DNA of 64,000 bases, taken from assembly GCF_029167645.1 (NCBI RefSeq), contig NZ_CP119147.1:3472001-3536000 (forward strand), written 5' to 3'. Every line of letters begins with the position of its first letter. The stretch's first letter is position 1. This stretch comes from Streptomyces sp. AM 2-1-1 (lineage in GTDB: Bacteria > Actinomycetota > Actinomycetes > Streptomycetales > Streptomycetaceae). The notes beneath the pieces are model-generated. The model ran no database searches, was not told the origin of the DNA, and saw only the letters and a program-made list of their open reading frames with translations. Below are positions 1 through 64,000 of this stretch, piece by piece. The position numbers and the translations under genes were made by a program.

Positions 1-192
1 CGCCTCTCCTCGCCGTGCCGCTCCCGGGGGGAACGGCCGTCCACCGCACCTGGATTGTCATGAATGCGCCGCAATGGCGGGTACCCCCGCGATGTCCCCG
101 CATGCGCGCCGAGCCGGTGTCCCTCCCGCGGGCCGAGGGTGGAGGTCCGGCGCGCCACCGCTCCGCACTGCGCCCCACGGCGGCCGTCGGCC

Positions 193-783
193 TCAGGGAA
201 GCCGCCGCCACCACACCTTCGGTACGCGATGGATCAGCCACGCGCTCGCCAGCCCCAGCGCCGCACCGGCGGCCACGTCGCTCGGGTAGTGCGCCCCGGA
301 CTGGACCCGCTCCACCGCCACCACACAGGCGGGTACGGCGCAGAGCGCCCCCACGACCGGTGCGGCGCCCGCGACCGCCGCGCTGAATCCCACGGCGGCG
401 GCGGTGTGGCCGGAGGGGAAGGAGGAGCTGTCGGGGCGGTCCTCGACCCCGTCGTGCGGTATCAGCTCGGCGGGCGGTCTGCGCCGCTCACACAGCTGCT
501 TGCCCACACCGTTGGAGAGGAGTTCCGCCAGCCCCATGGCGGCCAGCCCGGCGACCGCCGCCCTGCGGTGACGACGGCCACCGACGGCCGCCATCAGGCC
601 CGCCGCCGCCCACCACAGCTTGGTGCGCTCGGCCGCCGACTCCACCGCCGGCAGGATCTCCCGCGTCACCGGCGACCTCCAGTGCGCCACCCGGCTGGTC
701 AGCAGGCGGTCCCCCTGCCGCAGCGCCGCCAGTCCGGCCCGGTACACCGGCCCCGCCTCCGTGCCGATCGCCCTCTCGTACAC
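193..783 (-). CDS. PAP2-family membrane phosphatase
   Basis: Predicted 196-residue phosphatidic-acid-phosphatase type 2 / haloperoxidase-fold protein, probably dephosphorylating a membrane lipid phosphate. The three family motifs are visible: a K-x6-RP motif in KQLCERRRP, then PSGH in SFPSGHT, then an E-R-x5-H-x3-D motif in ERVQSGAHYPSDV. Several hydrophobic segments lie between them. The reading frame stays open far upstream, but that part overlaps the YihY gene out of frame. I place the start at GTG 783, preceded by GGACGG. The gene follows the YihY-type gene on the same strand after a 62-bp gap, so the two may be co-transcribed. Substrate unknown; confident about the fold, less about the exact start. 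Confidence 0.85.
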   Translation of the reverse strand: MYERAIGTEAGPVYRAGLAALRQGDRLLTSRVAHWRSPVTREILPAVESAAERTKLWWAAAGLMAAVGGRRHRRAAVAGLAAMGLAELLSNGVGKQLCERRRPPAELIPHDGVEDRPDSSSFPSGHTAAAVGFSAAVAGAAPVVGALCAVPACVVAVERVQSGAHYPSDVAAGAALGLASAWLIHRVPKVWWRRLP

Positions 784-845
784 CGCTGTCCCGTCCTTCT
801 GCTCATCATGGAGGCCTGCCGGGTCCCGGCCCGGCCCCGGCCGTG

Positions 846-1967
846 TCAGCCGAGCCGGCGGCGGTCCTCGTCGGACCACTTGCTGGTGTCGCGCGGTTCG
901 ACGTAGGGCTCCTCGTCCTCGGGGAGACCGCCGACGATGGCCCGCTCCCGGCTCATCTCGGCGTCGAACTCCAGGCCGAGGAGGATCGCCAGGTTGGTGA
1001 TCCACAGCCACACCAGGAAGACGATTACCCCGGCGAGGGCCCCGTACGTCTTGTTGTAGGAAGCGAAGTTGGCGACGTAGAGGGCGAAGCCCGCCGAGGC
1101 GATCAGCCAGATCAGCAGCGCCAGGAAACTGCCCGGCGTGACCCAGCGGAAGCCCCGTCCCCGGGCGTTCGGCGCGGCCCAGTAGAGGATCGCGATCATG
1201 AAGGTGACCAGGACCGCGAGGACGGGCCACTTCGCGATCGACCACACCGTCAGCGCGGTGTCCCCGACGCCCAGGGCCCCGCCCGCGCGGCTCGCGAGGG
1301 GCCCGGTGAAGACCACGATCAGGGCGCTGATCACCGCCATCACCATCAGGATCACCGTCAGCACCAGGCGCAGCGGCAGGACCTTCCACACCGGGCGCCC
1401 CTCGGGCACGTCGTAGACGGCGTTGGAGGAGCGGATGAACGCCGCGATGTAACCGGACGCCGACCACACCGCCAGCAGCAGACCCACGACGGCCATCACC
1501 GAACCGATGCCGCCGTTGCCCTGCAGCTGCCGCACGGCGTCGGACAGGATGTCGCGGGCCGGCCCCGGAGCGAGCTTCCGCAGGTTGTCCATGACCTTCT
1601 GGGTGGTCGACTCCCCGGCGAGGCCGAGGATCGAGACCAGCACCAGCATGGCCGGGAAGAGCGAGAGGACGCTGTAGTACGTCAGGGCGGCGGCCCGGTC
1701 GCTCAGCTCGTCGTCCTTGAACTCCGTCGCCGTACGCTTCAGCACCGCCCACCACGACCGCTTGGGCATCCCGGTCGGGGCGTCGGGAGCGTTGCGCTCC
1801 ACCTCCGGATCGGGGCCGGCGTTCTCGGTCTCGTGCCCGCCCTGGTCGTCGCGGGCGGCCTCGCCGCGGGCCGCGGCGTCGGCGCGGGGCTCGGCGCGGT
1901 GGTGCCCGGCGAGCGGGAGAGCGCCGGGTTCTTCCTGGTCGTGGGGTGATGCGGGGGTCGATGCCAT
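846..1967 (-). CDS. YihY/BrkB-family (virulence factor BrkB-like) membrane protein
   Basis: 373-residue integral membrane protein of the YihY/UPF0761 family (once misannotated as RNase BN). After a hydrophilic Asp/Glu/Arg-rich N-terminus of about 85 residues, the conserved family pattern appears: AAALTYYSVLSLFPAML, then about five more hydrophobic helices, including a W-x-S-x2-Y-I segment (VWSASGYIAAFIRSSNAVYD). A hydrophilic C-terminus follows, ending in a W-S-D-E-D acidic/basic tail. Function is unknown across the family. The ATG at 1967 was chosen over an in-frame upstream codon at 2084 because the extra 39 residues are Arg/Gly-rich low-complexity sequence. It probably forms an operon with the PAP2 gene downstream. 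Confidence 0.88.
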   Translation of the reverse strand: MASTPASPHDQEEPGALPLAGHHRAEPRADAAARGEAARDDQGGHETENAGPDPEVERNAPDAPTGMPKRSWWAVLKRTATEFKDDELSDRAAALTYYSVLSLFPAMLVLVSILGLAGESTTQKVMDNLRKLAPGPARDILSDAVRQLQGNGGIGSVMAVVGLLLAVWSASGYIAAFIRSSNAVYDVPEGRPVWKVLPLRLVLTVILMVMAVISALIVVFTGPLASRAGGALGVGDTALTVWSIAKWPVLAVLVTFMIAILYWAAPNARGRGFRWVTPGSFLALLIWLIASAGFALYVANFASYNKTYGALAGVIVFLVWLWITNLAILLGLEFDAEMSRERAIVGGLPEDEEPYVEPRDTSKWSDEDRRRLG

Positions 1968-2133
1968 GGTTCCACGAGTGTCCGCGTCACGGGATCGGAA
2001 ACGGCCCGGTGCGGTGCCGCGTCGGGACGACCGGTCGCCGGGTCCCCTCGGACGGTGCCGGGAGGAGCCGCGCGGACCCCTCACCGGGGGTACGGCGGCG
2101 CCCCGCCGGCGGGAGGCCGACGGGGCGAGGGGG

Positions 2134-2180
2134 GCGCGGGGCCCGGGAGGTGACCGGAGGTGACCGGCCGGGCCCCGCGC
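2134..2180. terminator. Long GC-rich hairpin between the Ig-like secreted protein gene and the YihY gene
   Basis: A perfect 13-bp inverted repeat (GCGCGGGGCCCGG at 2134-2146 pairs with 2168-2180) encloses a 21-nt loop that contains a tandem copy of AGGTGACCGG. It lies 16 bp past the stop of the upstream minus-strand gene. No clear T-tract follows, as is common for Streptomyces terminators. Confidence 0.5.
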
Positions 2181-2195
2181 GCGATCCGTGAGGGA

Positions 2196-4199
2196 TCAGT
2201 TGGTGACGTAGAGGTACTTCCAGGCGCTGTAGGCCGTCGAGTTCACGGTGTCACCGGAGTAGTCGACGCCCCTGACGTACGCCGACCTGATGCGGAACTT
2301 GGCGCCGACGGAACCGGCCCCCGGCTTGCCCAGGTCGACGATCGTCCGGCCGGCGGAGTCCAGCGCGAAGTACTCCGAGCCGCCGTCGCGCCAGGCGCCC
2401 GCGTAGTACACCTGGATGTCCATCCGCTGCTTGCGGCCCGGGTAGGCGTTGATCGCGGTGTGGAAGTACGGGGCCGTCGTCTTGTGGATCCAGTAGTAGT
2501 TCGTCGCGCCGATCTTCCCCGTCTTGTAGTGCCGGGAGATGGCCGTGACGACCTTGGCCTGGCCTCCCGACCACACCATGACGGTCTTCGGCGCGGTCCG
2601 GGCGTCACCGTCGTACACGGCGTAGACGACCGAGTCCCGGTACATGTTCAGGGTGCCGGAGAACTTGCCCGCGCTGTTCACCGTGCCGGTCTTGAGCAGG
2701 TACTTGCCCTTGCCGTCGCCGGCCCGGTCCGCGACGAGCTTCACCGTGCGGTTCTTGTACGTCGCCCCGAGGGTGGCGGTGAAGGCGACCGGCTGCCCGT
2801 AGGCGAACACCTTCTTGTTGTTGTTCAGGGTGAGCGCGACCGCCGTCCGGGACACCGCGACGGTGTCGGAACCGCTCGCCGCGGAGTGCGCGGCGTCGCC
2901 CGCGTACGCGACCTTATACGTCACGTTGCCGCCGGCGGACGTCGTGTCCGCGAAGGAGAACGCACCGCCCCCCTTGGTCACGACCGCGGGGAGCGCCTTG
3001 CCCTTGGGGTACTCGAGGTCGGTACGCGTCACGGTCAGCTTGGTCCCGACGGGCACCGCCACGCTCGCGGTGATCTTGCCGGTGACGGTCAGGGCCTTGG
3101 CGCGCGTCGCACTGGCGGGCGCGCTCACCGTGACCGTCGGGAGCGACTTGGTGGGCTCCCCCAGGACGCGCAGGGAGAACACGCCCAGGCTGTTCTCCGA
3201 CACCGCGAACAGCCTGCTGCTGTCCGGTGCCCAGGCCAGGGCGCCCGTCACGAGGAGGTCTCCGCCCGACGACGTTCCCGTGTTGGGGAAATCAAAAGTC
3301 CGAACGGAAGTCGGCGAGCCGTGCGAGAAGACGTGGACGTCCGGGTCGTAGGAGGAGTCGGTGCCGCCCGCGACCGCGCCGTTCGGGGCGACGTCCACGG
3401 CGACGGGGTAGCTGGTCGACCGGTACTCCACGACCGGCGAGAGGTCGGTGGTGGAGAACGCCGCGTGCACGTAGGGCGCGCCGCTGGCGGTGATGACCTC
3501 CTTTCCGTCCGGGGTGATGTCCAGCTCCCGGAGGTTCCCGGCCACCGGCCGGCTGACGCGCAGCGCCAGTCCCGTGTCCGACACGTCGTAGACGCTGACG
3601 GTGGAACCCTCCCGCACGCCGACCGCCAGCACGCCGGGAGCGGCCGAGTCGGAGCCCAGCTCCGGGGCCGCGGCGCCGTAGCCCGCCTCGGGACTCTGCT
3701 GGGAGGGCTGGACCACCGGCTCGGGGCCCGACAGGTCCAGCGAGCCGATGCGCCCGCTGTACCCGAACCACAGCTTGCCGCCGGCCTGGGCGAGCGTGCT
3801 GACCCCGTCGAGACCGCCGAGGGCGTAGCTCTCGCTCTGTGCGTACGTCTTCGTGTCGACCGCGACGATCCGGCTGCCGCCGGTGACGGCCGCGTACACC
3901 CGGCCGGAGTCGGCGGAGAGCTCGAGGCCGTTGACACCCAGGAGGCCGGTGAGGGTGGCGACCGTCGTGCCCGCGTAGTCGGTGACGACGATCTTGCCGG
4001 CGGTCGGATCCGATATGTAGACCCGCTGGTGGACGCCGTCCACCACGACGTCTCCCGCCGACTTCAGGGAGACGACCTTCGAGGTGTCGGCCGCCGCGGC
4101 CGAACCGGCCGTCATGACGCTCAGCGTCGCCGAGCTGAAGAGGACCGCGAGCGCCGTCGCAGCCGTGATCGTGCGTCTGCGCATCTGTCCGCGCACCAT
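2196..4199 (-). CDS. Secreted beta-propeller / Ig-like repeat protein
   Basis: 667-residue exported protein. Residues 1 to about 37 form a signal peptide (MRRRT, then a hydrophobic core, then Ala-x-Ala at AGSAAAA). Residues about 40-340 carry YVTN-type propeller blades with short repeats such as VYISDPTAGKIVVTDY and VYAAVTGGSRIVAVDT. About 355-560 looks like two Ig-like (Big) domains of beta strands (VTVSAPASATRAKALTVTG and a second copy near KKVFAYGQPVAFTATLG). The C-terminal 100 residues are Tyr/Trp rich and have no sortase motif. The frame is open upstream to 4865, but ATG 4199 has a strong ribosome site (GGGGGG, 8 nt spacing) and gives the clean signal peptide. It stands alone with its own leader region. 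Likely an extracellular surface or binding protein; ligand unknown. Confidence 0.85.
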   Translation of the reverse strand: MVRGQMRRRTITAATALAVLFSSATLSVMTAGSAAAADTSKVVSLKSAGDVVVDGVHQRVYISDPTAGKIVVTDYAGTTVATLTGLLGVNGLELSADSGRVYAAVTGGSRIVAVDTKTYAQSESYALGGLDGVSTLAQAGGKLWFGYSGRIGSLDLSGPEPVVQPSQQSPEAGYGAAAPELGSDSAAPGVLAVGVREGSTVSVYDVSDTGLALRVSRPVAGNLRELDITPDGKEVITASGAPYVHAAFSTTDLSPVVEYRSTSYPVAVDVAPNGAVAGGTDSSYDPDVHVFSHGSPTSVRTFDFPNTGTSSGGDLLVTGALAWAPDSSRLFAVSENSLGVFSLRVLGEPTKSLPTVTVSAPASATRAKALTVTGKITASVAVPVGTKLTVTRTDLEYPKGKALPAVVTKGGGAFSFADTTSAGGNVTYKVAYAGDAAHSAASGSDTVAVSRTAVALTLNNNKKVFAYGQPVAFTATLGATYKNRTVKLVADRAGDGKGKYLLKTGTVNSAGKFSGTLNMYRDSVVYAVYDGDARTAPKTVMVWSGGQAKVVTAISRHYKTGKIGATNYYWIHKTTAPYFHTAINAYPGRKQRMDIQVYYAGAWRDGGSEYFALDSAGRTIVDLGKPGAGSVGAKFRIRSAYVRGVDYSGDTVNSTAYSAWKYLYVTN

Positions 4200-4415
4200 G
4201 AATAGAACCCCCCAGGGTGAAGAAAGTGTGTGAGCGTCCCCGCTGCCGCGAAGCCTATGCGACACCGGTGACAGGTGAGCACCGGGTTTCCCCCTGCGGC
4301 GACCCCCGCCGGCCACACCCGGCAGGACCCAAGTACAACCGGTGCGGGTGGAGTTGCCGGACGTGACGTCCGATTTCCGCCAGCGTCCCGGCGCACCGCC
4401 GAGGACCCTGGCTCC

Positions 4416-4934
4416 ATGACCACCACGTATGCGGTACGAGCCATCGCCCCCGCCGTACTCACCCGGCTCCGGCAACGGGACGACGCGGGCCACACCCGGA
4501 CACCGGCCACCGACCCGGAGGGCGGCGCGCCCCTGCGCTGCTGTCTCCGCCGCAGTGAGGCCGGTGAACGGATCGTCCTCGTCTCGTACGCACCGCTGCG
4601 CCGCTGGGCGCGGGAGACGGGCGCCGAGCCCGGCCCGTACGACGAGTGCGGACCGGTCTTCGTCCATGCCGAGGAGTGCGGCGGCCCCGGCGACGGGCCC
4701 GGATACCCGGCCGGACTCCACGGCCCGCGCCGGGTGTTCCGCGCCTACGACGCCGACGGACACATCCTCGGCGGCAGGCTCGTCGAGATCCCGCGCGAAC
4801 GGGCGGCCGAGGCCGGTCCCGTCCTCACCGAGGTCTTCGCCGACCCGGCGGTGGCGCTGGTCCACGTACGGGCGGTGGAGTTCGGCTGCTTCCTGGCGGA
4901 GGTGCGGCGGGGGCAGGGGTCGTGGAGGGGGTAG
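4416..4934 (+). CDS. DUF1203-like conserved hypothetical protein
   Basis: 172-residue soluble protein. It contains the pattern of the DUF1203 family: a central LVSYAPLRR segment, then GPYDECGPVFVHAEEC, then RVFRAYDADGHI and a C-terminal VHVRAVEFGCFL. No catalytic role is known for this family. The upstream in-frame region (from 4275) is low-complexity, so ATG 4416 (MTTTYAVRAIAP) is preferred, although no strong ribosome site precedes it. Divergent from the secreted protein gene. No signal peptide or membrane segment. Confidence 0.75.
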   Translation: MTTTYAVRAIAPAVLTRLRQRDDAGHTRTPATDPEGGAPLRCCLRRSEAGERIVLVSYAPLRRWARETGAEPGPYDECGPVFVHAEECGGPGDGPGYPAGLHGPRRVFRAYDADGHILGGRLVEIPRERAAEAGPVLTEVFADPAVALVHVRAVEFGCFLAEVRRGQGSWRG

Positions 4935-5084
4935 AGGGGGGTTCCCAGGACCTGCCTCCTCCGCGGCGCCGGCTCTCCGCTCCCGGTGCCGGCGCCGTGG
5001 AGGCGCGTGATGGGGTGGCCGTCAGGCGCACATGCCGGACCCGGACGGCGGGGCGGTGGCGCCCCGACGAGAGGGACCGACGCC

Positions 5085-5399
5085 GTGACCGATCACTGCT
5101 GCGAGGCGATGAACCGCCACGCGCACGTGGAGTGCGACCAGCACGCCGACCCCTTCGCCTGCCCGGACACGCTGATCACCTTCGGGGCCCGGTTCCAGGA
5201 GTACGGACTGATCGTCCAGGACGGCGGCACTTCCGCGATCACCATCGGCTTCTGCCCGTGGTGCGGAGCACGCCTCCCCGAGTCGCAGCGCGACCGGTGG
5301 TTCGACGAGTTGGAGCGCCGCGGGATCGATCCGTGGGAGGACGAAGTCCCCGCCGAGTTCCAGGACGACCGCTGGCTCGCCGGCCCGTCCCGGGAGTGA
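5085..5399 (+). CDS. Small Cys-rich conserved protein (DUF6980-like)
   Basis: 104-residue soluble protein. It starts at GTG 5085 behind GAGGGA (8 nt spacing). An N-terminal Cys pair in DHCCEAMNRHAHVEC, a middle CPDTLITF and a CxxC in FCPWCGARLP near residue 60 suggest a small zinc ribbon. I associate this arrangement with DUF6980, but this is from memory. The C-terminus is acidic (EDEVPAEFQDDRW). No known function. It converges with the next gene, leaving only 21 bp between the stops. That neighbour also has Cys pairs. Confidence 0.7.
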   Translation: MTDHCCEAMNRHAHVECDQHADPFACPDTLITFGARFQEYGLIVQDGGTSAITIGFCPWCGARLPESQRDRWFDELERRGIDPWEDEVPAEFQDDRWLAGPSRE

Positions 5400-5420
5400 G
5401 CCGGGCAGAAGCTGTTCCCC

Positions 5421-6146
5421 TCACCCCATGACCGGGAGGTACGCGGCCGCGTACTCCTCGGCGACGCCGAACACGGACGCACAGCACGGGCACACGGCCT
5501 TGCCGAAGAGATGGGCGATGCCCTCGGCCAGTTTCCGCCGGCCGTCCCGGACCACGGTGTCGTACATCCACCTCCCCGCTCCGGAGAGCTGCTCGGCCGA
5601 TGCCGGACGCAGAGCCCTGCGGTCCACGTCCCCCGCGTGCCAGTCCCGCACGGCCGAGTAGCGCCCGTAGTCGCCGATGGCGAGCGTCACCTCGACGTGG
5701 CAGGCGGGACAGGACACTCGGTAGAAGTCGTCCGAGAAGTCCTCCAGGACCGACGCCCAGTGGTACTGCTCCCGCACCGCCAGGAGGGCGCGAAAAGCCG
5801 GAAGGTACGGGGCCGGTCCCGTCCTCAGGTGCCGGTCCAGCAGGTCACCGAGGGCGATGACCGTCCCGTCGCAGCTCCTCAGCAGGTCGTCGCACCCGTG
5901 GTGGCCCGCCGCGCGGCCGACGATCTCCCCGGCGAGTCCGAGCGCCCTCACGCTCTTCTCCGCCAGACGCACCAGGTGCGGCAGGGCCGCGAAGGAGGCG
6001 GGGAACACCAGGTCGCACTCCAGGACGAGGCGGAAGCCCAACTCGGCCCACGTCTCGGTGTCGTCCTGACGTTCCACCCGGTCCAGGAGGCGGGGGACCT
6101 GATCGGTGTCCCCGCGCGCGTCGTACATCCGCGTCCAGCCGGTCAC
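5421..6146 (-). CDS. Conserved hypothetical protein with two Cys-pair motifs
   Basis: About 241 residues. A helical N-terminal part (VPRLLDRVERQDDTETWAELGF) resembles Streptomyces proteins that begin with a W-x-x-x-x-D/A-x-G-x-x-x-x-VP-x-LL pattern. It is followed by an aliphatic middle section and then SCPACHVEV near residue 155 and CPCCASVFG near the C-terminus, which may bind zinc. I do not recognise a named family with certainty. The start is uncertain: GTG 6146 fits the conserved N-terminal pattern, and ATG 6128 is the alternative. The frame upstream of 6146 is Arg-rich and unlikely to be translated. Confidence 0.65.
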   Translation of the reverse strand: MTGWTRMYDARGDTDQVPRLLDRVERQDDTETWAELGFRLVLECDLVFPASFAALPHLVRLAEKSVRALGLAGEIVGRAAGHHGCDDLLRSCDGTVIALGDLLDRHLRTGPAPYLPAFRALLAVREQYHWASVLEDFSDDFYRVSCPACHVEVTLAIGDYGRYSAVRDWHAGDVDRRALRPASAEQLSGAGRWMYDTVVRDGRRKLAEGIAHLFGKAVCPCCASVFGVAEEYAAAYLPVMG

Positions 6147-6184
6147 CGTCGCCGGAGCGCCCGCCCTTGTCGTACGGCCTCCGT

Positions 6185-6379
6185 TCACCGGGAGGGAGGG
6201 CCCTCCGCGCGACGCACGTGCGCGCCGAAGGCGGCCCAGGTCGCAGGAGCGACGACGACGAGGGGGCCGCCGGGGCGCTTGGAGTCGCGTACGGCGACGG
6301 AGCCGGGGGTGTTGAGGGCGACCTCGACGCATTCCTGGTCGACCGTGCTGTAACTGGATTTGGCGAATCGGTAGGCCAT
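6185..6379 (-). CDS. DUF397 domain protein
   Basis: 64 residues, one complete DUF397 domain: W/F-x-KSSYS (here FAKSSYST), then CVEVA, VAVRDSKRPGGP, and a C-terminal WAAFGAHVR. DUF397 proteins in Streptomyces are nearly always paired with an XRE/DUF5753 regulator, as here, and may be the partner or antagonist of that regulator (compare BldB/WhiJ-type loci). The ATG overlaps the TAA of the upstream regulator by one base, implying translational coupling. Confidence 0.9.
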   Translation of the reverse strand: MAYRFAKSSYSTVDQECVEVALNTPGSVAVRDSKRPGGPLVVVAPATWAAFGAHVRRAEGPPSR

Positions 6380-7263
6380 TAGTAGCCGATTCCTTTGCTC
6401 AGTTCTCTGATGAACTCCGCTGAGTCATGCACCGACAGGCTAGCCCTGCAGAGGGAGTTGAAGATGTCCACGAACGATGCTCCCTCCTCCGGATCCTCGA
6501 CCCAGATTTCGGAGCGCTGAGCGTCCATGTGAACGACGTCCATGGCCTCGTCCTCAGCGAACGACAGAATGTTGAAAGGCCCCGTGACGCCCATGTGCCC
6601 GCCTGCCCGGAAGGGAAGGATCTGGATGTGGACGTTGGCCAACTCCCCGAGCTCACACAAGTGCTCAAGCTGGCGCCGCATCACATGGGGCCCGCCGATG
6701 AGCTGGCGGAGACTCGCCTCCCAGATGACCGCGTGCATGCGCAAGGGATCGGGCGCGAAGAGTCGCTGTTGCCTCATGGCACGGGTGGCAACGACCGCCT
6801 CCAGACGGTCCGGGTCATCCCACGAGGACTCCGCGATACCCATCGCCCTGGTGTACTCGGCCGTCTGGAACAGACCGGGGATGAGCGCCATCTGCCACTG
6901 CCTGTTGCGGAGGGCACCGTCTTCCATGGCGATGTACTCGCTGTGCTTACTGGAGTGGACGGTGTCGTTCCACCAGCCCTTGACCTTCCGGCGCTCGCGA
7001 TCCAAGGCGGCCAGCTCCAGCAGACGACCAACGAAGTGCTTGTCACTCACGCCGTAGTAGTCGCACAGCGCGCGGATGTCGGGATCCCGCATGGGGACCC
7101 AGCCGCGCTCCATCTTCACGATCTTCGAGTTGGTCGCGCTGATCGCCTGCGCGGCCTGCTGCTGCGTCTTCCCCGATGCGTCCCGGAGGCGAAGAAGCTC
7201 GCCACCGAGCCTGCGGCCCAACACGGTTGACGTCCGGTTACCAAGTTGCGGTGCGCGATTCAC
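6379..7263 (-). CDS. XRE-family regulator with DUF5753 domain (WhiJ-like)
   Basis: About 294 residues. Residues 10-75 form a helix-turn-helix (LGGELLRLRDASGKTQQQAA, then SKIVKMERGWVPMRDPDIRALCDYYGV). Residues about 100-285 form the DUF5753 domain, with the typical IPGLFQTAEYTRA and RQLIGGPHVMRRQLEHL segments. DNA-binding regulators of this type act with a DUF397 protein encoded next door. GTG 7263 gives VNRAPQLGNRTS, the usual N-terminus of the family; GTG 7308 is an alternative start. A perfect palindrome at 7314-7329, immediately upstream, is a candidate autoregulatory operator. Confidence 0.88.
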   Translation of the reverse strand: MNRAPQLGNRTSTVLGRRLGGELLRLRDASGKTQQQAAQAISATNSKIVKMERGWVPMRDPDIRALCDYYGVSDKHFVGRLLELAALDRERRKVKGWWNDTVHSSKHSEYIAMEDGALRNRQWQMALIPGLFQTAEYTRAMGIAESSWDDPDRLEAVVATRAMRQQRLFAPDPLRMHAVIWEASLRQLIGGPHVMRRQLEHLCELGELANVHIQILPFRAGGHMGVTGPFNILSFAEDEAMDVVHMDAQRSEIWVEDPEEGASFVDIFNSLCRASLSVHDSAEFIRELSKGIGY

Positions 7264-7313
7264 GGAGCCAGTCTCTCGCTCTGCCCGGAGGACGTCGACC
7301 TCCGTCACTCGTT

Positions 7314-7329
7314 GGAGACAATCGTCTCC
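7314..7329. promoter_or_regulatory. Palindrome upstream of XRE regulator (candidate operator)
   Basis: GGAGACAATCGTCTCC is a 6+4+6 perfect inverted repeat. It sits between the divergent XRE gene (start 7263, or 7308) and the small open frame starting at 7356, where an autoregulator would be expected to bind. Function is inferred from position only. Confidence 0.4.
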
Positions 7330-7355
7330 GTTTCACTTGTGCCTAGGAGTCGCGG

Positions 7356-7493
7356 ATGGCTACGTTCAGCACCCACCGCTCGCACAGCGGAGCCGATCGG
7401 CGGAAGTGCACCGTGCTGCCCCGCGTCGGCCTCCACCGGCGTGGCTCCGGCGCGGCCTCGCCACCGCCCGCCCCACGGAGGTACGCGCCATGA
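7356..7493 (+). CDS. Possible 45-residue leader ORF coupled to the ATPase gene
   Basis: Small open frame (MATFSTHRSHSGADRR..., Arg/His/Pro rich, 45 residues) with a ribosome site TAGGAG six bases before ATG 7356. Its TGA (7491-7493) overlaps the next ATG at 7490 in ATGA form, which is typical of coupled Streptomyces genes. No recognised domain, and the composition is basic and low-complexity. It may be a translated leader or a chance frame; the overlap is the main support. Confidence 0.35.
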   Translation: MATFSTHRSHSGADRRKCTVLPRVGLHRRGSGAASPPPAPRRYAP

Positions 7494-7935
7494 CCGCCGC
7501 GACGAGGCTCCCGAACCCGTTCTCCGCGAGGACGTGCTCAGCTACACCCCCGTCCCCGCCGCGGTGCCGCGCTGCCGGCGTCGGGCCAGCCGGCTCGTGG
7601 CGGAGTGGGGGTACCCCGAACTGGCTGACGACACCGCCCTGCTGGTGAGCGAACTGGCGACCAACGCGCTCCTGCACGGCGGTGTCCGGGGCCGTCTCTT
7701 CCGCCTCCGTCTCGCCCTCACCGCGAGCGCTCTGCGGATCGAGGTCACCGACGCGCGGGCGGACCGGCTGCCCGACACCCGCACACCGTTGGACGCGGAC
7801 TGCTACGGACGGGGGCTGCTGATCGTGGCGGAGCTCGCCGACCACTGGGGCGTGGAGCACCGCACGGTGGGCAAGACGGTCTTCGCCGAGTTGTCGCTGC
7901 GACGGCCGGGGTCCACCCCGCCGGCGCCCCGGTAG
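7490..7935 (+). CDS. RsbW/SpoIIAB-like ATP-binding regulator, apparently frameshifted near its start
   Basis: The reading frame to 7935 encodes a GHKL histidine-kinase-like ATPase (HATPase_c_2) of the anti-sigma-factor type. The N-box lies in LLVSELATNALLHGG, the G1-type region in RIEVTDARADRLP, and GRGLLIVAELADHWGV marks the G2 region. The best start is ATG 7490, with GGAGG at 8 nt spacing, but it lies one frame away from the domain. MTAATRLP at 7490 joins in sense to EPVLREDVLSYTP if a single G is restored at about 7514 (CCCGAA versus CCCGGAA). Without that, translation would have to begin at GTG 7534 or 7441, neither with a good ribosome site. The ATPase core itself is intact. Sequencing error and genuine mutation cannot be separated here. 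Confidence 0.65.
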
Positions 7936-8023
7936 CGCGGGCGGTTCTCGCGGCAACGCGGGACGGGCCCGCACTCCGTGGAGCGCGGGCCCGTCCTCGT
8001 ACCTCTCGAACCGGCCGGGGCGG

Positions 8024-9514
8024 TCAGCCCCAGGTGATCAGCCGCTTCGGCTGCTCCAGGATCGCGGCGACGTCCGCCAGGAACCTCGAACCGAGCTCGC
8101 CGTCGATCAGGCGGTGGTCGAACGACAGCGCCAGCGTGGTCACCTGACGGGGCTTCACCCTGCCCTTGTGGACCCACGGCTGGAGCTTGATCGAGCCGAC
8201 CGCGAGGATCGCCGACTCCCCCGGGTTGAGGATGGGCGTGCCGGTGTCGACGCCGAAGACACCCACGTTGGTGATGGTGAGCGTGCCGCCCGCCATCGCC
8301 GCCGGGGACGTCTTGCCCTCCCGCGCCGTGGCGACCAACTCACCCAGAGCGGAGCCGAGTTCGGGCAGGGTCTTGTCCTGCGCGTCCTTGATGTTCGGCA
8401 CGATCAGACCGCGCGGGGTGGCCGCGGCGATGCCCAGGTTGACGTAGTGCTTCTGGACGATCTCCTGGTTCGCCTCGTCCCACGTGGCGTTGACGCCCGG
8501 GTTCCGCTTGACCGCGACGAGGAGGGCCTTCGCGATGAGGAGCAGCGGGTTGACCCGGACCCCGGCGAGGTCCTTGTCCTCCTTCAGCTCCGCCACCAGC
8601 TTCATCGTGCGGGTGATGTCGACCGTGACGAACTCGGTGACGTGCGGTGCGGTGAAGGCGCTGGTCACCATCGCCTGCGCGATGGCCTTGCGCACCCCCT
8701 TGACGGGGATGCGGGTCTCGCGCGCACCCGGTACCGCGGCGGCCACCGGCTGCGGCGCCTGGTAGGACGCGTCCCCGGCGTACGGGGCGTCCTCGGCGTA
8801 AGGCTCCGCCGGGGCGGTGGCGGCGCCACCGACCGCACCGGCCGGTGCCGGCGCCGGGGTGACGGGGGCGGCCGAAGTGGCGGCGGCGTGCACGTCCTCG
8901 CGGGTGATGACGCCGTCCGGGCCGGTGGGGGTGACCCCGTCCAGGTCGATGCCGAGGTCCTTCGCCAGCTTGCGGACCGGGGGCTTGGCGAGCGGACGGC
9001 TCTTGGCGACGCCCGGAGCGGGACCCTGGCCGTTCAGCTCGCGCTGGACGGCCTCGACGGCGGCGGTCGCGGGCTCCGCGCCCTTGCGGGGGCGGCGCTT
9101 GGTGGAGCCCTCGACGACGCCGTAACCGACCAGCACGGGCCGGCGGCCCTGCGGCGCCTCCTGGGGAGCCACCCCGGCGGGGGAGGCCGCGGCGGGCTCC
9201 GCCGGGGCGGCCACCGGAGCCTGGACGGGCGCGGCGGCGTCGGAACCCGGCGCCACGTCCACCACGATGATCACCTCGCCGACGTCGACCGTGGTGCCTT
9301 CGGGGAAGCGCAGCTCGTGCACCACCCCGTCGAACGGGATCGGCAGCTCCACGGCCGCCTTGGCGGTCTCGACCTCGCACACGACCTGGCCGTCGGTGAC
9401 GGTGTCGCCGGGCTGGACGTACCACTTGAGGATCTCCGCCTCGGTGAGTCCCTCGCCCACGTCGGGCATCTTGAACTCACGGAAACGAACCGATGTGTCG
9501 GTCATCGTCGTCAC
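8024..9514 (-). CDS. bkdC: Branched-chain 2-oxo acid dehydrogenase E2 (dihydrolipoamide acyltransferase), copy 1
   Basis: 496-residue E2 subunit, which transfers the acyl group from lipoyl-lysine to CoA. Lipoyl domain at residues about 12-90 with the modified lysine in EVETAKAAVEL (K52). Ala/Pro-rich linker 90-165. Peripheral subunit-binding domain at about 170-210 (PPVRKLAKDLGIDLDGVTPTG). Catalytic domain from about 265 to the end, with the DHRxxDG active site (FDHRLIDGELGSRF). It follows E1beta by 10 bp in one operon. Acyl-CoA products supply branched starters for fatty acids and polyketides in Streptomyces. Branched-chain rather than pyruvate specificity is inferred from the separate E1alpha/E1beta genes and from synteny with the known bkd loci. 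Confidence 0.93.
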   Translation of the reverse strand: MTTMTDTSVRFREFKMPDVGEGLTEAEILKWYVQPGDTVTDGQVVCEVETAKAAVELPIPFDGVVHELRFPEGTTVDVGEVIIVVDVAPGSDAAAPVQAPVAAPAEPAAASPAGVAPQEAPQGRRPVLVGYGVVEGSTKRRPRKGAEPATAAVEAVQRELNGQGPAPGVAKSRPLAKPPVRKLAKDLGIDLDGVTPTGPDGVITREDVHAAATSAAPVTPAPAPAGAVGGAATAPAEPYAEDAPYAGDASYQAPQPVAAAVPGARETRIPVKGVRKAIAQAMVTSAFTAPHVTEFVTVDITRTMKLVAELKEDKDLAGVRVNPLLLIAKALLVAVKRNPGVNATWDEANQEIVQKHYVNLGIAAATPRGLIVPNIKDAQDKTLPELGSALGELVATAREGKTSPAAMAGGTLTITNVGVFGVDTGTPILNPGESAILAVGSIKLQPWVHKGRVKPRQVTTLALSFDHRLIDGELGSRFLADVAAILEQPKRLITWG

Positions 9515-9524
9515 GGCCCTCTCC

Positions 9525-10505
9525 TCAGTACGCCAGCGAGCGGTCGACGGCGTCGAGCACCCTGTCGAGACCCGGCAGGTACTCGTCCTCGATCCGGGCC
9601 GGCGGGTACGGGACGTGGTAGCCGCCGACGCGCAGGACCGGTGCTTCGAGATGGTAGAAGCTGCGTTCGGTGATCCGGGCGGCGATCTCCGCGCCGGATC
9701 CGTAGAAGACGGGGGCTTCGTGCACGACGATCAGCCGGCCCGTCTTCTCGACCGACGTCTGGATCGCGTCGAAGTCGATCGGGGACATCGACCGCAGGTC
9801 CAGGACCTCGACCGACTTGCCCTCGCCCTCGGCGGCGGCGGCGGCCTCCAGGCAGACCTTCACCATCGGCCCGTACGCGACGAGCGTGAGATCGCTCCCC
9901 TCGCGGACCGTGAGGGCGCTGTGCAGCGGGACGGGGATGGCCTCGGTGTCGACCTCGCCCTTGTCCCAGTAGCGCCGCTTCGGCTCGAAGAAGATGACCG
10001 GATCGTCGCTCTGGACGGCCTGCTGCATCATCCAGTACGCGTCGTGCGCGTTCGACGGCGAGACGACCTTCAGCCCGGAGACGTGTGCGAACAGCGCCTC
10101 GGGGGACTCGCTGTGGTGCTCGACCGCGCCGATGCCGCCGCCGTACGGGATACGGACGACGACGGGCAGCTTGACCTTGCCGAGCGAGCGGGCGTGCATC
10201 TTCGCGAGCTGCGTGACGATCTGGTCGTACGCCGGGAAGACGAAGCCGTCGAACTGGATTTCGACGATCGGGCGGTAGCCGCGCAGGGCCAGGCCGATCG
10301 CCGTGCCGACGATGCCGGACTCGGCGAGCGGGGTGTCGATCACCCGGCCCTCGCCGAAGTCCTTCTGGAGCCCGTCGGTGATCCGGAAGACGCCGCCGAG
10401 CTTGCCGACGTCCTCGCCCATGATCAGGACCTTGGGATCGGTGTCGAGGGCGTGGCGCAGCGACTCGTTGAGCGCCTTGGCGAGGGAGATCTTTTCGGCG
10501 GCCAT
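9525..10505 (-). CDS. bkdB: Branched-chain 2-oxo acid dehydrogenase E1 beta, copy 1
   Basis: 326-residue transketolase-fold beta subunit. It shows VLIMGEDVGKLGGVFRIT at residues about 26-43, DTPLAESGIVGTAIGLA, VRIPYGGGIGAVEHHSESPE and a C-terminal transketolase domain with HEAPVFYGSGAEIAARI. Works with E1alpha as an alpha2beta2 thiamine-diphosphate enzyme that decarboxylates branched 2-oxo acids and acylates the lipoyl group of E2. ATG 10505 lies two bases after the E1alpha TGA, so translation is coupled. The frame is open upstream through E1alpha, but that is a shadow. Confidence 0.93.
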   Translation of the reverse strand: MAAEKISLAKALNESLRHALDTDPKVLIMGEDVGKLGGVFRITDGLQKDFGEGRVIDTPLAESGIVGTAIGLALRGYRPIVEIQFDGFVFPAYDQIVTQLAKMHARSLGKVKLPVVVRIPYGGGIGAVEHHSESPEALFAHVSGLKVVSPSNAHDAYWMMQQAVQSDDPVIFFEPKRRYWDKGEVDTEAIPVPLHSALTVREGSDLTLVAYGPMVKVCLEAAAAAEGEGKSVEVLDLRSMSPIDFDAIQTSVEKTGRLIVVHEAPVFYGSGAEIAARITERSFYHLEAPVLRVGGYHVPYPPARIEDEYLPGLDRVLDAVDRSLAY

Positions 10506-10507
10506 GG

Positions 10508-11659
10508 TCAGTTGCCCTCCTCGGCGAACGATGCCTGGTAGGCGGCGAACTGGGCCCGCTCCTCGTCGACGAGCGAGGAACCGCCCGCGTAGGCGTGGTC
10601 GAACATCGCCAGCGGCTCGGGGTCCGGCATCGCACGGACGTTCTCGCGCACCCGCTTGCCGAGCGCCGTGCTCTCCTCCTCCAGAGCGGTGAAGAAGGCC
10701 TCGTCCGCGAACTTCTGCTTCCGCAGGTAGGTGCGGAGCCGCAGGATCGGGTCCTTCGCCTCCCACGCCGCGCGCTCCTCGTCGGCCCGGTACTTCGTCG
10801 GGTCGTCGGAGGTGGTGTGGGCGCCCATGCGGTACGTGAACGCCTCCACGAGGCTCGGGCCCTCGCCGCGCCGACAGCGCTCCAGCGACGCCTTGGTCAC
10901 CGCGAGGCAGGCGAGCACGTCGTTGCCGTCGACCCGGACGCCGGGGAAGCCGTAGCCCTGGGCGCGCTGGTAGAGCGGCACCCGGGTCTGGCGCTCGGTG
11001 GGCTCGGAGATCGCCCACTGGTTGTTCTGGCAGAAGAACAGGACCGGGGCGTTGTAGACCGCGGCGTAGGTGAAGGCCTCGGCCACGTCGCCCTGGCTGG
11101 AGGCGCCGTCACCGAAGTACGCGACCACGGCGGAGTCCGCGCCGTCCTTGGCGACACCCATGGCGTAGCCGGTGGCGTGCAGCGTCTGCGAGCCGATGAC
11201 GAGCGTGTAGAGGTGGAAGTTGTTGCTGCTCGGGTCCCAGCCGCCGTGGTTCACACCGCGGAACAGGCCGAGCAGGTTCGCCGGGTCCACGCCGCGGCAC
11301 CAGGCGACGCCGTGCTCGCGGTAGGTGGGGAAGACGTAGTCGTCGTCGCGCAGCGCGCGCCCGGAGCCGATCTGCGCGGCCTCCTGGCCCAGCAGCGAGG
11401 CCCACAGGCCCAGCTCGCCCTGGCGCTGGAGGGCCGTCGCCTCGGTGTCGAAACGGCGGGTGAGCACCATGTCCCGGTACAGGCCGCGGAGCTCCTCGGC
11501 CGAGAGGTCGATGCTGTAGTCGGGGTGCTCGACGCGCTCGCCCTCGGGCGTGAGCAACTGTACGAGCGGGGGCTCGGAACTCTGCGGTGCCTTCGCGGCG
11601 CTGGTGCGCCTGCTGCTACTGCGTCGCGGCTTACGCGCGGCAGTGCTCTCCACGGTCAC
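10508..11659 (-). CDS. bkdA: Branched-chain 2-oxo acid dehydrogenase E1 alpha, copy 1
   Basis: 383-residue thiamine-diphosphate-binding subunit. The ThDP motif GDG-x(about 27)-NN is present as [14 protein letters not shown] through [11 protein letters not shown] (near residues 190-220). [16 protein letters not shown] is typical of branched-chain E1alpha. A basic Ser/Arg/Lys-rich tail of about 35 residues precedes the domain. Starts at GTG 11659 behind GGAGGAG with about 8 nt spacing, in preference to the open frame further upstream. First gene of a three-gene operon (alpha-beta-E2), divergent from a response regulator across a 329-bp region with an AT-rich palindrome. Confidence 0.93.
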
Positions 11660-11988
11660 GTGCGTGCTCCTCCGTCGGTCCGGACCCCGGGGTCTGCCGG
11701 GAACCAGTGCGGCTCGCCTGTGTCCGGACCCGTGCACGGGGTGGGTGCCGCTCAGCCGGGAACAGGCGTGACAGGTGCCCCGGCGAGCACCCTGTCACAG
11801 GCACGTTACCCAGTGGGTCGCATATACGCGAAACCCTCTCTGACCTGCGATTTTGCTTGGATTTCCAAGTAAATCGCGAAAAACCCGAACTCTCGCTGGT
11901 CACAGCACTGGTAACAGCCTCGCAGGCCGCCGGAACAACGGCACGTTATCTCGGGGGGCCGCCGCAGGGAAGGGCGGACGGGAGCGGA
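11660..11988. promoter_or_regulatory. Divergent promoter region between bkdA copy 1 and the response regulator
   Basis: 329 bp without a gene. It is unusually AT-rich at 11815-11890 for this genome and contains an interrupted palindrome (annotated separately). Paired short repeats such as CTGGTCACAG and CTGGTAACAG lie on the regulator side (about 11898-11917). Divergent promoters for the bkd operon and the response regulator must lie here; I could not assign -10/-35 elements with confidence. Confidence 0.6.
11847..11877. promoter_or_regulatory. AT-rich interrupted palindrome (operator candidate)
   Basis: GCGATTT at 11847-11853 pairs with AAATCGC at 11871-11877. Inside it CTTGGA (11856-11861) pairs with TCCAAG (11864-11869), with a one-base offset between the two arms. 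This 31-bp element is AT-rich and conspicuous in a genome this GC-rich. It lies about 190 bp before bkdA and 110 bp before the regulator, so it could control either or both. Confidence 0.45.
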
Positions 11989-12669
11989 GTGTGTGAGACT
12001 GCGAATGTGTCCGAAGAAGGAAAAATCACCGTATTCCTCCTGGACGACCACGAGGTCGTCCGGCGTGGCGTCCACGACCTGCTCGCGGTGGAGGACGACA
12101 TCGAGGTGGTCGGCGAGGCAGGCACGGCGGCGGACGCCCTGGCCCGCATCCCCGCCACCCGCCCCGACGTGGCCGTCCTGGACGTGCGGCTGCCGGACGG
12201 AAGCGGGGTGGAGGTGTGCCGGGAGATCCGCTCCCGGAACGAGAACATCAAGTGCCTGATGCTCACCTCGTACGCCGACGACGAGGCCCTGTTCGACGCG
12301 ATCATGGCGGGCGCCTCGGGATACGTGCTGAAGGCGATCCGGGGCAACGAACTGCTGGGCGCGGTGCGCGACGTGGCGGCCGGAAAATCGCTGCTCGACC
12401 CCGCGGCGACCGCCCGGGTGCTGGCGCGGCTCCGCGACGGCAAGGACGGCAAGGGCGACGACAAGCGGACCCACCTCACCGACCAGGAGCGCAAGATCCT
12501 CGACCTGATCGGCGAAGGGCTCACCAACCGGGTCATCGGGGAGCGCCTCCACCTCGCGGAGAAGACCATCAAGAACTACGTCTCCAGCCTGCTGTCGAAG
12601 CTCGGCATGGAACGCCGCTCGCAGGCCGCCGCGTACGTCGCCCGGATCCAGGCGGAAGAGCGCCGCTGA
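11989..12669 (+). CDS. NarL/FixJ-family response regulator (orphan)
   Basis: 226-residue two-component regulator. Receiver domain at residues about 12-130 with the acidic pair LLDDHE, phosphorylatable Asp in [11 protein letters not shown] (about D65), Thr/Ser in LMLTSYAD and Lys in GYVLKAI. A LuxR-type HTH follows at about 155-220 ([25 protein letters not shown], then [21 protein letters not shown]). No histidine kinase is next door, so its partner is elsewhere or absent. Start is GTG 11989 (GGAG just upstream) or GTG 12007; both are in frame. Divergent from the bkd operon. The S. coelicolor equivalent, as I recall SCO3818, is also an orphan. Confidence 0.9.
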
Positions 12670-12702
12670 CCTCGCGGCCCGGTGCCGCCGGGGCCCGTGC
12701 GT

Positions 12703-12716
12703 GGGACCTTGGTCCC
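12703..12716. promoter_or_regulatory. GGGACC-TT-GGTCCC palindrome resembling a DosR/OsdR box
   Basis: GGGACCTTGGTCCC is a perfect 6+2+6 palindrome located 60 bp before the PNPOx-fold gene. The DosR/DevR consensus core is GGGACTWWAGTCCC; this site matches both GGGAC/GTCCC arms. PNPOx-like genes are frequent members of dormancy regulons in actinobacteria. The link is suggestive only. Confidence 0.4.
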
Positions 12717-12776
12717 GGCGGGCACGGGGCCGCCGGCCCTTACGGACCGGCCGGTCGCCGTCGGACAGTGGAGGAC

Positions 12777-13202
12777 ATGTCACCAGAGGAATCGCAGGCC
12801 ATCGCGTTGCTGGACCGGGTCCCGTACGGCCGGCTGGCGACCAGCAGGCGTGCGCTGCCCCTGCTGGCACCGGCCCGTCACATCGTCTGCGACGGTCGCA
12901 TCGTGCTGCGGATGCACGCCGGGCTCGGCCACCACGAGGCGTGCGACGGAAGCGTCGTCGCCTACGGTGCCGACAACCTGAACACGACCGCCCCGGGAGA
13001 GGGTGACCTGTGGGCCGTCCAGTTCACCGGCACCACCGAACTGCTGGAACCCTCCCGCGCCCAGCGCGCCCGCTTCGGCGCGCAGCCCGCCGCGGTCGAC
13101 GGCGAAACGTTCGCTCCGGTCTACCTCCGGCTCCACCCGCACTTCGCCGCAGTGCACACTCTGGGCTGGAATTCAAGTCCGCAGCTCCGCCACGGGGCGT
13201 GA
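12777..13202 (+). CDS. Pyridoxamine 5'-phosphate oxidase-fold (flavin/F420-binding-like) protein
   Basis: 141-residue split-barrel protein. Typical features are the N-terminal ALLDRVPYGRLAT, then LPLLAPARHIVCDGRIVLRMH, then VAYGADNLN and a central DLWAVQFTGTTELL strand. Such small PNPOx-fold proteins bind FMN or F420, and the substrate is rarely known. Start is ATG 12777 with GGAGG directly before it (spacing only 2 nt, so initiation may be weak). Lies after the response regulator on the same strand, with a DosR-like palindrome between them. Confidence 0.8.
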   Translation: MSPEESQAIALLDRVPYGRLATSRRALPLLAPARHIVCDGRIVLRMHAGLGHHEACDGSVVAYGADNLNTTAPGEGDLWAVQFTGTTELLEPSRAQRARFGAQPAAVDGETFAPVYLRLHPHFAAVHTLGWNSSPQLRHGA

Positions 13203-13217
13203 TCTACCATCTGGTAA

Positions 13218-14285
13218 GTGCCGCGCTCATATGTAACCCACCCTCCCCAGCCTCCGGTCGGCGAGGTCATGCGCCGCTATCCCGCGGTCGGTGAACCGCT
13301 CGCCTGCGAGCCGATCACCAAGGGACTGCTCAACCACGGGTACCGCGTCTCCACCACGCGCGGCGCGTACTTCCTCAAGCACCACCTCGACAAGAAGCAC
13401 CTCGACGACGCCACCGGCGAACGGTCCCTCATCGCCCGCCAGCACCGGGCGACCCAGCGGCTCCAGTCGATCGGAGTCCCCGTCGCCCCGCCGCTCACCG
13501 ACGCCGACGGCGGGACGGTCACGGTGATCGACGGCCACTGCTTCGCCCTCCACCCCTGGGTCGACGGGCGGCACCGGATCGGTGCCCAGCTGACCCCCGG
13601 CCAGTCCCAGCGTCTCGGGGCGCTCCTCGGAGCCGTACACACCGGTCTCGAACAGGTCATGGGACCGGGCAGCGGGACGCCGGCCCCGCGGCGGGGGCAC
13701 GGCAGCCCCGACCCGGCCGACACCTTCGCCCTCATCGACGAACTGCTCGACGCGGCGCGCGGCGTACGCCCCCGCGACACCCCGCTCGACGCCTTCGACG
13801 AACTGGCCGTCCACCGCCTCGTCGAACGCCGCGCCCTCCTCGAACGCCACGCCCACCGCCGCCCGCCCACCCCCGTGGGCCCCGCGCACGGCTGGGTGCA
13901 CGGCGACTTCCACCCGCTGAACCTGCTCTACCGGGGCAGCGACCCCGTCGCCATCGTCGACTGGGACCGGCTCGGCGTGCAGCCCCGCGCCGAGGAAGCG
14001 GTACGTGCCGCCGCGATCTTCTTCGTCCAGCCGGCCGGAAAACTGGAACTGGACAAGGTCATGGCCTACGCCCGCGCCTACCGCGAGGCCGCCGGGGCGA
14101 GCCCGGCCGAGCTGGCCGACGCGGTGCACCGCGTCTGGTGGGAGCGGCTCAACGACTTCTGGATACTGCGCTGGCGCTACGCCCTGGGAGACCGCAGGGC
14201 CGACCCGCAGTTCCCCGCGGTGTCGGCCCTGGTGGTGTGGTGGACCCGGGAGTACGAGGCGGTGCACGAGGCCTTCACGGGGTGA
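13218..14285 (+). CDS. APH-fold (aminoglycoside phosphotransferase family) kinase
   Basis: 355 residues, protein-kinase-like APH family. The brenner/catalytic motif is VHGDFHPLNLLY (around residue 225), and the metal-binding DWD is in VAIVDWDRLGV about 20 residues later. The N-terminal lobe includes KGLLNHGYRV and YFLKHHL. A Trp-rich helical C-terminus (VWWERLNDFWILRWRYALGD) is typical of the Streptomyces members. Likely phosphorylates a small molecule such as choline, homoserine or an aminoglycoside; which one cannot be told. Start GTG 13218 is 15 bp after the PNPOx stop, so co-transcription is likely; ATG 13269 is a possible alternative. Confidence 0.82.
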   Translation: MPRSYVTHPPQPPVGEVMRRYPAVGEPLACEPITKGLLNHGYRVSTTRGAYFLKHHLDKKHLDDATGERSLIARQHRATQRLQSIGVPVAPPLTDADGGTVTVIDGHCFALHPWVDGRHRIGAQLTPGQSQRLGALLGAVHTGLEQVMGPGSGTPAPRRGHGSPDPADTFALIDELLDAARGVRPRDTPLDAFDELAVHRLVERRALLERHAHRRPPTPVGPAHGWVHGDFHPLNLLYRGSDPVAIVDWDRLGVQPRAEEAVRAAAIFFVQPAGKLELDKVMAYARAYREAAGASPAELADAVHRVWWERLNDFWILRWRYALGDRRADPQFPAVSALVVWWTREYEAVHEAFTG

Positions 14286-14339
14286 CGGCCTCGTGCACCG
14301 GCGGCTGCCCGGCTCACCGGCCGCCGACGGCTCCCGGAC

Positions 14340-15968
14340 TCAGGGGGTGGTGCTGGTCGTTCCCGCGGCGTCCTCGGGATCGGCGGGCTCGGTGGTGGTG
14401 CCGCCACCCCCGATGATGCCCGTGCCGCCCAGCGAACTGGAGCCCTCGTCGTCTCCCGTCGGGTCGGCGCTCGGCTCCTCGGACGTCTCGCCCGTGGAAC
14501 CCGAGTCGTCCCCGCCCGTCGTCGTGGACGGCGCCTCCGTCGTCTGGGTGGGCCTCGGCGTGAACGACGGCCGGGTCTTCGTCGGCGACGGGGTCCAGGT
14601 CGGGTCCTGGGTCCACTCCGACTGCCCGCCCGTGGAGTTCTCGGGCTGCTGCGTCTCCTCGCTCGGCTCCTCGCTCGGCGCGGCCGAGGTCTCCTCCGGG
14701 GACGGCGAGGTCGTCGTGGTCTGCTTGCCCGGGTCCTTCTTCGTGCCGCCGCCGTCGTCCCCCGCGCCCATGGCGAACGCGACCCCGACACCGATCGCGA
14801 TCAGGGCGAGCACGGCGAAGAGCCACATCTTGCTCTTGCCGCCGCCGTTCCCCCGGCCGCCGGTGTCGTACCCGCCGTACCCGTTGTAACCGCCGTCGTC
14901 CGGGTTCGCCGCGGGCAGGATCGGACCCTGCGAGGTGGTCCCGTGCGACGAGAAGCCACCGGCCCCCATCGCCCGGGTGGAGCCGGTGAGGCCCTGCGCC
15001 GGCGGGTGCGCGGCGTCGTACGCGGCGACCGGTCCGGTGTTCCACGTACCGGTGTGCCCGCCCTGCGTCTGCAGCATCTGCAAGCCGTACTGGACCAGCC
15101 CGCGCATCTCCTCCGCGCTCTGGAACCGGTCGTCCGGTTCCTTCGCGAGCGACCGCATCACCAGGCCGTCCAGCTCCGGCGGCACGCCGTCCGAGACCTC
15201 GGACGGCGGCACCGGGATGTCCTGGACGTGCTGGTACACCACGGAGAGCGGCGTCTCGCCGGTGAACGGGGGCCGCAGCGCCAGCAGTTCGTACAGCAGG
15301 CAGCCGGTCGCGTAGAGGTCGGAGCGGTGGTCGACCGCCTTCCCGAGCGCCTGCTCCGGGGAGAGGTACTGCGGGGTGCCCATGACCATGCCGGTCTGCG
15401 TCATCGTCGACTGGGCGCCGTGCAGCGCACGGGCGATGCCGAAGTCCATGACCTTGACGGCACCGGAGTGGGTGATGATGACGTTCGCGGGCTTGATGTC
15501 CCGGTGCACGATGCCGTGCTGGTGCGAGTAGGCCAGGGCCTCCAGCACACCGGAGACGATGATGAGCGCCTGCTCCGGCGGCGGCGCCTCCGCGCTGATC
15601 AGCAGCTCACGGATGGTGCGGCCCTCGACCAGCTCCATCACGATGTAGGGGACGGTCTGCCCGCCCACGGTGTCCTCGCCGGAGTCGTACACGGCGACGA
15701 TCGCGTGGTGGTTGAGCCCGGCCACCGACTGCGCCTCGCGGGTGAACCGCGCCTTGGACACCGGGTCCTCGGCGAGGTCGGAGCGGAGCAGCTTCACCGC
15801 GACGGTGCGCCCGAGCCGGACGTCCTCCGCCGCGTAGACCTCCGCCATGCCGCCCCGGCCGAGCCGGTGGGTCATCCGGTACCGGCCGTCCCCGACGACA
15901 CCTCCGACGCCCCAGGAGTCGGTGCCATCCGAGACTCCGCCGCCGTTTGCTTCGGAATCGGGTGCCAT
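14340..15968 (-). CDS. Membrane Ser/Thr protein kinase (PknB-type kinase domain, Pro/Thr-rich extracellular tail)
   Basis: 542 residues. Kinase domain about 30-290: LGRGGMAEVY (P-loop), AVKLL lysine (K59), VHRDIKPANV catalytic loop, MDFGIAR, and MGTPQYLSPEQ (APE region). The activation loop contains Thr residues (STMTQTGM) for autophosphorylation. A Gly/Tyr-rich juxtamembrane linker precedes one TM segment (LFAVLALIAIGVGVAFAMGA, about 378-397). The outer part is a low-complexity Thr/Ser/Pro/Glu tail without PASTA domains. Transcribed away from a second kinase gene 398 bp off. Confidence 0.92.
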   Translation of the reverse strand: MAPDSEANGGGVSDGTDSWGVGGVVGDGRYRMTHRLGRGGMAEVYAAEDVRLGRTVAVKLLRSDLAEDPVSKARFTREAQSVAGLNHHAIVAVYDSGEDTVGGQTVPYIVMELVEGRTIRELLISAEAPPPEQALIIVSGVLEALAYSHQHGIVHRDIKPANVIITHSGAVKVMDFGIARALHGAQSTMTQTGMVMGTPQYLSPEQALGKAVDHRSDLYATGCLLYELLALRPPFTGETPLSVVYQHVQDIPVPPSEVSDGVPPELDGLVMRSLAKEPDDRFQSAEEMRGLVQYGLQMLQTQGGHTGTWNTGPVAAYDAAHPPAQGLTGSTRAMGAGGFSSHGTTSQGPILPAANPDDGGYNGYGGYDTGGRGNGGGKSKMWLFAVLALIAIGVGVAFAMGAGDDGGGTKKDPGKQTTTTSPSPEETSAAPSEEPSEETQQPENSTGGQSEWTQDPTWTPSPTKTRPSFTPRPTQTTEAPSTTTGGDDSGSTGETSEEPSADPTGDDEGSSSLGGTGIIGGGGTTTEPADPEDAAGTTSTTP

Positions 15969-16366
15969 CAGTCCTCGCCGTCGTATCTGTCCGCGCGTCC
16001 GCGGGTCCTCACGGTGCCTGGGTCCTGCTTCGGCCGACTGGGCAGCCGCATTGCCACGCCACGCTACAGCCTCCGCCGCACCCCCGGTCCCGGGCCGAAC
16101 CGGTCATCCGATCGGCCGGTGTGCCGCACAGGCACATACCGGACCGTTCCTGTAACGCTTCCGAGACGGTTCGTGTGGTCAGGGTCACGGAACCGGCACC
16201 TGGCTTGACGTGTCCCACCCCTCGGGCAGACTGGGCCCGTAGTGCGGATCTTCGCGTATTCCCGGGCCCCGGCGCCCTTCGTTCACCGAAGCTTCGCCAC
16301 AGATTTCCGCGTTGCCCGCGACAGAGCGGGGCGACGCGTCACCGGTGCGCCGAGGGGGAGCAAGTC

Positions 16367-18037
16367 ATGAGCCAGGACGGCGCACAGGGGCGCTACGCGG
16401 GCGGATCCGTCGCCGGCGGCCGGTACCAGCTCCGGGATCTGCTCGGCGAAGGCGGCATGGCCTCCGTCTACCTCGCCTACGACGCCGCGCTCGACCGCCA
16501 GGTCGCGATCAAGACCCTGCACACCGAACTCGGGCGCGAGCAGTCGTTCCGCGAGCGGTTCCGCCGGGAGGCGCAGGCCGTCGCGAAGCTCCAGCACACC
16601 AACATCGTCTCCGTCTTCGACACCGGCGAGGACGAACTCGGCGGTGCCCTGATGCCGTACATCGTCATGGAGTACGTGGAGGGCCTGCCCCTCGGCTCGG
16701 TGCTCCACGAGGACATCGCCACCCAGGGCGCGATGGCCGCCGACAAGGCCCTCAAAGTGACCGCCGACGTGCTCGCGGCGCTGGAGACCAGTCACGAGAT
16801 GGGGCTCGTCCACCGCGACATCAAGCCCGGCAACGTGATGATCACCAAGCGCGGCGTCGTCAAGGTCATGGACTTCGGGATCGCCCGCGCCATGCAGTCG
16901 GGCGTCACCTCGATGACCCAGACCGGCATGGTCGTCGGCACCCCGCAGTACCTCTCCCCCGAGCAGGCCCTCGGCCGGGGCGTGGACGCCCGCTCCGACC
17001 TCTACTCGGTCGGCATCATGCTCTTCCAGCTGCTCACCGGGCGCCTCCCCTTCGACGCGGACTCCCCGCTCGCCATCGCGTACGCGCACGTGCAGGAGCA
17101 GCCGGTCGCCCCGTCCACCCTCAACCGGGCGATCACCCCGGCGGTGGACGCCCTCGTCGCCCGAGCGCTGCGGAAGAACCCGAACGAGCGCTTCCCCAGC
17201 GCCGCCGCGATGCGCGACGAGGTCTTCCGGGTGCTCAACGCCTCGGGCCCCGCCACCGCCCCGGTGATCGTCGCGGGCGGCCCCGCCAACAGCGGGTCGG
17301 GTGTCGGCTCGGCGGTCTTCCCTCCGGTCGACCAGCAGGCCGCCCAGGCTCCGTACAGCGTCCAGACGCCGTACCCGGCCCACCAGCAGCAGCCCGGCCC
17401 CTACGGAACCCCGGCCCCCGCACCGAGCTACGGCTACCCGCACGCCGCCCCTCACGGTTACCAGCAGACCCCGCCGCCGTACGCGGTGGCACCGACCGGC
17501 GCCGGGCCGCACGGGGGGACCGGCATGGCCACGGGCGGCTCGACCGTCGGCGGTACGGGCATCGGCGGCACCGGTGGGGGCGCGGGCGGGGCCCGGCGGA
17601 ACACCCCGGTGATCGTCGGCTCGGCCGTCGTCGCCCTCCTCGCCGTCGCCGGCCTGGTCACGCTGCTGGTGCTCCAGAACGGCTCGGACGACGAGCCGGA
17701 GGCCACCGGCGGTTCGACCGGGAGCAGCGCGCCGGCGGTCGCGGGCGAGCACAAGGCGCCCGAGCGCAACCGGACGATGGACACCGAAGACTGCACCGAC
17801 CCGATGACGGACGTCCGTGACCCGGAGAAGGTCTCCGCGCCCGACTTCGTCTACAAGGACCTGCTCTCCGCGAAGGCGTGCGCCGACGCCGCCGGATGGA
17901 CCCTCAAGGTGATCGACGAGCCCGGCAACGCCTACGCCGAGGACCAGATCCTCAAGCAGTTCCCGACCGCCGGTGCGGCGATCGACCCGGAGAACGCCCA
18001 CATCGAGCTGAGTGTCTCCACGGGCGACCCGGCCTGA
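16367..18037 (+). CDS. Membrane Ser/Thr protein kinase with a single C-terminal PASTA-like domain
   Basis: 556 residues. Kinase domain about 20-275: LLGEGGMASVY, AIKTL lysine, VHRDIKPGNV, MDFGIARAM and VGTPQYLSPEQ. A long Pro/Tyr/Gln/Gly linker (290-410), including GGTGIGGTGGG, precedes a TM segment (VIVGSAVVALLAVAGLVTLLV, about 420-440). Residues about 480-556 look like one PASTA domain (APDFVYKDLLSAKACADAAG, then VSTGDPA at the end). Start ATG 16367 has GGGGGAG upstream; the open frame before it is a shadow. PASTA kinases sense cell-wall fragments. Confidence 0.92.
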   Translation: MSQDGAQGRYAGGSVAGGRYQLRDLLGEGGMASVYLAYDAALDRQVAIKTLHTELGREQSFRERFRREAQAVAKLQHTNIVSVFDTGEDELGGALMPYIVMEYVEGLPLGSVLHEDIATQGAMAADKALKVTADVLAALETSHEMGLVHRDIKPGNVMITKRGVVKVMDFGIARAMQSGVTSMTQTGMVVGTPQYLSPEQALGRGVDARSDLYSVGIMLFQLLTGRLPFDADSPLAIAYAHVQEQPVAPSTLNRAITPAVDALVARALRKNPNERFPSAAAMRDEVFRVLNASGPATAPVIVAGGPANSGSGVGSAVFPPVDQQAAQAPYSVQTPYPAHQQQPGPYGTPAPAPSYGYPHAAPHGYQQTPPPYAVAPTGAGPHGGTGMATGGSTVGGTGIGGTGGGAGGARRNTPVIVGSAVVALLAVAGLVTLLVLQNGSDDEPEATGGSTGSSAPAVAGEHKAPERNRTMDTEDCTDPMTDVRDPEKVSAPDFVYKDLLSAKACADAAGWTLKVIDEPGNAYAEDQILKQFPTAGAAIDPENAHIELSVSTGDPA

Positions 18038-18428
18038 GCCGAGGGCGGCTCGCCCCGGCTCGGGACCGATCCGGGCGGGATCCCGTGCGGGGTCGGGGTC
18101 TCGCGGGGTCGGGGTCTCATGCGGGCGTCCCGCGGGGTCGGGGTCTCTTGCGGTCGGATCTCGCGACGCCGGGATCGGGGGTGCGGGTGCGTGGGGATCG
18201 GGGGTGCGGGTGCGCCGGGATCCGGGTCCGACTCGGCCGGTTCCGGGTCGGGCGGCGGGCTCGGGTCGGGTCGGGTCGGGTCGGGTCGGGTCGGGTCGGG
18301 TCGGGTCGGGTCGGGCGTACGCCGTCCGGAGCGGCCGTTCGGGTGGTACCCGGGCCCGCCGTCATCACGGCGGATGACATCCGCCGAACCGGGATGCCGG
18401 GAATGTGGGGGCGTGTGACGCTGATCCC
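18038..18428. other. 391-bp gene-free region of G-rich simple repeats
   Basis: No convincing gene. It holds imperfect copies of GGGGTCGGGGTCTCG (about 18089-18155), GGGGTGCGGGTGCG (about 18178-18215) and the TCGGG pentanucleotide array. Reading frames across it are long only because the repeats lack stops. Confidence 0.6.
18261..18315. repeat. TCGGG pentanucleotide tandem array, 11 perfect units
   Basis: Eleven uninterrupted TCGGG units (55 bp) in the intergenic region after the PASTA-kinase gene. Five-base units shift frame and would not be tolerated in coding DNA. G-runs of three every five bases could form a G-quadruplex on the + strand. Confidence 0.95.
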
Positions 18429-19343
18429 ATGGCTCCAGGTCCCCCTCCCCCGCGGTCGTCTTGGACGTCGAGCTGGGTGGTCTGCCTCCTGTTCGCCATG
18501 GGCGCCCTGCCGGTGGCGGCGGCCGGCGGGCCCGCCGCCGCTTCTCCCCGTACGAACGCCTCCGCTCCCCCGGGGCCGGCCGTGACCGCGGTCTCCACGA
18601 CGACCTCGCCGACCGGGCGCCCGGATGCGGGTCGACCGGATGCGGGTCGCCCGGATGCGGGTCGACCGGATGCGGGTCGACCGGATGCGGGTCGATCTGC
18701 TGCCGGAGTTCCGGCGGCGCCGGACGGTCTCGCTTCCGTGGCCCCTTCTTCCTCCTCCGGAGTCCTCTCCCCGCAGGGAGCCCTCCGCCCGCTGTCCGCG
18801 TCCTCCTCCGGCCCATCGGGGCCCTCGCCGTCCGCCTGGTGGCCCTCGACCGGCTCCCGGGAGATCGCTCCCGCCCTCACGGCCCTCGTCACGGCCCCCG
18901 CCACGGCCCCTGTCGCCGCGCTCCCGGCCGTCGTCGGTCCGGTCCGGGCCGGCGGCCTCCCCGCAGCCGCCGTTGTGCGGCCGACCGCGAGCCCGACGCC
19001 GACCGCTCCACCGCGCTCGTCGCCGGCCACGCCGTCCCGTCCGCCGGATCCTCTCGCCGGACGGCCCGCCGGGGAGGGCCGGATGCGCCCCGGCCGTCCG
19101 CTGACCCCGCAGGAGCTCGCATCGGCCGTCGCCGCGCTCGAGGAGGCGGGAACGGAAGGCTCCCTCACCCCCGCTCCCTCCCCCGAGGTGCCCTTCCCGT
19201 CCTGGGAGCCCGGACCCGCTCGGCGGCTCACGCTGTCCGCCCGGTCCGCCGAGCGGGTCCGCCAGGTGTCCCTGGGTGGCGGGATCGCTCTGGTCGGTCT
19301 CGGGGTCGGCTTCGTCGCCGCCCGCATGCGCCGCGTGGAGTGA
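18429..19343 (+). CDS. Secreted/membrane-anchored Pro/Ala/Ser-rich protein with PDAGR repeats
   Basis: About 304 residues, no known domain. ATG 18429 gives a signal-like segment (WVVCLLFAMGALPVAAAGG). A low-complexity Thr/Ser/Pro/Ala stalk follows with five tandem PDAGR repeats (residues about 65-89). A conserved-looking block then occurs (PGRPLTPQELASAVAALEEAGT), followed by a C-terminal TM helix (LGGGIALVGLGVGFVAARMRR) with a basic end. This topology of leader, disordered stalk, helix and basic tail suggests a cell-surface protein without a sortase motif (no LPxTG or LAxTG). Codon usage and the coherent topology argue for a real gene; function unknown. Confidence 0.65.
   Translation: MAPGPPPPRSSWTSSWVVCLLFAMGALPVAAAGGPAAASPRTNASAPPGPAVTAVSTTTSPTGRPDAGRPDAGRPDAGRPDAGRPDAGRSAAGVPAAPDGLASVAPSSSSGVLSPQGALRPLSASSSGPSGPSPSAWWPSTGSREIAPALTALVTAPATAPVAALPAVVGPVRAGGLPAAAVVRPTASPTPTAPPRSSPATPSRPPDPLAGRPAGEGRMRPGRPLTPQELASAVAALEEAGTEGSLTPAPSPEVPFPSWEPGPARRLTLSARSAERVRQVSLGGGIALVGLGVGFVAARMRRVE
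18621..18695 (+). repeat. 15-bp tandem repeat encoding PDAGR x5
   Basis: Five adjacent copies of CCGGATGCGGGTCGA/C within the surface-protein gene, each encoding Pro-Asp-Ala-Gly-Arg. Unit length is a multiple of three, so copy number could change without breaking the frame. Confidence 0.9.
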
Positions 19344-19502
19344 GGGGACGGGCGGTACGGGCGGGGCGGGAGTGGTCCGCGCCCGGTGAAGCGCGAGAAC
19401 TTCGGGGGACCGACCGCACATCTGGGTACGTACAGGGCGGTGGATCATGCTTAAGCGGGGGCACCACCCCTCTGTACGGCGCAGGTGCGAGACAATGGCG
19501 GC

Positions 19503-20051
19503 ATGGAGATGCCGAGGAATGACCGGTCGCAGGAGCACCCCCAGGTCCTCGTAGTGGGACAGGACGGAATGGCTGTCGGCGGCGGTGCCAGTGGCGACGA
19601 GTCCCGCGAGGTCCCAGTGACGGAGATGGTCGAACAGCCCGCGAAAGTCATGCGCATCGGCAGCATGATCAAGCAGCTCCTCGAGGAGGTCAGAGCGGCA
19701 CCTCTCGACGAGGCGAGCCGCGTCCGGCTCAAGGAGATCCACGCCAGCTCCGTGAAGGAGCTGGAGGACGGACTCGCCCCGGAGCTGGTGGAGGAGCTGG
19801 AACGCCTCTCGCTGCCCTTCACGGAGGAGTCGGTCCCCTCGGAGGCCGAGCTGCGGATCGCGCAGGCCCAGCTGGTGGGCTGGCTGGAGGGACTCTTCCA
19901 CGGGATCCAGACCGCGCTGTTCGCCCAGCAGATGGCGGCCCGCGCCCAGCTGGAGCAGATGCGCCGCGCGCTGCCCCCCGGCTCCGGCGACGACGAGGGG
20001 GTCCCGGGAGGCGACCCGCACGGCGCTCTCCGATCGGGCCCGTACCTCTAG
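19503..20051 (+). CDS. bpa: Bacterial proteasome activator Bpa
   Basis: 182 residues, matching the Mycobacterium Bpa (Rv3780) family strongly through EQPAKVMRIGSMIKQLLEEV, PLDEASRVRLKEIH, ELEDGLAPEL and AQAQLVGWLEGLFHGIQTAL. The ring-forming, ATP-independent activator docks on the 20S proteasome through a C-terminal HbYX-like tail, here GPYL. The N-terminal 40 residues are variable and disordered, as in the family. Start ATG 19503 (MEMPRNDR) lacks a good ribosome site; GTG 19485 is possible. It stands alone, separated from the next gene by a strong terminator. Confidence 0.93.
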   Translation: MEMPRNDRSQEHPQVLVVGQDGMAVGGGASGDESREVPVTEMVEQPAKVMRIGSMIKQLLEEVRAAPLDEASRVRLKEIHASSVKELEDGLAPELVEELERLSLPFTEESVPSEAELRIAQAQLVGWLEGLFHGIQTALFAQQMAARAQLEQMRRALPPGSGDDEGVPGGDPHGALRSGPYL

Positions 20052-20087
20052 GACCGTCCTCGCCGCTCATCCGGCGACGCACGCCCC

Positions 20088-20140
20088 GGAGCCCACCGGG
20101 CCCGGCCCGCATCGTCTGCGGGCCGGGCCCGGTGGGCTCC
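20088..20140. terminator. Bidirectional terminator hairpin after bpa
   Basis: A perfect 24-bp inverted repeat (20088-20111 with 20117-20140; left arm begins GGAGCCCACCGGGCCC) with a 5-nt loop TCGTC. It lies between two convergent genes, bpa (+) and the quinone oxidoreductase (-), so it can serve both. No T-tract. Confidence 0.85.
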
Positions 20141-20175
20141 TGTCGTACGGCGTGCCGGCCCGCTCGCGCTGCCCG

Positions 20176-21171
20176 TCAGGCCGGGTGCGCGGCGGGTGCC
20201 AGCAGCAGGACCTTGCCGATGTGAGTACTGGACTCCACCACCCGGTGCGCCTCGGCCGCCTCGGCCATCGGCACCGTTCGGTCCACGATCGGACGGACCA
20301 CGCCGCCCTCGACCAGCGGCCAGACGTGCTCCCGCACCGCCGCCACGATCGCGGCCTTCTCGGCGAGCGGACGGCCCCGGAGCGAGGTCGCGGTGACGGC
20401 GGCCCGCTTGGTCAGCAGGGCTCCCAGATCGAGTTCGGCCTTCGCGCCGCCCTGGAGGCCGATGATGGCGAGCCGTCCGTTGGTGGCGAGGGCCTCCACG
20501 TTCTTCGCAAGGTACTTCGCGCCCACGATGTCGAGGATCACGTCCGCACCGGCGCCGTCGGTCGCCTTGCGGATCTCCTCCACGAAGTCCTGCTCGCGGT
20601 AGTTGATCAGGATGTCGGCGCCGAGTTCCGCGCAGCTCGCGAGCTTCCCGGCGCTGCCCGCGGTCACCGCGACCCGGGCGCCGACCGCCTTGGCCAGCTG
20701 GATCGCCATGGTGCCGATGCCGCTGGAACCGCCGTGCACCAGCAGGGTCTCGCCAGGACGCAGGTGCGCCACCATGAAGACGTTGGACCAGACCGTCGAC
20801 GTGACCTCGGGCAGCGACGCCGCCGACACCACATCGAGTCCCGCGGGCACCGGCAGCAGCTGCCCGGACGGCACCACCACCTTCTCCGCGTATCCGCCGC
20901 CGGCGAGGAGTGCGCAGACCTCGTCGCCCACGGCCCATCCGCTCACCCCGGGCCCCAGCGCGGCGACCCGCCCCGCGCATTCGAGACCCGGGTACGGCGA
21001 AGCGCCGGGCGGAGGGTCGTAGAAGCCCTGGCGCTGCATGACGTCGGCGCGGTTCACCGCGCTGGAGAGCACCTCCACGAGGACCTCGCCCTCGCCGGGT
21101 ACGGGATCGGGCACCTCGGTCCAGACGAGTGCCTCGGGGCCACCGGGTTCCGGGATCGTGATCGCATACAT
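20176..21171 (-). CDS. NADPH:quinone oxidoreductase (zeta-crystallin-like MDR)
   Basis: 331-residue zinc-free medium-chain dehydrogenase/reductase. N-terminal GroES-like domain about 1-120 with the signature SSAVNRADVMQRQGFYDPPP. Rossmann domain about 120-270 with LVHGGSSGIGTMAIQLAKA. INYREQDFVEEI and DVILDIVGAKYLAKN are typical of the quinone oxidoreductase/PIG3 group. Probably reduces quinones or enones with NADPH. Single gene, transcribed toward the bpa terminator. Confidence 0.9.
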   Translation of the reverse strand: MYAITIPEPGGPEALVWTEVPDPVPGEGEVLVEVLSSAVNRADVMQRQGFYDPPPGASPYPGLECAGRVAALGPGVSGWAVGDEVCALLAGGGYAEKVVVPSGQLLPVPAGLDVVSAASLPEVTSTVWSNVFMVAHLRPGETLLVHGGSSGIGTMAIQLAKAVGARVAVTAGSAGKLASCAELGADILINYREQDFVEEIRKATDGAGADVILDIVGAKYLAKNVEALATNGRLAIIGLQGGAKAELDLGALLTKRAAVTATSLRGRPLAEKAAIVAAVREHVWPLVEGGVVRPIVDRTVPMAEAAEAHRVVESSTHIGKVLLLAPAAHPA

Positions 21172-21225
21172 GGCCGCGAGGCTACTCCGTACCCGCCGAC
21201 ACGCCCGGGAGGCGGTGGCGAGGGC

Positions 21226-21912
21226 CTACAGCCGCTGCGGGCCCTGCGGCGGCCGGTTCGGGACCAACGGGGAGGGCAGCGGAGAGGCGCGCACGATCAC
21301 GACCACCCGGTCCGTCGTCTGCAACGGGCTGGCGGCCGGGTCGTCGTAACGGAGCATCCGGTGCCCCCGCACGACGTTCACCACCAGGTCGTCGGTCTCC
21401 CGGGCTCCCTTGCCCACCTCGCTCTTTATCACCGGCCGTTCGATGAGATCCAGACCGCTGCCCTGCTGGATGAGGTCCTCCAGCACCGTGCCCGCGCTGG
21501 GGCTGAGCGCCGAGAGGCCCAGCAGCCGGCCCGCCGCACTGGCGCTGGCGATGACGGCGTCCGCGCCGGACTGCCGGAGCAGCGGGGCGTTCTCCTCCTC
21601 GCGCACGGCGGCGACGATCTTCGCGCTCTGGTTCAGCTGGCGCGCCGTCAGTGCCACCAGGACCGCGGTGTCGTCGCGCTGGGTGGCGATGATGATCTGC
21701 TGCGCCTTCTGGACCTCGGCGCGCAGGAGCACCTCGCTGCGGGTGGCGTCCCCCTGCACCCCGGTGAACCCCTGGGCGCCGACCGCGTCGATGACCTTGC
21801 CGGACGGATCGACGATGACGATCCGGTCCTTCCTCACGCCGGTCGCGCAGAGGGTCTGCACGGCTGAGCGGCCCTTCGTACCGAAACCGACGACCACACT
21901 GTGATCACGCAC
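21226..21912 (-). CDS. Stand-alone RCK (TrkA-N/TrkA-C) protein without a pore domain
   Basis: 228 residues. It begins directly with a Rossmann RCK-N domain (HSVVVGFGTKGRSAVQTL; IVIVDPSGKVIDAVGAQGF; GDATRSEVLLRAEV) and continues into an RCK-C-like part to about residue 210. It is clearly paralogous to the cytoplasmic half of the divergent channel (GYGTKGRHAIESL; GDATRSETLIKAEV). I find no selectivity filter or membrane segment in any frame upstream to the neighbouring start. It could be a soluble subunit of a mixed RCK gating ring or a remnant of a duplicated channel gene; intact domain features and good codon usage argue for the former. Confidence 0.85.
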   Translation of the reverse strand: MRDHSVVVGFGTKGRSAVQTLCATGVRKDRIVIVDPSGKVIDAVGAQGFTGVQGDATRSEVLLRAEVQKAQQIIIATQRDDTAVLVALTARQLNQSAKIVAAVREEENAPLLRQSGADAVIASASAAGRLLGLSALSPSAGTVLEDLIQQGSGLDLIERPVIKSEVGKGARETDDLVVNVVRGHRMLRYDDPAASPLQTTDRVVVIVRASPLPSPLVPNRPPQGPQRL

Positions 21913-22186
21913 GTTGCTTCTCCAGCGATTCAGCGATTCAGGGATTCAGCGATTCGGGGATGACGCATCACGGACGGGCGGCGCGCGGTACGACGCGACT
22001 CCCAGGGTACGGAAAGACAGGACACCACGGCCGCGCGGAACGCCTTACGCTTCTTCCCGCCGGTGACGACGCACCACGGGTGGAGACGCCACTCCGTGCC
22101 AGCCACTGCGGCCACCGTCCTCGTCGTCGATCCGCGACCATGGGCCACGACGTGACCACCTGCCCGCCGCCGCCAGAGGACATGCC
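21913..22186. promoter_or_regulatory. Divergent promoter region between RCK protein and channel, with short GATTCAGC repeats
   Basis: 274 bp without a gene. At about 21924-21957 the octamer CAGCGATT and the related CAGGGATT recur four times head to tail, just before the RCK-protein start. This may be a leader or a binding region. Confidence 0.4.
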
Positions 22187-23296
22187 TTGAAGGACGAGAA
22201 CCGACCAGCAGCCCGGACCGGCAGGTTCTCCATTCTGCGGACGCTCTGGCACCGCTCCCGCGCGGAGGCGAGGGACGACAGTGAGGCCAGTCGCTCCATC
22301 ACCATGCCGACGCAGGGGGCTCTGCCACCGCTCCAACAGGTGCTCCGGCGCCTGGCGATGGCCCTGCTGGTGCTCGCGATCACGGTGCTGATCGTCTGGG
22401 CGGACCGCTCCGGCTACAACGACACCTCCGACGGCAGCGTCGACCTGCTCGATGCCGTCTACTACGCGACGGTCACCCTCTCCACCACCGGATACGGCGA
22501 CATCACCCCGGTCAGTGACGGCGCCCGGCTCACCAACGTCCTCATCATCACCCCCCTTCGGGTGCTCTTCCTGATCATCCTGGTCGGCACCACCCTCGAA
22601 GTCCTCACCGAGCGGACCCGTCAGCAGGTGCGCATCCACCGGTGGCGCTCCCGCACCAGTGGCCACGTCGTGGTGGTCGGCTACGGCACCAAGGGGCGCC
22701 ACGCCATCGAGTCGTTGATCGCCACGGGGATCACCAAGGACAAGATCGTCGTGGTGGACCCGCAGCAGAAGGCCGCAGACGCCGCGAGCGACGACGGGCT
22801 GGTGACCGTGATCGGCGACGCCACGCGCTCCGAGACGCTCATCAAGGCCGAGGTGCAGAGCGCGAGTCGGGTGATCGTCGCCCCTCAGCGCGACGAGACG
22901 GCCACCCTGATCACCCTGACCGCCCGCCAGCTCAACAAGCACGCCACCATCGTCGTCGCCGTCCGGGAGGACGAGAACGTTCCCCTGCTCAAGCAGAGCG
23001 GAGCGGACACCGTGGTCACCAGCTCCAGTTCCGCCGGCCGGCTGCTCGGGGTCTCCATGGCGAGCCCGCCGGTGGCCAGGACACTGGAAGACCTGATGAC
23101 CCACGGAAGCGGACTCGACCTCGGGGAGCGGGCGGTGCGGGAGGACGAGATCGGACGGCCGCCACGCGCGTGCGCCGACCTGATCGTCGCGGTCGTCCGG
23201 TATCGGAAGCTGCTCGACTACACGGACCCCGCGCTCACCAGCCTCCAGCGCGGAGACCGCGTCATCACCATCAGCCGATCCGGTTCGGAGCACTGA
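22187..23296 (+). CDS. Two-TM RCK-domain potassium channel
   Basis: 369 residues. TM1 about 56-71 (ALLVLAITVLIVWAD). Pore helix with selectivity filter TTGYGD at about 100-105. TM2 about 115-138 (NVLIITPLRVLFLIILVGTTL). RCK-N Rossmann domain about 150-280 (VVVVGYGTKGRHAIESLIA; IVVVDPQQKA; GDATRSETLIKAEV), then RCK-C to about 365. Architecture matches MthK/Kch-type channels gated by cytoplasmic ligands (Ca2+ or nucleotides). The basic N-terminus (RTLWHRSRAEARDD) precedes TM1. GTG/ATG choice: the frame opens at 22187 with MKDENRP; an internal start near residue 40 is possible. Two parS sites follow downstream. Confidence 0.92.
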   Translation: MKDENRPAARTGRFSILRTLWHRSRAEARDDSEASRSITMPTQGALPPLQQVLRRLAMALLVLAITVLIVWADRSGYNDTSDGSVDLLDAVYYATVTLSTTGYGDITPVSDGARLTNVLIITPLRVLFLIILVGTTLEVLTERTRQQVRIHRWRSRTSGHVVVVGYGTKGRHAIESLIATGITKDKIVVVDPQQKAADAASDDGLVTVIGDATRSETLIKAEVQSASRVIVAPQRDETATLITLTARQLNKHATIVVAVREDENVPLLKQSGADTVVTSSSSAGRLLGVSMASPPVARTLEDLMTHGSGLDLGERAVREDEIGRPPRACADLIVAVVRYRKLLDYTDPALTSLQRGDRVITISRSGSEH

Positions 23297-23423
23297 GCAG
23301 GGCCCACAGCGTGGTGTCCAGCGGGTGCGGTCTTCGGCTCCCGTGCCGCTGCCGATGCCGTCGGCGCTGCTGGTGCTCCTCGTGCGGCGGGTACGGCTGG
23401 TACGGCTGGTACGGCCACGGCAT

Positions 23424-23437
23424 GTTTCACGTGAAAC
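23424..23437. other. parS site 1 (ParB-binding centromere site)
   Basis: GTTTCACGTGAAAC, a perfect palindrome identical to the Streptomyces parS consensus, in the intergenic region between the potassium channel gene and moeA. ParB binds such sites and spreads to organise the origin region for segregation. Confidence 0.95.
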
Positions 23438-23449
23438 GACGCGGACGTT

Positions 23450-23463
23450 GTTTCACGTGAAAC
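23450..23463. other. parS site 2
   Basis: A second identical GTTTCACGTGAAAC, centre-to-centre 26 bp from site 1 (about two and a half helical turns). Paired parS sites probably raise local ParB loading. Confidence 0.95.
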
Positions 23464-23500
23464 CCCTCCACCCCGGGGGGAGTTGCAGCCAGTGGGGACT

Positions 23501-25048
23501 TCAGACCCACGGCAGGTCGAGAACCTCCACCTCGGTGCCGGGCCGCACCCCTCCCGGCGGCACGACGGCCATCCCGTCGGCGGTGGCGATCCCCCGCAGC
23601 ATCGCGGGCCCGTTGTAGTGCAGGGGGATCACATGGTCCCGGTCGTCTCCGCGCCCGGCCCGGTGCACCACCGGCACGAGCCGGGTGTCGTGCGGGTGCC
23701 CCTGCACCGCGTCATGGACCAACGCCCGGTACGGCTCCTGCTCCACGCGGCCGGCAAGGCCCCCGAGCAGCGGAAGCGCGAGGGTGAGGAGGCCGGAGAC
23801 GGCCGCGAGCGGATTGCCGGGCAGTCCGACCAGGCAGGGGCCGTCCGGGGCCAGTCTGGCCAGCAGCATGGGGTGCCCCGGCCGTACCGTCACCCCGTCC
23901 ACCAGCAGTTCGGCGCCGATCTCCGCGAGAACCGGGTGCACATGGTCGACCGGACCGGCCGCCGTACCGCCCGTCGTCAGCACCAGGTCGGCGTCAGTGC
24001 TGGTGAGCGCCCGCCGCAACGCCTCCGGGTCGTCGCCCAGGCAGCGGGGGTCCGCAACCTCGGCGCCCATCGACCGCAGCCACGGTCCGAGCATGGGGCC
24101 GAGGGCGTCGCGGATCCGGCCACCGTGGGGGAGACCCGAGGTGAGCAGTTCGTCTCCGAGGACCAGTACCTCGACCCGAGGGCGTGGCACCACGGCGAGG
24201 GCGTCGTACCCGGCGGCTGCGGCCAGGCCGAGCACGGCGGGGGTGACCAGCGTGCCCGGCACCAGCAGTTGCTCGCCGGTCCGGCACTCCTGGGCGCGCG
24301 GCCTGATGTCCTGGCCCGGGACGACCGCGCGCCGCGCGTGCAGCATCCCCTTGGCCTCGTCCACCTCGGCATGCTCCGAGCGGATCACCGCCGTCGCCTC
24401 GGCGGGCATCCGGGCTCCCGTGGCGATGCGTACCGCCTCCCCGTCGGGCAACTGTCCGAGGCCGCCGTCCCCGGCGAGCAGCCCCGAGCCGTCGTGGAAC
24501 CGCCACGGACCCGGGCCCGTGACGGCCCAGCCGTCCATGGCGGAGGTGTCGAAGGAGGGCAGGTCGGTCAGCGCCACGAGCCCTTCGGCCAGTACGTGGC
24601 CGAGGGAAAGATCGAGCGGCAGCCGGATCGCGGGGAGCGAGGTCCTGCGGCCGGCCCGAAGGGACACCGTCCGGGCCCGCTCCCAGGGGGTGGCGGCCCG
24701 CCGGGCGGGGGCGGCCTCGCGAGGGGTACCCGCCCGGCCTTCCGACGGGGCCTTGTCGGCGGGGGCCGACGACGCCGGAGGGCCCGCTTCCCGGGACCGG
24801 TCGGCCCGCGATCCGGAGGGCTCGCCGGACGCGGCCCCGGCTGGGGAGGCGGAGCCGTGCGAGGGCACGCGGTTGGCCAGCGCCAGGGCCTGCTCCACGG
24901 CCCGCTCCTCCTCCATGGACGACGTCCTCCGCGCCGGCGCGGGGCAGTCGTCCAGTTCCGGGAGGACGAAAGTTTCTCCGGGCGCGTGCCGGCCGGTGAT
25001 GCGGACGGTCGGGGCCTCGGGCGGGAAACCCTGCTCCCGGCCGGTCAC
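23501..25048 (-). CDS. moeA: Molybdopterin molybdotransferase MoeA
   Basis: 515 residues, inserting molybdate into adenylylated molybdopterin. MoeA core from about residue 140: LPLDLSLGHVLAEGLVALTDLPSFDTSAMDGWA, VRIATGARMPAEATAVIRSE, RPRVEVLVLGDELL, LTTGGTAAGPVDHVHPVL (usually TTGGxSxGxxD) and LVGLPGNPLAAV. A final beta domain ends in VVPPGGVRPGTEVEVLDLPW. The N-terminal ~135 residues are an Ala/Ser/Pro/Arg-rich extension not found in E. coli MoeA. The start overlaps mobA by four bases (25045-25048), so the two genes are coupled. Confidence 0.92.
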   Translation of the reverse strand: MTGREQGFPPEAPTVRITGRHAPGETFVLPELDDCPAPARRTSSMEEERAVEQALALANRVPSHGSASPAGAASGEPSGSRADRSREAGPPASSAPADKAPSEGRAGTPREAAPARRAATPWERARTVSLRAGRRTSLPAIRLPLDLSLGHVLAEGLVALTDLPSFDTSAMDGWAVTGPGPWRFHDGSGLLAGDGGLGQLPDGEAVRIATGARMPAEATAVIRSEHAEVDEAKGMLHARRAVVPGQDIRPRAQECRTGEQLLVPGTLVTPAVLGLAAAAGYDALAVVPRPRVEVLVLGDELLTSGLPHGGRIRDALGPMLGPWLRSMGAEVADPRCLGDDPEALRRALTSTDADLVLTTGGTAAGPVDHVHPVLAEIGAELLVDGVTVRPGHPMLLARLAPDGPCLVGLPGNPLAAVSGLLTLALPLLGGLAGRVEQEPYRALVHDAVQGHPHDTRLVPVVHRAGRGDDRDHVIPLHYNGPAMLRGIATADGMAVVPPGGVRPGTEVEVLDLPWV

Positions 25049-25920
25049 GCGGTTCCCGTGCTCGTGCCGTCGCCCGACTCTTCCTCCCAGCGCAGGGCGA
25101 GGGCAGTCGCCTTGCGGGACGCCTCGGCCACCGCGCGGGCCGCGTCACCGGGTTCGGCGTTCGCGCCGGCCCGTCCGGCCGCGTAGCCGACGAGGAAGGT
25201 GGTGAGCGGGGCGGCGGGCCGCGCGACACCGTGGGCGGCGTCGCGTGCCAGGTCGAGCAGGACGTCGGTGTCGACGTCGAGTTCGATGCCCAGTTCGCTC
25301 TTGACTGCGGTGATCCATTCGTCCAGCACGGCCTCATGCTCCCTGATGTGCGCCCTCGCCACCCTGATGTCGTCCCAAGTGTCGCAGTCGAAGGAGGCGC
25401 GTTCGGGTGTGGCCACGGCGGCGAGATCGAGTTCGGCCGTCAGCAGGCGCAGCGGGAGCCCGGCGAGGGAGCCGTGCTCGGTGGCGAGCAGGGCGAGCTC
25501 GCGCCGCAGCGGTTCGGCGCGGTAGACGGCGACCAGCGGCTGTCGACGCCCGCCCGGGTCCGTGCTCAGGGCGCCTTCCCTGTTGCCCGCTTCGGCGGCG
25601 GTCAGCAGGGAGTCCAGGGTGGCGGAGCCGAGGAACGGCAGATCGGCGGAGAGGGCCACGATCCACGGGGCGGTGGTCTCCCGCACGCCCGCGCCCAGCG
25701 CGGCCACCGGTCCTCCGCCCGCAGGGGTCTCACGGGTCCAGGTCACCGGCCGGACCGTGGGCCGGCGGGGCCCCACCACCACCGTGCTCGCCGCTCCGGC
25801 GCACGCCGCGAGCACGCGGTCGAGAAGCGCCCGGCCGCCGACGCTGAGCCCGGGCTTGTCCGCTCCCCCCAGTCGTCGGGCGGCCCCTCCGGCGAGAACG
25901 ATGGCGTCATAGGCGGTCAT
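25045..25920 (-). CDS. mobA: MobA-like molybdenum cofactor guanylyltransferase fused to a DUF6457-like domain
   Basis: 291 residues. Residues 1-190 are a nucleotidyltransferase of the MobA/MocA class: IVLAGGAARRLGGADKPGL (GTP-binding loop and lysine), ALSADLPFLG (metal-binding Asp) and a QPLVAVYR segment. Residues about 195-291 form a helical domain (LDEWITAVKSELGIELDVD, then RDAAHGVARPAAPLTTFLVG) of the DUF6457 type, normally a separate small protein. Upstream partner of moeA in a two-gene operon. MobA attaches GMP (or CMP for MocA) to molybdopterin; which nucleotide cannot be told. Confidence 0.87.
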   Translation of the reverse strand: MTAYDAIVLAGGAARRLGGADKPGLSVGGRALLDRVLAACAGAASTVVVGPRRPTVRPVTWTRETPAGGGPVAALGAGVRETTAPWIVALSADLPFLGSATLDSLLTAAEAGNREGALSTDPGGRRQPLVAVYRAEPLRRELALLATEHGSLAGLPLRLLTAELDLAAVATPERASFDCDTWDDIRVARAHIREHEAVLDEWITAVKSELGIELDVDTDVLLDLARDAAHGVARPAAPLTTFLVGYAAGRAGANAEPGDAARAVAEASRKATALALRWEEESGDGTSTGTA

Positions 25921-25947
25921 GCGACGAGTATGGGCGCCCGGTCCGGG

Positions 25948-26010
25948 GCCCCGGACCGCCGGGGGATGCCCGGCCCGGAGCCCCGGACCGCCGGAGCCCC
26001 GGACCGCCGG
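25948..26010. repeat. Imperfect 15-bp GC-rich repeats after bkd copy 2
   Basis: Three copies of GCCCCGGACCGCCGG at 25948-25962, 25980-25994 and 25996-26010, plus degenerate copies to about 26040, in the 170 bp between the E2 stop and mobA start. No gene is there. Confidence 0.7.
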
Positions 26011-26090
26011 GGGACCGCCCGGTCCGGGGACCGGGACCGCCCCGGGAGCCGTGGCGTACGGGCCGGGCCGTCGGCCCCTACCGTCGGCCC

Positions 26091-27524
26091 CTACAAGGTG
26101 CGCAGCAGGATCGCCGGCTGTTCCACGCAGTCGGCGACGTACCGCAGAAACCCTCCTGCCGTGGCGCCGTCGCAGACCCGGTGATCGAAGGTGAGCGAGA
26201 GCTGCACCACATGACGCACCGCCAGCTCGCCGCCGTGCACCCAGGGCTTCGGGACGATGCGGCCGACACCGAGCATCGCCGCCTCGGGATGGTTGATGAT
26301 CGGAGTGGAGCCGTCCACCCCGAACACGCCGTAGTTGTTCAGGGTGAAGGTGCCACCCGTCAGCTCCGCCGGTGTCAGCTTCCCGTCCCGGGACGCCTCG
26401 GTGAGCCGGGCCAGCTCGGCCGCCAGCGAGTCGACGGACCGCGTGTGCGCGTCGCGGACCACGGGGACGACGAGCCCCCGGTCCGTCTGCGCGGCGAAAC
26501 CGAGGTGGACGGAAGGCAACAGGACGATCTCCCGGGCGGAGGCGTCCACGGTCGAGTTCAGCTCGGGGAACTTCGCCAGCGCCGCCGCACAGATCCGGGC
26601 CAGCAGGGCGAGGATCGACACCTTCGGGCCCGCGGCACCGTTCATCGCCGCGCGGGCCGCCATCAGCTCGGTCGCATCGGCGTCCACCCAGCAGGTGGCG
26701 TCCGGGATCTCCGTCCTGCTGCGCGACAACTTGTCGGCCACCAGGCCCCGCAGGCCTCGCAACGCGACCCTTTCACCGGTCTCGGAGGCCGGCAGCGGGA
26801 CGGCGGCTTCCACGGCGCCGGCCGCGTGCTCGCCGACCACCGCCGCCTCCCGGATCGTCGCCTCGACGTCGGACCGCAGGATCAGCCCGTCCGGCCCCGA
26901 CCCGGCCAGCTTCCGGAGGTCGAGTCCGTGCTGCCGGGCCAGCCGGCGGACGAGCGGCGAGATGACCGCGACCGGACCGGCCCCCGTGCGCGCTCCGGCC
27001 GACACGGCAGGACCACCGGCAGACGGGCCGGGTCCGGCAGGAACGGCACGCGGGGCGGGTGCGGCAGCCGCTGCGGCCGGGTCGGGCGCGGCGGCCGTCA
27101 CGAGCTGGGGGCGGACCCGTCGGCGTCGCGCCGCCGGAGCCGCCGTCCCGTACCCGACCAGCACGTTGCCCGAGGACTCCGGCGTGTCTCCCCGCGCCTC
27201 CGCCTCCGCCTCCGCCTCCGGTGAGGGCGACCGCGCCGGACCCGGTGTCGGAGCGTCCACGGAGGCCGCTCCCGCCGCAGATCCGACCGCCACCGTCACC
27301 AGCGGGGCCCCGACCGGAAGCTCCTCCCCCTCCTCGCCGAAGCGGACCGTCACCACGCCCCCGTACGGGCACGGCACCTCCACCAGGGCCTTGGCCGTCT
27401 CGACCTCGACCACCGGCTGGTCCACCGCGACGACGTCACCGACCTCCACCAGCCACCGCACGATCGTCGCCTCGGTGAGGCCCTCGCCGAGGTCCGGCAG
27501 CGTGAATTCGAGCACCGTGGGCAT
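26091..27524 (-). CDS. bkdC: Branched-chain 2-oxo acid dehydrogenase E2, copy 2
   Basis: 477 residues. Lipoyl domain about 1-80 with lysine K45 in EVETAKALVEV, Ala/Pro linker, E1/E3-binding domain about 175-210 (PLVRRLARQHGLDLRKLAGSG) and catalytic domain to the end with DHRxxDG (FDHRVCDGATAGGFL). Same order of domains as copy 1 but with diverged linkers. Start ATG 27524 overlaps the E1beta TGA by one base. The two E2 proteins differ clearly in the linker and in the residues around the active site (RLIDG versus RVCDG). Confidence 0.93.
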   Translation of the reverse strand: MPTVLEFTLPDLGEGLTEATIVRWLVEVGDVVAVDQPVVEVETAKALVEVPCPYGGVVTVRFGEEGEELPVGAPLVTVAVGSAAGAASVDAPTPGPARSPSPEAEAEAEARGDTPESSGNVLVGYGTAAPAARRRRVRPQLVTAAAPDPAAAAAAPAPRAVPAGPGPSAGGPAVSAGARTGAGPVAVISPLVRRLARQHGLDLRKLAGSGPDGLILRSDVEATIREAAVVGEHAAGAVEAAVPLPASETGERVALRGLRGLVADKLSRSRTEIPDATCWVDADATELMAARAAMNGAAGPKVSILALLARICAAALAKFPELNSTVDASAREIVLLPSVHLGFAAQTDRGLVVPVVRDAHTRSVDSLAAELARLTEASRDGKLTPAELTGGTFTLNNYGVFGVDGSTPIINHPEAAMLGVGRIVPKPWVHGGELAVRHVVQLSLTFDHRVCDGATAGGFLRYVADCVEQPAILLRTL

Positions 27525-28540
27525 CAGCGCGCCGCCTCCCACTGGAGCCGGGCCACCGCGTCGAGCACCCGGTCCACCCCTGGCAGATGGTGCCGCTCCA
27601 GCATCGGCGGCGGGTACGGGATGTCGAAACCGGAGACCCGCAGCACCGGCGCCTCCAAGTGGTGGAAGCACCGCTCGGTCACCCGGGCCGCGATCTCGCC
27701 CCCCGGTCCGCCGAACCCGGTCGACTCGTGGACGATCACCGCGCGGCCGGTCCGGCGCACGGAGGCGGCCACGGTCTCGTCGTCGAACGGCACCAGCGAG
27801 CGGAGGTCGACGACCTCCAGGTCCCACCCCTCCGCCACCGCCGCCTCGGCGGCCTCCAGGCACACCGGCAGGGACGGGCCGTAGGTGATCAGGGTCGCGC
27901 TCGTCCCGGGCCTGCGGACCACCGCCCGCCCGAGGGGCTCGACCTCCGCCGGGTCCTGGGGCGACCAGTCGGACTTCGCCCAGTACAGCCGCTTCGGCTC
28001 CAGGAACACCACCGGGTCGTCCGACGCGATCGAGGCCCGCAGCAGCCCGTAGGCGTCCTCGACGGTGGCCGGAGTGACGACGTACAGCCCCGGGGTGGCC
28101 ATGTAGTACGCCTCCGAGGAGTCGCTGTGGTGCTCGACTCCGCCGATGCCGCCGCCGTAGGGGATCCGCACGGTCAGGGGCATCGGCAGGGCTCCCCCGG
28201 TGCGGTTCCGCATCCGGGCCACATGGCTGACGAGTTGCTCGAACGCGGGGTACGCGAACGCGTCGAACTGCATCTCCACCACGGGTCGCAGGCCGTACAT
28301 CGCCATCCCGACGGCGGCGCCGAGGATGCCCGCCTCCGCGAGCGGGGTGTCCGTGCACCGGGCGTCGCCGAACTCGGCCGCCAGCCCGTCGGTGACCCGG
28401 AAGACGCCGCCGAGCGTGCCGACGTCCTCGCCGAGGACGTGCACCGAGGGGTCCTCGGCCATCGCGTCCCGCAGCGCCCGCCCCAGCGCCTGCGCCATCG
28501 TGGCCGGCCGGGTCCGGTCCGCCCGTACCGCCGTCGTCAT
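27524..28540 (-). CDS. bkdB: Branched-chain 2-oxo acid dehydrogenase E1 beta, copy 2
   Basis: 338 residues. VHVLGEDVGTLGGVFRVTDG, DTPLAEAGILGAAVGMAMYG, VRIPYGGGIGGVEHHSDSSE and HESTGFGGPGGEIAARVTE mark the transketolase beta subunit. Begins at ATG 28540, overlapping the E1alpha TGA by four bases. Middle gene of alpha-beta-E2. Confidence 0.93.
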   Translation of the reverse strand: MTTAVRADRTRPATMAQALGRALRDAMAEDPSVHVLGEDVGTLGGVFRVTDGLAAEFGDARCTDTPLAEAGILGAAVGMAMYGLRPVVEMQFDAFAYPAFEQLVSHVARMRNRTGGALPMPLTVRIPYGGGIGGVEHHSDSSEAYYMATPGLYVVTPATVEDAYGLLRASIASDDPVVFLEPKRLYWAKSDWSPQDPAEVEPLGRAVVRRPGTSATLITYGPSLPVCLEAAEAAVAEGWDLEVVDLRSLVPFDDETVAASVRRTGRAVIVHESTGFGGPGGEIAARVTERCFHHLEAPVLRVSGFDIPYPPPMLERHHLPGVDRVLDAVARLQWEAAR

Positions 28541-29748
28541 CGTCCGTCCTCCGCGACCTGCTCGTCGTCCGGTCCGCCGGCGGCGGGCCCCTGCCCCGGG
28601 GCGTGCCCGGCGTCCTCGTGCGCGCTCGCCGCCTCCAGCTCGGCGCGCAGCCGCGCCCGCTGTTCTTCCAGAGGTCCCGTCCGCCGTGTGAAGACGTGCG
28701 CGAACAGATCCATCGGGTCGAGCACCGGATCCGCGTTCATCCGCTCCCGCAGCGCCGCCGCCATCCGCTCGGCGTCCTGGCGCACCGCCCCGAGGGCCTC
28801 CTCGTCGAGCAGACCCCGGCCGGTCGCCTCGCGTTCCACCAGGAGCACCGGATCGTGGTCCCGCCAGGACGCCACCTCCTCGTCGGAGCGGTAGCGGGTC
28901 GCGTCGTCGGCGTTGGTGTGGGCTTCCATGCGGTAGGTGACCGCCTCCACCAGCGTCGGTCCCCCACCGCTCCGGGCGCGCGCCACAGCCTCGGCGAGCA
29001 CCTCGTGGACCGCGACCGCGTCGTTGCCGTCGACGAGTCTGCCGGGCATGCCGTACCCGACCGCCTTGTGGGCGAGGGACGGCGCCGCCGTCTGCTTCGA
29101 CAGCGGCACCGAGATGGCGAAGCCGTTGTTCTGCACCAGGAAGACGACCGGCGCCCGCCACACCGCCGCGATGTTCAGCGCCTCGTGGAAATCGCCCTCG
29201 CTGGTCCCGCCGTCCCCGACCATCGCCAGTGCCACCACGTCGTCGCCCTTGAGCCGCGCCGCGTGCGCCAGACCGACCGCGTGCGGCAGTTGCGTCGCCA
29301 AAGGGGTACAGAGCGGCGCGATCCGGTGCTCGCGGGGGTCGTAGCCGGTGTGCCGGTCACCACGCAGCAGCGTCAGCGCGTCGACCGGGTCGAGACCCCG
29401 GGCCACCGCGGCGAGCGTGTCGCGGTAACTCGGAAAGAGCCAGTCCCGTTCCTCGAGCACCAGCGCGGCGGCCACCTCGCAGGCCTCCTGCCCCGTGCTG
29501 GACGGGTACACGGCGAGGCGCCCCTGCCGGGTCAGCGCCGTGGCCTGCGTGTTGTACCGGCGGCCGCGCACCAGTGCGGCGTGGAGGCGGAGCAGCAGCC
29601 CGGGATCGACTCCGGCCGCTGCGTCCGTACCGAGCACCCGGTACGGCTCCGCATCCGGCAGCAGCGGCTCCGGGTCGGTGAGCGGCTTCCACGCAGGGGG
29701 CGGCGCGGGCCGGTAGGCGGCCGCGCCCGGCAGCTCTTGGACCGTCAT
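28537..29748 (-). CDS. bkdA: Branched-chain 2-oxo acid dehydrogenase E1 alpha, copy 2
   Basis: 403 residues. ThDP motif GDGGTSEGDFHEAL through LVQNNGFAIS, then YRMEAHTNADDATRYR. Start ATG 29748 has GGAGGTG 8 nt before it; the in-frame GTG 29757 lies too close to that ribosome site. The C-terminal 35 residues form an acidic Gly/Pro-rich tail. Divergent from an Lrp/AsnC regulator across 258 bp that contains a PaaR-like motif and two DnaA-type boxes. Confidence 0.93.
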   Translation of the reverse strand: MTVQELPGAAAYRPAPPPAWKPLTDPEPLLPDAEPYRVLGTDAAAGVDPGLLLRLHAALVRGRRYNTQATALTRQGRLAVYPSSTGQEACEVAAALVLEERDWLFPSYRDTLAAVARGLDPVDALTLLRGDRHTGYDPREHRIAPLCTPLATQLPHAVGLAHAARLKGDDVVALAMVGDGGTSEGDFHEALNIAAVWRAPVVFLVQNNGFAISVPLSKQTAAPSLAHKAVGYGMPGRLVDGNDAVAVHEVLAEAVARARSGGGPTLVEAVTYRMEAHTNADDATRYRSDEEVASWRDHDPVLLVEREATGRGLLDEEALGAVRQDAERMAAALRERMNADPVLDPMDLFAHVFTRRTGPLEEQRARLRAELEAASAHEDAGHAPGQGPAAGGPDDEQVAEDGR

Positions 29749-29891
29749 GAGAGGCACCTCCTGGCAACAGGGCAGAACGACAGGGGCAGTGACCCCGCCG
29801 GGACTGGCGCCCTACGTCGGGGTGTACGTCCCCGGAGGAGGGAACGCACGTGGACGAGCCCCGGGGGTGTCCCGGGTGACCTGTCCCACCT

Positions 29892-29905
29892 ACCGATTGT
29901 TCGGT
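29892..29905. promoter_or_regulatory. PaaR-type operator candidate upstream of bkdA copy 2
   Basis: ACCGATTGTTCGGT fits the ACCGNNCGNNCGGT core with one mismatch (TG instead of CG in the centre). The same motif lies before paaN/tetR and paaA. About 145 bp before the bkdA start. Confidence 0.45.
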
Positions 29906-29939
29906 CGCCGACGCATTTTGGCTACAGGCACCCCCGCCC

Positions 29940-29961
29940 TGTGGACAAACGGTTCTCCACA
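29940..29961. promoter_or_regulatory. DnaA-type boxes in the bkdA-bkdR intergenic region
   Basis: TGTGGACAA at 29940-29948 is the reverse complement of TTGTCCACA, the preferred Streptomyces DnaA box. A near-match, TTCTCCACA, lies at 29953-29961. Two boxes this close are more than chance for AT-containing 9-mers in this composition. Function unproven. Confidence 0.4.
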
Positions 29962-30006
29962 GCCTGGGATGGAGGCAGCTCGTCCACACCGGGGAGGCAC
30001 GGGGGC

Positions 30007-30513
30007 ATGGCAGCTGAACGAATGGCCGAGGGGTCCGGGCAGGCACCGCCGCCGCGTCCGCTGGACGCCGTCGACCGCGACATCATCCGCATCCTCCGCG
30101 CCGACGGCCGGGCCTCGATACGGGCCGTCGCCGAGCAGGTCCACGTCTCGCGCGCCAACGCCTACGCCCGCATCGACCGGCTGGTCGAGGACGGGGTGAT
30201 CCGGGGCTTCAGCGCCCGCGTCGACCACGAGCGGGCCGGGCAGGGGGCCTCCGCCTACATCACGCTCAAGATCGTGCAGAACTCCTGGCGGACCGTCCGC
30301 GAGCAGCTCCAGGCCCTGCCGGGCGCCACCCACCTCGCCCTCGTCAGCGGTGATTTCGACGTGCTGCTGCTGGTCCACACACCGGACACCCGCGCCCTGC
30401 GCGAACTCGTCCTGACCCGCATTCAGGCCATTCCCGAAGTGCTCTCCACCCGCACCCTGCTGGTCTTCGAGGAAACCGACCTGGGCCACGGCTCCGCCGA
30501 CCCCGCCACCTGA
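30007..30513 (+). CDS. bkdR: Lrp/AsnC-family regulator, likely BkdR
   Basis: 168 residues. N-terminal HTH at about 20-65 (LDAVDRDIIRILRADGRASIRAVAEQVHVSRANAYARIDRL) and a RAM ligand-sensing domain to about 160 (ASAYITLKIV; LVSGDFDVLLLVHTPD). Located head-to-head with the bkd operon, which is the position of the bkdR activator/repressor known in Streptomyces avermitilis. Start ATG 30007 (MAAERMAEGS); an internal ATG six codons later is also possible. Confidence 0.85.
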   Translation: MAAERMAEGSGQAPPPRPLDAVDRDIIRILRADGRASIRAVAEQVHVSRANAYARIDRLVEDGVIRGFSARVDHERAGQGASAYITLKIVQNSWRTVREQLQALPGATHLALVSGDFDVLLLVHTPDTRALRELVLTRIQAIPEVLSTRTLLVFEETDLGHGSADPAT

Positions 30514-30577
30514 CACCACCGCGCCGGCCGGCCGGCCCCGACGCACGGGCCGGGCCCGGCGTCCTCAGCGGCCGGTG

Positions 30578-31201
30578 TCACCGCCCGGTGGAACGCATCC
30601 CCTCGAAGGCCAGCCGCACGACGGTCCCCGGCAGGTCGCCGCCGGCCCCGTCCCCCTCCGCGGCGCCGGCCGCCCCGGCGCCGTCGGCCTGCGGCCGGTA
30701 CCACTCGACGAGGGAGTTCACCATGCCGAACAGCAACCGGGTGGCCAGCCGTATGTCCACGTCGGCCCGGAGGTCCCCGTCCGCGACGGCCGCCTTCAGA
30801 AGTGCCGAGACCCGCTGGTCGAACTCGCGGCGCCGTTCCAGCGCCCAGCGCTCGGTCTTCGTGTTGCCGCGCACGCGCAGCAGCAGGGTGACGTAGGGCA
30901 GGTCGGCCATCAGCACCTCCACCGTGCGGCGCGTGACGTACTCGACGCGCTCCACCGCGCGTCCCCGCACCGCGCCCGGCTCGTCAAGGATCCGGAAGAG
31001 GCCGTCGATCGCCCGGCTCACCGCGCGGCGCAGCAACTCCTCCTTGCCCGCCACGTGGTGGTAGATCGAGGACTTCGAGATGCCCGCGGCACGGGAGAGG
31101 TGCTCCATGGACGTGCCGTCGTATCCGCGCTCGTTGAAGACCCGCACGGCGACGGCGAGCAGAGTCTCCGGGGTGTACGTGTCCCGCTTGGCCGTGGTCA
31201 T
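30578..31201 (-). CDS. paaR: TetR-family repressor, PaaR-like
   Basis: 207 residues. HTH at about 10-60 (TPETLLAVAVRVFNERGYDGTSMEHLSRAAGISKSSIYHH). The C-terminal ligand domain contains REFDQRVSALLKAAVADGDL and LLFGMVNSLVEWYRP. This domain pattern is seen in PaaR repressors, which sense phenylacetyl-CoA. It is divergent from paaN across 123 bp holding an ACCGATCGTTCGGT site. Position and motif together make the name likely but not certain. The upstream open frame is antisense to paaN. Confidence 0.78.
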   Translation of the reverse strand: MTTAKRDTYTPETLLAVAVRVFNERGYDGTSMEHLSRAAGISKSSIYHHVAGKEELLRRAVSRAIDGLFRILDEPGAVRGRAVERVEYVTRRTVEVLMADLPYVTLLLRVRGNTKTERWALERRREFDQRVSALLKAAVADGDLRADVDIRLATRLLFGMVNSLVEWYRPQADGAGAAGAAEGDGAGGDLPGTVVRLAFEGMRSTGR

Positions 31202-31223
31202 GGACGCGATCCTCCCCCATGAG

Positions 31224-31232
31224 TTGTCCACA
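31224..31232. promoter_or_regulatory. DnaA-type box TTGTCCACA
   Basis: Exact match to the Streptomyces DnaA box, 23 bp before the tetR start codon and 25 bp from the PaaR-type palindrome. Confidence 0.4.
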
Positions 31233-31256
31233 GGTTGTCCGGGGCCCCTTGTCCCG

Positions 31257-31270
31257 ACCGATCGTTCGGT
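31257..31270. promoter_or_regulatory. PaaR-type operator in the tetR-paaN intergenic region
   Basis: ACCGATCGTTCGGT, an ACCGNNCGNNCGGT palindrome, which is the core of the PaaR motif described for Corynebacterium glutamicum as I recall it. Placed 55 bp before tetR and 55 bp before paaN. The identical sequence in reverse complement precedes paaA. Confidence 0.7.
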
Positions 31271-31324
31271 TACTCTAACCCCGTCAGCACGTCCCCGCCC
31301 GGCTCGATGAGGAGTTGGTCCGCC

Positions 31325-33034
31325 ATGGCCGCCGCGCTCTCCCTCCAGAAGCTGTCCGAGATCCACCGGCCCACCCTCGACCAGGCCCTCGAAGCCGTCC
31401 GGACCCGCGCCTACTGGTCGCCCCACCCCGAGCACCCCAAGGCGTACGGCGAGGGCGGAGCACCCGGCAGCCTGGGCGCGGCCGAGGGCAAGGCCGCGTT
31501 CGACGCCCTCCTGCAGAGCAGGTTCGACCTCGGTCAGCCCGGCACGGACGGCTGGACCGGCGCCGAGACCTCCCCGTACGGCCCCGAGCTGGGCATCGAG
31601 TACCCGCACGCCGATCCCGACGTCCTGCTGCCCGCGATGAGCGCCGGAACGGCGGCCTGGCGGGACGCAGGCCCGGAGGCCCGGGCCCTGGTCTGCCTGG
31701 AGATCCTGGCCCGCATCGGCGCCCGGACGCACGAGCTGGCGCACGCCGTCATGCACACCAGCGGCCAGGCCTTCCTGATGGCGTTCCAGGCGGGCGGCCC
31801 GCACGCCCAGGACCGCGGCCTGGAGGCCGTGGCGTACGCGTACGAGGAACAGCTCCGTACCCCCGCCGGGGCCGACTGGTCCAAGCCGCAGGGGAAGCGC
31901 GACCCGCTCCGGCTGCGGAAGACCTACACCGCGGTCGGACGCGGTGTCTCGCTGCTCATCGGATGCAACACCTTCCCCACCTGGAACAGCTACCCGGGCC
32001 TCTTCGCCTCGCTCGCCACCGGCAATCCGGTCCTCGTCAAGCCGCACCCCCGCGCCGTGCTCCCCCTCGCGCTCACGGTCCGCATCGCGCGGGACGTGCT
32101 CGCCGGGACCGGCTTCGACCCGAACCTCGTCGCGCTGACGGCCGAGCGGCCGGGTGAGGGGAGCGCCAAGACGCTGGCCCTGCGCCCGGAGGTCCGGATC
32201 ATCGACTACACCGGCTCCACCGCCTTCGGGGACTGGCTGGAGACCCACGCGCGCCAGGCCCAGGTGTACACCGAGAAGGCCGGGGTCAACACGGTCGTCA
32301 TCGACTCCACCGACGACTACACCGGCATGCTCGCCAACCTCGCGTTCTCGCTCTCCCTCTACAGCGGCCAGATGTGCACCACCCCGCAGAACCTCCTCGT
32401 CCCGCGCGACGGCATCACCACCGACGCCGGCCCCCGGACGTACGACGAGGTGGTCACCGACCTCGCGACGGCCGTCTCCGGGCTCCTCGGCGACGACGCC
32501 CGGGCCGCCGCCCTCCTCGGAGCCCTGGTCAACCCGGAGGTGCGGGGCCGCCTCGAAGCGGCGCCGGACCTCGGCGACGTGGCCCTGGCCTCCCGCGAGG
32601 TGGCGCACCCCGAGTTCCCGGACGCCGTGGTGCGCACGCCGGTGCTGGTCAAGGTGGCCGCCGGGGAGCCCGGCCCGGACGGCGGTGAGCCCGTCCACCT
32701 CTCCGAGTGCTTCGGGCCGGTGTCCTTCGCGGTCCGGGTGGACTCCACGGCGGACGCGGTCGAGCTGCTGCGCCGCACGATCCGGGAGAAGGGTGCGATG
32801 ACGGTCGGCGCCTACACCACCTCCCCCGAGGTGGAGAGCGCGATCGAGGAGGTCTGCTTCGAGGAGTCCGCCCAGCTGTCGCTGAACCTGACCGGCGGGG
32901 TCTACGTCAACCAGACGGCGGCCTTCTCCGACTTCCACGGCTCGGGCGGCAACCCGGCGGCCAACGCGGCCCTCTGCGACGGTGCCTTCGTCTCCGGGCG
33001 CTTCCGCACCATCGAGGTCCGCCGCCAGGCCTGA
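31325..33034 (+). CDS. paaN: PaaN: phenylacetate-pathway aldehyde dehydrogenase-like protein
   Basis: 569 residues of the PaaN (PaaZ-like, aldehyde dehydrogenase superfamily) family. NAD-binding pattern LLIGCNTFPTWNSYPGLF, then NPVLVKPHPRAVLPLALTV; the catalytic Cys is in SGQMCTTPQNLLVPRDG (about 360); SECFGPVSFAVRV follows. It probably oxidises the semialdehyde formed after ring cleavage in the phenylacetyl-CoA pathway, but the hydrolase domain of the bifunctional PaaZ is missing. Start ATG 31325 has GAGGAG upstream; the extension to 31235 is not typical. Confidence 0.87.
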   Translation: MAAALSLQKLSEIHRPTLDQALEAVRTRAYWSPHPEHPKAYGEGGAPGSLGAAEGKAAFDALLQSRFDLGQPGTDGWTGAETSPYGPELGIEYPHADPDVLLPAMSAGTAAWRDAGPEARALVCLEILARIGARTHELAHAVMHTSGQAFLMAFQAGGPHAQDRGLEAVAYAYEEQLRTPAGADWSKPQGKRDPLRLRKTYTAVGRGVSLLIGCNTFPTWNSYPGLFASLATGNPVLVKPHPRAVLPLALTVRIARDVLAGTGFDPNLVALTAERPGEGSAKTLALRPEVRIIDYTGSTAFGDWLETHARQAQVYTEKAGVNTVVIDSTDDYTGMLANLAFSLSLYSGQMCTTPQNLLVPRDGITTDAGPRTYDEVVTDLATAVSGLLGDDARAAALLGALVNPEVRGRLEAAPDLGDVALASREVAHPEFPDAVVRTPVLVKVAAGEPGPDGGEPVHLSECFGPVSFAVRVDSTADAVELLRRTIREKGAMTVGAYTTSPEVESAIEEVCFEESAQLSLNLTGGVYVNQTAAFSDFHGSGGNPAANAALCDGAFVSGRFRTIEVRRQA

Positions 33035-33079
33035 GCCAGTGCCGGGCCGCCGCCCCACCGGGAGCGCGCGGCCCGGTCG

Positions 33080-33793
33080 TCAGACCCGCGGGTCCGGCAC
33101 GTCCGCGTACCGCTGGATCCACGCGTGCATGGCGATGGCGGCAGCGGCGCCCGCGTTGATCGACCGCGTGGAACCGAACTGCGCGATCGAGCAGACCATC
33201 GACGCGTGGGCCCTGGCCTCCTCCGTGAGCCCGGGGCCCTCCTGGCCGAAGAGCAGCACACAGCGCCGGGGCAGCACGGTCCGCTCCAGCGGGACGGCGC
33301 CGGGGAGGTTGTCGATCCCGATGATCGGCAGCCCTTCCGCTGCCGCCCAGGCGGTCAGGTCGGCGGTCCCGGGGTGGTGGCGCACGTGCTGGTAGCGGTC
33401 GGTGACCATGGCCCCGCGCCGGTTCCAGCGACGCCGGCCGACGATGTGGACCTCCTTCGCCAGGAAGGCGTTCGCCGTACGCACGACCGAACCGATGTTG
33501 AAGTCGTGCCCCCAGTTCTCCACCGCCACATGGAAGTCGTGGCGCCGCAGATCGAGGTCGGCGACGATCGCCTCACGAGTCCAGTAGCGGTACTCGTCCC
33601 CCACGTTGCGCCGGTCACCGCCCGCCAGCAGCTCGGGGTCGTACCGCTCGCCCTCCGGCCAGGGGGAGGGGTGCGGCCCGACACCGATCCCGTCCCCGAA
33701 GCCCTCGTCGTACTGCGCCGGTTCCGGGGCCGGATCGGGCCCCTCGGCCACGAAGGGCCGGAATTCCTCTGTACTGCCGGTCTCGCTGCTCAC
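33080..33793 (-). CDS. SpoU-family RNA 2'-O-methyltransferase
   Basis: 237 residues. SPOUT-fold motifs: motif 1 in VENWGHDFNIGSVVRTANAF, motif 2 in LLFGQEGPGLTEEA and motif 3 in IAQFGSTRSINAGAAAAIAMHAW, which form the knotted SAM site and the Arg/Glu catalytic set. Methylates ribose in tRNA or rRNA; TrmH-like substrate not determinable. Last gene of a minus-strand set; its ATG overlaps the HTTM stop by four bases (33790-33793), so it is coupled to HTTM and DUF5819. The N-terminal 75 residues are acidic and disordered. Confidence 0.88.
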   Translation of the reverse strand: MSSETGSTEEFRPFVAEGPDPAPEPAQYDEGFGDGIGVGPHPSPWPEGERYDPELLAGGDRRNVGDEYRYWTREAIVADLDLRRHDFHVAVENWGHDFNIGSVVRTANAFLAKEVHIVGRRRWNRRGAMVTDRYQHVRHHPGTADLTAWAAAEGLPIIGIDNLPGAVPLERTVLPRRCVLLFGQEGPGLTEEARAHASMVCSIAQFGSTRSINAGAAAAIAMHAWIQRYADVPDPRV

Positions 33794-35205
33794 CCGACGA
33801 GCGTAGGGCCCCCGTCGGCGGGCCGCCGCGAGGCCTCCCGGCCGGGCTCCTCGCCCCCCGCCTCATCGGTACCCGCCCCGGCGCCCTGCGCCGCGGCGGC
33901 ACGCGCCCCCGCAGCCCCCGGATCGGCAGCCTCCGCCTCGGTGGGCTTCCGTCGACCGGGGAGGCGTGCCGCGGCCGGGCCACGGCTCACCCGGGCCAGC
34001 AGCCGGTCCCGGCCGGAACCGACCCGGGCGCCGAGCCACACCAGGAAGACCGTGGGCAGGAAGACGGCGTCCGCGGAGATCATCGCCATCGAGAAGAAGG
34101 GCAGCCCCAGCAGGACCGCGATCCCCGCGTGCTCGCCCATCATGAGCACCAGCAGGACGTTCTTCACCCGCCGGTCGAAAAGCGTGAACGGGAACGCGAC
34201 CTGCACGATCACCGTCGCGTACGTCACCACCATCACCATCACCGCGCTGCCCGCGATCAGGTTCGAGAGCTCGGGCCACGGGGTGAAGTAGTCCAGCTTC
34301 AGGGGGTAGTAGAGCGCGGTGCCGTCCTGCCAGCGCGAACCCTGGATCTTGTACCAGCCGGCGGTGGCGTAGATCAGACAGACCTCGGCCATGATGACGA
34401 CGAGGGCGACGTTGTGGGCGATGTTGGCCACCACGTCGAGCAGCACCCGCGGTTCACCGTCGGGCGCGTACCGGGTCGCGGCCCACCGAGCGGCGCACCC
34501 CAGCCACAGCAGCCACAGCAGCGTCGGCAGCCACCAGGTGCCCCCCAGACCGTGCTGCACGGTGGCGACCAGCAGGACCGGCCCGAGGACCGCCCAGAGC
34601 ACCAGCCCCACCACGTCCCGGCCCGGCCTCAGCCCTTCCGCCCGGCGCGCGGCCTCCCGTGCGGCCCGCCGCGCGTCGAGCGACCAGACCTGGGCGCACC
34701 GCGTCAGGACGAGGTAGATCGCCATCAGATGGACGACGTTGTCGCCGCCGTCGCCCATGAAGACATTGCGGTTCTGGATCGAGAGGACCCCGACCATGAA
34801 GAGGACGGACATCGTCCGGGTGCGCCACCCGATCAGCGTGCAGAACGCCGATACGAGCGTGAGCGCGTAGACCGCCTCGAACCACGCCGAACCGTCCGAC
34901 CACATCAGGACGGTGAAAGCGCGGTTCTCGGATATCAGCCGGTGCGCCAGCTCCCACTGCCACGGCGCGTCCGGCCCGTACAGCTCGTGCCGGTACGGCA
35001 CCTCGCGCAACAGGAAGAGCAGATAGGTGGCGGTGAACCCGATCCGGATCACGGCGCTCTGGTAGGGGCCGAGGGCCGAGGCGGTGACCCGCTGGACGGC
35101 ACGGCCGGCCCTGCCCACGGCCGCGGGGCGTGCCAGGGGGTCGGGGTGTGCGGGGGAATCGGTGCGCACGGCGGACTCGGCGTCCGTCACGGGGGCGGTA
35201 CTCAC
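33790..35205 (-). CDS. HTTM-domain multi-pass membrane protein (vitamin K-dependent carboxylase-like fold)
   Basis: 471 residues. Begins with about 50 polar residues, then about 8-9 TM segments ([79 protein letters not shown] and others). The motifs [31 protein letters not shown] and [16 protein letters not shown] are shared with HTTM proteins, named for the region common to gamma-glutamyl carboxylase. The C-terminal ~90 residues are Ala/Gly/Glu/Arg-rich. Activity unknown; the carboxylase catalytic extracellular domain is not present. Start GTG 35205 overlaps the DUF5819 TGA by four bases. Confidence 0.85.
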
Positions 35206-36383
35206 TGGTCGGCCTCCTCGCCGGACGCGGCTGCCGCCGCCACGCCACCCTCGGGCAGATCGTCGCTGGACACGGTCCACCAGGCGAGTTCGCGGTAGAC
35301 GGGCCGCGTGTCGGCCTTCTCGGTGCTCCACGGGGGAGCGTCGACCAGACGGGCCGACGAGCGCAGCTGAATGCGGTCGACCGTCCCGCCGTAGTCGTGG
35401 CCGTCCAGCCGCAGCATCACGATGCGCCGCAGGTACGCCTCGGAGAGCTCACCGCGCGCACCCGTCGAACGGTTCTTGTCGTCGTGGCTGTTGACGAAGA
35501 AGTCCCAGGCCCTGCGCAGTTCGTTCTGGTAGGCGTGGCTGGGCAGCGGGTTGCCCCGTATCGCCTTGCCGTCCTCCGCGCTGAGGCTCATCCAGCGGGT
35601 GGTGCTGCGCGCACCGCTCGCGTCGACGACTTCGGCCCGGACGTGCACGGTGATGTTCTGCTGAAGCGGGTTGGGAGCGAAAAGCTTCCAGTTCTGTTCG
35701 AACTCCGGGTAGATCCAGTCGTCGATGGTCTCCCCGTGCTGCTTGGAGAGCGTGTTCGACGGCGCCACGTGGAGGAAGACCATGCCCAGGTGGACGCAGG
35801 CGATCAGACCGACGACCCCCGCCACCAGCGCCGCGACGACCCGGTACGGGGTCGACAGCGCGGCGATTCCGGCCCGTGCCGCATCCGGGGGCGGCCCGGC
35901 CGGCGCGGGGGAGGCGGCGTCCGGGCCGCCGTCGCCGCCCTCACGGCCGTCGCCGTCCCGGCCGGCGCCCTCACGGCCGTCGCCCGCTCCGCGGTCCGCG
36001 GCAGCCGGCACCCCGGCTCTCCCGGCCTCGGTCCTTCCGGTACGGGATTCGCGGGCACCTGGCTCCTCGGCCGCCTCGGGTTCCCAGGCACATGGCTCCA
36101 CCGCTGTGTCGGGCTCCTGGGGGCCGGGTTCCACGACGGGCCCTGGTTCCCCGGAACCGGACACTCCGCCGCTCTCCACCGGCTCGCTCCCGGCAGCACC
36201 CTTCTCGTCGGCGCCGAGGGCGTCGGGCCGCTCTCCGGCGGGGCTCGGCGTCTCTTCGGACGCCTTGTCGGCACCCGCCTCGTCCGGACCCTCACTCCCG
36301 TCGGCGAACCGACGTTTCGAGCGCCCCCCGTGATCCGATTCCATCCCGCCCCGATCGTCGTCGATCACCACTCGGTTATCCAC
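35202..36383 (-). CDS. DUF5819 family protein, single-pass membrane
   Basis: 393 residues. Residues 1-160 are highly acidic, Gly/Pro/Glu/Ala-rich and likely disordered in the cytoplasm. TM segment about 180-200 ([27 protein letters not shown]). Residues 200-390 are the conserved domain outside the membrane: [32 protein letters not shown], then [19 protein letters not shown] and [13 protein letters not shown]5819 is usually found beside HTTM genes in Streptomyces, suggesting a joint complex. Starts at GTG 36383 (MDNRVVIDD), overlapped by a DnaA-like TTATCCACA. Confidence 0.85.
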
Positions 36384-36384
36384 A
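36376..36384. promoter_or_regulatory. DnaA-type box TTATCCACA overlapping the DUF5819 start codon
   Basis: Exact match to the classical DnaA box at 36376-36384, overlapping the initiation codon of the DUF5819 gene and 46 bp from the PaaR-type site. Confidence 0.4.
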
Positions 36385-36429
36385 GGGTTGACACCCTACG
36401 GTCCACCGGCCGACCATTGAAGTCGATGG

Positions 36430-36443
36430 ACCGAACGATCGGT
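36430..36443. promoter_or_regulatory. PaaR-type operator upstream of paaA
   Basis: ACCGAACGATCGGT, exactly the reverse complement of the site at 31257-31270. It ends 15 bp before the paaA ATG, within the leader, where a repressor would block transcription. Confidence 0.7.
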
Positions 36444-36458
36444 CGGGACGGAGTCGTC

Positions 36459-37550
36459 ATGGTGACAGTGGCCTCGGGCCGCCGGGCAGCGGAGGGCGCG
36501 GACACGACCGCTGCCGGGGACGCCGGCCGCACGGCGTCGTTCGACGCGGCGGTGGCCGCGGACGAGCGGATCGAACCCCGCGACTGGATGCCGGACGCGT
36601 ACCGTGCCTCGCTGGTCCGCCAGATGGCCCAGCACGCGCACTCGGAAATCATCGGGATGCAGCCCGAGGCGAACTGGATCACCCGGGCCCCCTCGCTGCG
36701 CCGCAAGGCCGTCCTGATGGCCAAGGTGCAGGACGAGGCGGGCCACGGCCTGTACCTCTACAGCGCTGCGGAGACCCTGGGCACCAGCCGGGCGGAGCTG
36801 CTGGACAAACTGCACGCCGGCCGCCAGCGGTACTCGTCGATCTTCAACTACCCGACCCTGACCTGGGCGGACGTGGGCGCGATCGGCTGGCTGGTGGACG
36901 GGGCCGCCATCACCAACCAGGTCCCCCTCTGCCGCTGCTCGTACGGCCCCTACGCCCGCGCGATGGTCCGCATCTGCAAGGAGGAGTCCTTCCACCAGCG
37001 CCAGGGGTACGAACTCCTGCTGACGCTGAGCCGGGGCACGCCGGCACAGCACGCGATGGCCCAGGACGCGGTGGACCGCTGGTGGTGGCCGTCGCTGATG
37101 ATGTTCGGGCCGCCGGACGACGAGTCCGCGCACAGCGCCCAGTCGATGGCCTGGAAGATCAAGCGGCACTCCAACGACGAACTCCGTCAGCGTTTCGTCG
37201 ACATCTGCGTCCCGCAGGCCGAGTCCCTCGGCCTCACCCTCCCCGACCCGGAGCTCCGGTGGGACGACGCCGAGGGCCGGCACCGCTTCGGCGCCATCGA
37301 CTGGACGGAGTTCCAGGAGGTGCTCCGGGGCAACGGCCCCTGCAACGACCAGCGTCTCGCCCAGCGCCGTGCGGCCCACGACGCCGGCGCGTGGGTACGC
37401 GACGCGGCAGCCGCGTACGCGGCCAAGCACGCGCCGCCCGAGCGACCCCGACAACCCGCGGACCCGCCCGCCTCCGCTCCCCCGCGGGGAACGGGTGCGA
37501 CGGCGGGGACACCGGCCCACCCGACCCGCACGACGGAGGCGACACCATGA
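36459..37550 (+). CDS. paaA: 1,2-phenylacetyl-CoA epoxidase subunit A
   Basis: 363 residues. Catalytic di-iron subunit; ferritin-like helical fold with metal ligands in [13 protein letters not shown] (E/H pair) and [14 protein letters not shown] (E-x2-H). [20 protein letters not shown] and [18 protein letters not shown] are signature segments. The last about 45 residues are a Pro/Ala/Thr tail and the first 30 are disordered. Epoxidises phenylacetyl-CoA with PaaB, PaaC and the PaaE reductase. ATG 36459 has GGAG at 5 nt; its stop overlaps paaB by four bases. Confidence 0.95.
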
Positions 37551-37837
37551 GCGGCTCGACCGACTGGCCGTTGTGGGAAGTGTTCGTCCGCTCCCGCAGA
37601 GGGCTCTCGCACACGCACGCGGGCAGCCTGCACGCCCCCGACGCCACCATGGCCCTGCGCAACGCCCGGGACCTCTACACCCGCCGCGCCGAGGGCGTCT
37701 CGATCTGGGTGGTCCCCTCCACCTCCGTCACCGCCTCCTCGCCCGACGAGAAGGACTCCTTCTTCGAACCGGCCGCCGACAAGCCCTACCGCCACCCGAC
37801 CTTCTACGAGATCCCGGAAGGAGTGCGGCACCTGTGA
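37547..37837 (+). CDS. paaB: 1,2-phenylacetyl-CoA epoxidase subunit B
   Basis: 96 residues, the small structural subunit. [41 protein letters not shown] is diagnostic. Overlaps paaA (ATGA) and paaC (GTGA), so all are coupled. Confidence 0.95.
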
Positions 37838-38595
37838 CCGCCACCCCGACCGGCGCCGCTGCCGGCGCCCGGGCCACCGCGCACCCCCCGGTCCTGGCCG
37901 GAGCCCTCGCGCTGGGCGACGACGCCCTGGTGCTCTCGCACCGGCTGGGGGAGTGGGCGGGCCACGCCCCGGTGCTGGAGGAGGAGGTCGCCCTCGCCAA
38001 CATCGCGCTGGACCTGCTCGGCCAGGCCCGCGTGCTCCTCTCCCTCGTCGGCGACGAGGACGAACTCGCCTACCTCCGCGAGGAACGCGCTTTCCGCAAC
38101 ACCCAGTTGGTAGAGCAGGAGAACGGCGACTTCGCCCGCACCATCGCCCGGCAGCTCTACTTCTCCGTCTACCAGCGTCTGCTGTACGAGCGGCTCGCGG
38201 CCGGAGAGAGCTGTTTCCAGGCCCTGGCGGCGAAGGCGGTGAAGGAGGTCGCCTACCACCAGGACCACGCCGAGCAGTGGACCCTCCGTCTCGGTGACGG
38301 CACCGAGGAGAGCCACCGGCGGATGCGTGAAGGGCTGGACGGACTCTGGAGGTTCACCGGTGAGCTCCTCCAGCCGGTCGAGGGCGTCGACATCGACTGG
38401 CAGGGCCTCGCCGACGACTGGCTCGCCTCGGTCACCGACGTGGTCGTGCGGGCCGGCCTCTCCCTGCCCACCGGCCCGCGCAGCGGCGCGTGGACGGCCG
38501 GCGCCGGCCGTCAAGGTCTGCACACCGAGCCCTTCGGACGCATGATCGCCGAAATGCAGCACCTCCATCGCAGCCACCCGGGGGCGTCATGGTGA
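37834..38595 (+). CDS. paaC: 1,2-phenylacetyl-CoA epoxidase subunit C
   Basis: 253 residues. Structural partner of PaaA with the ferritin-like core: LALGDDALVLSHRLGEWAGHAP, LANIALDLLGQARVLL, VEQENGDFARTIARQLYF and VKEVAYHQDHAEQWTLRLGDGT. Unlike PaaA it does not oxidise the substrate itself. GTG 37834 overlaps the paaB stop. Confidence 0.94.
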   Translation: MTATPTGAAAGARATAHPPVLAGALALGDDALVLSHRLGEWAGHAPVLEEEVALANIALDLLGQARVLLSLVGDEDELAYLREERAFRNTQLVEQENGDFARTIARQLYFSVYQRLLYERLAAGESCFQALAAKAVKEVAYHQDHAEQWTLRLGDGTEESHRRMREGLDGLWRFTGELLQPVEGVDIDWQGLADDWLASVTDVVVRAGLSLPTGPRSGAWTAGAGRQGLHTEPFGRMIAEMQHLHRSHPGASW

Positions 38596-39092
38596 CCGTG
38601 ACGCCGCTGGAGGAGGAGTTGCGCCGGATCGCCGGAGCCGTCCCCGACCCCGAACTCCCGGTGGTGACCCTCGAAGAGCTCGGTGTCCTGCGGGGAGTGC
38701 GCGTGGAAGGGGCGGGCCGTGACGCCGTCACCGTCACCCTCACCCCGACCTACACCGGCTGCCCCGCCGTGGAGACCATGGCGCACGACGTCGAACAAGC
38801 CCTCCGTGACCACGGAGTGGCGCGGGTTTCGGTGGTCACCGTGCTGGCACCGCCCTGGAGCACGGACGACATCAGCGCGGAGGGCCGGCGCAAACTCGCC
38901 GCGTCCGGCATCGCGCCCCCACGCGCCCTCCACCCTCCGGACGGTCCGGTGCCGCTCACCCTGGCCGTGCGCTGCCCGCACTGCGGCTCGACCGGCACCG
39001 AGCTCCTCAGCAGATTCTCCTCGACCGCCTGCAAAGCACTGCGCCGGTGCACCGAGTGCGGCGAACCCTTCGACCACTTCAAGGAGTTGTAG
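38589..39092 (+). CDS. paaD: Phenylacetate-pathway protein PaaD (FeS/metal-sulfur assembly type)
   Basis: 167 residues. MIP18/SufT-like N-terminal domain (IAGAVPDPELPVVTLEELG; TPTYTGCPAVETM) and a C-terminal zinc-ribbon pattern CPHCGSTG...CTECGEPF. PaaD is needed for the activity of the epoxidase, probably in iron-sulfur or di-iron maturation. Overlaps paaC by seven bases; ATG 38589. paaE follows directly with no gap. Confidence 0.93.
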   Translation: MVTVTPLEEELRRIAGAVPDPELPVVTLEELGVLRGVRVEGAGRDAVTVTLTPTYTGCPAVETMAHDVEQALRDHGVARVSVVTVLAPPWSTDDISAEGRRKLAASGIAPPRALHPPDGPVPLTLAVRCPHCGSTGTELLSRFSSTACKALRRCTECGEPFDHFKEL

Positions 39093-40190
39093 ATGTTCCA
39101 TCCGCTCCGGGTCGCTGCCGTCGAACGCATCACGGACGACGCCGTGGCCGTGACGTTCGACGTCCCGGCCGCCCTGCGGGAGACCTTCCGCCACGTACCG
39201 GGCCAGCACCTCAACGTGCGCTACCGGGTGGACGGCGAGGAGATCCGGCGTTCCTACTCGCTCTGCTCCCCCGCCGTGGCGGCCCCGGACCCCCCGGTGC
39301 TCCGGGTCGGCATCCGCCTGGTGGACGGTGGCGCCTTCTCGACGTACGCGCTGAAGGAACTCGCGGTCGGCGACCGGGTGGAGGCGATGGCCCCGACCGG
39401 GCGCTTCACCCTGGAGCCCCGGCCGGGGCTCTTCGCGGCGGTGGTCGGCGGCAGCGGCATCACGCCGGTCCTGTCGATCGCCTCGACCCTGCTCGCGCGG
39501 GAACCCCTGGCCCGGTTCTGTCTCGTGCGCGGTGACCGGACGGTGGCGTCGACGATGTTCCTCGACGAGGTGGCGGACCTCAAGGACCGCTACCCGGACC
39601 GCTTCCACCTCGTCACCGCGCTCTCCCGCGAGGAGCAGGCGGCCGGGCTCCCCACCGGCCGGCTCGACCAGGAGCGGCTGACCGCTCTGCTGCCCGCCCT
39701 GTTGCCGGTGGCGGACGTGGCCGGCTGGTTCCTGTGCGGACCGTTCGGACTGGTCCGGGGAGCCCAACGGGCCCTGCGCGCACTGGAGGTGGACCGCACC
39801 CGCATCCACCAGGAGATCTTCCACGTGGCCGAGGCTCCGGACCCGGCAGCGGCCAGGACAGCGAAGGCCTCGGATGCAGCCGCCGGTGGCGCGGCCGTGA
39901 TCACCGCCCCCGCGGAAGCCACGCTGACGGCGACCCTGCACGGCCGCTCGGGCAGCTGGCCGGTCGAGAACGGCGACTCACTGCTGGAGACGGTGCTGCG
40001 CAGACGCGACGACGCGCCCTACGCCTGCAAGGGCGGCGTCTGCGGCACCTGCCGCGCTCTCCTCGTCCGGGGCGAGGTACGGATGGAGCGGAACTACGCG
40101 CTGGAACCGGAGGAGACCGAGGCGGGCTTCGTCCTGGCCTGCCAGTCGCACCCGCTCACCCCCGAGGTAGCCATCGACTTCGACCGCTGA
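39093..40190 (+). CDS. paaE: Phenylacetyl-CoA epoxidase NADPH reductase subunit PaaE
   Basis: 365 residues. Flavin domain about 5-105 with the FAD motif IRRSYSLCSP; NAD(P) domain about 105-235 (AAVVGGSGITPVLSIAST; GWFLCGPFGLV); plant-type [2Fe-2S] domain at the C-terminus with cysteines in YACKGGVCGTCRALL plus C in LACQSH. Passes electrons from NADPH to PaaABC. The stop is followed by an inverted repeat shared with the convergent rhodanese gene. Confidence 0.95.
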   Translation: MFHPLRVAAVERITDDAVAVTFDVPAALRETFRHVPGQHLNVRYRVDGEEIRRSYSLCSPAVAAPDPPVLRVGIRLVDGGAFSTYALKELAVGDRVEAMAPTGRFTLEPRPGLFAAVVGGSGITPVLSIASTLLAREPLARFCLVRGDRTVASTMFLDEVADLKDRYPDRFHLVTALSREEQAAGLPTGRLDQERLTALLPALLPVADVAGWFLCGPFGLVRGAQRALRALEVDRTRIHQEIFHVAEAPDPAAARTAKASDAAAGGAAVITAPAEATLTATLHGRSGSWPVENGDSLLETVLRRRDDAPYACKGGVCGTCRALLVRGEVRMERNYALEPEETEAGFVLACQSHPLTPEVAIDFDR

Positions 40191-40200
40191 CCGACCGGAC

Positions 40201-40248
40201 CTGAGCGGCCGGCCGACCGACCGGCCGGCCAGCTGGCCGACCGCTCAG
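40201..40248. terminator. Imperfect hairpin between paaE and the rhodanese gene
   Basis: Outer arms CTGAGCGG (40201-40208) and CCGCTCAG (40241-40248) pair perfectly and enclose GGCCGGC-type repeats. It lies between convergent stop codons, so it could terminate both; the right arm includes the rhodanese stop. Confidence 0.5.
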
Positions 40249-40589
40249 AGGACGAAGGGCGACGCGGCGTCGTCGGCGACCATCGGCCGGCCGGCACCGT
40301 CCCAGGCGAGCATGCCGCCCTCGATGTTCACCGCGTCCACGCCCTGCTGGACGAGGTACTGCGTCACCTGGGCGGACCGTCCGCCCACCCGGCACATCAC
40401 GTACACTCGGCGACCGTCCTCGGCTGCCTCGGTCAGCTCGCCGAAGCGGCCGACGAAGTCGCTCATCGGAATGTGCAGCGCGTTCTCGACGTGACCGGCC
40501 GCCCATTCGTCGTTCTCACGCACGTCGAGCACGAAGCCGTCCGACGGCACCGCAGCGACGTCCACCGAGGGCAGCGGGGCGAAGTTCAT
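40245..40589 (-). CDS. Single-domain rhodanese (sulfurtransferase)
   Basis: 114 residues. Rhodanese core: VLDVRENDEWAAGHVENALHIPM, YVMCRVGGRSAQVTQYL with the active-site Cys in CRVGGR, and VNIEGGMLAW. Probably moves sulfane sulfur; physiological acceptor unknown. Convergent with paaE. Confidence 0.92.
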   Translation of the reverse strand: MNFAPLPSVDVAAVPSDGFVLDVRENDEWAAGHVENALHIPMSDFVGRFGELTEAAEDGRRVYVMCRVGGRSAQVTQYLVQQGVDAVNIEGGMLAWDGAGRPMVADDAASPFVL

Positions 40590-40635
40590 GGGTCATGCCT
40601 TCTCTCGTACGTACGCGACACCGTCTCGCGAAACG

Positions 40636-41628
40636 CTACTGCACCAGCTCCGCGAGCTCCGCTTCCCGCCGGGACACCTCGCCCAGCAATTGGTCGGCGA
40701 TGTCCACCAGCAGTTGGTCCGGATCGTCCGGCGCCATCCGCAGCATCGATCCGATCGCGCTCTGCTCCAGCTCCTGCGCCAGCACGGTCAGCAGCTCCTT
40801 GCGCCGACTGAGCCACTCCAGCCGGGCGTAGAGCTCCTCGCTCTCGCTGAGCAGCGCCGGCGGACGCACCGGGTCCGCCGCCCACTCACCGGCCAGTTCC
40901 TGGAGCAACGGCACGTCGCCCCGCCCGTACGCCCCGTTCACCCGGGCGATGAACTCCTCGCGCCGCTGCCGGTCCGTCTCGTCCCGTGCCAGGTCGGGAT
41001 GGGCCTTGCGGGCCAGCTCGCGGTAGAGCTTGCGGGCCTCGTCGCTGGGCCGTACCCGCTTCGGCGGCTGGACCGGCTGTTCGGTGAGCATGGCCACGGC
41101 CTCCGGGTACAGCCCTTCCGAGTCCATCCAGCCGTGGAACAGCTCGTCCACACCCGGCATCGGCATGACGGCGGCACGGGCCTCCCGTGCGGTGCGGAGG
41201 TCCTCCGGATCGCCGGTCCGGGCGGCCTTCGCCTCGGCGAGGAGGGCGTCCAGCTCGTCGAGGCGGGCGTACATCGGGCCGAGCTTCTGGTGGTGCAGCC
41301 GGGAGAAGTTCTCCACCTCGACCCGGAAGGTCTCCACCGCGATCTCGAACTCGATCAGCGCCTGCTCCGCCGCCTGCACGGCTCTGGCGAGCCGCGCCTC
41401 CGGCCGGGCGTCGGACTCCTCCGCGCCGGGCACCGGCTCCCGCACGCGAGCGCCGTCCGTCGCGGACGCGTCCTCCTGCGTGGAAGGCCCCGCGTCCCGC
41501 GGCTGATCGCCGTCCCCCGCGCTGTCCAGGTCCTGGACCTGCTGGTCCGCGTCCTGGACCTGCCGGTCCTGAACCTGCCGGTCATCGTCGTTCCGGGTGG
41601 TGCCCACCCCGGCGGCTTCGTCGGTCAC
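40636..41628 (-). CDS. J-domain (DnaJ-like) protein
   Basis: 330 residues. N-terminal ~75 residues are acidic with tandem QVQD units (DRQVQDRQVQD...). A coiled-coil-like middle follows (EQALIEFEIAVETFRVEV; LDELDALLAEAKAA). A J-domain-like part near residue 225 (KLYRELARKAHPDLARDETD) has the HPD tripeptide required to stimulate Hsp70. No Gly/Phe or zinc region. The frame runs open upstream through the next gene, but GTG 41628 is the sensible start. Client protein unknown. Downstream of a DUF2252 gene. Confidence 0.8.
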   Translation of the reverse strand: MTDEAAGVGTTRNDDDRQVQDRQVQDADQQVQDLDSAGDGDQPRDAGPSTQEDASATDGARVREPVPGAEESDARPEARLARAVQAAEQALIEFEIAVETFRVEVENFSRLHHQKLGPMYARLDELDALLAEAKAARTGDPEDLRTAREARAAVMPMPGVDELFHGWMDSEGLYPEAVAMLTEQPVQPPKRVRPSDEARKLYRELARKAHPDLARDETDRQRREEFIARVNGAYGRGDVPLLQELAGEWAADPVRPPALLSESEELYARLEWLSRRKELLTVLAQELEQSAIGSMLRMAPDDPDQLLVDIADQLLGEVSRREAELAELVQ

Positions 41629-41687
41629 CCGTCCAGCGTATGGCCCCGGCCGGCCCCCCGAGGACCCGGCGGCGCCCACACCGCCGT

Positions 41688-43265
41688 TCACACCCCCGGC
41701 TCGGCGGCCAGCCGCCCGGATCCGATGGCCTTGAGCAGCGCGGCATGGTCCGCCTCGGTCCGGTCCGCGTACAGCACGGCGAAGTCCGCCACCGCCTGCT
41801 CCAACTCGTCGTTCTTCCCGCAGTAGCCGGCGATGAGACGGGGATCGACGCTGTGCGCGTGGGCCCGGGCGAGCAGCGCGCCGGTCATCCGCCCGTAGTC
41901 GTCCACCTCGTCCGGAGCCAGCGCCGCCGGATCGACGCTGCCCTTGCGGTTCCTGAACTGCCGCACCTGGTAGGGCCGGCCGTCCACGTCGGCCCAGCCG
42001 AGCAGATGGTCGCTGACGACCTGCATGCGCTTCTGCCCCAGCACGACCCGGCGGCCTTCGTGCGCCACCACCGGAACGTCGAAACCGACGGCCGGCAGGA
42101 ACGGCGTCAGCGCGGACGGCCTGGCCTCCTTCACCTGGAGCACCAGCGGCTCCCCCCGGTGGTCGAGGAGGAGCACCACGTACGAGCGGGTCCCCACGCT
42201 GCCCGTCCCGACCACCCGGAACGCCACGTCGTGGATGGTGTGACGGGCGAGCAGCGGCACCCGGTCCTCCGGAAGGGTCCCCAGGTAGCCGCCGAGCCCG
42301 GCCGCGACGGCCGCCGCCTCCGCGTCCGGGACCCGGCGCAGCACGGGAAGTGCGTCCACGAAGCGCCGCCCGCCGTCCTCCGACACCTCGGTGGACCGGG
42401 CTGCGAAGCGGGCACTCGTGTTCCGCCTGGCCTTCTCCGAGACCCGCTCGAGCGTTCCGAGGAGATCCCGTGCGTCCGCGTGCGAGACGAGCGCCTCGTC
42501 CGCGATGGCGTTCCAGGCGTCGAGCGCGGGCAGCCGGGCGAGCAGCCGCATCGTCCGCCGGTACGCCCCCACCGTGTCGTACGCGCCCCTGCGGCAGGTG
42601 TCCTCGTCGGCCCCGGCGGCCCGGCCCGCGAGGACGAAGGAGGCGGCCAGCCGCTTGAGGTCCCACTCCCAGGGCCCGAAGGCCGTTTCGTCGAAGTCGT
42701 TGAGGTCGATGACGAGGTTGCCGCGGGCGTCCCCGTACAGACCGAAGTTGGCCGCGTGCGCGTCGCCGCAGAGCTGTGCGCCGACCCCGGTGACGGGCGT
42801 GCCCGTGAGGTCGTGGGCCATGAGCCCGGCAGCACCGCGCAGGAAGGCGAAGGGGGACGCGGCCATCCGTCCCACCCGTATCGGGGTCAGCCCGGGGACC
42901 CGGCCCCGGTTCGACTCCTCGACGGCCCGCACCGCGTCGGGTCGCCCCGGCGGAAGGACCAGCGAGGCGTGGGCGGCTCTCGGCACCCGCTCGCGCAACG
43001 CCCGGCCCGCCGCCTTCCGCGACGACTCCTCCGCCCGCCGCGCGAAACCCGCGACCGCCGGGATGCGTGTCCCGGGCACCCCGTTCGCCGGCGCATCCGC
43101 CACCGGCCGCCGTTCCGGGCCGGCCGGGGCGAAGCCCGCTCCCACCACCGCGAGGCCCGGATCGACCGAGGACGCACGGGCCACCGACGCGCTCTCCGCG
43201 GAGGCGGACACCGGAGCATCCCTCACGGTCGGCTCCGCCGCCGCCAGCACATCGGTCCCACTCAT
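41688..43265 (-). CDS. DUF2252 family protein
   Basis: 525 residues. DUF2252 from about residue 95 to 500: GRMAASPFAFLRGAAGLMAHDLTGTP, VQLCGDAHAANFGLYGD (LCGDAHAANFG is the hallmark), LNDFDETAFGPWEWDLKRLAAS and RLIAGYCGKNDE. Related to the APH/kinase superfamily, with the Asp/His of CGDAH placed like the catalytic loop, but activity is not established. N-terminal 60 residues are low-complexity. Starts at 43265 (MSGTDVLAAAEP). Confidence 0.88.
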   Translation of the reverse strand: MSGTDVLAAAEPTVRDAPVSASAESASVARASSVDPGLAVVGAGFAPAGPERRPVADAPANGVPGTRIPAVAGFARRAEESSRKAAGRALRERVPRAAHASLVLPPGRPDAVRAVEESNRGRVPGLTPIRVGRMAASPFAFLRGAAGLMAHDLTGTPVTGVGAQLCGDAHAANFGLYGDARGNLVIDLNDFDETAFGPWEWDLKRLAASFVLAGRAAGADEDTCRRGAYDTVGAYRRTMRLLARLPALDAWNAIADEALVSHADARDLLGTLERVSEKARRNTSARFAARSTEVSEDGGRRFVDALPVLRRVPDAEAAAVAAGLGGYLGTLPEDRVPLLARHTIHDVAFRVVGTGSVGTRSYVVLLLDHRGEPLVLQVKEARPSALTPFLPAVGFDVPVVAHEGRRVVLGQKRMQVVSDHLLGWADVDGRPYQVRQFRNRKGSVDPAALAPDEVDDYGRMTGALLARAHAHSVDPRLIAGYCGKNDELEQAVADFAVLYADRTEADHAALLKAIGSGRLAAEPGV

Positions 43266-43603
43266 GGAAACCGCCTCCCCCGCCCACCGGCGGTCCCGTT
43301 CGTCCTCGATGGGCCATGACCGTACCGCCGTTCACCCCGCACCGACGGCCCTCATGCACACGTACCGTCCCCACCGGTGGAAAAGACGCTGAGCAGGCCA
43401 AAGAGCGGGTAAAGCCTCTCGCTCGTCACCTCGGACCCTCACGCCGATCAACTCCGGCGTGACCGTGGTCACCTGCGACACCGGCGCGACTCGTGACACG
43501 GCCCCCGTCGAGGACCAATGACGGAGCCCGACGCGCCGCCGACCGCCTCGCCCACCCCGCCCCGGGTTCGGAGACGCACTCCGGGAGACGGGTACGCGGC
43601 ACC

Positions 43604-43617
43604 GTTTCACGTGAAAC
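43604..43617. other. parS site 3
   Basis: Perfect GTTTCACGTGAAAC, about 20.2 kb from sites 1/2, in a gene-free region. Confidence 0.95.
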
Positions 43618-43802
43618 ACCGCACAGTGCCGCCCGGCCGAACGCGGATCACGCCCGAGCACGCCGGCCCCGGCGGACGCCGGCCGAGAACGCGCGCGGAC
43701 GCCGGACGAGAGCCCTCGCGCACACCGACGAGAGCCCCGGCGCGCGCCGGACGAGAACCGCTCACCCCGACCGGACAGAGGCAATCCGCCACCGCACAAC
43801 GA

Positions 43803-43840
43803 AGAACCCCCGCACCGGATCTCTCCGTTGCGGGGGTTCT
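43803..43840 (-). terminator. Intrinsic terminator of tRNA-Leu
   Basis: A 12-bp stem (AGAACCCCCGCA with its complement TGCGGGGGTTCT at 43829-43840) with a 14-nt loop. On the minus strand the stem is followed by TTCTTCGTTGT, a recognisable T-rich tract. Located 39 bp after the tRNA. Confidence 0.85.
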
Positions 43841-43878
43841 GTCGAACCGACCCAGCAGCTGTTCCCAGCCGCTCATTG

Positions 43879-43961
43879 TGCGCGAGGGGGGATTTGAACC
43901 CCCACGTCCCGAAGGACACTGGCACCTGAAGCCAGCGCGTCTGCCGTTCCGCCACTCGCGC
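43879..43961 (-). tRNA. tRNA-Leu (CAG anticodon)
   Basis: 83 bases on the minus strand. Acceptor GCGCGAG pairs with CTCGCGC; anticodon stem CTGGC/GCCAG with loop TTCAGGT gives anticodon CAG, reading the CUG leucine codon. The TPsiC arm contains GGTTCAAATCC, and the long variable arm (GTGTCCTTCGGGACGT) fits a class II tRNA. CCA is not encoded. The codon is heavily used in this genome. Confidence 0.95.
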
Positions 43962-44272
43962 AAAGTGGTGTCCAGTTCCTCGCACCGTTTCGGTGCTTCT
44001 CCCTGGCGACATCGGAAGATTAGCACGCTGAGCGGGGAGGATTCACATCCGTTGTTTCGGGGGGCACCGAGGGGGAAACGGGAACGCGGAACCCTCTCCC
44101 CACTCCTGCTCAGTGCACCCCGCGTGCGGGACACTGTCATGGGGCCACCTCTACGATCCGTGTGAGGGGTGACACTCATCCACCGGGCAGACAAGGGGAA
44201 CCAGCCGATTTCCCGAGGCGTGGATACGATCAGTAAGCAGTACAGGGACGATGACACCGGAGGAGGTGCCCC
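43962..44272. other. 311-bp region between tRNA-Leu and fhaA (promoters, no gene)
   Basis: Contains the promoter side of tRNA-Leu and the leader of fhaA. One short perfect hairpin GCACCG-TTT-CGGTGC lies at 43982-43996, near the tRNA 5' end. No gene and no other structure seen. Confidence 0.6.
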
Positions 44273-45193
44273 ATGGGAGTCATGAAGCGTTTCGAGCAGC
44301 GTCTCGAAGGTCTGGTCAACGGCACCTTCGCCAAAGTCTTCAAGTCCGAGGTCCAGCCGGTCGAGATCGCGGGCGCGCTCCAGCGCGAGTGCGACAACAA
44401 CGCGACGATCTGGAACCGCGAGCGGACCGTCGTCCCCAACGACTTCATCGTCGAGCTGAGCGCTCCCGACTACGAGCGGCTCAGCCCGTACTCCGGCCAG
44501 CTCGGCGACGAGCTGTCCGGGCTGGTGCGGGACTACGCGAAGCAGCAGCGCTACACCTTCATGGGACCGATCAAGGTCCACCTGGAGAAGGCCGAGGACC
44601 TGGACACGGGCCTCTACCGCGTGCGCAGCCGCACTCTCGCGTCCAGCACCTCCCAGCAGGAGCCCGGCGACCCGCAGGGCGACCCGGGCCGGCAACCCTA
44701 CGGAGCCCGTCCCGACGCGTACGGGGCCCAGCGCCCCGCGCCGGGCAGGCCCGCCGCGCCGCAGGGGCAGCAGCCCCCCGGCGGCTACGGATACCCGCCG
44801 GCCGCCGCCCCACCGATGCCGGCGGCCCCGCCGCCGGCCACCGGACGCCCCGCGGGGACCGCCAACGACCGGCGCCGCCCGCCCGCCGCCTCCGGCCCGC
44901 TCCCGGACGCCCAGGTGCGGCGCTGGATCGAGATCAACGGCACCCGCCATCAGATCTCCCGCCCGACGCTGGTGCTGGGACGCAGCACCGAAGCCGACGT
45001 GCGGATCGACGACCCCGGCGTATCGCGCCGGCACTGTGAGATCCGGACCGGAACGCCCTCGACGATCCAGGATCTCGGGTCCACCAACGGCATCGTGGTG
45101 GACGGGCAGCACACCACCCGCGCTACGCTCCGCGACGGCTCGCGGATCGTCGTGGGCAGCACCACCATCGTTTACCGGCAAGCCGAAGGGTGA
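44273..45193 (+). CDS. fhaA: FHA-domain protein FhaA (DUF3662 + FHA)
   Basis: 306 residues. N-terminal DUF3662 about 1-120 (MKRFEQRLEGLVNGTFAKVFKSEVQPVEIAGAL). Gly/Pro/Gln-rich linker 130-215. FHA phosphopeptide-binding domain about 225-300 (LVLGRSTEADVRIDDPGVSRRHCEI; DLGSTNG). Homologue of Mycobacterium FhaA, which interacts with PknB substrates and the cell-wall machinery. ATG 44273 (MGVMKRF) has GGAGG upstream at 6-8 nt. First gene of a set with fhaB, PP2C, SEDS, pbpA and pknB, closely spaced. Confidence 0.93.
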   Translation: MGVMKRFEQRLEGLVNGTFAKVFKSEVQPVEIAGALQRECDNNATIWNRERTVVPNDFIVELSAPDYERLSPYSGQLGDELSGLVRDYAKQQRYTFMGPIKVHLEKAEDLDTGLYRVRSRTLASSTSQQEPGDPQGDPGRQPYGARPDAYGAQRPAPGRPAAPQGQQPPGGYGYPPAAAPPMPAAPPPATGRPAGTANDRRRPPAASGPLPDAQVRRWIEINGTRHQISRPTLVLGRSTEADVRIDDPGVSRRHCEIRTGTPSTIQDLGSTNGIVVDGQHTTRATLRDGSRIVVGSTTIVYRQAEG

Positions 45194-45203
45194 AGCGGGG
45201 GCA

Positions 45204-45719
45204 ATGTCAGAGCTGACCCTGACGGTCATGCGGCTAGGTTTCCTGGCCGTTCTGTGGCTATTCGTGATCGTGGCCGTACAGGTCATTCGCAGCGACCTGT
45301 TCGGGACGCGCGTCACCCAACGCGGCTCGCGCCGCACGGGTACCGAGACGCGCCCCCAGCAGGGGCGCCAACAGGCGGCAGCGCCGCCGCAACAGCGCCA
45401 GCAGCCGACGCGTCAGCGTCGCGGCGCACCCACCAAGCTGGTCGTCTCCGAGGGCTCCCTCACGGGCACCACGGTCGCGCTCCAGGGCCAGACCATCACG
45501 CTGGGCCGGGCCCACGATTCAACGATCGTGCTGGACGACGACTACGCGTCCAGTCGGCATGCCAGGATCTACCCCGACCGGGACGGCCAGTGGATCGTCG
45601 AGGATCTCGGGTCCACCAACGGCACGTATCTCGACCGGACCCGTCTCACCACCCCGACGCCCGTTCCGCTGGGTGCGCCGATCCGTATCGGCAAGACCGT
45701 CATCGAGCTGCGGAAGTAG
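45204..45719 (+). CDS. fhaB: FHA-domain membrane protein FhaB
   Basis: 171 residues. N-terminal TM (VMRLGFLAVLWLFVIVAVQVI, about 8-28), a Gln/Arg/Pro-rich linker, and a C-terminal FHA domain (ITLGRAHDSTIVLDDDYASSRHARIYPD; VEDLGSTNGTYLDRTRL). Resembles FipA/FhaB-type adaptors that read Thr phosphorylation by PknB-type kinases. Begins at ATG 45204, 10 bp after fhaA. Confidence 0.93.
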   Translation: MSELTLTVMRLGFLAVLWLFVIVAVQVIRSDLFGTRVTQRGSRRTGTETRPQQGRQQAAAPPQQRQQPTRQRRGAPTKLVVSEGSLTGTTVALQGQTITLGRAHDSTIVLDDDYASSRHARIYPDRDGQWIVEDLGSTNGTYLDRTRLTTPTPVPLGAPIRIGKTVIELRK

Positions 45720-45726
45720 TACGACA

Positions 45727-45855
45727 ATGAGCGAGCGGAGCGAGCGAGCCGCGGCGGTCCTGACGAAGGACGCGGCCCGGCTCCCGACCGGAGGGTGGGC
45801 AGTGTGGCTCGACAGGACCGGCCGTACCCCGAACCGACGGGCGAGGTGCGCATGA
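45727..45855 (+). CDS. Possible 42-residue leader ORF before PP2C
   Basis: ATG 45727 (MSERSERAAAVLTKDAARLP...) runs 42 codons and stops at TGA 45853-45855, overlapping the PP2C ATG at 45852 (ATGA). No clear ribosome site and no domain; the GAGCGAGCGGAGCGAGC at its start is a widespread Streptomyces intergenic sequence type. Could be chance. Confidence 0.25.
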   Translation: MSERSERAAAVLTKDAARLPTGGWAVWLDRTGRTPNRRARCA

Positions 45856-47339
45856 GTCTGACCCTGCGTTTCGCCGCCGGATCGCACAAGGGCATGATCC
45901 GGGAGGGCAACGAGGACTCCGGCTACGCCGGTCCCCGCCTCCTCGCGATCGCCGACGGCATGGGCGGTCAGGCCGCCGGTGAGGTCGCGAGCTCCGAGGT
46001 GATCTCCACGCTCGTCCAGCTCGACGACGACGTCCCGGGGTCGGACCTCCTCACCTCGCTCGGCTCCGCCGTGCAGCGGGCCAACGACCAACTGCGCGAC
46101 ATGGTCGAGGAGGACCCCCAGCTGGAGGGCATGGGCACCACGCTCACCGCCCTGCTCTGGACGGGCCAGCGACTCGGCCTGGTCCACGTCGGCGACTCCC
46201 GCGCATACCTGCTGCGCGACGGGCTCCTCACCCAGATCACCCAGGACCACACCTGGGTGCAGCGACTGGTCGACGAGGGCCGGATCACCGAGGAGGAGGC
46301 GACCACCCACCCGCAGCGCTCCCTGCTGATGCGGGCCCTGGGCAGTGGCGACCACGTCGAACCCGACCTCTCCATCCGCGAGGTACGGGCCGGTGACCGC
46401 TACCTCATCTGCTCCGACGGCCTCTCCGGCGTGGTCTCGCACCAGACGATGGAAGAGACGCTGGCCAGCTACCAGGGTCCGCAGGAGACCATCCAGGAAC
46501 TGATCCAGCTCGCCCTGCGCGGCGGCGGACCGGACAACATCACCTGCATCGTCGCCGACGTGCTCGACGCCGACAGCAACGACACCCTGGCCGGCCACCT
46601 CAGCGACACCCCGGTGATCGTCGGCGCGGTCGCGGAGAACCAGGCCCAGCTCAGCGACGGCGGGGCCATGCAGACCCCGGCGGGACGCGCGGCCGGCCTC
46701 GGCCGCTCGGTCCCGCCGCCCGCCGGTGGCTTCGGGCCTCCCGGCAGCGGCTCCGACACCGACTACGGCGACGGACCGCACGGCGCCTTCGAGGCCTACA
46801 CCGAGGACGACTTCGTCAAGCCCGGCGGACGCCGGTGGCTCAAGCGGTCGCTCTACGTCGTGCTCGCTCTGGCGATCGTCGGCGGTGGCCTGTACGGCGG
46901 GTACCGCTGGACGCAGACGCAGTTCTACGTGGGCGCGAAGGACGACAACGTCGCCCTCTTCCGGGGCATCAGCCAGGACCTCGGCTGGGTCTCCCTCTCG
47001 AAGGTCGAGAAGGACCACCCGGAGATCGAACTCAAGTACCTGCCGCCGTACCAGCGCAAGCAGGTCGAGGAGACGATCGCCGAGGGCAACCTCACGGACG
47101 CCCGTAAGAAGGTCGACGAACTGTCGGCCCAGGCGACCGCCTGCATGAAGGCCGCTCAGCGTCGAGCCGCCGCCGAGCAGCAGGCCGCGGAGAACGCCGC
47201 CTCCACCGACAAGACCTCCGGCACGGCCTCCGACAAGGGGACCGTCAAGGAGACGAAGCCGACCGCAGCGACCCCCACTCCCGGCCCCAGCCTCTCGGAG
47301 GAAGAGCAGAAGCTGGTCCCGCAGTGCGGAAAGCAGTAA
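45852..47339 (+). CDS. pstP: PP2C-family Ser/Thr protein phosphatase (PstP-like), membrane-anchored
   Basis: 495 residues. PP2C domain about 1-235: GMIREGNEDSGYAG, LLAIADGMGGQAAGEVAS, GMGTTLTALL, LVHVGDSRAYLLRDG, and CSDGLSGVV, GGGPDNITCIV (metal-binding Asp residues of the PPM motifs). Linker with Gly/Pro, TM helix about 330-350 (RSLYVVLALAIVGGGLYGG) and an extracellular Lys/Ala/Glu-rich coiled tail. Dephosphorylates PknB-type kinases. Start ATG 45852 (GAGGTG upstream); GTG 45795 is an alternative. Confidence 0.93.
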   Translation: MSLTLRFAAGSHKGMIREGNEDSGYAGPRLLAIADGMGGQAAGEVASSEVISTLVQLDDDVPGSDLLTSLGSAVQRANDQLRDMVEEDPQLEGMGTTLTALLWTGQRLGLVHVGDSRAYLLRDGLLTQITQDHTWVQRLVDEGRITEEEATTHPQRSLLMRALGSGDHVEPDLSIREVRAGDRYLICSDGLSGVVSHQTMEETLASYQGPQETIQELIQLALRGGGPDNITCIVADVLDADSNDTLAGHLSDTPVIVGAVAENQAQLSDGGAMQTPAGRAAGLGRSVPPPAGGFGPPGSGSDTDYGDGPHGAFEAYTEDDFVKPGGRRWLKRSLYVVLALAIVGGGLYGGYRWTQTQFYVGAKDDNVALFRGISQDLGWVSLSKVEKDHPEIELKYLPPYQRKQVEETIAEGNLTDARKKVDELSAQATACMKAAQRRAAAEQQAAENAASTDKTSGTASDKGTVKETKPTAATPTPGPSLSEEEQKLVPQCGKQ

Positions 47340-47362
47340 GGCCGTAGGGGGCCCACAGCACC

Positions 47363-48781
47363 ATGAGCGTTGTCACCAACACGACCACCATCGGCGCGAT
47401 CGACGCACCGAGCCGCCGCAACACCGAACTGATGATGATGGTCTTCGCCGTCGCCATCTCGGTGTTCGCGTACGCCAACGTCGGTCTCGCCATCGACGGC
47501 AAGCTGCCTTCCGGCATGCTCGGCTACGGTGCCGGGCTCGTCCTGCTCGGCGGCGTGGCCCACCTCGTGGTGCGCAAGTTCGCGCCGTACGCCGACCCGC
47601 TGCTGCTGCCGCTGGCCACCCTGCTCAACGGCCTCGGTCTGGTGCTGATCTGGCGCCTCGACCAGTCGCAGCGGCTGATCCAGGACGCGGAGCGGCGCTG
47701 GGGGTCCTACAGCCCGGACGCGCCCAAGCAGTTGCTGTACTCGGCGATCGGGGTCGCCTTCTTCGTCGCCGTGCTGATGGTCCTCAAGGACCACCGCGTC
47801 CTCCAGCGCTACACGTACATCTCCATGGTCGTGGCCCTGATCCTGCTGATCACGCCGATCTTCTTCCCCGCCGTCAACGGCGCGAAGATCTGGATCAGCC
47901 TGGGCCCGTTCTCCATCCAGCCCGGAGAGTTCGCGAAGATCTTCATCGCGATCTTCTTCTCCGGCTATCTCATGGTGAAGCGCGACGCGCTCGCTCTGGC
48001 GAGCCGGCGCTTCATGGGGATGTACCTCCCCCGCGGACGCGACCTCGGCCCGATCCTGACGATCTGGGCGCTGTCGATCCTGATCCTGGTCTTCGAGACC
48101 GACCTCGGCACCTCGCTGCTCTTCTTCGGCCTCTTCATCGTCATGCTCTACGTGGCGACCGAGCGGACCAGCTGGATCGTCTTCGGTCTGCTGATGTCGG
48201 GGGCGGGCGCCGTCGGTGTCGCGACCTTCGAGCCGCACGTCCAGCAGCGGGTGGACGCCTGGATGGACCCCTTCAAGGGATTCGGTCAGGGCGGGGCGGG
48301 TGCGAGCGAGCAGATCGCCCAGTCCCTGATGTCGTTCGGCTCCGGCGGCACCCTCGGCACCGGCCTCGGCCAGGGCCACTCGGACCTGATCATGTTCGCC
48401 GCCAACGCCGACTTCATCCTCTCCACCGTCGGTGAGGAGCTCGGCCTGGCCGGGATGATGGCGGTCCTGCTGGTCTACGGCCTGATCGTCGAGCGCGGCA
48501 TCCGTACGGCGCTCGCCGCCCGCGACCCCTTCGGCAAGCTCCTGGCGGTCGGCCTCTCAGGGGCCTTCGCCATCCAGGTCTTCGTCGTCGCCGGCGGGGT
48601 GATGGGCCTCATCCCGCTCAGCGGTATGACCATGCCGTTCCTGGCGTACGGCGGTTCGTCCGTTCTCGCCAACTGGGCGCTGATCGCCATCCTCATCCGG
48701 ATCAGCGACACCGCGCGCCGCCCGGCGCCGGCCCCCGCCCCCTCGCCCGACGCCGAGATGACTCAGGTGGTCCGTCCGTGA
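47363..48781 (+). CDS. FtsW/RodA-family SEDS glycosyltransferase
   Basis: 472 residues, about 10-12 TM helices. SEDS motifs: QPGEFAKIFIAIFFSGYLM, LVFETDLGTSLLFFGLFIVMLYVATER, GFGQGGAGASEQIAQSLMSFGSGGTLGTGLGQGHSD (loop with the catalytic Asp region) and VFVVAGGVMGLIPLSGMTMPF. Lipid II polymerase, acting with the class B PBP encoded next. GTGA overlap with pbpA (48778-48781). The S. coelicolor equivalent is SCO3846 as I recall; in the genus this extra pair is thought to serve spore wall or branching growth rather than being the only FtsW. Confidence 0.93.
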   Translation: MSVVTNTTTIGAIDAPSRRNTELMMMVFAVAISVFAYANVGLAIDGKLPSGMLGYGAGLVLLGGVAHLVVRKFAPYADPLLLPLATLLNGLGLVLIWRLDQSQRLIQDAERRWGSYSPDAPKQLLYSAIGVAFFVAVLMVLKDHRVLQRYTYISMVVALILLITPIFFPAVNGAKIWISLGPFSIQPGEFAKIFIAIFFSGYLMVKRDALALASRRFMGMYLPRGRDLGPILTIWALSILILVFETDLGTSLLFFGLFIVMLYVATERTSWIVFGLLMSGAGAVGVATFEPHVQQRVDAWMDPFKGFGQGGAGASEQIAQSLMSFGSGGTLGTGLGQGHSDLIMFAANADFILSTVGEELGLAGMMAVLLVYGLIVERGIRTALAARDPFGKLLAVGLSGAFAIQVFVVAGGVMGLIPLSGMTMPFLAYGGSSVLANWALIAILIRISDTARRPAPAPAPSPDAEMTQVVRP

Positions 48782-50232
48782 ACAAGCCCCTGCGCCGGAT
48801 CGCGATCTTCTGCGGTGTCCTCATCCTGGCCCTGCTGGTCCGCACCAACTACCTCCAGTACGTCAGGGCCGACGAGCTGAACTCGCGCGAGGAGAACCGC
48901 CGCGTCCGGATCGAGCGGTACGCCCACGAGCGCGGCGACATCATCGTCGACGGCAAGGCCGTCACCGGCTCCGTGGAGACGAACGGCAGCGACTTCAAGT
49001 ACAAGCGGGTCTGGAAGGACGGGCCCATGTGGTCCCCCGTCACCGGATACTCCTCGCAGGCCTTCGACTCCACGCAGCTGGAGAACCTGGAGGACGGCAT
49101 CCTCACGGGCAACGACGACCAGCTCTTCTTCAACCGCACGCTGTCGATGTTCACCGGCGACGAGAAGCAGGGCGGCAACGTCGTCACCACGCTGAGCGGC
49201 GCCGCGCAGAAGGCCGCCTTCGAAGGGCTCGGCAACCAGAAGGGCGCGGCCGTCGCGCTCGACCCGCAGACCGGCGCCATCCTGGCTCTGGCGAGCACGC
49301 CCTCCTACGACCCCTCGGTCTTCGCCGGCAACTCCGACAAGGACTCCGAGGCCCGCGCGAAGCTCCTCGCGGACAAGGACAAGCCCATGCTCAACCGGGC
49401 TCTGCGCGAGACCTACCCGCCGGGCTCGACGTTCAAGGTCGTCACCGCCTCCGCCGCCCTGGAGAACGGCCTCTACGACTCCATCGACGAGCCGACCGAC
49501 TCCCCCCTCCCGTGGATCCTCACCGGGACCCGGAACCCGCTGCCGAACGAGGGCAACATCCCCTGCAAGAACGCCTCACTGCGCGAGGCGCTGCGGTACT
49601 CCTGCAACACCGTCTTCGGCAAGATCAGCTCCGACCTCGGCAACAAGAAGATGATCGAGGAGGCCGACAAGTTCGGCTTCAACGAAGAGGTCTTCACCCC
49701 GGTCCGCGCCGACAAGAGCGTCTACCCCGAGGACATCCCCTCGCAGAACGCCATGGCGGGCATCGGTCAGGCGTCCAACCGCGCCACTCCGCTCCAGATG
49801 GCCATGGTGGCCTCGGCCGTCGCCAACGACGGCAAGCTCATGCAGCCGTACATGGTCGCCAAGCGCCAGGCACCCAACCTGGACACCATCTACACGGCCG
49901 AGCCGAAGGAGATGAGCCGGCCCCTCACGGCGGCCAACGCCCAGAAGCTGCAGCAGATGATGGAGACCGTCGTCCAGAGCGGGACGGGAACCATGGCGAA
50001 GATCGACGGCGTCACTGTCGGCGGAAAGACCGGTACCGCGCAGCACGGACTGAACAACAGCGAGAAGCCGTACGCCTGGTTCATCTCGTACGCGAAGACC
50101 GACAAGGGTTCCCCGGTCGCCGTCGCGGTGGTGGTCGAGGACGGCAAGGCCAACCGCGACGACATCTCGGGTGGCGGCCTCGCCGCCCCGATCGCCAAGG
50201 CGATCATGAAGGCGGTTCTCGACGGCAAGTAG
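48778..50232 (+). CDS. pbpA: Class B penicillin-binding protein PbpA-like (transpeptidase)
   Basis: 484 residues. One N-terminal TM (RIAIFCGVLILALLVRTNY), short non-catalytic domain and transpeptidase from about 155: SxxK in PPGSTFKVVT, SxN in SCNTVFGK, KTG in GGKTGTAQ. Cross-links peptidoglycan made by the SEDS partner. Start GTG 48778 overlaps the SEDS stop, so the pair is coupled. No PASTA domains. Confidence 0.95.
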   Translation: MNKPLRRIAIFCGVLILALLVRTNYLQYVRADELNSREENRRVRIERYAHERGDIIVDGKAVTGSVETNGSDFKYKRVWKDGPMWSPVTGYSSQAFDSTQLENLEDGILTGNDDQLFFNRTLSMFTGDEKQGGNVVTTLSGAAQKAAFEGLGNQKGAAVALDPQTGAILALASTPSYDPSVFAGNSDKDSEARAKLLADKDKPMLNRALRETYPPGSTFKVVTASAALENGLYDSIDEPTDSPLPWILTGTRNPLPNEGNIPCKNASLREALRYSCNTVFGKISSDLGNKKMIEEADKFGFNEEVFTPVRADKSVYPEDIPSQNAMAGIGQASNRATPLQMAMVASAVANDGKLMQPYMVAKRQAPNLDTIYTAEPKEMSRPLTAANAQKLQQMMETVVQSGTGTMAKIDGVTVGGKTGTAQHGLNNSEKPYAWFISYAKTDKGSPVAVAVVVEDGKANRDDISGGGLAAPIAKAIMKAVLDGK

Positions 50233-50397
50233 CGGGGCCCGTCGCACGACCGCGTACCGGGACATCGGGATACCGGTCGGGTATCGGCTGACGGGTGCGG
50301 GCCGATCGCGTCGCGCGTGCCCGGTAGCGTATGCGCCAACAGCGCACCGCCGGACCACACACGGGTGCGGTCGGGACTGACGGAGAGGGCTGCAACA

Positions 50398-52395
<1,998 letters not shown>

Positions 52396-52412
52396 ACACC
52401 TGAGCCAAGGAA

Positions 52413-52448
52413 ACGGGCTCCGGCCACCTCAGGGTGGTCGGAGCCCGT
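52413..52448. terminator. Bidirectional hairpin terminator after pknB
   Basis: A 16-bp stem (ACGGGCTCCGGCCACC with its complement 52433-52448; one G-T wobble) and a TCAG loop between pknB (+) and the sortase gene (-). Serves both convergent genes. Confidence 0.85.
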
Positions 52449-52489
52449 CTCTGTGTTCGGAGGGTGAGCCGGTGCTCAGGGGCGGGGTG

Positions 52490-53230
52490 TCAGCGCAGTT
52501 CGGCCGGGGGAGTGCGGTCGGCGTCGACCTTCTCCGTACGCTCGAGTTCGCCCCAGACGACGTAGCGGTACTTCGAGGTGTAGACCGGAGTACAGGTCGT
52601 CAGGGTGATGTAGCGGCCGGGCTTCGTCACGCCCGCCTCCTTCGGCACCTGCTGGAGCACGTCGACGTTGTACTTCGTGGTCTCCGGGAGCGTCTTGAAC
52701 ACCTTGTAGACGTACCAGGTGTCCTCGGTCTCGAAGACGATCGCGTCACCGTCGTGCAGCTTGTCGATGTTGTGGAACTTCGCTCCGTGCCCGTCCCGGT
52801 GGGCGGCGAGGGTGAAGTTGCCCCGGGGTTCCCCCGGCAGCGCGGCCGGGATGGGATCGGTGTAGTAGCCGGCGACGCCGTCGTTGAGGATCGCGGTGTC
52901 CGTGCCCTTCTTGACCAGCACCTCGCCGTTCCTCATGGCCGGCACGTGCAGGAAGCCGACGCCGCCCCCGGTGTCCAGCGCACCCGGACCGGAGGCGGCC
53001 CCCCAGCCGTCGCGGACCGCGTTGCCCTGCTCGTCGGCCGCGCGGTCGGCCACGACGTTGGTCCACCACAGGGAGTACGCGACGAAGAGGCCGAGCACCA
53101 CCCCCGCGGTGATGAGGAGTTCACCGAAGACGCTGACGGCCGCCGCGACCGGATGACGCGCGGCGGGCGCCGCTCCGGCCGGGGGCGCGGGTTCGTCGGC
53201 CCGCGCCTCGTGCTCGGTCTTCGTCGCCAC
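52490..53230 (-). CDS. Class E sortase (SrtE2-like)
   Basis: 246 residues. N-terminal TM (LLITAGVVLGLFVAYSLWW, about 35-55), then the sortase fold with the His of NFTLAAHRDGHGAKF, the catalytic Cys in ITLTTCTPVYTSK and the Arg in KYRYVVWG. Class E sortases of Streptomyces recognise LAxTG on long chaplins and other surface proteins. No paired substrate gene in this window. Follows a second sortase 28 bp upstream on the same strand. Confidence 0.93.
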   Translation of the reverse strand: MATKTEHEARADEPAPPAGAAPAARHPVAAAVSVFGELLITAGVVLGLFVAYSLWWTNVVADRAADEQGNAVRDGWGAASGPGALDTGGGVGFLHVPAMRNGEVLVKKGTDTAILNDGVAGYYTDPIPAALPGEPRGNFTLAAHRDGHGAKFHNIDKLHDGDAIVFETEDTWYVYKVFKTLPETTKYNVDVLQQVPKEAGVTKPGRYITLTTCTPVYTSKYRYVVWGELERTEKVDADRTPPAELR

Positions 53231-53258
53231 CGCACCGTCCTTGCCGTGAGGTTGTCCG

Positions 53259-54857
53259 TCAGTCCAGGAGAGCGTCGGGCTTGCCCTCGCTCCGCGGCCG
53301 CTCCTCGACCATCTTGCCCCAGACGATCAGACGGTAGGTACTGGTGAACTCCGGTGTACAGGTGGTCAGAGTCAGGTAGCGGCCGGGCGCCGTGAAACCG
53401 GATCCGGCGGGCACCGGGCTGATCACCGACACGTTGGAGGGCGAGGTCTGCGCGAGCGTCTTCACCATCTCGTAGGTGTAGTACGCGTCCTGGGTCTCGA
53501 CCACGACCTTGTCGCCCGGTACGAGTCTGTTGACGTAACGGAACGGCTCACCATGGGTGTTGCGGTGACCGGCCACCGCGAAGTTCCCCGTGGGGTCGGA
53601 CGGCATCGCGGTCTTCAGCGAACCCTCGCTGTAGTGGCCGATCATGCCCCGGTCGAGGACCTTCTCCTTGCTGGTGCCCTCCGCGATGGGCGCGACGACG
53701 TCCAGCTTCGGGATGTGCATGACCGCGAAGCCCTGGCCGGGCGCGAAGGTCCCGGGATCCCGGTCGCCGGTCGCCCACTGGTCCTGCATCTTGTGGGTCT
53801 CCTGGCCGGCGATCCGGTCGGCCCGCACGTTGGTCCACCAGAGCTGGTAGGCGACGAACAGCAGCATCAGCACGCCGAGCGATATGAAGAGCTCACCGGT
53901 GACCCGGCTGACGACCACGGCCGGACTGTCCTTGGCCGCCCGGGCCGCCTTGCGGGCCTCCACCCGCGACATCGGCCGGGCGGGCGGCGCACCCTCTGCC
54001 CTGGCACCCCCGCCGGCCGGGGCCGGCTGCCGCGGGGCGCGGCGGCGCGTGCCCGCCTTCGCCGCCCGGCGCCGCTCGGCCCGCCCGCCCGGGGCGGGGC
54101 CGTCGGGAGCGGGGCCGTCCTCCGGGCCCCGACCGGTGCGGGTCGCTCCGGTCGCGCGCTCGTCCAGAACGGGGATGAGGGCGGTCACCACCTCGTCCCG
54201 CTGCCCGGGAGCGGGGTACGGCCCGGTGGCGGAGTCCGGCGCGGTGGCGGAGTCCGGCGCGGTGGCGGGGTACGGACCGGTGACGGGGTCCGGCGCGGCG
54301 GGGGACGCGTGGCGGCCGGAGGTACGGGCGGGGCCCGCCGCGGGGGCGCCGTCCACCGGCCCGGGCCCGGCGCCCGTCCCGAAGCCGGCTGCGGTGGGCC
54401 TGGCCGGGCCGGGATGCTGCGGCTGCCGCTCCTGCCCGTACCAGTCACGGTGGTCACCCCCGTGACCCGCGGGGTCGTACCACTCGCCGGGCCCGGCAGC
54501 CCGCCGGAAGCCCTCCTGCGGCCCGTACGTGGCCTGTTGAGGGCTCTGATAGTGCCGGGGCGGGGTGGAGAGGGGCGGCGGCTGTTCCCGTCCCGTACGG
54601 GGCCGCAGGGAGCTCTCCACCACCACGCCCTCGACGACACGTCCTCCCGTGGGCGGACGGTCGGCCGGCGGGCGGCGCGGAACGCTCTCCACCGGATCCG
54701 GCCCGGCGTGGTGCGGCCGGGACGGAGGGTGGCCGCCCGGCAGGGGGTCGTTCAACGGATCGTCCAGCCGGCCGACCGCCTCCTCGAACGAGCCGCCCGT
54801 CCCGCGCCCGCGCGGGTACTCCTGAGCGGCGTCGTGCTCGGGACGGCGTGCGGTCAC
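53259..54857 (-). CDS. Class E sortase (SrtE1-like) with a long disordered N-terminal extension
   Basis: 532 residues. The first ~300 residues are cytoplasmic and low-complexity (Pro/Gly/Arg/Gln, with PDSATAPDSATG and GPYPAT repeats). A TM segment (ELFISLGVLMLLFVAYQLWW) lies at about 325-345. The catalytic domain has His in NFAVAGHRNTHGEPF, Cys in LTLTTCTPEFTSTYR and the Arg following. In S. coelicolor, SrtE1 and SrtE2 anchor chaplins for aerial growth. GTG 54857 overlaps the trpG/pabA-type stop by four bases; the upstream open frame is a shadow. Confidence 0.9.
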   Translation of the reverse strand: MTARRPEHDAAQEYPRGRGTGGSFEEAVGRLDDPLNDPLPGGHPPSRPHHAGPDPVESVPRRPPADRPPTGGRVVEGVVVESSLRPRTGREQPPPLSTPPRHYQSPQQATYGPQEGFRRAAGPGEWYDPAGHGGDHRDWYGQERQPQHPGPARPTAAGFGTGAGPGPVDGAPAAGPARTSGRHASPAAPDPVTGPYPATAPDSATAPDSATGPYPAPGQRDEVVTALIPVLDERATGATRTGRGPEDGPAPDGPAPGGRAERRRAAKAGTRRRAPRQPAPAGGGARAEGAPPARPMSRVEARKAARAAKDSPAVVVSRVTGELFISLGVLMLLFVAYQLWWTNVRADRIAGQETHKMQDQWATGDRDPGTFAPGQGFAVMHIPKLDVVAPIAEGTSKEKVLDRGMIGHYSEGSLKTAMPSDPTGNFAVAGHRNTHGEPFRYVNRLVPGDKVVVETQDAYYTYEMVKTLAQTSPSNVSVISPVPAGSGFTAPGRYLTLTTCTPEFTSTYRLIVWGKMVEERPRSEGKPDALLD

Positions 54858-55492
54858 GCGACGGCCTTGCCCACCACCGGCGTGAGCCCCGCCGATCTGC
54901 CCACCGCGCCCGTGTCGCCGCACCGGACGAGCCAGTTGGCCAGCATCAGGTGCCCGTGCTCGGTGAGCACCGACTCGGGGTGGAACTGCACGCCCTCGAC
55001 CGCGAGTTCGCGGTGGCGCAACCCCATGACGATGCCGTCGGCCGTCCGCGCGGTGACCTCCAGCTCCACGGGGAGCGCGGAGGGTTCGGCGGCCAGCGAG
55101 TGGTAGCGGGTGGCGGTGAAGGGGGACGGCAGCCCCGCGAAGACGCCCTGCCCGTCGTGGCTCACCGGCGAGGTCTTGCCGTGCAGCAGCTCCGGGGCAC
55201 GGTCCACGACCCCGCCGTACGCCACGGCCATTGCCTGCATGCCGAGGCAGACACCGAAGACCGGAACGCCCGTCGCGGCGCAGTGGCGCACCATGTCGAT
55301 GCAGACACCGGCCTGCTCGGGAGCGCCGGGCCCGGGCGAGAGCAGGACCCCGTCGAAACCGTCCTGGGCATGGGCGGTGGTGACCTCGTCGTTGCGGAGT
55401 ACCTCGCACTCCGCGCCGAGCTGATAGAGGTACTGCACGAGGTTGAAGACGAAGCTGTCGTAGTTGTCCACGACCAGAACGCGTGCGCTCAC
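54854..55492 (-). CDS. pabA: Class I glutamine amidotransferase, aminodeoxychorismate/anthranilate synthase component II (PabA/TrpG)
   Basis: 212 residues. VVDNYDSFVFNLVQYL, VLLSPGPGAPEQAG, the nucleophilic Cys in GVCLGMQA, and His/Glu in EGVQFHPESVLTEHG. Supplies ammonia from glutamine to chorismate-using enzymes; PabA versus TrpG cannot be told and the same protein often serves both. GTG 55492 overlaps the preceding small gene by four bases. Located between that gene and the sortase gene, as in other Streptomyces. Confidence 0.9.
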   Translation of the reverse strand: MSARVLVVDNYDSFVFNLVQYLYQLGAECEVLRNDEVTTAHAQDGFDGVLLSPGPGAPEQAGVCIDMVRHCAATGVPVFGVCLGMQAMAVAYGGVVDRAPELLHGKTSPVSHDGQGVFAGLPSPFTATRYHSLAAEPSALPVELEVTARTADGIVMGLRHRELAVEGVQFHPESVLTEHGHLMLANWLVRCGDTGAVGRSAGLTPVVGKAVA

Positions 55493-55674
55493 TGCCCTGC
55501 CTCCGCTCCGGCGCCCTGGCCGTCCACCGTCACGTCGCCGAACGGGAGCAGCGGCTCCGCCCAGGGGAAGACGTACTGGAAGAGTGCGTAGACGACCGCC
55601 AGGACGAGCGCGAGCGAGATGATTCCCCGCAGCCACGCGTTGCCCGGCAGATGCCGCCAGATCCAGCCGTACAT
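55489..55674 (-). CDS. 61-residue single-pass membrane protein
   Basis: MYGWIWRHLPGNAWLRGI is followed by a TM helix (ISLALVLAVVYALFQYVFPW) and an acidic tail (GDVTVDGQGAGAEAGQ). Conserved position upstream of pabA in Streptomyces; function unknown. Its stop overlaps pabA by four bases. The open frame upstream to 55857 is outside the gene because ATG 55674 begins the conserved YGWIWR segment. Confidence 0.8.
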   Translation of the reverse strand: MYGWIWRHLPGNAWLRGIISLALVLAVVYALFQYVFPWAEPLLPFGDVTVDGQGAGAEAGQ

Positions 55675-55792
55675 GCTGCCCCTCCATTCGGTTCGGGACC
55701 AGACTAAAGGGCTGCGGCCCGGACGTGGGGCAGCTGTGGAAAGCGGCGGTCCGCCGGGTGGAAGGCGATCGTCCGGTGCGGCTGCGGCGGCC

Positions 55793-56560
55793 CTACTCGA
55801 CGGGCTGCGCGTAAGGGAGGTCGATCGTGCCCGCGTACGCCGGCAGGGTCGCGTCATCGTCCTCGTCGACCTTCCAGCCGAGGCCGTAGGCCTTCACGTA
55901 CAGCTGGTAGTTCTGCAGGGCCGTGGAGGCGCCGAGCGCCTTGCGGAGCTCGCCGGGGTCGCCGACGGCCGTGACCGTGTACGGGGGCGAGTAGACGCGG
56001 CCCTGGAGGATCAGGGTGTTGCCCACGCAGCGGACCGCGCTGGTGGAGATGAGCCGCTGGTCCATGACCTCGATGCCCTGGGCCCCGCCGTCCCACAGCG
56101 CGTTGACGACGGCCTGCAGGTCCTGCTGGTGGATCACCAGGTCGTTGGGCTGCGGCTCCGGGTATCCCGGGTTCGCGGTGGCGTCCGGCGGAGCGTCGTC
56201 GAGCGTGACGCTGACGGACTTCCCCTTGATCTTCGTGGTGCCGGCCGATTTTTCCAGCGCCAGGCGCCGGGCGTCCTCCGCCTCCGTGCTGCCGTCGCCG
56301 CGCTGTGCCAGCGCGTCGATGCGCGCGCGCACGGCCGCGTTCGAGTCGGTCAGCTCCCCGTTCTTGTCGCTCCGCTCACGGATGAGGTCGGAGAGCTTGA
56401 GCAGGGAGGAGTCGCTGCGGATGTTGGTGCCCCTGGCCGTGTTGGCGCTGGTGACGAAGATCAGACCGGCCAGCGCGAAAACGGCAGCGGTGAGCACCCG
56501 GACCGGCCACTTCGAGGTGCGCCGGGCCGCCCCTTCGGGAGAGTCCGCGAGATTGCTCAA
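55793..56560 (-). CDS. DUF881 family protein
   Basis: 255 residues. One TM ([18 protein letters not shown], about 24-40), a coiled-coil-like stretch ([21 protein letters not shown]), then the DUF881 domain: [53 protein letters not shown], and a [10 protein letters not shown] loop. DUF881 proteins cluster with division genes (crgA) in actinomycetes; a role in septation is inferred only. Divergent from crgA. Confidence 0.9.
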
Positions 56561-56697
56561 CGTACCCTTATCTCATCAGGCGCCATGGAAGCACTACGCT
56601 AACGGACGCCCGGGGGAGGCAGCTTCCCCCCGGCGCCCTCGGGCGCCAGTCAAAGATCACTGCGCGGTCACGCAGCGCATCGACAGGAGCGTTCCTC

Positions 56698-56952
56698 GTG
56701 CCGAAGTCACGTATCCGCAAGAAGGCCGGTTTCACGCCGCTCCCGGCGAACCAGGCGACCACCATCAAGCTGGGGAACCGCGGCTGGATCGCTCCGGTGA
56801 TGCTGGGGCTCTTCCTCATCGGTCTGGCCTGGATCGTCCTGTTCTACGTGACCGACGGCTCGCTCCCCATCGAGGCGCTCCACAACTGGAACATCGTGGT
56901 CGGCTTCGGGCTCATCGGCGGCGGCTTCGCCGTCTCCACGCAGTGGAAGTAG
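56698..56952 (+). CDS. crgA: Cell division protein CrgA
   Basis: 84 residues, full-length Crg[17 protein letters not shown], then two TM helices ([22 protein letters not shown] and [18 protein letters not shown]). CrgA is a septation regulator acting on FtsZ and other division proteins, and is required for correct timing of aerial septation in Streptomyces. Starts at GTG 56698. Confidence 0.96.
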
Positions 56953-57148
56953 CCCTCGGGCCCCGCTGACCCCGCTGTCCCACCGCGCTCCTCCCCGCGG
57001 CTCGCGCCGCGACAACCGCTCGTCCCCGTCGGATCGCACCACCCGGTGACCGGCCCCATCCGTGCGACCACGGTGCCCGGCCGCCCGGGGGTCCGCTCCT
57101 GCCCCGCCACGCCGATGTCGGACCTCTTCCGCAAGCCCTGCCCCGAAG

Positions 57149-57202
57149 TTACCCACAGAGTTATCCACAGGCGGGGGAAAAGGTCGGACGATCTGTGGAT
57201 AA
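57149..57202. promoter_or_regulatory. Cluster of three DnaA-type boxes (first part)
   Basis: TTACCCACA (one mismatch), TTATCCACA (exact) and, on the other strand, TGTGGATAA (exact) within 54 bp. A fourth lies at 57343-57351. This spacing is like a DnaA-binding regulatory or titration site. It is not next to dnaA or dnaN here, so it is unlikely to be oriC. Confidence 0.6.
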
Positions 57203-57230
57203 CCCGCGCCGAAGTTGACGCCGATGTGAC

Positions 57231-57259
57231 TACAGCCTCCCCCATCCGGGGAGGCTGTA
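57231..57259. terminator. Hairpin between crgA and the rhomboid gene
   Basis: A 12-bp perfect stem, TACAGCCTCCCC with GGGGAGGCTGTA, and a 5-nt loop. Between convergent genes; no strong T-tract, though GTTAAGG follows. Confidence 0.6.
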
Positions 57260-57342
57260 GGGGGTTAAGGGGAGAAGAAGACCCTGTTCAGCGACGCGGC
57301 GAACGCATGTACCCATGTTTTCCACCCGGCCTGGCGCCATCC

Positions 57343-57351
57343 TGTGGATAA
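57343..57351. promoter_or_regulatory. DnaA-type box (TGTGGATAA)
   Basis: Exact reverse complement of TTATCCACA, 28 bp before the end of the rhomboid gene. A near match (TGGACAA) lies 14 bp further. Confidence 0.5.
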
Positions 57352-57378
57352 GTGTCTCGCAGGAGTGGACAAAATCCG

Positions 57379-58284
57379 TCAGGTCAATACGGCAGTACGA
57401 GCAAGAACGATCACAGCGGTCACCACCAGGACCAGTGCGCAGGCTCCGCACTGCACCGCGATCCGCCTCGTGCGGGGTGCGTGCACCAGGGCGACGGCGA
57501 TGAGCGTGCCGGCGACCAGCCCGCCGAGGTGGGCCTGCCAGGCCACCCCGGGCCGCAGGCTGAAGAGGACGTTCAACGCCAGGATGACGAGGGCCGGCCG
57601 CAGGTCGTAGTTCATCCGCCGCATGAGGACGACGGTGGCCCCCAGAAGGCCGAAGACCGCCCCGGAGGCTCCCAGCGAGCCCTGGTTCTGCGCGCTCATC
57701 CAGTAGGTGACCGCGCTTCCCGCCAGGCCGGAGAGCAGATACAGCGCGAGGAAGCGGATCCGGCCGAGAGCGGCCTCCAGGGGCCCGCCCAGCCACCACA
57801 GCCCGAGCATGTTGAACGCGATGTGCAGCAGTTCCTCGTGGAGGAACACCGACGTGAGCAGGCGATACCACTGCCCCTCGGCGACCCCCACCCAGGCGCC
57901 CGGGAAGGGCTGGGGATCCCAGGCGCGGCCCAGCATCATGAGGTCCTCCACCAGCCACGACCTGCCGGTGAGCCAGACGGCGGCGAACACGGCGACGTTG
58001 ACCGCGAGCAGGATCTTCGTGACCAGGTGGGGATCGGCCGAGACCGTCCCCCCGGTGAGCGTGCGCGGCCGCGAGGCGGCCGGGTGGTGGCCCGTCCCGG
58101 CCGCGTTCCGCACGCATTCCGGGCACTGGAAGCCCACGGAGGCGCTGACCATGCACGCGGTGCAGATCGGCCGCTCGCAGCGGGTGCAGCGGATCCCCGC
58201 GCTCCGGTCCGGATGGCGGTAACAGACCTGCGGCGACCCGCCCTCCTCGGACGGGTCCCGGTCTGCCGGCGGCTGCTGGTCCAT
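57379..58284 (-). CDS. Rhomboid-family intramembrane protease with N-terminal zinc finger
   Basis: 301 residues. Residues about 20-60 hold a B-box-like zinc finger (CYRHPDRSAGIRCTRC; ICTACM; CPEC). Six TM helices follow, with the catalytic Ser in GASGAVFGLLG and His in WQAHLGGLVAGTL. The signature FHEELLHIAFNMLGL (rhomboid HxxxN motif) is present. Cleaves membrane substrates; target unknown. A zinc-finger N-terminus is common in actinomycete rhomboids of this position. Confidence 0.92.
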   Translation of the reverse strand: MDQQPPADRDPSEEGGSPQVCYRHPDRSAGIRCTRCERPICTACMVSASVGFQCPECVRNAAGTGHHPAASRPRTLTGGTVSADPHLVTKILLAVNVAVFAAVWLTGRSWLVEDLMMLGRAWDPQPFPGAWVGVAEGQWYRLLTSVFLHEELLHIAFNMLGLWWLGGPLEAALGRIRFLALYLLSGLAGSAVTYWMSAQNQGSLGASGAVFGLLGATVVLMRRMNYDLRPALVILALNVLFSLRPGVAWQAHLGGLVAGTLIAVALVHAPRTRRIAVQCGACALVLVVTAVIVLARTAVLT

Positions 58285-58470
58285 CGGTCCCGGCCTCTCC
58301 CGACCTCTCGGTCTCTCGCTGCCAGTCCTGTAGCTGCCAGTCCTGGTCCGTTATGTAACCGTACGGACCGTCGGTCCGGATGGTTCCCCACCGGGCGCCT
58401 CGTTTTCGGGCCGGCGGGCCGGAGAGGCCCGGGTCAGCAGCCGCGCGTCGGCACCGCGGCAGCCCTGGGA

Positions 58471-58496
58471 GCACCGGGTGCACCGGGTGCACCGGC
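58471..58496. repeat. Short GCACCGGGT tandem repeat
   Basis: GCACCGGGT repeated about 2.9 times, immediately next to the end of the cyclophilin gene. Intergenic, short, function unlikely. Confidence 0.7.
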
Positions 58497-59030
58497 TCAG
58501 AAATCCGGAGGCCCGATCAGGACCGACTCCAGGACGACGTCCTGGTAGGGCCGGTTCGTCCGCGGATTCGCCGGAAGCGACGCGATGGCGTCCACGACCC
58601 TGCGCCCGGCCGTGGTCGGGACCTCGCCGAAGATGGTGTGCTTCCCCGTCAGCCATGCGGTGGGTGAGACGGTCACGAAGAACTGCGAGCCGTTCGTACC
58701 CGGTCCGGCGTTGGCCATGGCGAGCAGATACGGCCGGTTGAACGCGAGGTCGGGATGGAACTCGTCCGGGAACTCGTATCCCGGTCCCCCGGTCCCGTTC
58801 CCCAGCGGATCACCGCCCTGGATCATGAACTTGTCGAGGACCCGGTGGAACACCGTGCCGTCGTAGAGCCGGTTCCTCGACCGGGTACCCGTCGCGGGAT
58901 GGGTCCATTCGCGGCCGCCGGTGGCAAGGTCGACGAAGTTGCGAACGGTCCTGGGAGCGTGGTTCGGCAGAAGCCGGATCTCGATGTCGCCCAGGCTGGT
59001 CCTGAGGGTGGCGTACAACTGATCGGCCAC
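58497..59030 (-). CDS. ppiA: Cyclophilin-type peptidyl-prolyl cis-trans isomerase
   Basis: 177 residues. Cyclophilin core: LLPNHAPRTVRNFVDLA, DGTVFHRVLDKFMIQGGDP (FHR and MIQGGD), LAMANAGPGTNGSQFFVT and HTIFGEVP. Cytosolic (no signal peptide). GTG 59030 has GGAAGG at 6 nt; ATG 59051 would add seven residues without a better ribosome site. Catalyses Xaa-Pro isomerisation. It precedes the rhomboid gene on the same strand. Confidence 0.95.
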   Translation of the reverse strand: MADQLYATLRTSLGDIEIRLLPNHAPRTVRNFVDLATGGREWTHPATGTRSRNRLYDGTVFHRVLDKFMIQGGDPLGNGTGGPGYEFPDEFHPDLAFNRPYLLAMANAGPGTNGSQFFVTVSPTAWLTGKHTIFGEVPTTAGRRVVDAIASLPANPRTNRPYQDVVLESVLIGPPDF

Positions 59031-59358
59031 GGTCTGCCTTCCATGAATCATCGGGTCTGCGCTGAAAAGCTCCCCGATCCTCGCACGACGGGCCGTACCG
59101 GCGAGGCGTCCGCGGAACCCTCTTCCCCCGTGCCCCACACGGACGCTCCAGCAGGACACACCCGATCGGGCGGGCACGCGTACGGCGCGCCTCCATCCGA
59201 ACCGTGGCATCGTCGTCCACGCACTCCCTGATTCGGATTGACTGCATATGCCCATGACCCGGATGCCCGCCCCGCATGCCGCGCCCAAGCCTCGCAGGCA
59301 TGATTTCGGCATGGGCGGACAGGCGGAGTACCTACCCGCCACCAAGGAGGAGGATCAC
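59031..59358. other. 328-bp divergent region between ppiA and the DUF5324 gene
   Basis: No gene; must hold the promoters of both. No recognisable operator or repeat; the last 20 bp contain the strong GGAGGAGGA ribosome site of the next gene. Confidence 0.5.
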
Positions 59359-60069
59359 GTGACCCGCATCGACAGCGTGCGCGCCGCAACCGACTCGGCG
59401 AAGGACAGCGCGCAGCACGCCGCGGAAGTGGTGGCGCCCTACGCCGACACAGCCAAGATCCAAGCCGCGCACTACGCCAACGAGGCTCGCGTGCGCCTCG
59501 CACCCAAGGTGTCGGCCGCCGCACAGCAGGCCCGCGTCCAGTACGTCGCGCACGTCGCGCCGCGCATCGAACAGGCCCGTGCCCATGTGCCCCCGAAGCT
59601 CGACGGCGCCGCCCGTGATGCCGCCGTACGGACCCGTAAGGCGGCCAAGAACGCGGCCGACTACACGGTGCCCCGCTTCGAGCACGCGGTGGCCGTGGCA
59701 CAGCCGGTCGCCGAGGAGGCCCAGGTGCGCAGCGCTGCGGCTCTCGCCGCCCTGCGCGGTCAGGTCACCGCCAAGGACATCCAGCGACTCGCCAGGAAGA
59801 ACGTCCGCCGAGCCAAGACGGGCCGTTTCGTCAAGGGTTTCGTCGTCTTCTCCCTGGTCGCCGGTGGCGCTGTCGCGGCATGGCGGTGGTGGGACCGTCA
59901 GGCCAACCCGGACTGGCTGGTGGAGCCCTCGGAGCCCACTGCGGTGGGGGACTCCCCGACGCCGCTGAGCTCGGTCGACGGCACCGACCTTGACCCCGAG
60001 GTGCGGGCCAAGCAGGCGGACGCCGAGGCCGGTGACCTCAACGGTCAGGGCCGCGACGACCGGATCTGA
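59359..60069 (+). CDS. DUF5324 family protein
   Basis: 236 residues. Amphipathic Ala/Arg/Lys-rich helical repeats at about 1-150 (VRAATDSAKDSAQHAAEVV; NEARVRLAPKVSAAAQQARVQY; PKLDGAARDAAVRTRKAAK) resemble LEA-type helices. A TM segment lies at about 158-180 (RFVKGFVVFSLVAGGAVAAWRWW), then an acidic tail. GTG 59359 has AAGGAGGAGG directly upstream (strong). Function unknown. Confidence 0.85.
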   Translation: MTRIDSVRAATDSAKDSAQHAAEVVAPYADTAKIQAAHYANEARVRLAPKVSAAAQQARVQYVAHVAPRIEQARAHVPPKLDGAARDAAVRTRKAAKNAADYTVPRFEHAVAVAQPVAEEAQVRSAAALAALRGQVTAKDIQRLARKNVRRAKTGRFVKGFVVFSLVAGGAVAAWRWWDRQANPDWLVEPSEPTAVGDSPTPLSSVDGTDLDPEVRAKQADAEAGDLNGQGRDDRI

Positions 60070-60114
60070 CCCGTCTCGCTCCGTCCCGGGGCACTGAACG
60101 CCGCGGGAACGTGG

Positions 60115-60152
60115 AACCGGCGGGCGAGGGGCACGTGCCTCGCCCGCCGGTT
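60115..60152 (+). terminator. Terminator hairpin after the DUF5324 gene
   Basis: A 15-bp perfect stem (AACCGGCGGGCGAGG pairs with 60138-60152) with an 8-nt loop GGCACGTG. 45 bp after the stop codon; followed by a short T-run. Confidence 0.8.
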
Positions 60153-60213
60153 TCGCGTGCGCGCTCGTCCCGCATACCTCAGGGGTCGAGTACCGCAGGT
60201 CTACGGGGCTCAT

Positions 60214-60227
60214 GTTTCACGTGAAAC
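60214..60227. other. parS site 4
   Basis: Perfect GTTTCACGTGAAAC, 16.6 kb from site 3, between the terminator of the DUF5324 gene and a second hairpin. Confidence 0.95.
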
Positions 60228-60285
60228 GAACGCTTCCGGATCCTCGGCCCGGGGCGTCCGCGCCTGCGCCATCCGCTCGGCCACC

Positions 60286-60325
60286 GTGGGGCGTCGGACG
60301 ACTTCACCGTCGTCCGACGCCCCAC
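60286..60325. terminator. 17-bp stem hairpin downstream of parS 4
   Basis: GTGGGGCGTCGGACGAC at 60286-60302 pairs perfectly with 60309-60325; loop TTCACC. No gene ends just before it on the + strand except through the first terminator, so it may insulate the downstream phosphatase promoter or be an RNA element. Confidence 0.55.
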
Positions 60326-60485
60326 GAGCGTGTCAGGCCCCCTCGGCGGCCGGGGGCGCGATCGGCCGACGGTGGACCGCTGGGGACGCCTGTCGGACGA
60401 GGGGCCGACCGGGCCCCAGGGCTGCGGGGCCCGGTCCGTCCGGCGCGCGGATGCGGGGTGTCCTGGACCGTGTTTCGCTGGCTCG

Positions 60486-61808
60486 GTGGCCTCCCGTTCC
60501 TCGCGTTACTCCCCACCGGGGACCGAACCGGCGCCGGCTCCGCGCGGAAGCGGGCTGTTGCGCCGGCAGCCGTGGCTGGACCGCGCGCTGGTGGCGATCG
60601 TCGGACGACCCCGCCGCCGCCTCGGCTGGCTGATGCCACTGGCCCTGCTCCTGATCGTCTGCTCGGCCGACTGGAACACCACGGGCGACTTCCGGGTGCT
60701 GTCCTGGCTCGTGGTGGTTCCCGTCGTGGCCGCCGTCCTCTGCCCGGTCGGCACCACCGCCCTGTTCGCAGTCGCCTCCGTGGTCGCGTACGCGCTGATC
60801 GACCAGGCGTGGGAGCACGAGTTCCGCTCAGGGCTGCCCGATTTCATCCTGGTCTCCACGGGTGGGCTGCTCGCTGTCGCAGCCGCGTGGATGCGCCGTC
60901 GCGGTGAGCGGCGGGCGCTCTCCGTCCGGAACGTGGCGGACACCACGCGGGCCACCGTGATCCGGCCGCTCCCGCCCAACTGGGGGGGACTGCTCCATGC
61001 GCACATCTACCTGCCCGCCGACGCGGAAGCCCGGCTGGGCGGCGACTTCTACGACATCCAGCCGAGCCCTTGGGGGACGCGCGCACTCCTCGGTGACGTA
61101 CAGGGCAAAGGCCTGGGAGCCGTGGCGGTGGCGGCCAATCTGCTGGGCACCTTCCGTGAGGCCGGGTTCCACCAACCCGATCTCCGGATGGTCGCCAAGC
61201 GCATGGAGATCAGGATGGAGCGCAACCGGCTCTACGAACAGGCGATGGGCTACAAGGACGGGGACCGGTTCGCGACGGCGGTGCTGCTGGACTTCCCGGC
61301 GCCCGGGTCCGACGACGGGTACGTCGACATCATCAACTTCGGGCACGATCCGCCTTTCGCGGTCAGCGCCCGTGGGATACGCCGGCTGGACAGCGGCAGC
61401 AGGCTCCCGCTCGGACTCAACGAGCTGGCTCCGGCGCCGGACCGGTTCGAAGGGCCGCACCGGTTCCCTCTGGCGGCGGACGAGACCGTGCTGCTCACCA
61501 CGGACGGGGTGACCGAAGCCCGTGACGGAGCAGGAAGGTTCTTCCCGCTCGCCGAGTCGCTGGAGGCGGCGGTGATCGCCGACCCGCAACTCGCCGACTC
61601 GCCGTACCGCCTGGTCAGGGCCGTACGGGACCGGATGCTGCGGCACGTGTACGGACGGCTCCAGGACGACACCACGATCTTCGCCGTGCGGGTCGCGCGT
61701 CCCCCGGCGGACTCGGGCGGATCCGCGCTCGCCCACACCGTGTGGACCGAGCACTCCCCGGCAGCCACTGCCGTGCCCGGTTGGCAGGACTCCACCGAGC
61801 TCCCCTGA
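60486..61808 (+). CDS. SpoIIE/PP2C-type phosphatase with N-terminal membrane domain
   Basis: About 440 residues from GTG 60486, or up to 492 if it starts at 60330; the start is uncertain. About three to four TM helices at the N-terminus (GWLMPLALLLIVCSADW; VLSWLVVVPVVAAVLCPVG; ALFAVASVVAYALID; FILVSTGGLLAVAAAW). The PPM/SpoIIE domain follows: ARLGGDFYDIQPS, ALLGDVQGKGLGAVAVA, VDIINFGHDPPF, VLLTTDGVTEARD and DDTTIFAVRV. Such proteins dephosphorylate anti-sigma-factor antagonists or other partners. No partner gene is adjacent. Confidence 0.87.
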   Translation: MASRSSRYSPPGTEPAPAPRGSGLLRRQPWLDRALVAIVGRPRRRLGWLMPLALLLIVCSADWNTTGDFRVLSWLVVVPVVAAVLCPVGTTALFAVASVVAYALIDQAWEHEFRSGLPDFILVSTGGLLAVAAAWMRRRGERRALSVRNVADTTRATVIRPLPPNWGGLLHAHIYLPADAEARLGGDFYDIQPSPWGTRALLGDVQGKGLGAVAVAANLLGTFREAGFHQPDLRMVAKRMEIRMERNRLYEQAMGYKDGDRFATAVLLDFPAPGSDDGYVDIINFGHDPPFAVSARGIRRLDSGSRLPLGLNELAPAPDRFEGPHRFPLAADETVLLTTDGVTEARDGAGRFFPLAESLEAAVIADPQLADSPYRLVRAVRDRMLRHVYGRLQDDTTIFAVRVARPPADSGGSALAHTVWTEHSPAATAVPGWQDSTELP

Positions 61809-62746
61809 CGGCACCCGGATGTCCGGCCGGGCCGGAGGCCGGGGCACCGTGGCCGCACCTCCGGCGAACGCTCCCGCCCGTAGGTGGCCGGGGGATCCGT
61901 CCACTCGCCGCGACGAGAAATCCGTGGAAAGTACACCGGCGTCGCCGGCGCCGGACCACCCCCTCGCCTCACGCGTCCCCGACGGCGCCGGCCGGCCGTG
62001 GTCTCAGCCGAGTCGCCGCTCCCGCCACCTCGCGACGGGCCCAAGAACACCCTCCGCCCCGGCCGCGATCCTGGTCCAGGCACCCGGCGTCCTCTACGCC
62101 GCCGGAGCGCGCCCGGCCGACCGGTCGAGACGGCCGGCCCCGGCCTCGTGCAACGGCTCGCCGACGACCGGGCCGCGTACTCCGTAGGCGGAGCGTCCCC
62201 GCCGCTCGTGCCCGCCCCCATCGGCATGTTTGCGGGGCGCGCCGCACTGGTCGCACGCGCACGAGTCCGGCAACCCCACGTGGCCCGGAGCCCGGGCGTC
62301 ACCCGCGCCCGCCGGCTGCTCAGCGAGTGGGTCCGGCCGCGTCGGCGAGCGACCCCCGCCGGTCCGTCGGCGACCGTCATCGGCAGCCGCTGGGGCAGCT
62401 CCGTCGACCGGGCCCGGCACCAACGGCGGTTCGGGCAGCACCGCGGGCATCTGCCGCGCCCTCACCGCAACGCCCGCCACGCTGCGCGTGGGGTGGGTCC
62501 GCCACAAGGACGACCCGACGACCGCCGGTCGCCACCGCGACACCTGCGCGTCGGATCAGCAGGCCAGGCCGATCCCTCGTCGTCCCTCGCGACCGGCAGG
62601 CCGGGCGCGACGGCGACCGGGCCGCGGGGTACCCCGGCGGAACGTCAGGCCGCCCCGACTGAGACCGGGAGAACTCCGGGAGAGCGCCGCGTGGCAGCGG
62701 CCCTCGGGGACATCCCGAGGACCGGCCTGTGATGGCTGCTCGTCAG

Positions 62747-62810
62747 CACCACCGTGCCGACACACCACCGTGCCGACACACCACCGTGCCGACACACCAC
62801 CATGCCGACA
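62747..62810. repeat. 16-bp tandem repeat x4
   Basis: Four consecutive CACCACCGTGCCGACA units, the last with one change (CACCACCATGCCGACA). The array is bounded by CGTCAG on both sides. Confidence 0.92.
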
Positions 62811-62842
62811 CGTCAGCACGGGAAAAGGAGGACAACGACAGA

Positions 62843-62882
62843 AAGACCCCTCCGACCGCACTTCGCAGGTCGGAGGGGTCTT
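62843..62882 (-). terminator. Intrinsic terminator of tRNA-Ala
   Basis: A 13-bp perfect core stem (GACCCCTCCGACC at 62845-62857 with GGTCGGAGGGGTC at 62868-62880), extended by A-T pairs at both ends to 62843 and 62882. On the minus strand the stem leads into TTTCTGTCGTTGT. Placed 7 bp after the tRNA. Confidence 0.9.
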
Positions 62883-62889
62883 GAAGGTG

Positions 62890-62962
62890 TGGAGCCTAGG
62901 AGATTCGAACTCCTGACATCTGCCTTGCAAAGGCAGCGCTCTACCAACTGAGCTAAGGCCCC
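62890..62962 (-). tRNA. tRNA-Ala (TGC anticodon)
   Basis: 73 bases on the minus strand. GGGGCCT/AGGCTCC acceptor stem (one G-T wobble), D arm with AGCTCAGTTGGTAGAGC, anticodon loop TTTGCAA with anticodon TGC, T arm AGGAGTTCGAATCTCCT. CCA not encoded. Reads GCA (and other GCN) alanine codons. Confidence 0.96.
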
Positions 62963-63122
62963 GGACAACGAAAGCCGCCACTCGCGTCCGCGCGTGGAGG
63001 ATCCGTCGGAGACAAGAGTACCGGGTCGTGGCCGGATTCCCGCAAAGAGATGGGGACTCCCGGGGGACGACCACTCTCCGTAAGATGTCCGACTAGGTTC
63101 GCAGCAGCGAAGGGGAGGCGTG

Positions 63123-63671
63123 ATGGACGCAGCGCAGCAAGAGGCCACCGCAAGAGCCAGGGAGCTGCAGCGCAGTTGGTACGGGGAGCCGCTCGGCGCG
63201 CTCTTCCGCCGGCTCATAGATGACCTTGGCCTGAATCAGGCCCGGCTCGCCGCCGCGCTCGGGCTCTCCGCGCCCATGCTCTCCCAGCTGATGAGCGGCC
63301 AGCGGGCCAAGATCGGCAACCCGGCGGTGGTCCAACGCGTCCAGGCCCTGCAGGAGCTCGCCGTCCAGGTCGCGGACGGCAGCGTCAGCGCGGGTGAGGC
63401 CACCGACCGGATGGACCAGATCAAGAAGTCCCAGGGGGGATCGGTTCTGTCCAGCACCGGCCAGACCACCACCAGCGGCCAGGCGCCCACCGTCCGCCGC
63501 GTCGTGCGCGAGATCCAGTCGCTGCTGCGGTCGGTCTCGGCGGCCGGCGACATCATCGAAGCGGCCGACTCCCTCGCCCCGACCCACCCGGAACTGGCAG
63601 AGTTCCTCAGGGTGTACGGCGCGGGTCGCACCGCGGACGCCGTCGCGCACTACGAAGGACACCAGAACTAA
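63123..63671 (+). CDS. XRE-like HTH DNA-binding protein
   Basis: 182 residues. N-terminal helical part with an XRE-type HTH at about 25-75 (GALFRRLIDDLGLNQARLAAALGLSAPMLSQLMSGQRAKIGNP; QELAVQV). The C-terminal half (VRRVVREIQSLLRSVSAAGDIIEAADSLAP) is helical and may be a dimerisation or effector part. Distinct from the DUF5753 type: no DUF397 partner. GTG 63120 or ATG 63123 start; GGGGAGG lies just upstream. Precedes a kinase gene by 156 bp, so it may affect it. Confidence 0.85.
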   Translation: MDAAQQEATARARELQRSWYGEPLGALFRRLIDDLGLNQARLAAALGLSAPMLSQLMSGQRAKIGNPAVVQRVQALQELAVQVADGSVSAGEATDRMDQIKKSQGGSVLSSTGQTTTSGQAPTVRRVVREIQSLLRSVSAAGDIIEAADSLAPTHPELAEFLRVYGAGRTADAVAHYEGHQN

Positions 63672-63827
63672 GGGGCAGGGATCGCGGGGGGAGCGGCACC
63701 GGGCACCGCCGCACCCGCCACCGCGGATCGTGCGCCAGGGGCCCGTTCGACGCCCTGGCGCCCGGTGGCACCCCGAGTTCCGGCACCCGGCACCATCCGG
63801 CACAGGACTGGGAGCGGACACAGCGCA

Positions 63828-64000
63828 ATGGGTGAGGTATTCGCCGGCCGGTACGAACTGGTCGACCCGATCGGACGCGGTGGCGTGGGCGCCGTCTGGC
63901 GCGCCTGGGACCACCGGCGCCGCAGGTACGTGGCGGCCAAGGTGCTCCAGCAGAGCGATGCGCACACCCTGCTCCGCTTCGTGCGCGAACAGGCCCTGCG
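63828..64000 (+). CDS. Ser/Thr protein kinase (5' part only, runs off window)
   Basis: 57 residues visible, continuing beyond the end. MGEVFAGRYELVDPIGRGGVGAVWRAWD gives the glycine-rich P-loop (GRGGVG), and YVAAKVLQQSD the catalytic lysine of a PknB-type kinase. ATG 63828 has GGAGCGGA about 9 nt before it. Complete domain content cannot be judged. Confidence 0.85.
   Translation, partial: MGEVFAGRYELVDPIGRGGVGAVWRAWDHRRRRYVAAKVLQQSDAHTLLRFVREQAL

Follow-up and report, generated by a model that had tools for sequence, protein, structure and literature searches.

A candidate PaaR operator before the second bkd operon of Streptomyces

In Streptomyces and related genera, a PaaR site very probably also lies before the second bkd operon, where a palindromic operator is unchanged in nearly all species examined. 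The DNA analysed here is a stretch of 64,000 nucleotides from Streptomyces sp. AM 2-1-1 (the window). We consider it likely that the TetR-family regulator encoded among these operators is PaaR and that its dimer would bind ACCGA-N4-TCGGT before paaN/paaR, paaABCDE and bkdA2B2C2 (or bkdR), shutting all three units until phenylacetyl-CoA releases it. The bkd2 complex would most likely yield this same phenylacetyl-CoA from phenylpyruvate in phenylalanine breakdown, so that the inducer would govern the step of its own production as well as those of its own consumption.

Streptomyces carry two bkd clusters, and early work on bkdABC in S. avermitilis reportedly found that branched-chain activity was not lost. 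Antibiotics such as pristinamycin I, avermectin and pamamycin are built from branched-chain acyl-CoAs and phenylacetyl-CoA. An unchanging candidate PaaR site before bkd2/bkdR gives the second cluster a specific, testable role and offers a means of influencing the supply of these precursors. It further suggests that strains deleted for paaR in phenylacetate studies may be disturbed in bkd2 as well.

Operators, genes and regulator

The operators share a palindromic core, ACCGA-N4-TCGGT, and lie where the earlier note had placed them: ACCGATCGTTCGGT at 31257-31270, its reverse complement at 36430-36443 (neither assigned a strand) and ACCGATTGTTCGGT at 29892-29905, whose bkd form ACCGAACAATCGGT is on the minus strand. 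The first sits between the divergent tetR/paaR and paaN genes, 55 bp and 54 bp from their respective ATGs, and the second 15 bp before the ATG of paaA. The third lies between the divergent bkdA2 and bkdR, 143 bp from the ATG of bkdA2 and 101 bp from that of bkdR.

The genes themselves are readily assigned in the case of paaN (31325-33034, plus strand; TIGR02288, 926 bits against a cut-off of 578.75) and paaA (36459-37550, plus; TIGR02156, 509.7 bits against 280). The frames of paaB, paaC, paaD and paaE (37082-40190, plus) score over the cut-offs of TIGR02157/8/9 and just under that of TIGR02160, with the true starts of paaB and paaC lying inside the scanned frames. One operon on the minus strand holds bkdA2 (28537-29748), bkdB2 (27524-28537) and bkdC2 (26091-27524), encoding E1 alpha, E1 beta and a 477-aa E2 lipoyl acyltransferase of a 2-oxoacid dehydrogenase complex; the bkdA2 score of 408.3 against 411.35 for TIGR03181 makes this an assignment at family level only. 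The Lrp/AsnC-family regulator bkdR (30007-30513, plus) adjoins the TetR gene and is likened, by family and position, to SCO3832, given as BkdR of S. coelicolor in the available part of PMC8176718.

The TetR gene (30578-31201, minus) is divergent from paaN, which accompanies it in 79 of 80 fetched loci, and homologues of its product carry PF00440. The best solved-structure match of the protein is SCO3833 (PDB 2IAI, E 8.6e-92) and the second is PDB 3VPR, which we take to be PfmR. None of the NCBIfam matches at this locus was to a PaaR model. We propose that this gene, the SCO3833 orthologue, encodes the Streptomyces PaaR, on the basis of that orthology, its paa linkage and the operator core, which stands at its own and the paa promoters as in Burkholderia cenocepacia.

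The nearest relatives of this arrangement are the following. The site predicted for PfmR of Thermus thermophilus (TTHB023), TACCGACCGNTNGGTN, is one specified base off the paa 14-mer, whereas that of PaaR from the same organism (TTHA0973), CNAACGNNCGTTNG, is clearly unlike the operators here; both are TetR proteins regulating phenylacetate or fatty-acid genes, and the passages available on them name no bkd target. What we take to be the motif of Corynebacterium glutamicum PaaR, ACCGNNCGNNCGGT, fits the paa sites, while the bkd site departs from it at a single central position. The validated operator of B. cenocepacia PaaR, ACCGACCGGTCGGTT, contains ACCGA-N4-TCGGT exactly, and the protein is released by 'compound II', which the title of the cited Sakamoto paper leads us to equate with phenylacetyl-CoA; unlike here, the targets named in the available text are paaA, paaH and paaZ only (PMC9493321). 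The actinomycete regulators AccR and PccD do provide TetR control of a bkd operon with an acyl-CoA-linked signal (PMC10933834 and PMC8176718, in the parts available), but they use other motifs (for AccR, GTTAA-N6-TTAAC, PMC10933834) and are different genes.

PaaR control of paa in Streptomyces is already published, so that of the regulon which the earlier note had not seen described, only the bkd arm seems new; no report of PaaR control of bkd was found in the open-access literature searched. According to the accessible passages of PMC10933834 and PMC7089894, S. pristinaespiralis PaaR (SSDG_03033; Zhao et al. 2015) is a TetR repressor of paaABCDE; unlike here, these passages name no bkd target, and neither 'bkd' nor 'BkdR' occurs anywhere in PMC10933834. 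SSDG_03033, which we infer to be the SCO3833 orthologue, was found in the open-access literature only in a review, and SCO3833 had no match there. In the same literature a single paper, on Sphingopyxis, brings paaR, bkd and phenylacetic acid together.

Conservation of the operators

Of 150 Streptomyces genomes, 147 contain the sequence ACCGAACAATCGGT exactly once. It stands between the divergent genes bkdR and bkdA2 in all 80 located loci and, in a separate count, in 30 of 30. In other genera it occupies this position in 18 of 20 regions, with a TetR gene beside bkdR in all 18; the remaining two regions, from one genus, hold the 14-mer without a bkd locus (L211 and L212). Over 81 aligned rows the bkd site is a single 14-mer, whereas elsewhere in the same stretch the number of different 14-mers is never below 7 and has a median of 55. 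Since this 14-mer is invariant while the DNA of tetR itself has an identity as low as 0.74 (median 0.81) among the 80 fetched loci, site conservation is stronger evidence than clustering in the genome. The central-base difference of the bkd site is real, but the variant is not a degenerate copy, being itself invariant across genomes. At the paaN operator of the other genera the centre varies and ACCGA...TCGGT is constant.

By computation, then, a TetR gene with shared operators at paaN/tetR, paaA and bkdA2/bkdR holds up and is conserved across Streptomycetaceae. The regulon is not purely local, as had been suggested, for in 19 of 20 genomes chosen from the 150 a far-off paaA is preceded by AACGAATGGTCGGT. 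This fits AACGA-N4-TCGGT, the putative PaaR site listed for S. pristinaespiralis in the available part of PMC10933834. No TetR relative was found in any of the eight far-paaA regions searched (19 kb each), which argues for control in trans.

Two of the 150 genomes (G036 and G118, no TetR at E 1e-40) lack both exact site types; they are weak cases of loss, because G118 has no bkdA2 orthologue (best 39%) and G036 only a 60% relative. In G009 the TetR gene and bkd2 are present and the bkd site is absent (best match, 4 mismatches), and G117 has no exact paa site, with a contig end close by. G008 keeps the TetR gene, the bkd site and the paaN site with no paaA over the cut-off, which argues that the bkd arm is independent of paaA.

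Substrate of bkd2 and the unit under control

The most speculative part of the explanation is that bkd2 takes phenylpyruvate as substrate and gives phenylacetyl-CoA, most likely the reason why it would belong to the PaaR regulon. We propose this conversion because a bkd-type complex adjoins paa genes in four other genomes (G036, G328, G365 and G379); in G328 and G379 a PRK03321 aminotransferase also lies beside them. In a tree of E1 beta, G036/G328/G379, G365 and the present locus fall apart. There is somewhat less than an even chance that, with PaaR bound at the bkd site, the complex is a branched-chain 2-oxoacid dehydrogenase of the usual kind and the link serves to balance aromatic against branched-chain acyl-CoA supply. 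In keeping with this, bkdA2 E1 alpha is similar to pyruvate as well as to 2-oxoisovalerate enzymes of solved structure, and BkdR controls branched-chain catabolism in Streptomyces, as stated in the part of PMC8176718 available. Homologous complexes with Lrp are moreover widespread without paa genes: no paaA lies nearby in 37 of 40 bkdA regions outside this locus, so the enzyme family overall is not tied to phenylacetate, and a general bkd-paa linkage in the class (3 of 40) was discarded. The linkage that does recur, twice with an aminotransferase, nevertheless fits the phenylalanine route better. The connection of phenylacetate with branched-chain acids drawn in the earlier note thus survives as one of two readings, the neighbourhoods favouring phenylpyruvate to phenylacetyl-CoA.

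It is unlikely, though conceivable, that PaaR acts through the bkd site on bkdR only, with bkdABC affected indirectly. The operator is indeed closer to the start of bkdR (101 bp, as against 143 bp for bkdA2), but TTTGTCCACAG and GTAGCCAAA, conserved blocks at fixed spacing with the operator just downstream, can be read as a candidate promoter towards bkdA2. A conserved 9-mer, TTRTCCACA, also precedes all three operators: as TTGTCCACA at 29940-29948 (minus strand, 34 bp upstream of the bkd operator) and 31224-31232 (plus, 24 bp upstream), and as TTATCCACA at 36376-36384 (plus, 45 bp upstream). It faces bkdA2, paaN and paaA, respectively, an orientation that makes bkdA2 a better candidate than bkdR for the unit under control. 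Across the 1.49 Mb of 80 Streptomyces loci this 9-mer was counted 184 times, in 178 cases no more than 110 bp from an operator.

The TTGTCC within the 9-mer may be no more than a -35 element. TTGTCC and TACTCT stand 16 bp apart, with the paaN operator filling the gap, and can be read as a candidate paaN promoter whose spacer holds the operator; scanned for sigma-70 promoters, the three operator regions gave none. We also compared TTRTCCACA with what we take to be the Streptomyces DnaA-box consensus: exact 9-mers stand at the three sites, but in 12 of the 18 bkd regions from other genera the sequence is TTGTCCACC or a further variant. It strikes us as quite improbable that a DnaA-box-like 9-mer followed by a PaaR operator forms a two-element module by which DnaA, or another protein recognising the 9-mer, ties the supply of aromatic and branched-chain acyl-CoAs to the replication cycle near the chromosome centre, bkd2 being the phenylpyruvate dehydrogenase that makes the inducer.

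We give very little credence to the bkd site belonging to BkdR, an Lrp-type bkd regulator encoded next door but of another family than TetR. The site adjoins bkdR at every locus read; against this, the same palindrome stands before paaN and paaA, its core equals the validated PaaR operator, and none of 24 divergent Lrp-bkdA pairs without a TetR gene nearby has a site within one mismatch. On this last count BkdR, not a likely binder of the palindrome, was rejected.

Rarity of the motif in the genome

The whole-genome scan that the earlier note called for was run with the 14-bp motif, and the specific form clusters here: exact ACCGAWCGWTCGGT occurs at two places in the 7.2-Mb genome, both at this locus, and with up to one mismatch at eight, three of them here (reversed control, 0). 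A rough chance estimate for three of eight places falling within 6.55 kb is 6e-8. The other five fall within open frames as drawn, two of which (L019 and L023) have long, uncertain 5' ends. Looser forms are unspecific: ACCGNNCGNNCGGT was dropped as a search pattern with 93 places against 13 for the reversed control, and the core by itself has 21 (control, 2). Besides the three operators, 18 of these 21 remain; the two looked at more closely were L021 and a place in the window at 9489-9502, which falls within coding sequence of the first bkd cluster.

That the operators reflect chance or the base composition of a G+C-rich genome is very unlikely, to the point of being negligible: loose forms are common and scattered exact matches turn up in 17 of the 222 genomes that the class sample holds outside the genus, but all 81 rows have one identical 14-mer at the bkd site, where the median elsewhere is 55, and its form recurs in 147 of 150 Streptomyces genomes. 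Exact 14-mers outside Streptomycetaceae were themselves judged to be chance, no paa or TetR relatives being found around them in the 13 of 17 genomes examined. One of these 13 loci (L147) holds a 35% Lrp match.

Proposed operator sites and their conservation

The three 14-mers that an earlier note had proposed as shared PaaR-type operators lie exactly where it placed them. The bkd form, ACCGAACAATCGGT, occupies 29892-29905 between the divergent bkdA2 (ATG 143 bp off) and Lrp-family gene (101 bp), while the paa form, ACCGAACGATCGGT, is found at 31257-31270 between the divergent tetR (55 bp) and paaN (54 bp), and again at 36430-36443, 15 bp ahead of the paaA ATG. In a family profile search paaN (TIGR02288), paaA (TIGR02156), paaB, paaC and paaD scored above cut-off and paaE slightly below; bkdA2, bkdB2, bkdC2, Lrp and TetR genes were assigned to family level only. 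Scanning the whole genome, as the note had suggested, located the paa form at two places exactly and at eight with up to one mismatch, three of the eight being in the window and the other five all within open frames, as frames were drawn. The core ACCGA-N4-TCGGT occurs at 21 places and the loose consensus at 93. Between paaN and paaA (33080-36383) lie a gene for a TrmH/SpoU-like RNA methyltransferase and, likewise on the minus strand, two more frames; the methyltransferase and the first of these two frames have relatives at the same place in many fetched loci. Between tetR and paaN (31201-31325), 60/79 relatives' loci carry a gene of ~1.5 kb that is missing in the window; in L025 (8460-10004) it encodes a paaH-type 3-hydroxyacyl-CoA dehydrogenase and overlaps tetR by a few bases.

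Using the TetR protein as query, we retrieved 80 Streptomyces loci, two of which (L052 and L054) are one strain. The one-base difference recorded in the note at the bkd site is real, and the same variant is present in all 80 bkdA2-Lrp gaps in which both genes were located (window included); it is also present in L094, though bkdA2 was not located next to Lrp there. The bkd site is a single 14-mer in 81 alignment rows, while other non-overlapping windows take 7 to many forms (median 55), and it is unvarying despite a median tetR identity of 0.81 among the sampled loci. On the paaN side ACCGAACGATCGGT is exact in 79/80 loci, with one mismatch in the other; it lies within 400 bp of paaA in 58/60 and slightly further off in the remaining two.

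Of 150 Streptomyces genomes, 147 have the bkd form (one copy each), 147 the paa form (one to three copies) and 148 the TetR (E 1e-40); G036 and G118 lack all three. All 30 bkd sites read, of the 147, sit between a divergent Lrp gene and bkdA2. G008 retains TetR, bkd site and paaN site and has no paaA above cut-off. In G117 the bkd site is present and an exact paa site was not found, a contig end being nearby. G009 has TetR and bkd2 and no bkd site; its TetR gene is inverted beside bkdR, with a paa-type site immediately before it (L223, G009:C2:3434000-3453000). This loss of the site together with the turned TetR gene is a natural case of rewiring.

Within the family, 94/101 genomes carry one form or both (72/79 outside the genus). 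In 18/20 regions read from other genera the bkd form lies in the bkdA2-Lrp gap with TetR beside the Lrp gene; the other two, both from one genus, have no such bkd locus. Unlike the paaN operator, whose centre varies in these genera (ACCGAATGATCGGT, ACCGATCATTCGGT, ACCGACCATTCGGT, ACCGAATGTTCGGT) around a constant ACCGA...TCGGT, the bkd form shows no variation. Outside the family the motif was matched in 17/222 genomes of the class sample, and the 13 matches examined as loci look like chance. One of the two other-genus regions without a bkd locus (L211, genome G390) has one exact and three one-mismatch copies in 1.1 kb (9604, 10290, 10566, 10704); bkd, paa and TetR relatives were looked for there and none was found.

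The protein partner of the bkd site

BkdR, the divergent Lrp-family product, was considered as the partner of the bkd site. The comparison regions were 40 stretches around bkdA relatives outside the present locus, 24 of which have a divergent Lrp gene no more than 1.5 kb away. In all 24 the TetR is absent from the region and the motif is absent at up to one mismatch (best, two mismatches). Since these 24 Lrp-bkdA pairs, all without TetR, are also without the motif, the site goes with TetR (30578..31201, minus strand), and BkdR was rejected as its likely binder. The closest solved structure to TetR is SCO3833 (2IAI); according to PMC8176718, the adjoining locus tag, SCO3832, is S. coelicolor bkdR. 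The core matches the validated operator of B. cenocepacia PaaR, as given in PMC9493321.

With the sites, their placement, conservation and co-occurrence with TetR directly observed, our best reading is that PaaR would keep paaN/paaR, paaABCDE and bkdABC2 shut and that phenylacetyl-CoA would open them all. Operator identity and inducer are presumed from relatives; the direction of control and the role of bkd2 we infer. As for the shared regulator of paa and bkd that the note envisaged, the co-occurrence of sites and TetR agrees with it; the paa arm is already known in Streptomyces, and no report of PaaR control of bkd was found in the open-access literature searched.

In 19/20 genomes with paaA far away, AACGAATGGTCGGT or its reverse complement lies upstream of paaA, in agreement with AACGA-N4-TCGGT, which is given as a PaaR site for S. 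pristinaespiralis. No relative of this TetR was found within 19 kb in the eight far or displaced paaA clusters retrieved, so control there would have to be exerted in trans. One such cluster (L247) has ACCGACCATTCGGT beside a divergent paaI-paaK pair (TIGR02286, TIGR02155).

Linkage of bkd and paa genes

On why a bkd operon should be involved, we cite PMC7089894, on S. pristinaespiralis. In G036, relatives of bkdA, bkdB and bkdC precede an enoyl-CoA hydratase gene and paaA, paaB and paaC, all on one strand; this genome has neither TetR nor operator sites. G328 has bkdABC, paaN, paaH, hydratase and paaA on one strand, and G379 has bkdABC divergent to paaN, thiolase, paaH and paaABC; a PRK03321-type aminotransferase belongs to both clusters. 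In G365, from another family, bkdABC and hydratase lie near paaABC, paaK and paaZ, and a TetR relative (47%) is encoded close by. In an E1 beta tree G036, G328 and G379 form one clade (0.98), G365 falls elsewhere and the window locus elsewhere again, which implies at least three separate bkd-paa linkages. However, 37 of the 40 comparison regions have no paaA close by, so many of the related complexes must have another role.

A second Streptomyces cluster, seen in G379 and G328 (L254, L255, L305, L306) and comprising aminotransferase, bkdABC, Lrp, paaN, thiolase, paaH and paaABC, resembles a full route from phenylalanine to phenylacetate that lacks this TetR. The window's own genome has a third bkdA-like gene (G000:C1:1346549-1347532; 45% to the G036 protein).

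A 9-mer upstream of the operators

Upstream of each operator stands one TTRTCCACA, which we take to be the Streptomyces DnaA-box consensus, facing bkdA2, paaN and paaA at gaps of 34, 24 and 45 bp. The window holds six copies versus 0.19 expected; the only others are three TTATCCACA 9-mers in 191 bp (57161-57351), perhaps one of the DnaA-box clusters that lie near oriC in Streptomyces.

Across the 80 loci, 178/184 of these 9-mers have an operator no more than 110 bp away, and 178/219 operators are accompanied by one. The 9-mer is exact in 81/81 rows upstream of the bkd site, in 55/79 upstream of paaN (23 further rows at one mismatch) and in 40/60 upstream of paaA (11 further). On the opposite strand of the same rows there is no exact copy; at bkd a one-mismatch match occurs in 50/81. 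Neither the 20 far paaA regions nor the surroundings of Lrp-bkdA pairs without TetR contain the 9-mer. It may serve DnaA or another activator as a binding site, or may in part form a -35 element (TTGTCC lies 18 bp ahead of TAGCCA); promoter scans of the three operator regions listed nothing. Its shared orientation suggests that the controlled unit is bkdA2 rather than bkdR. In other genera it is exact in 6/18 bkd regions, the rest having TTGTCCACC or a similar sequence with an almost unchanged offset.
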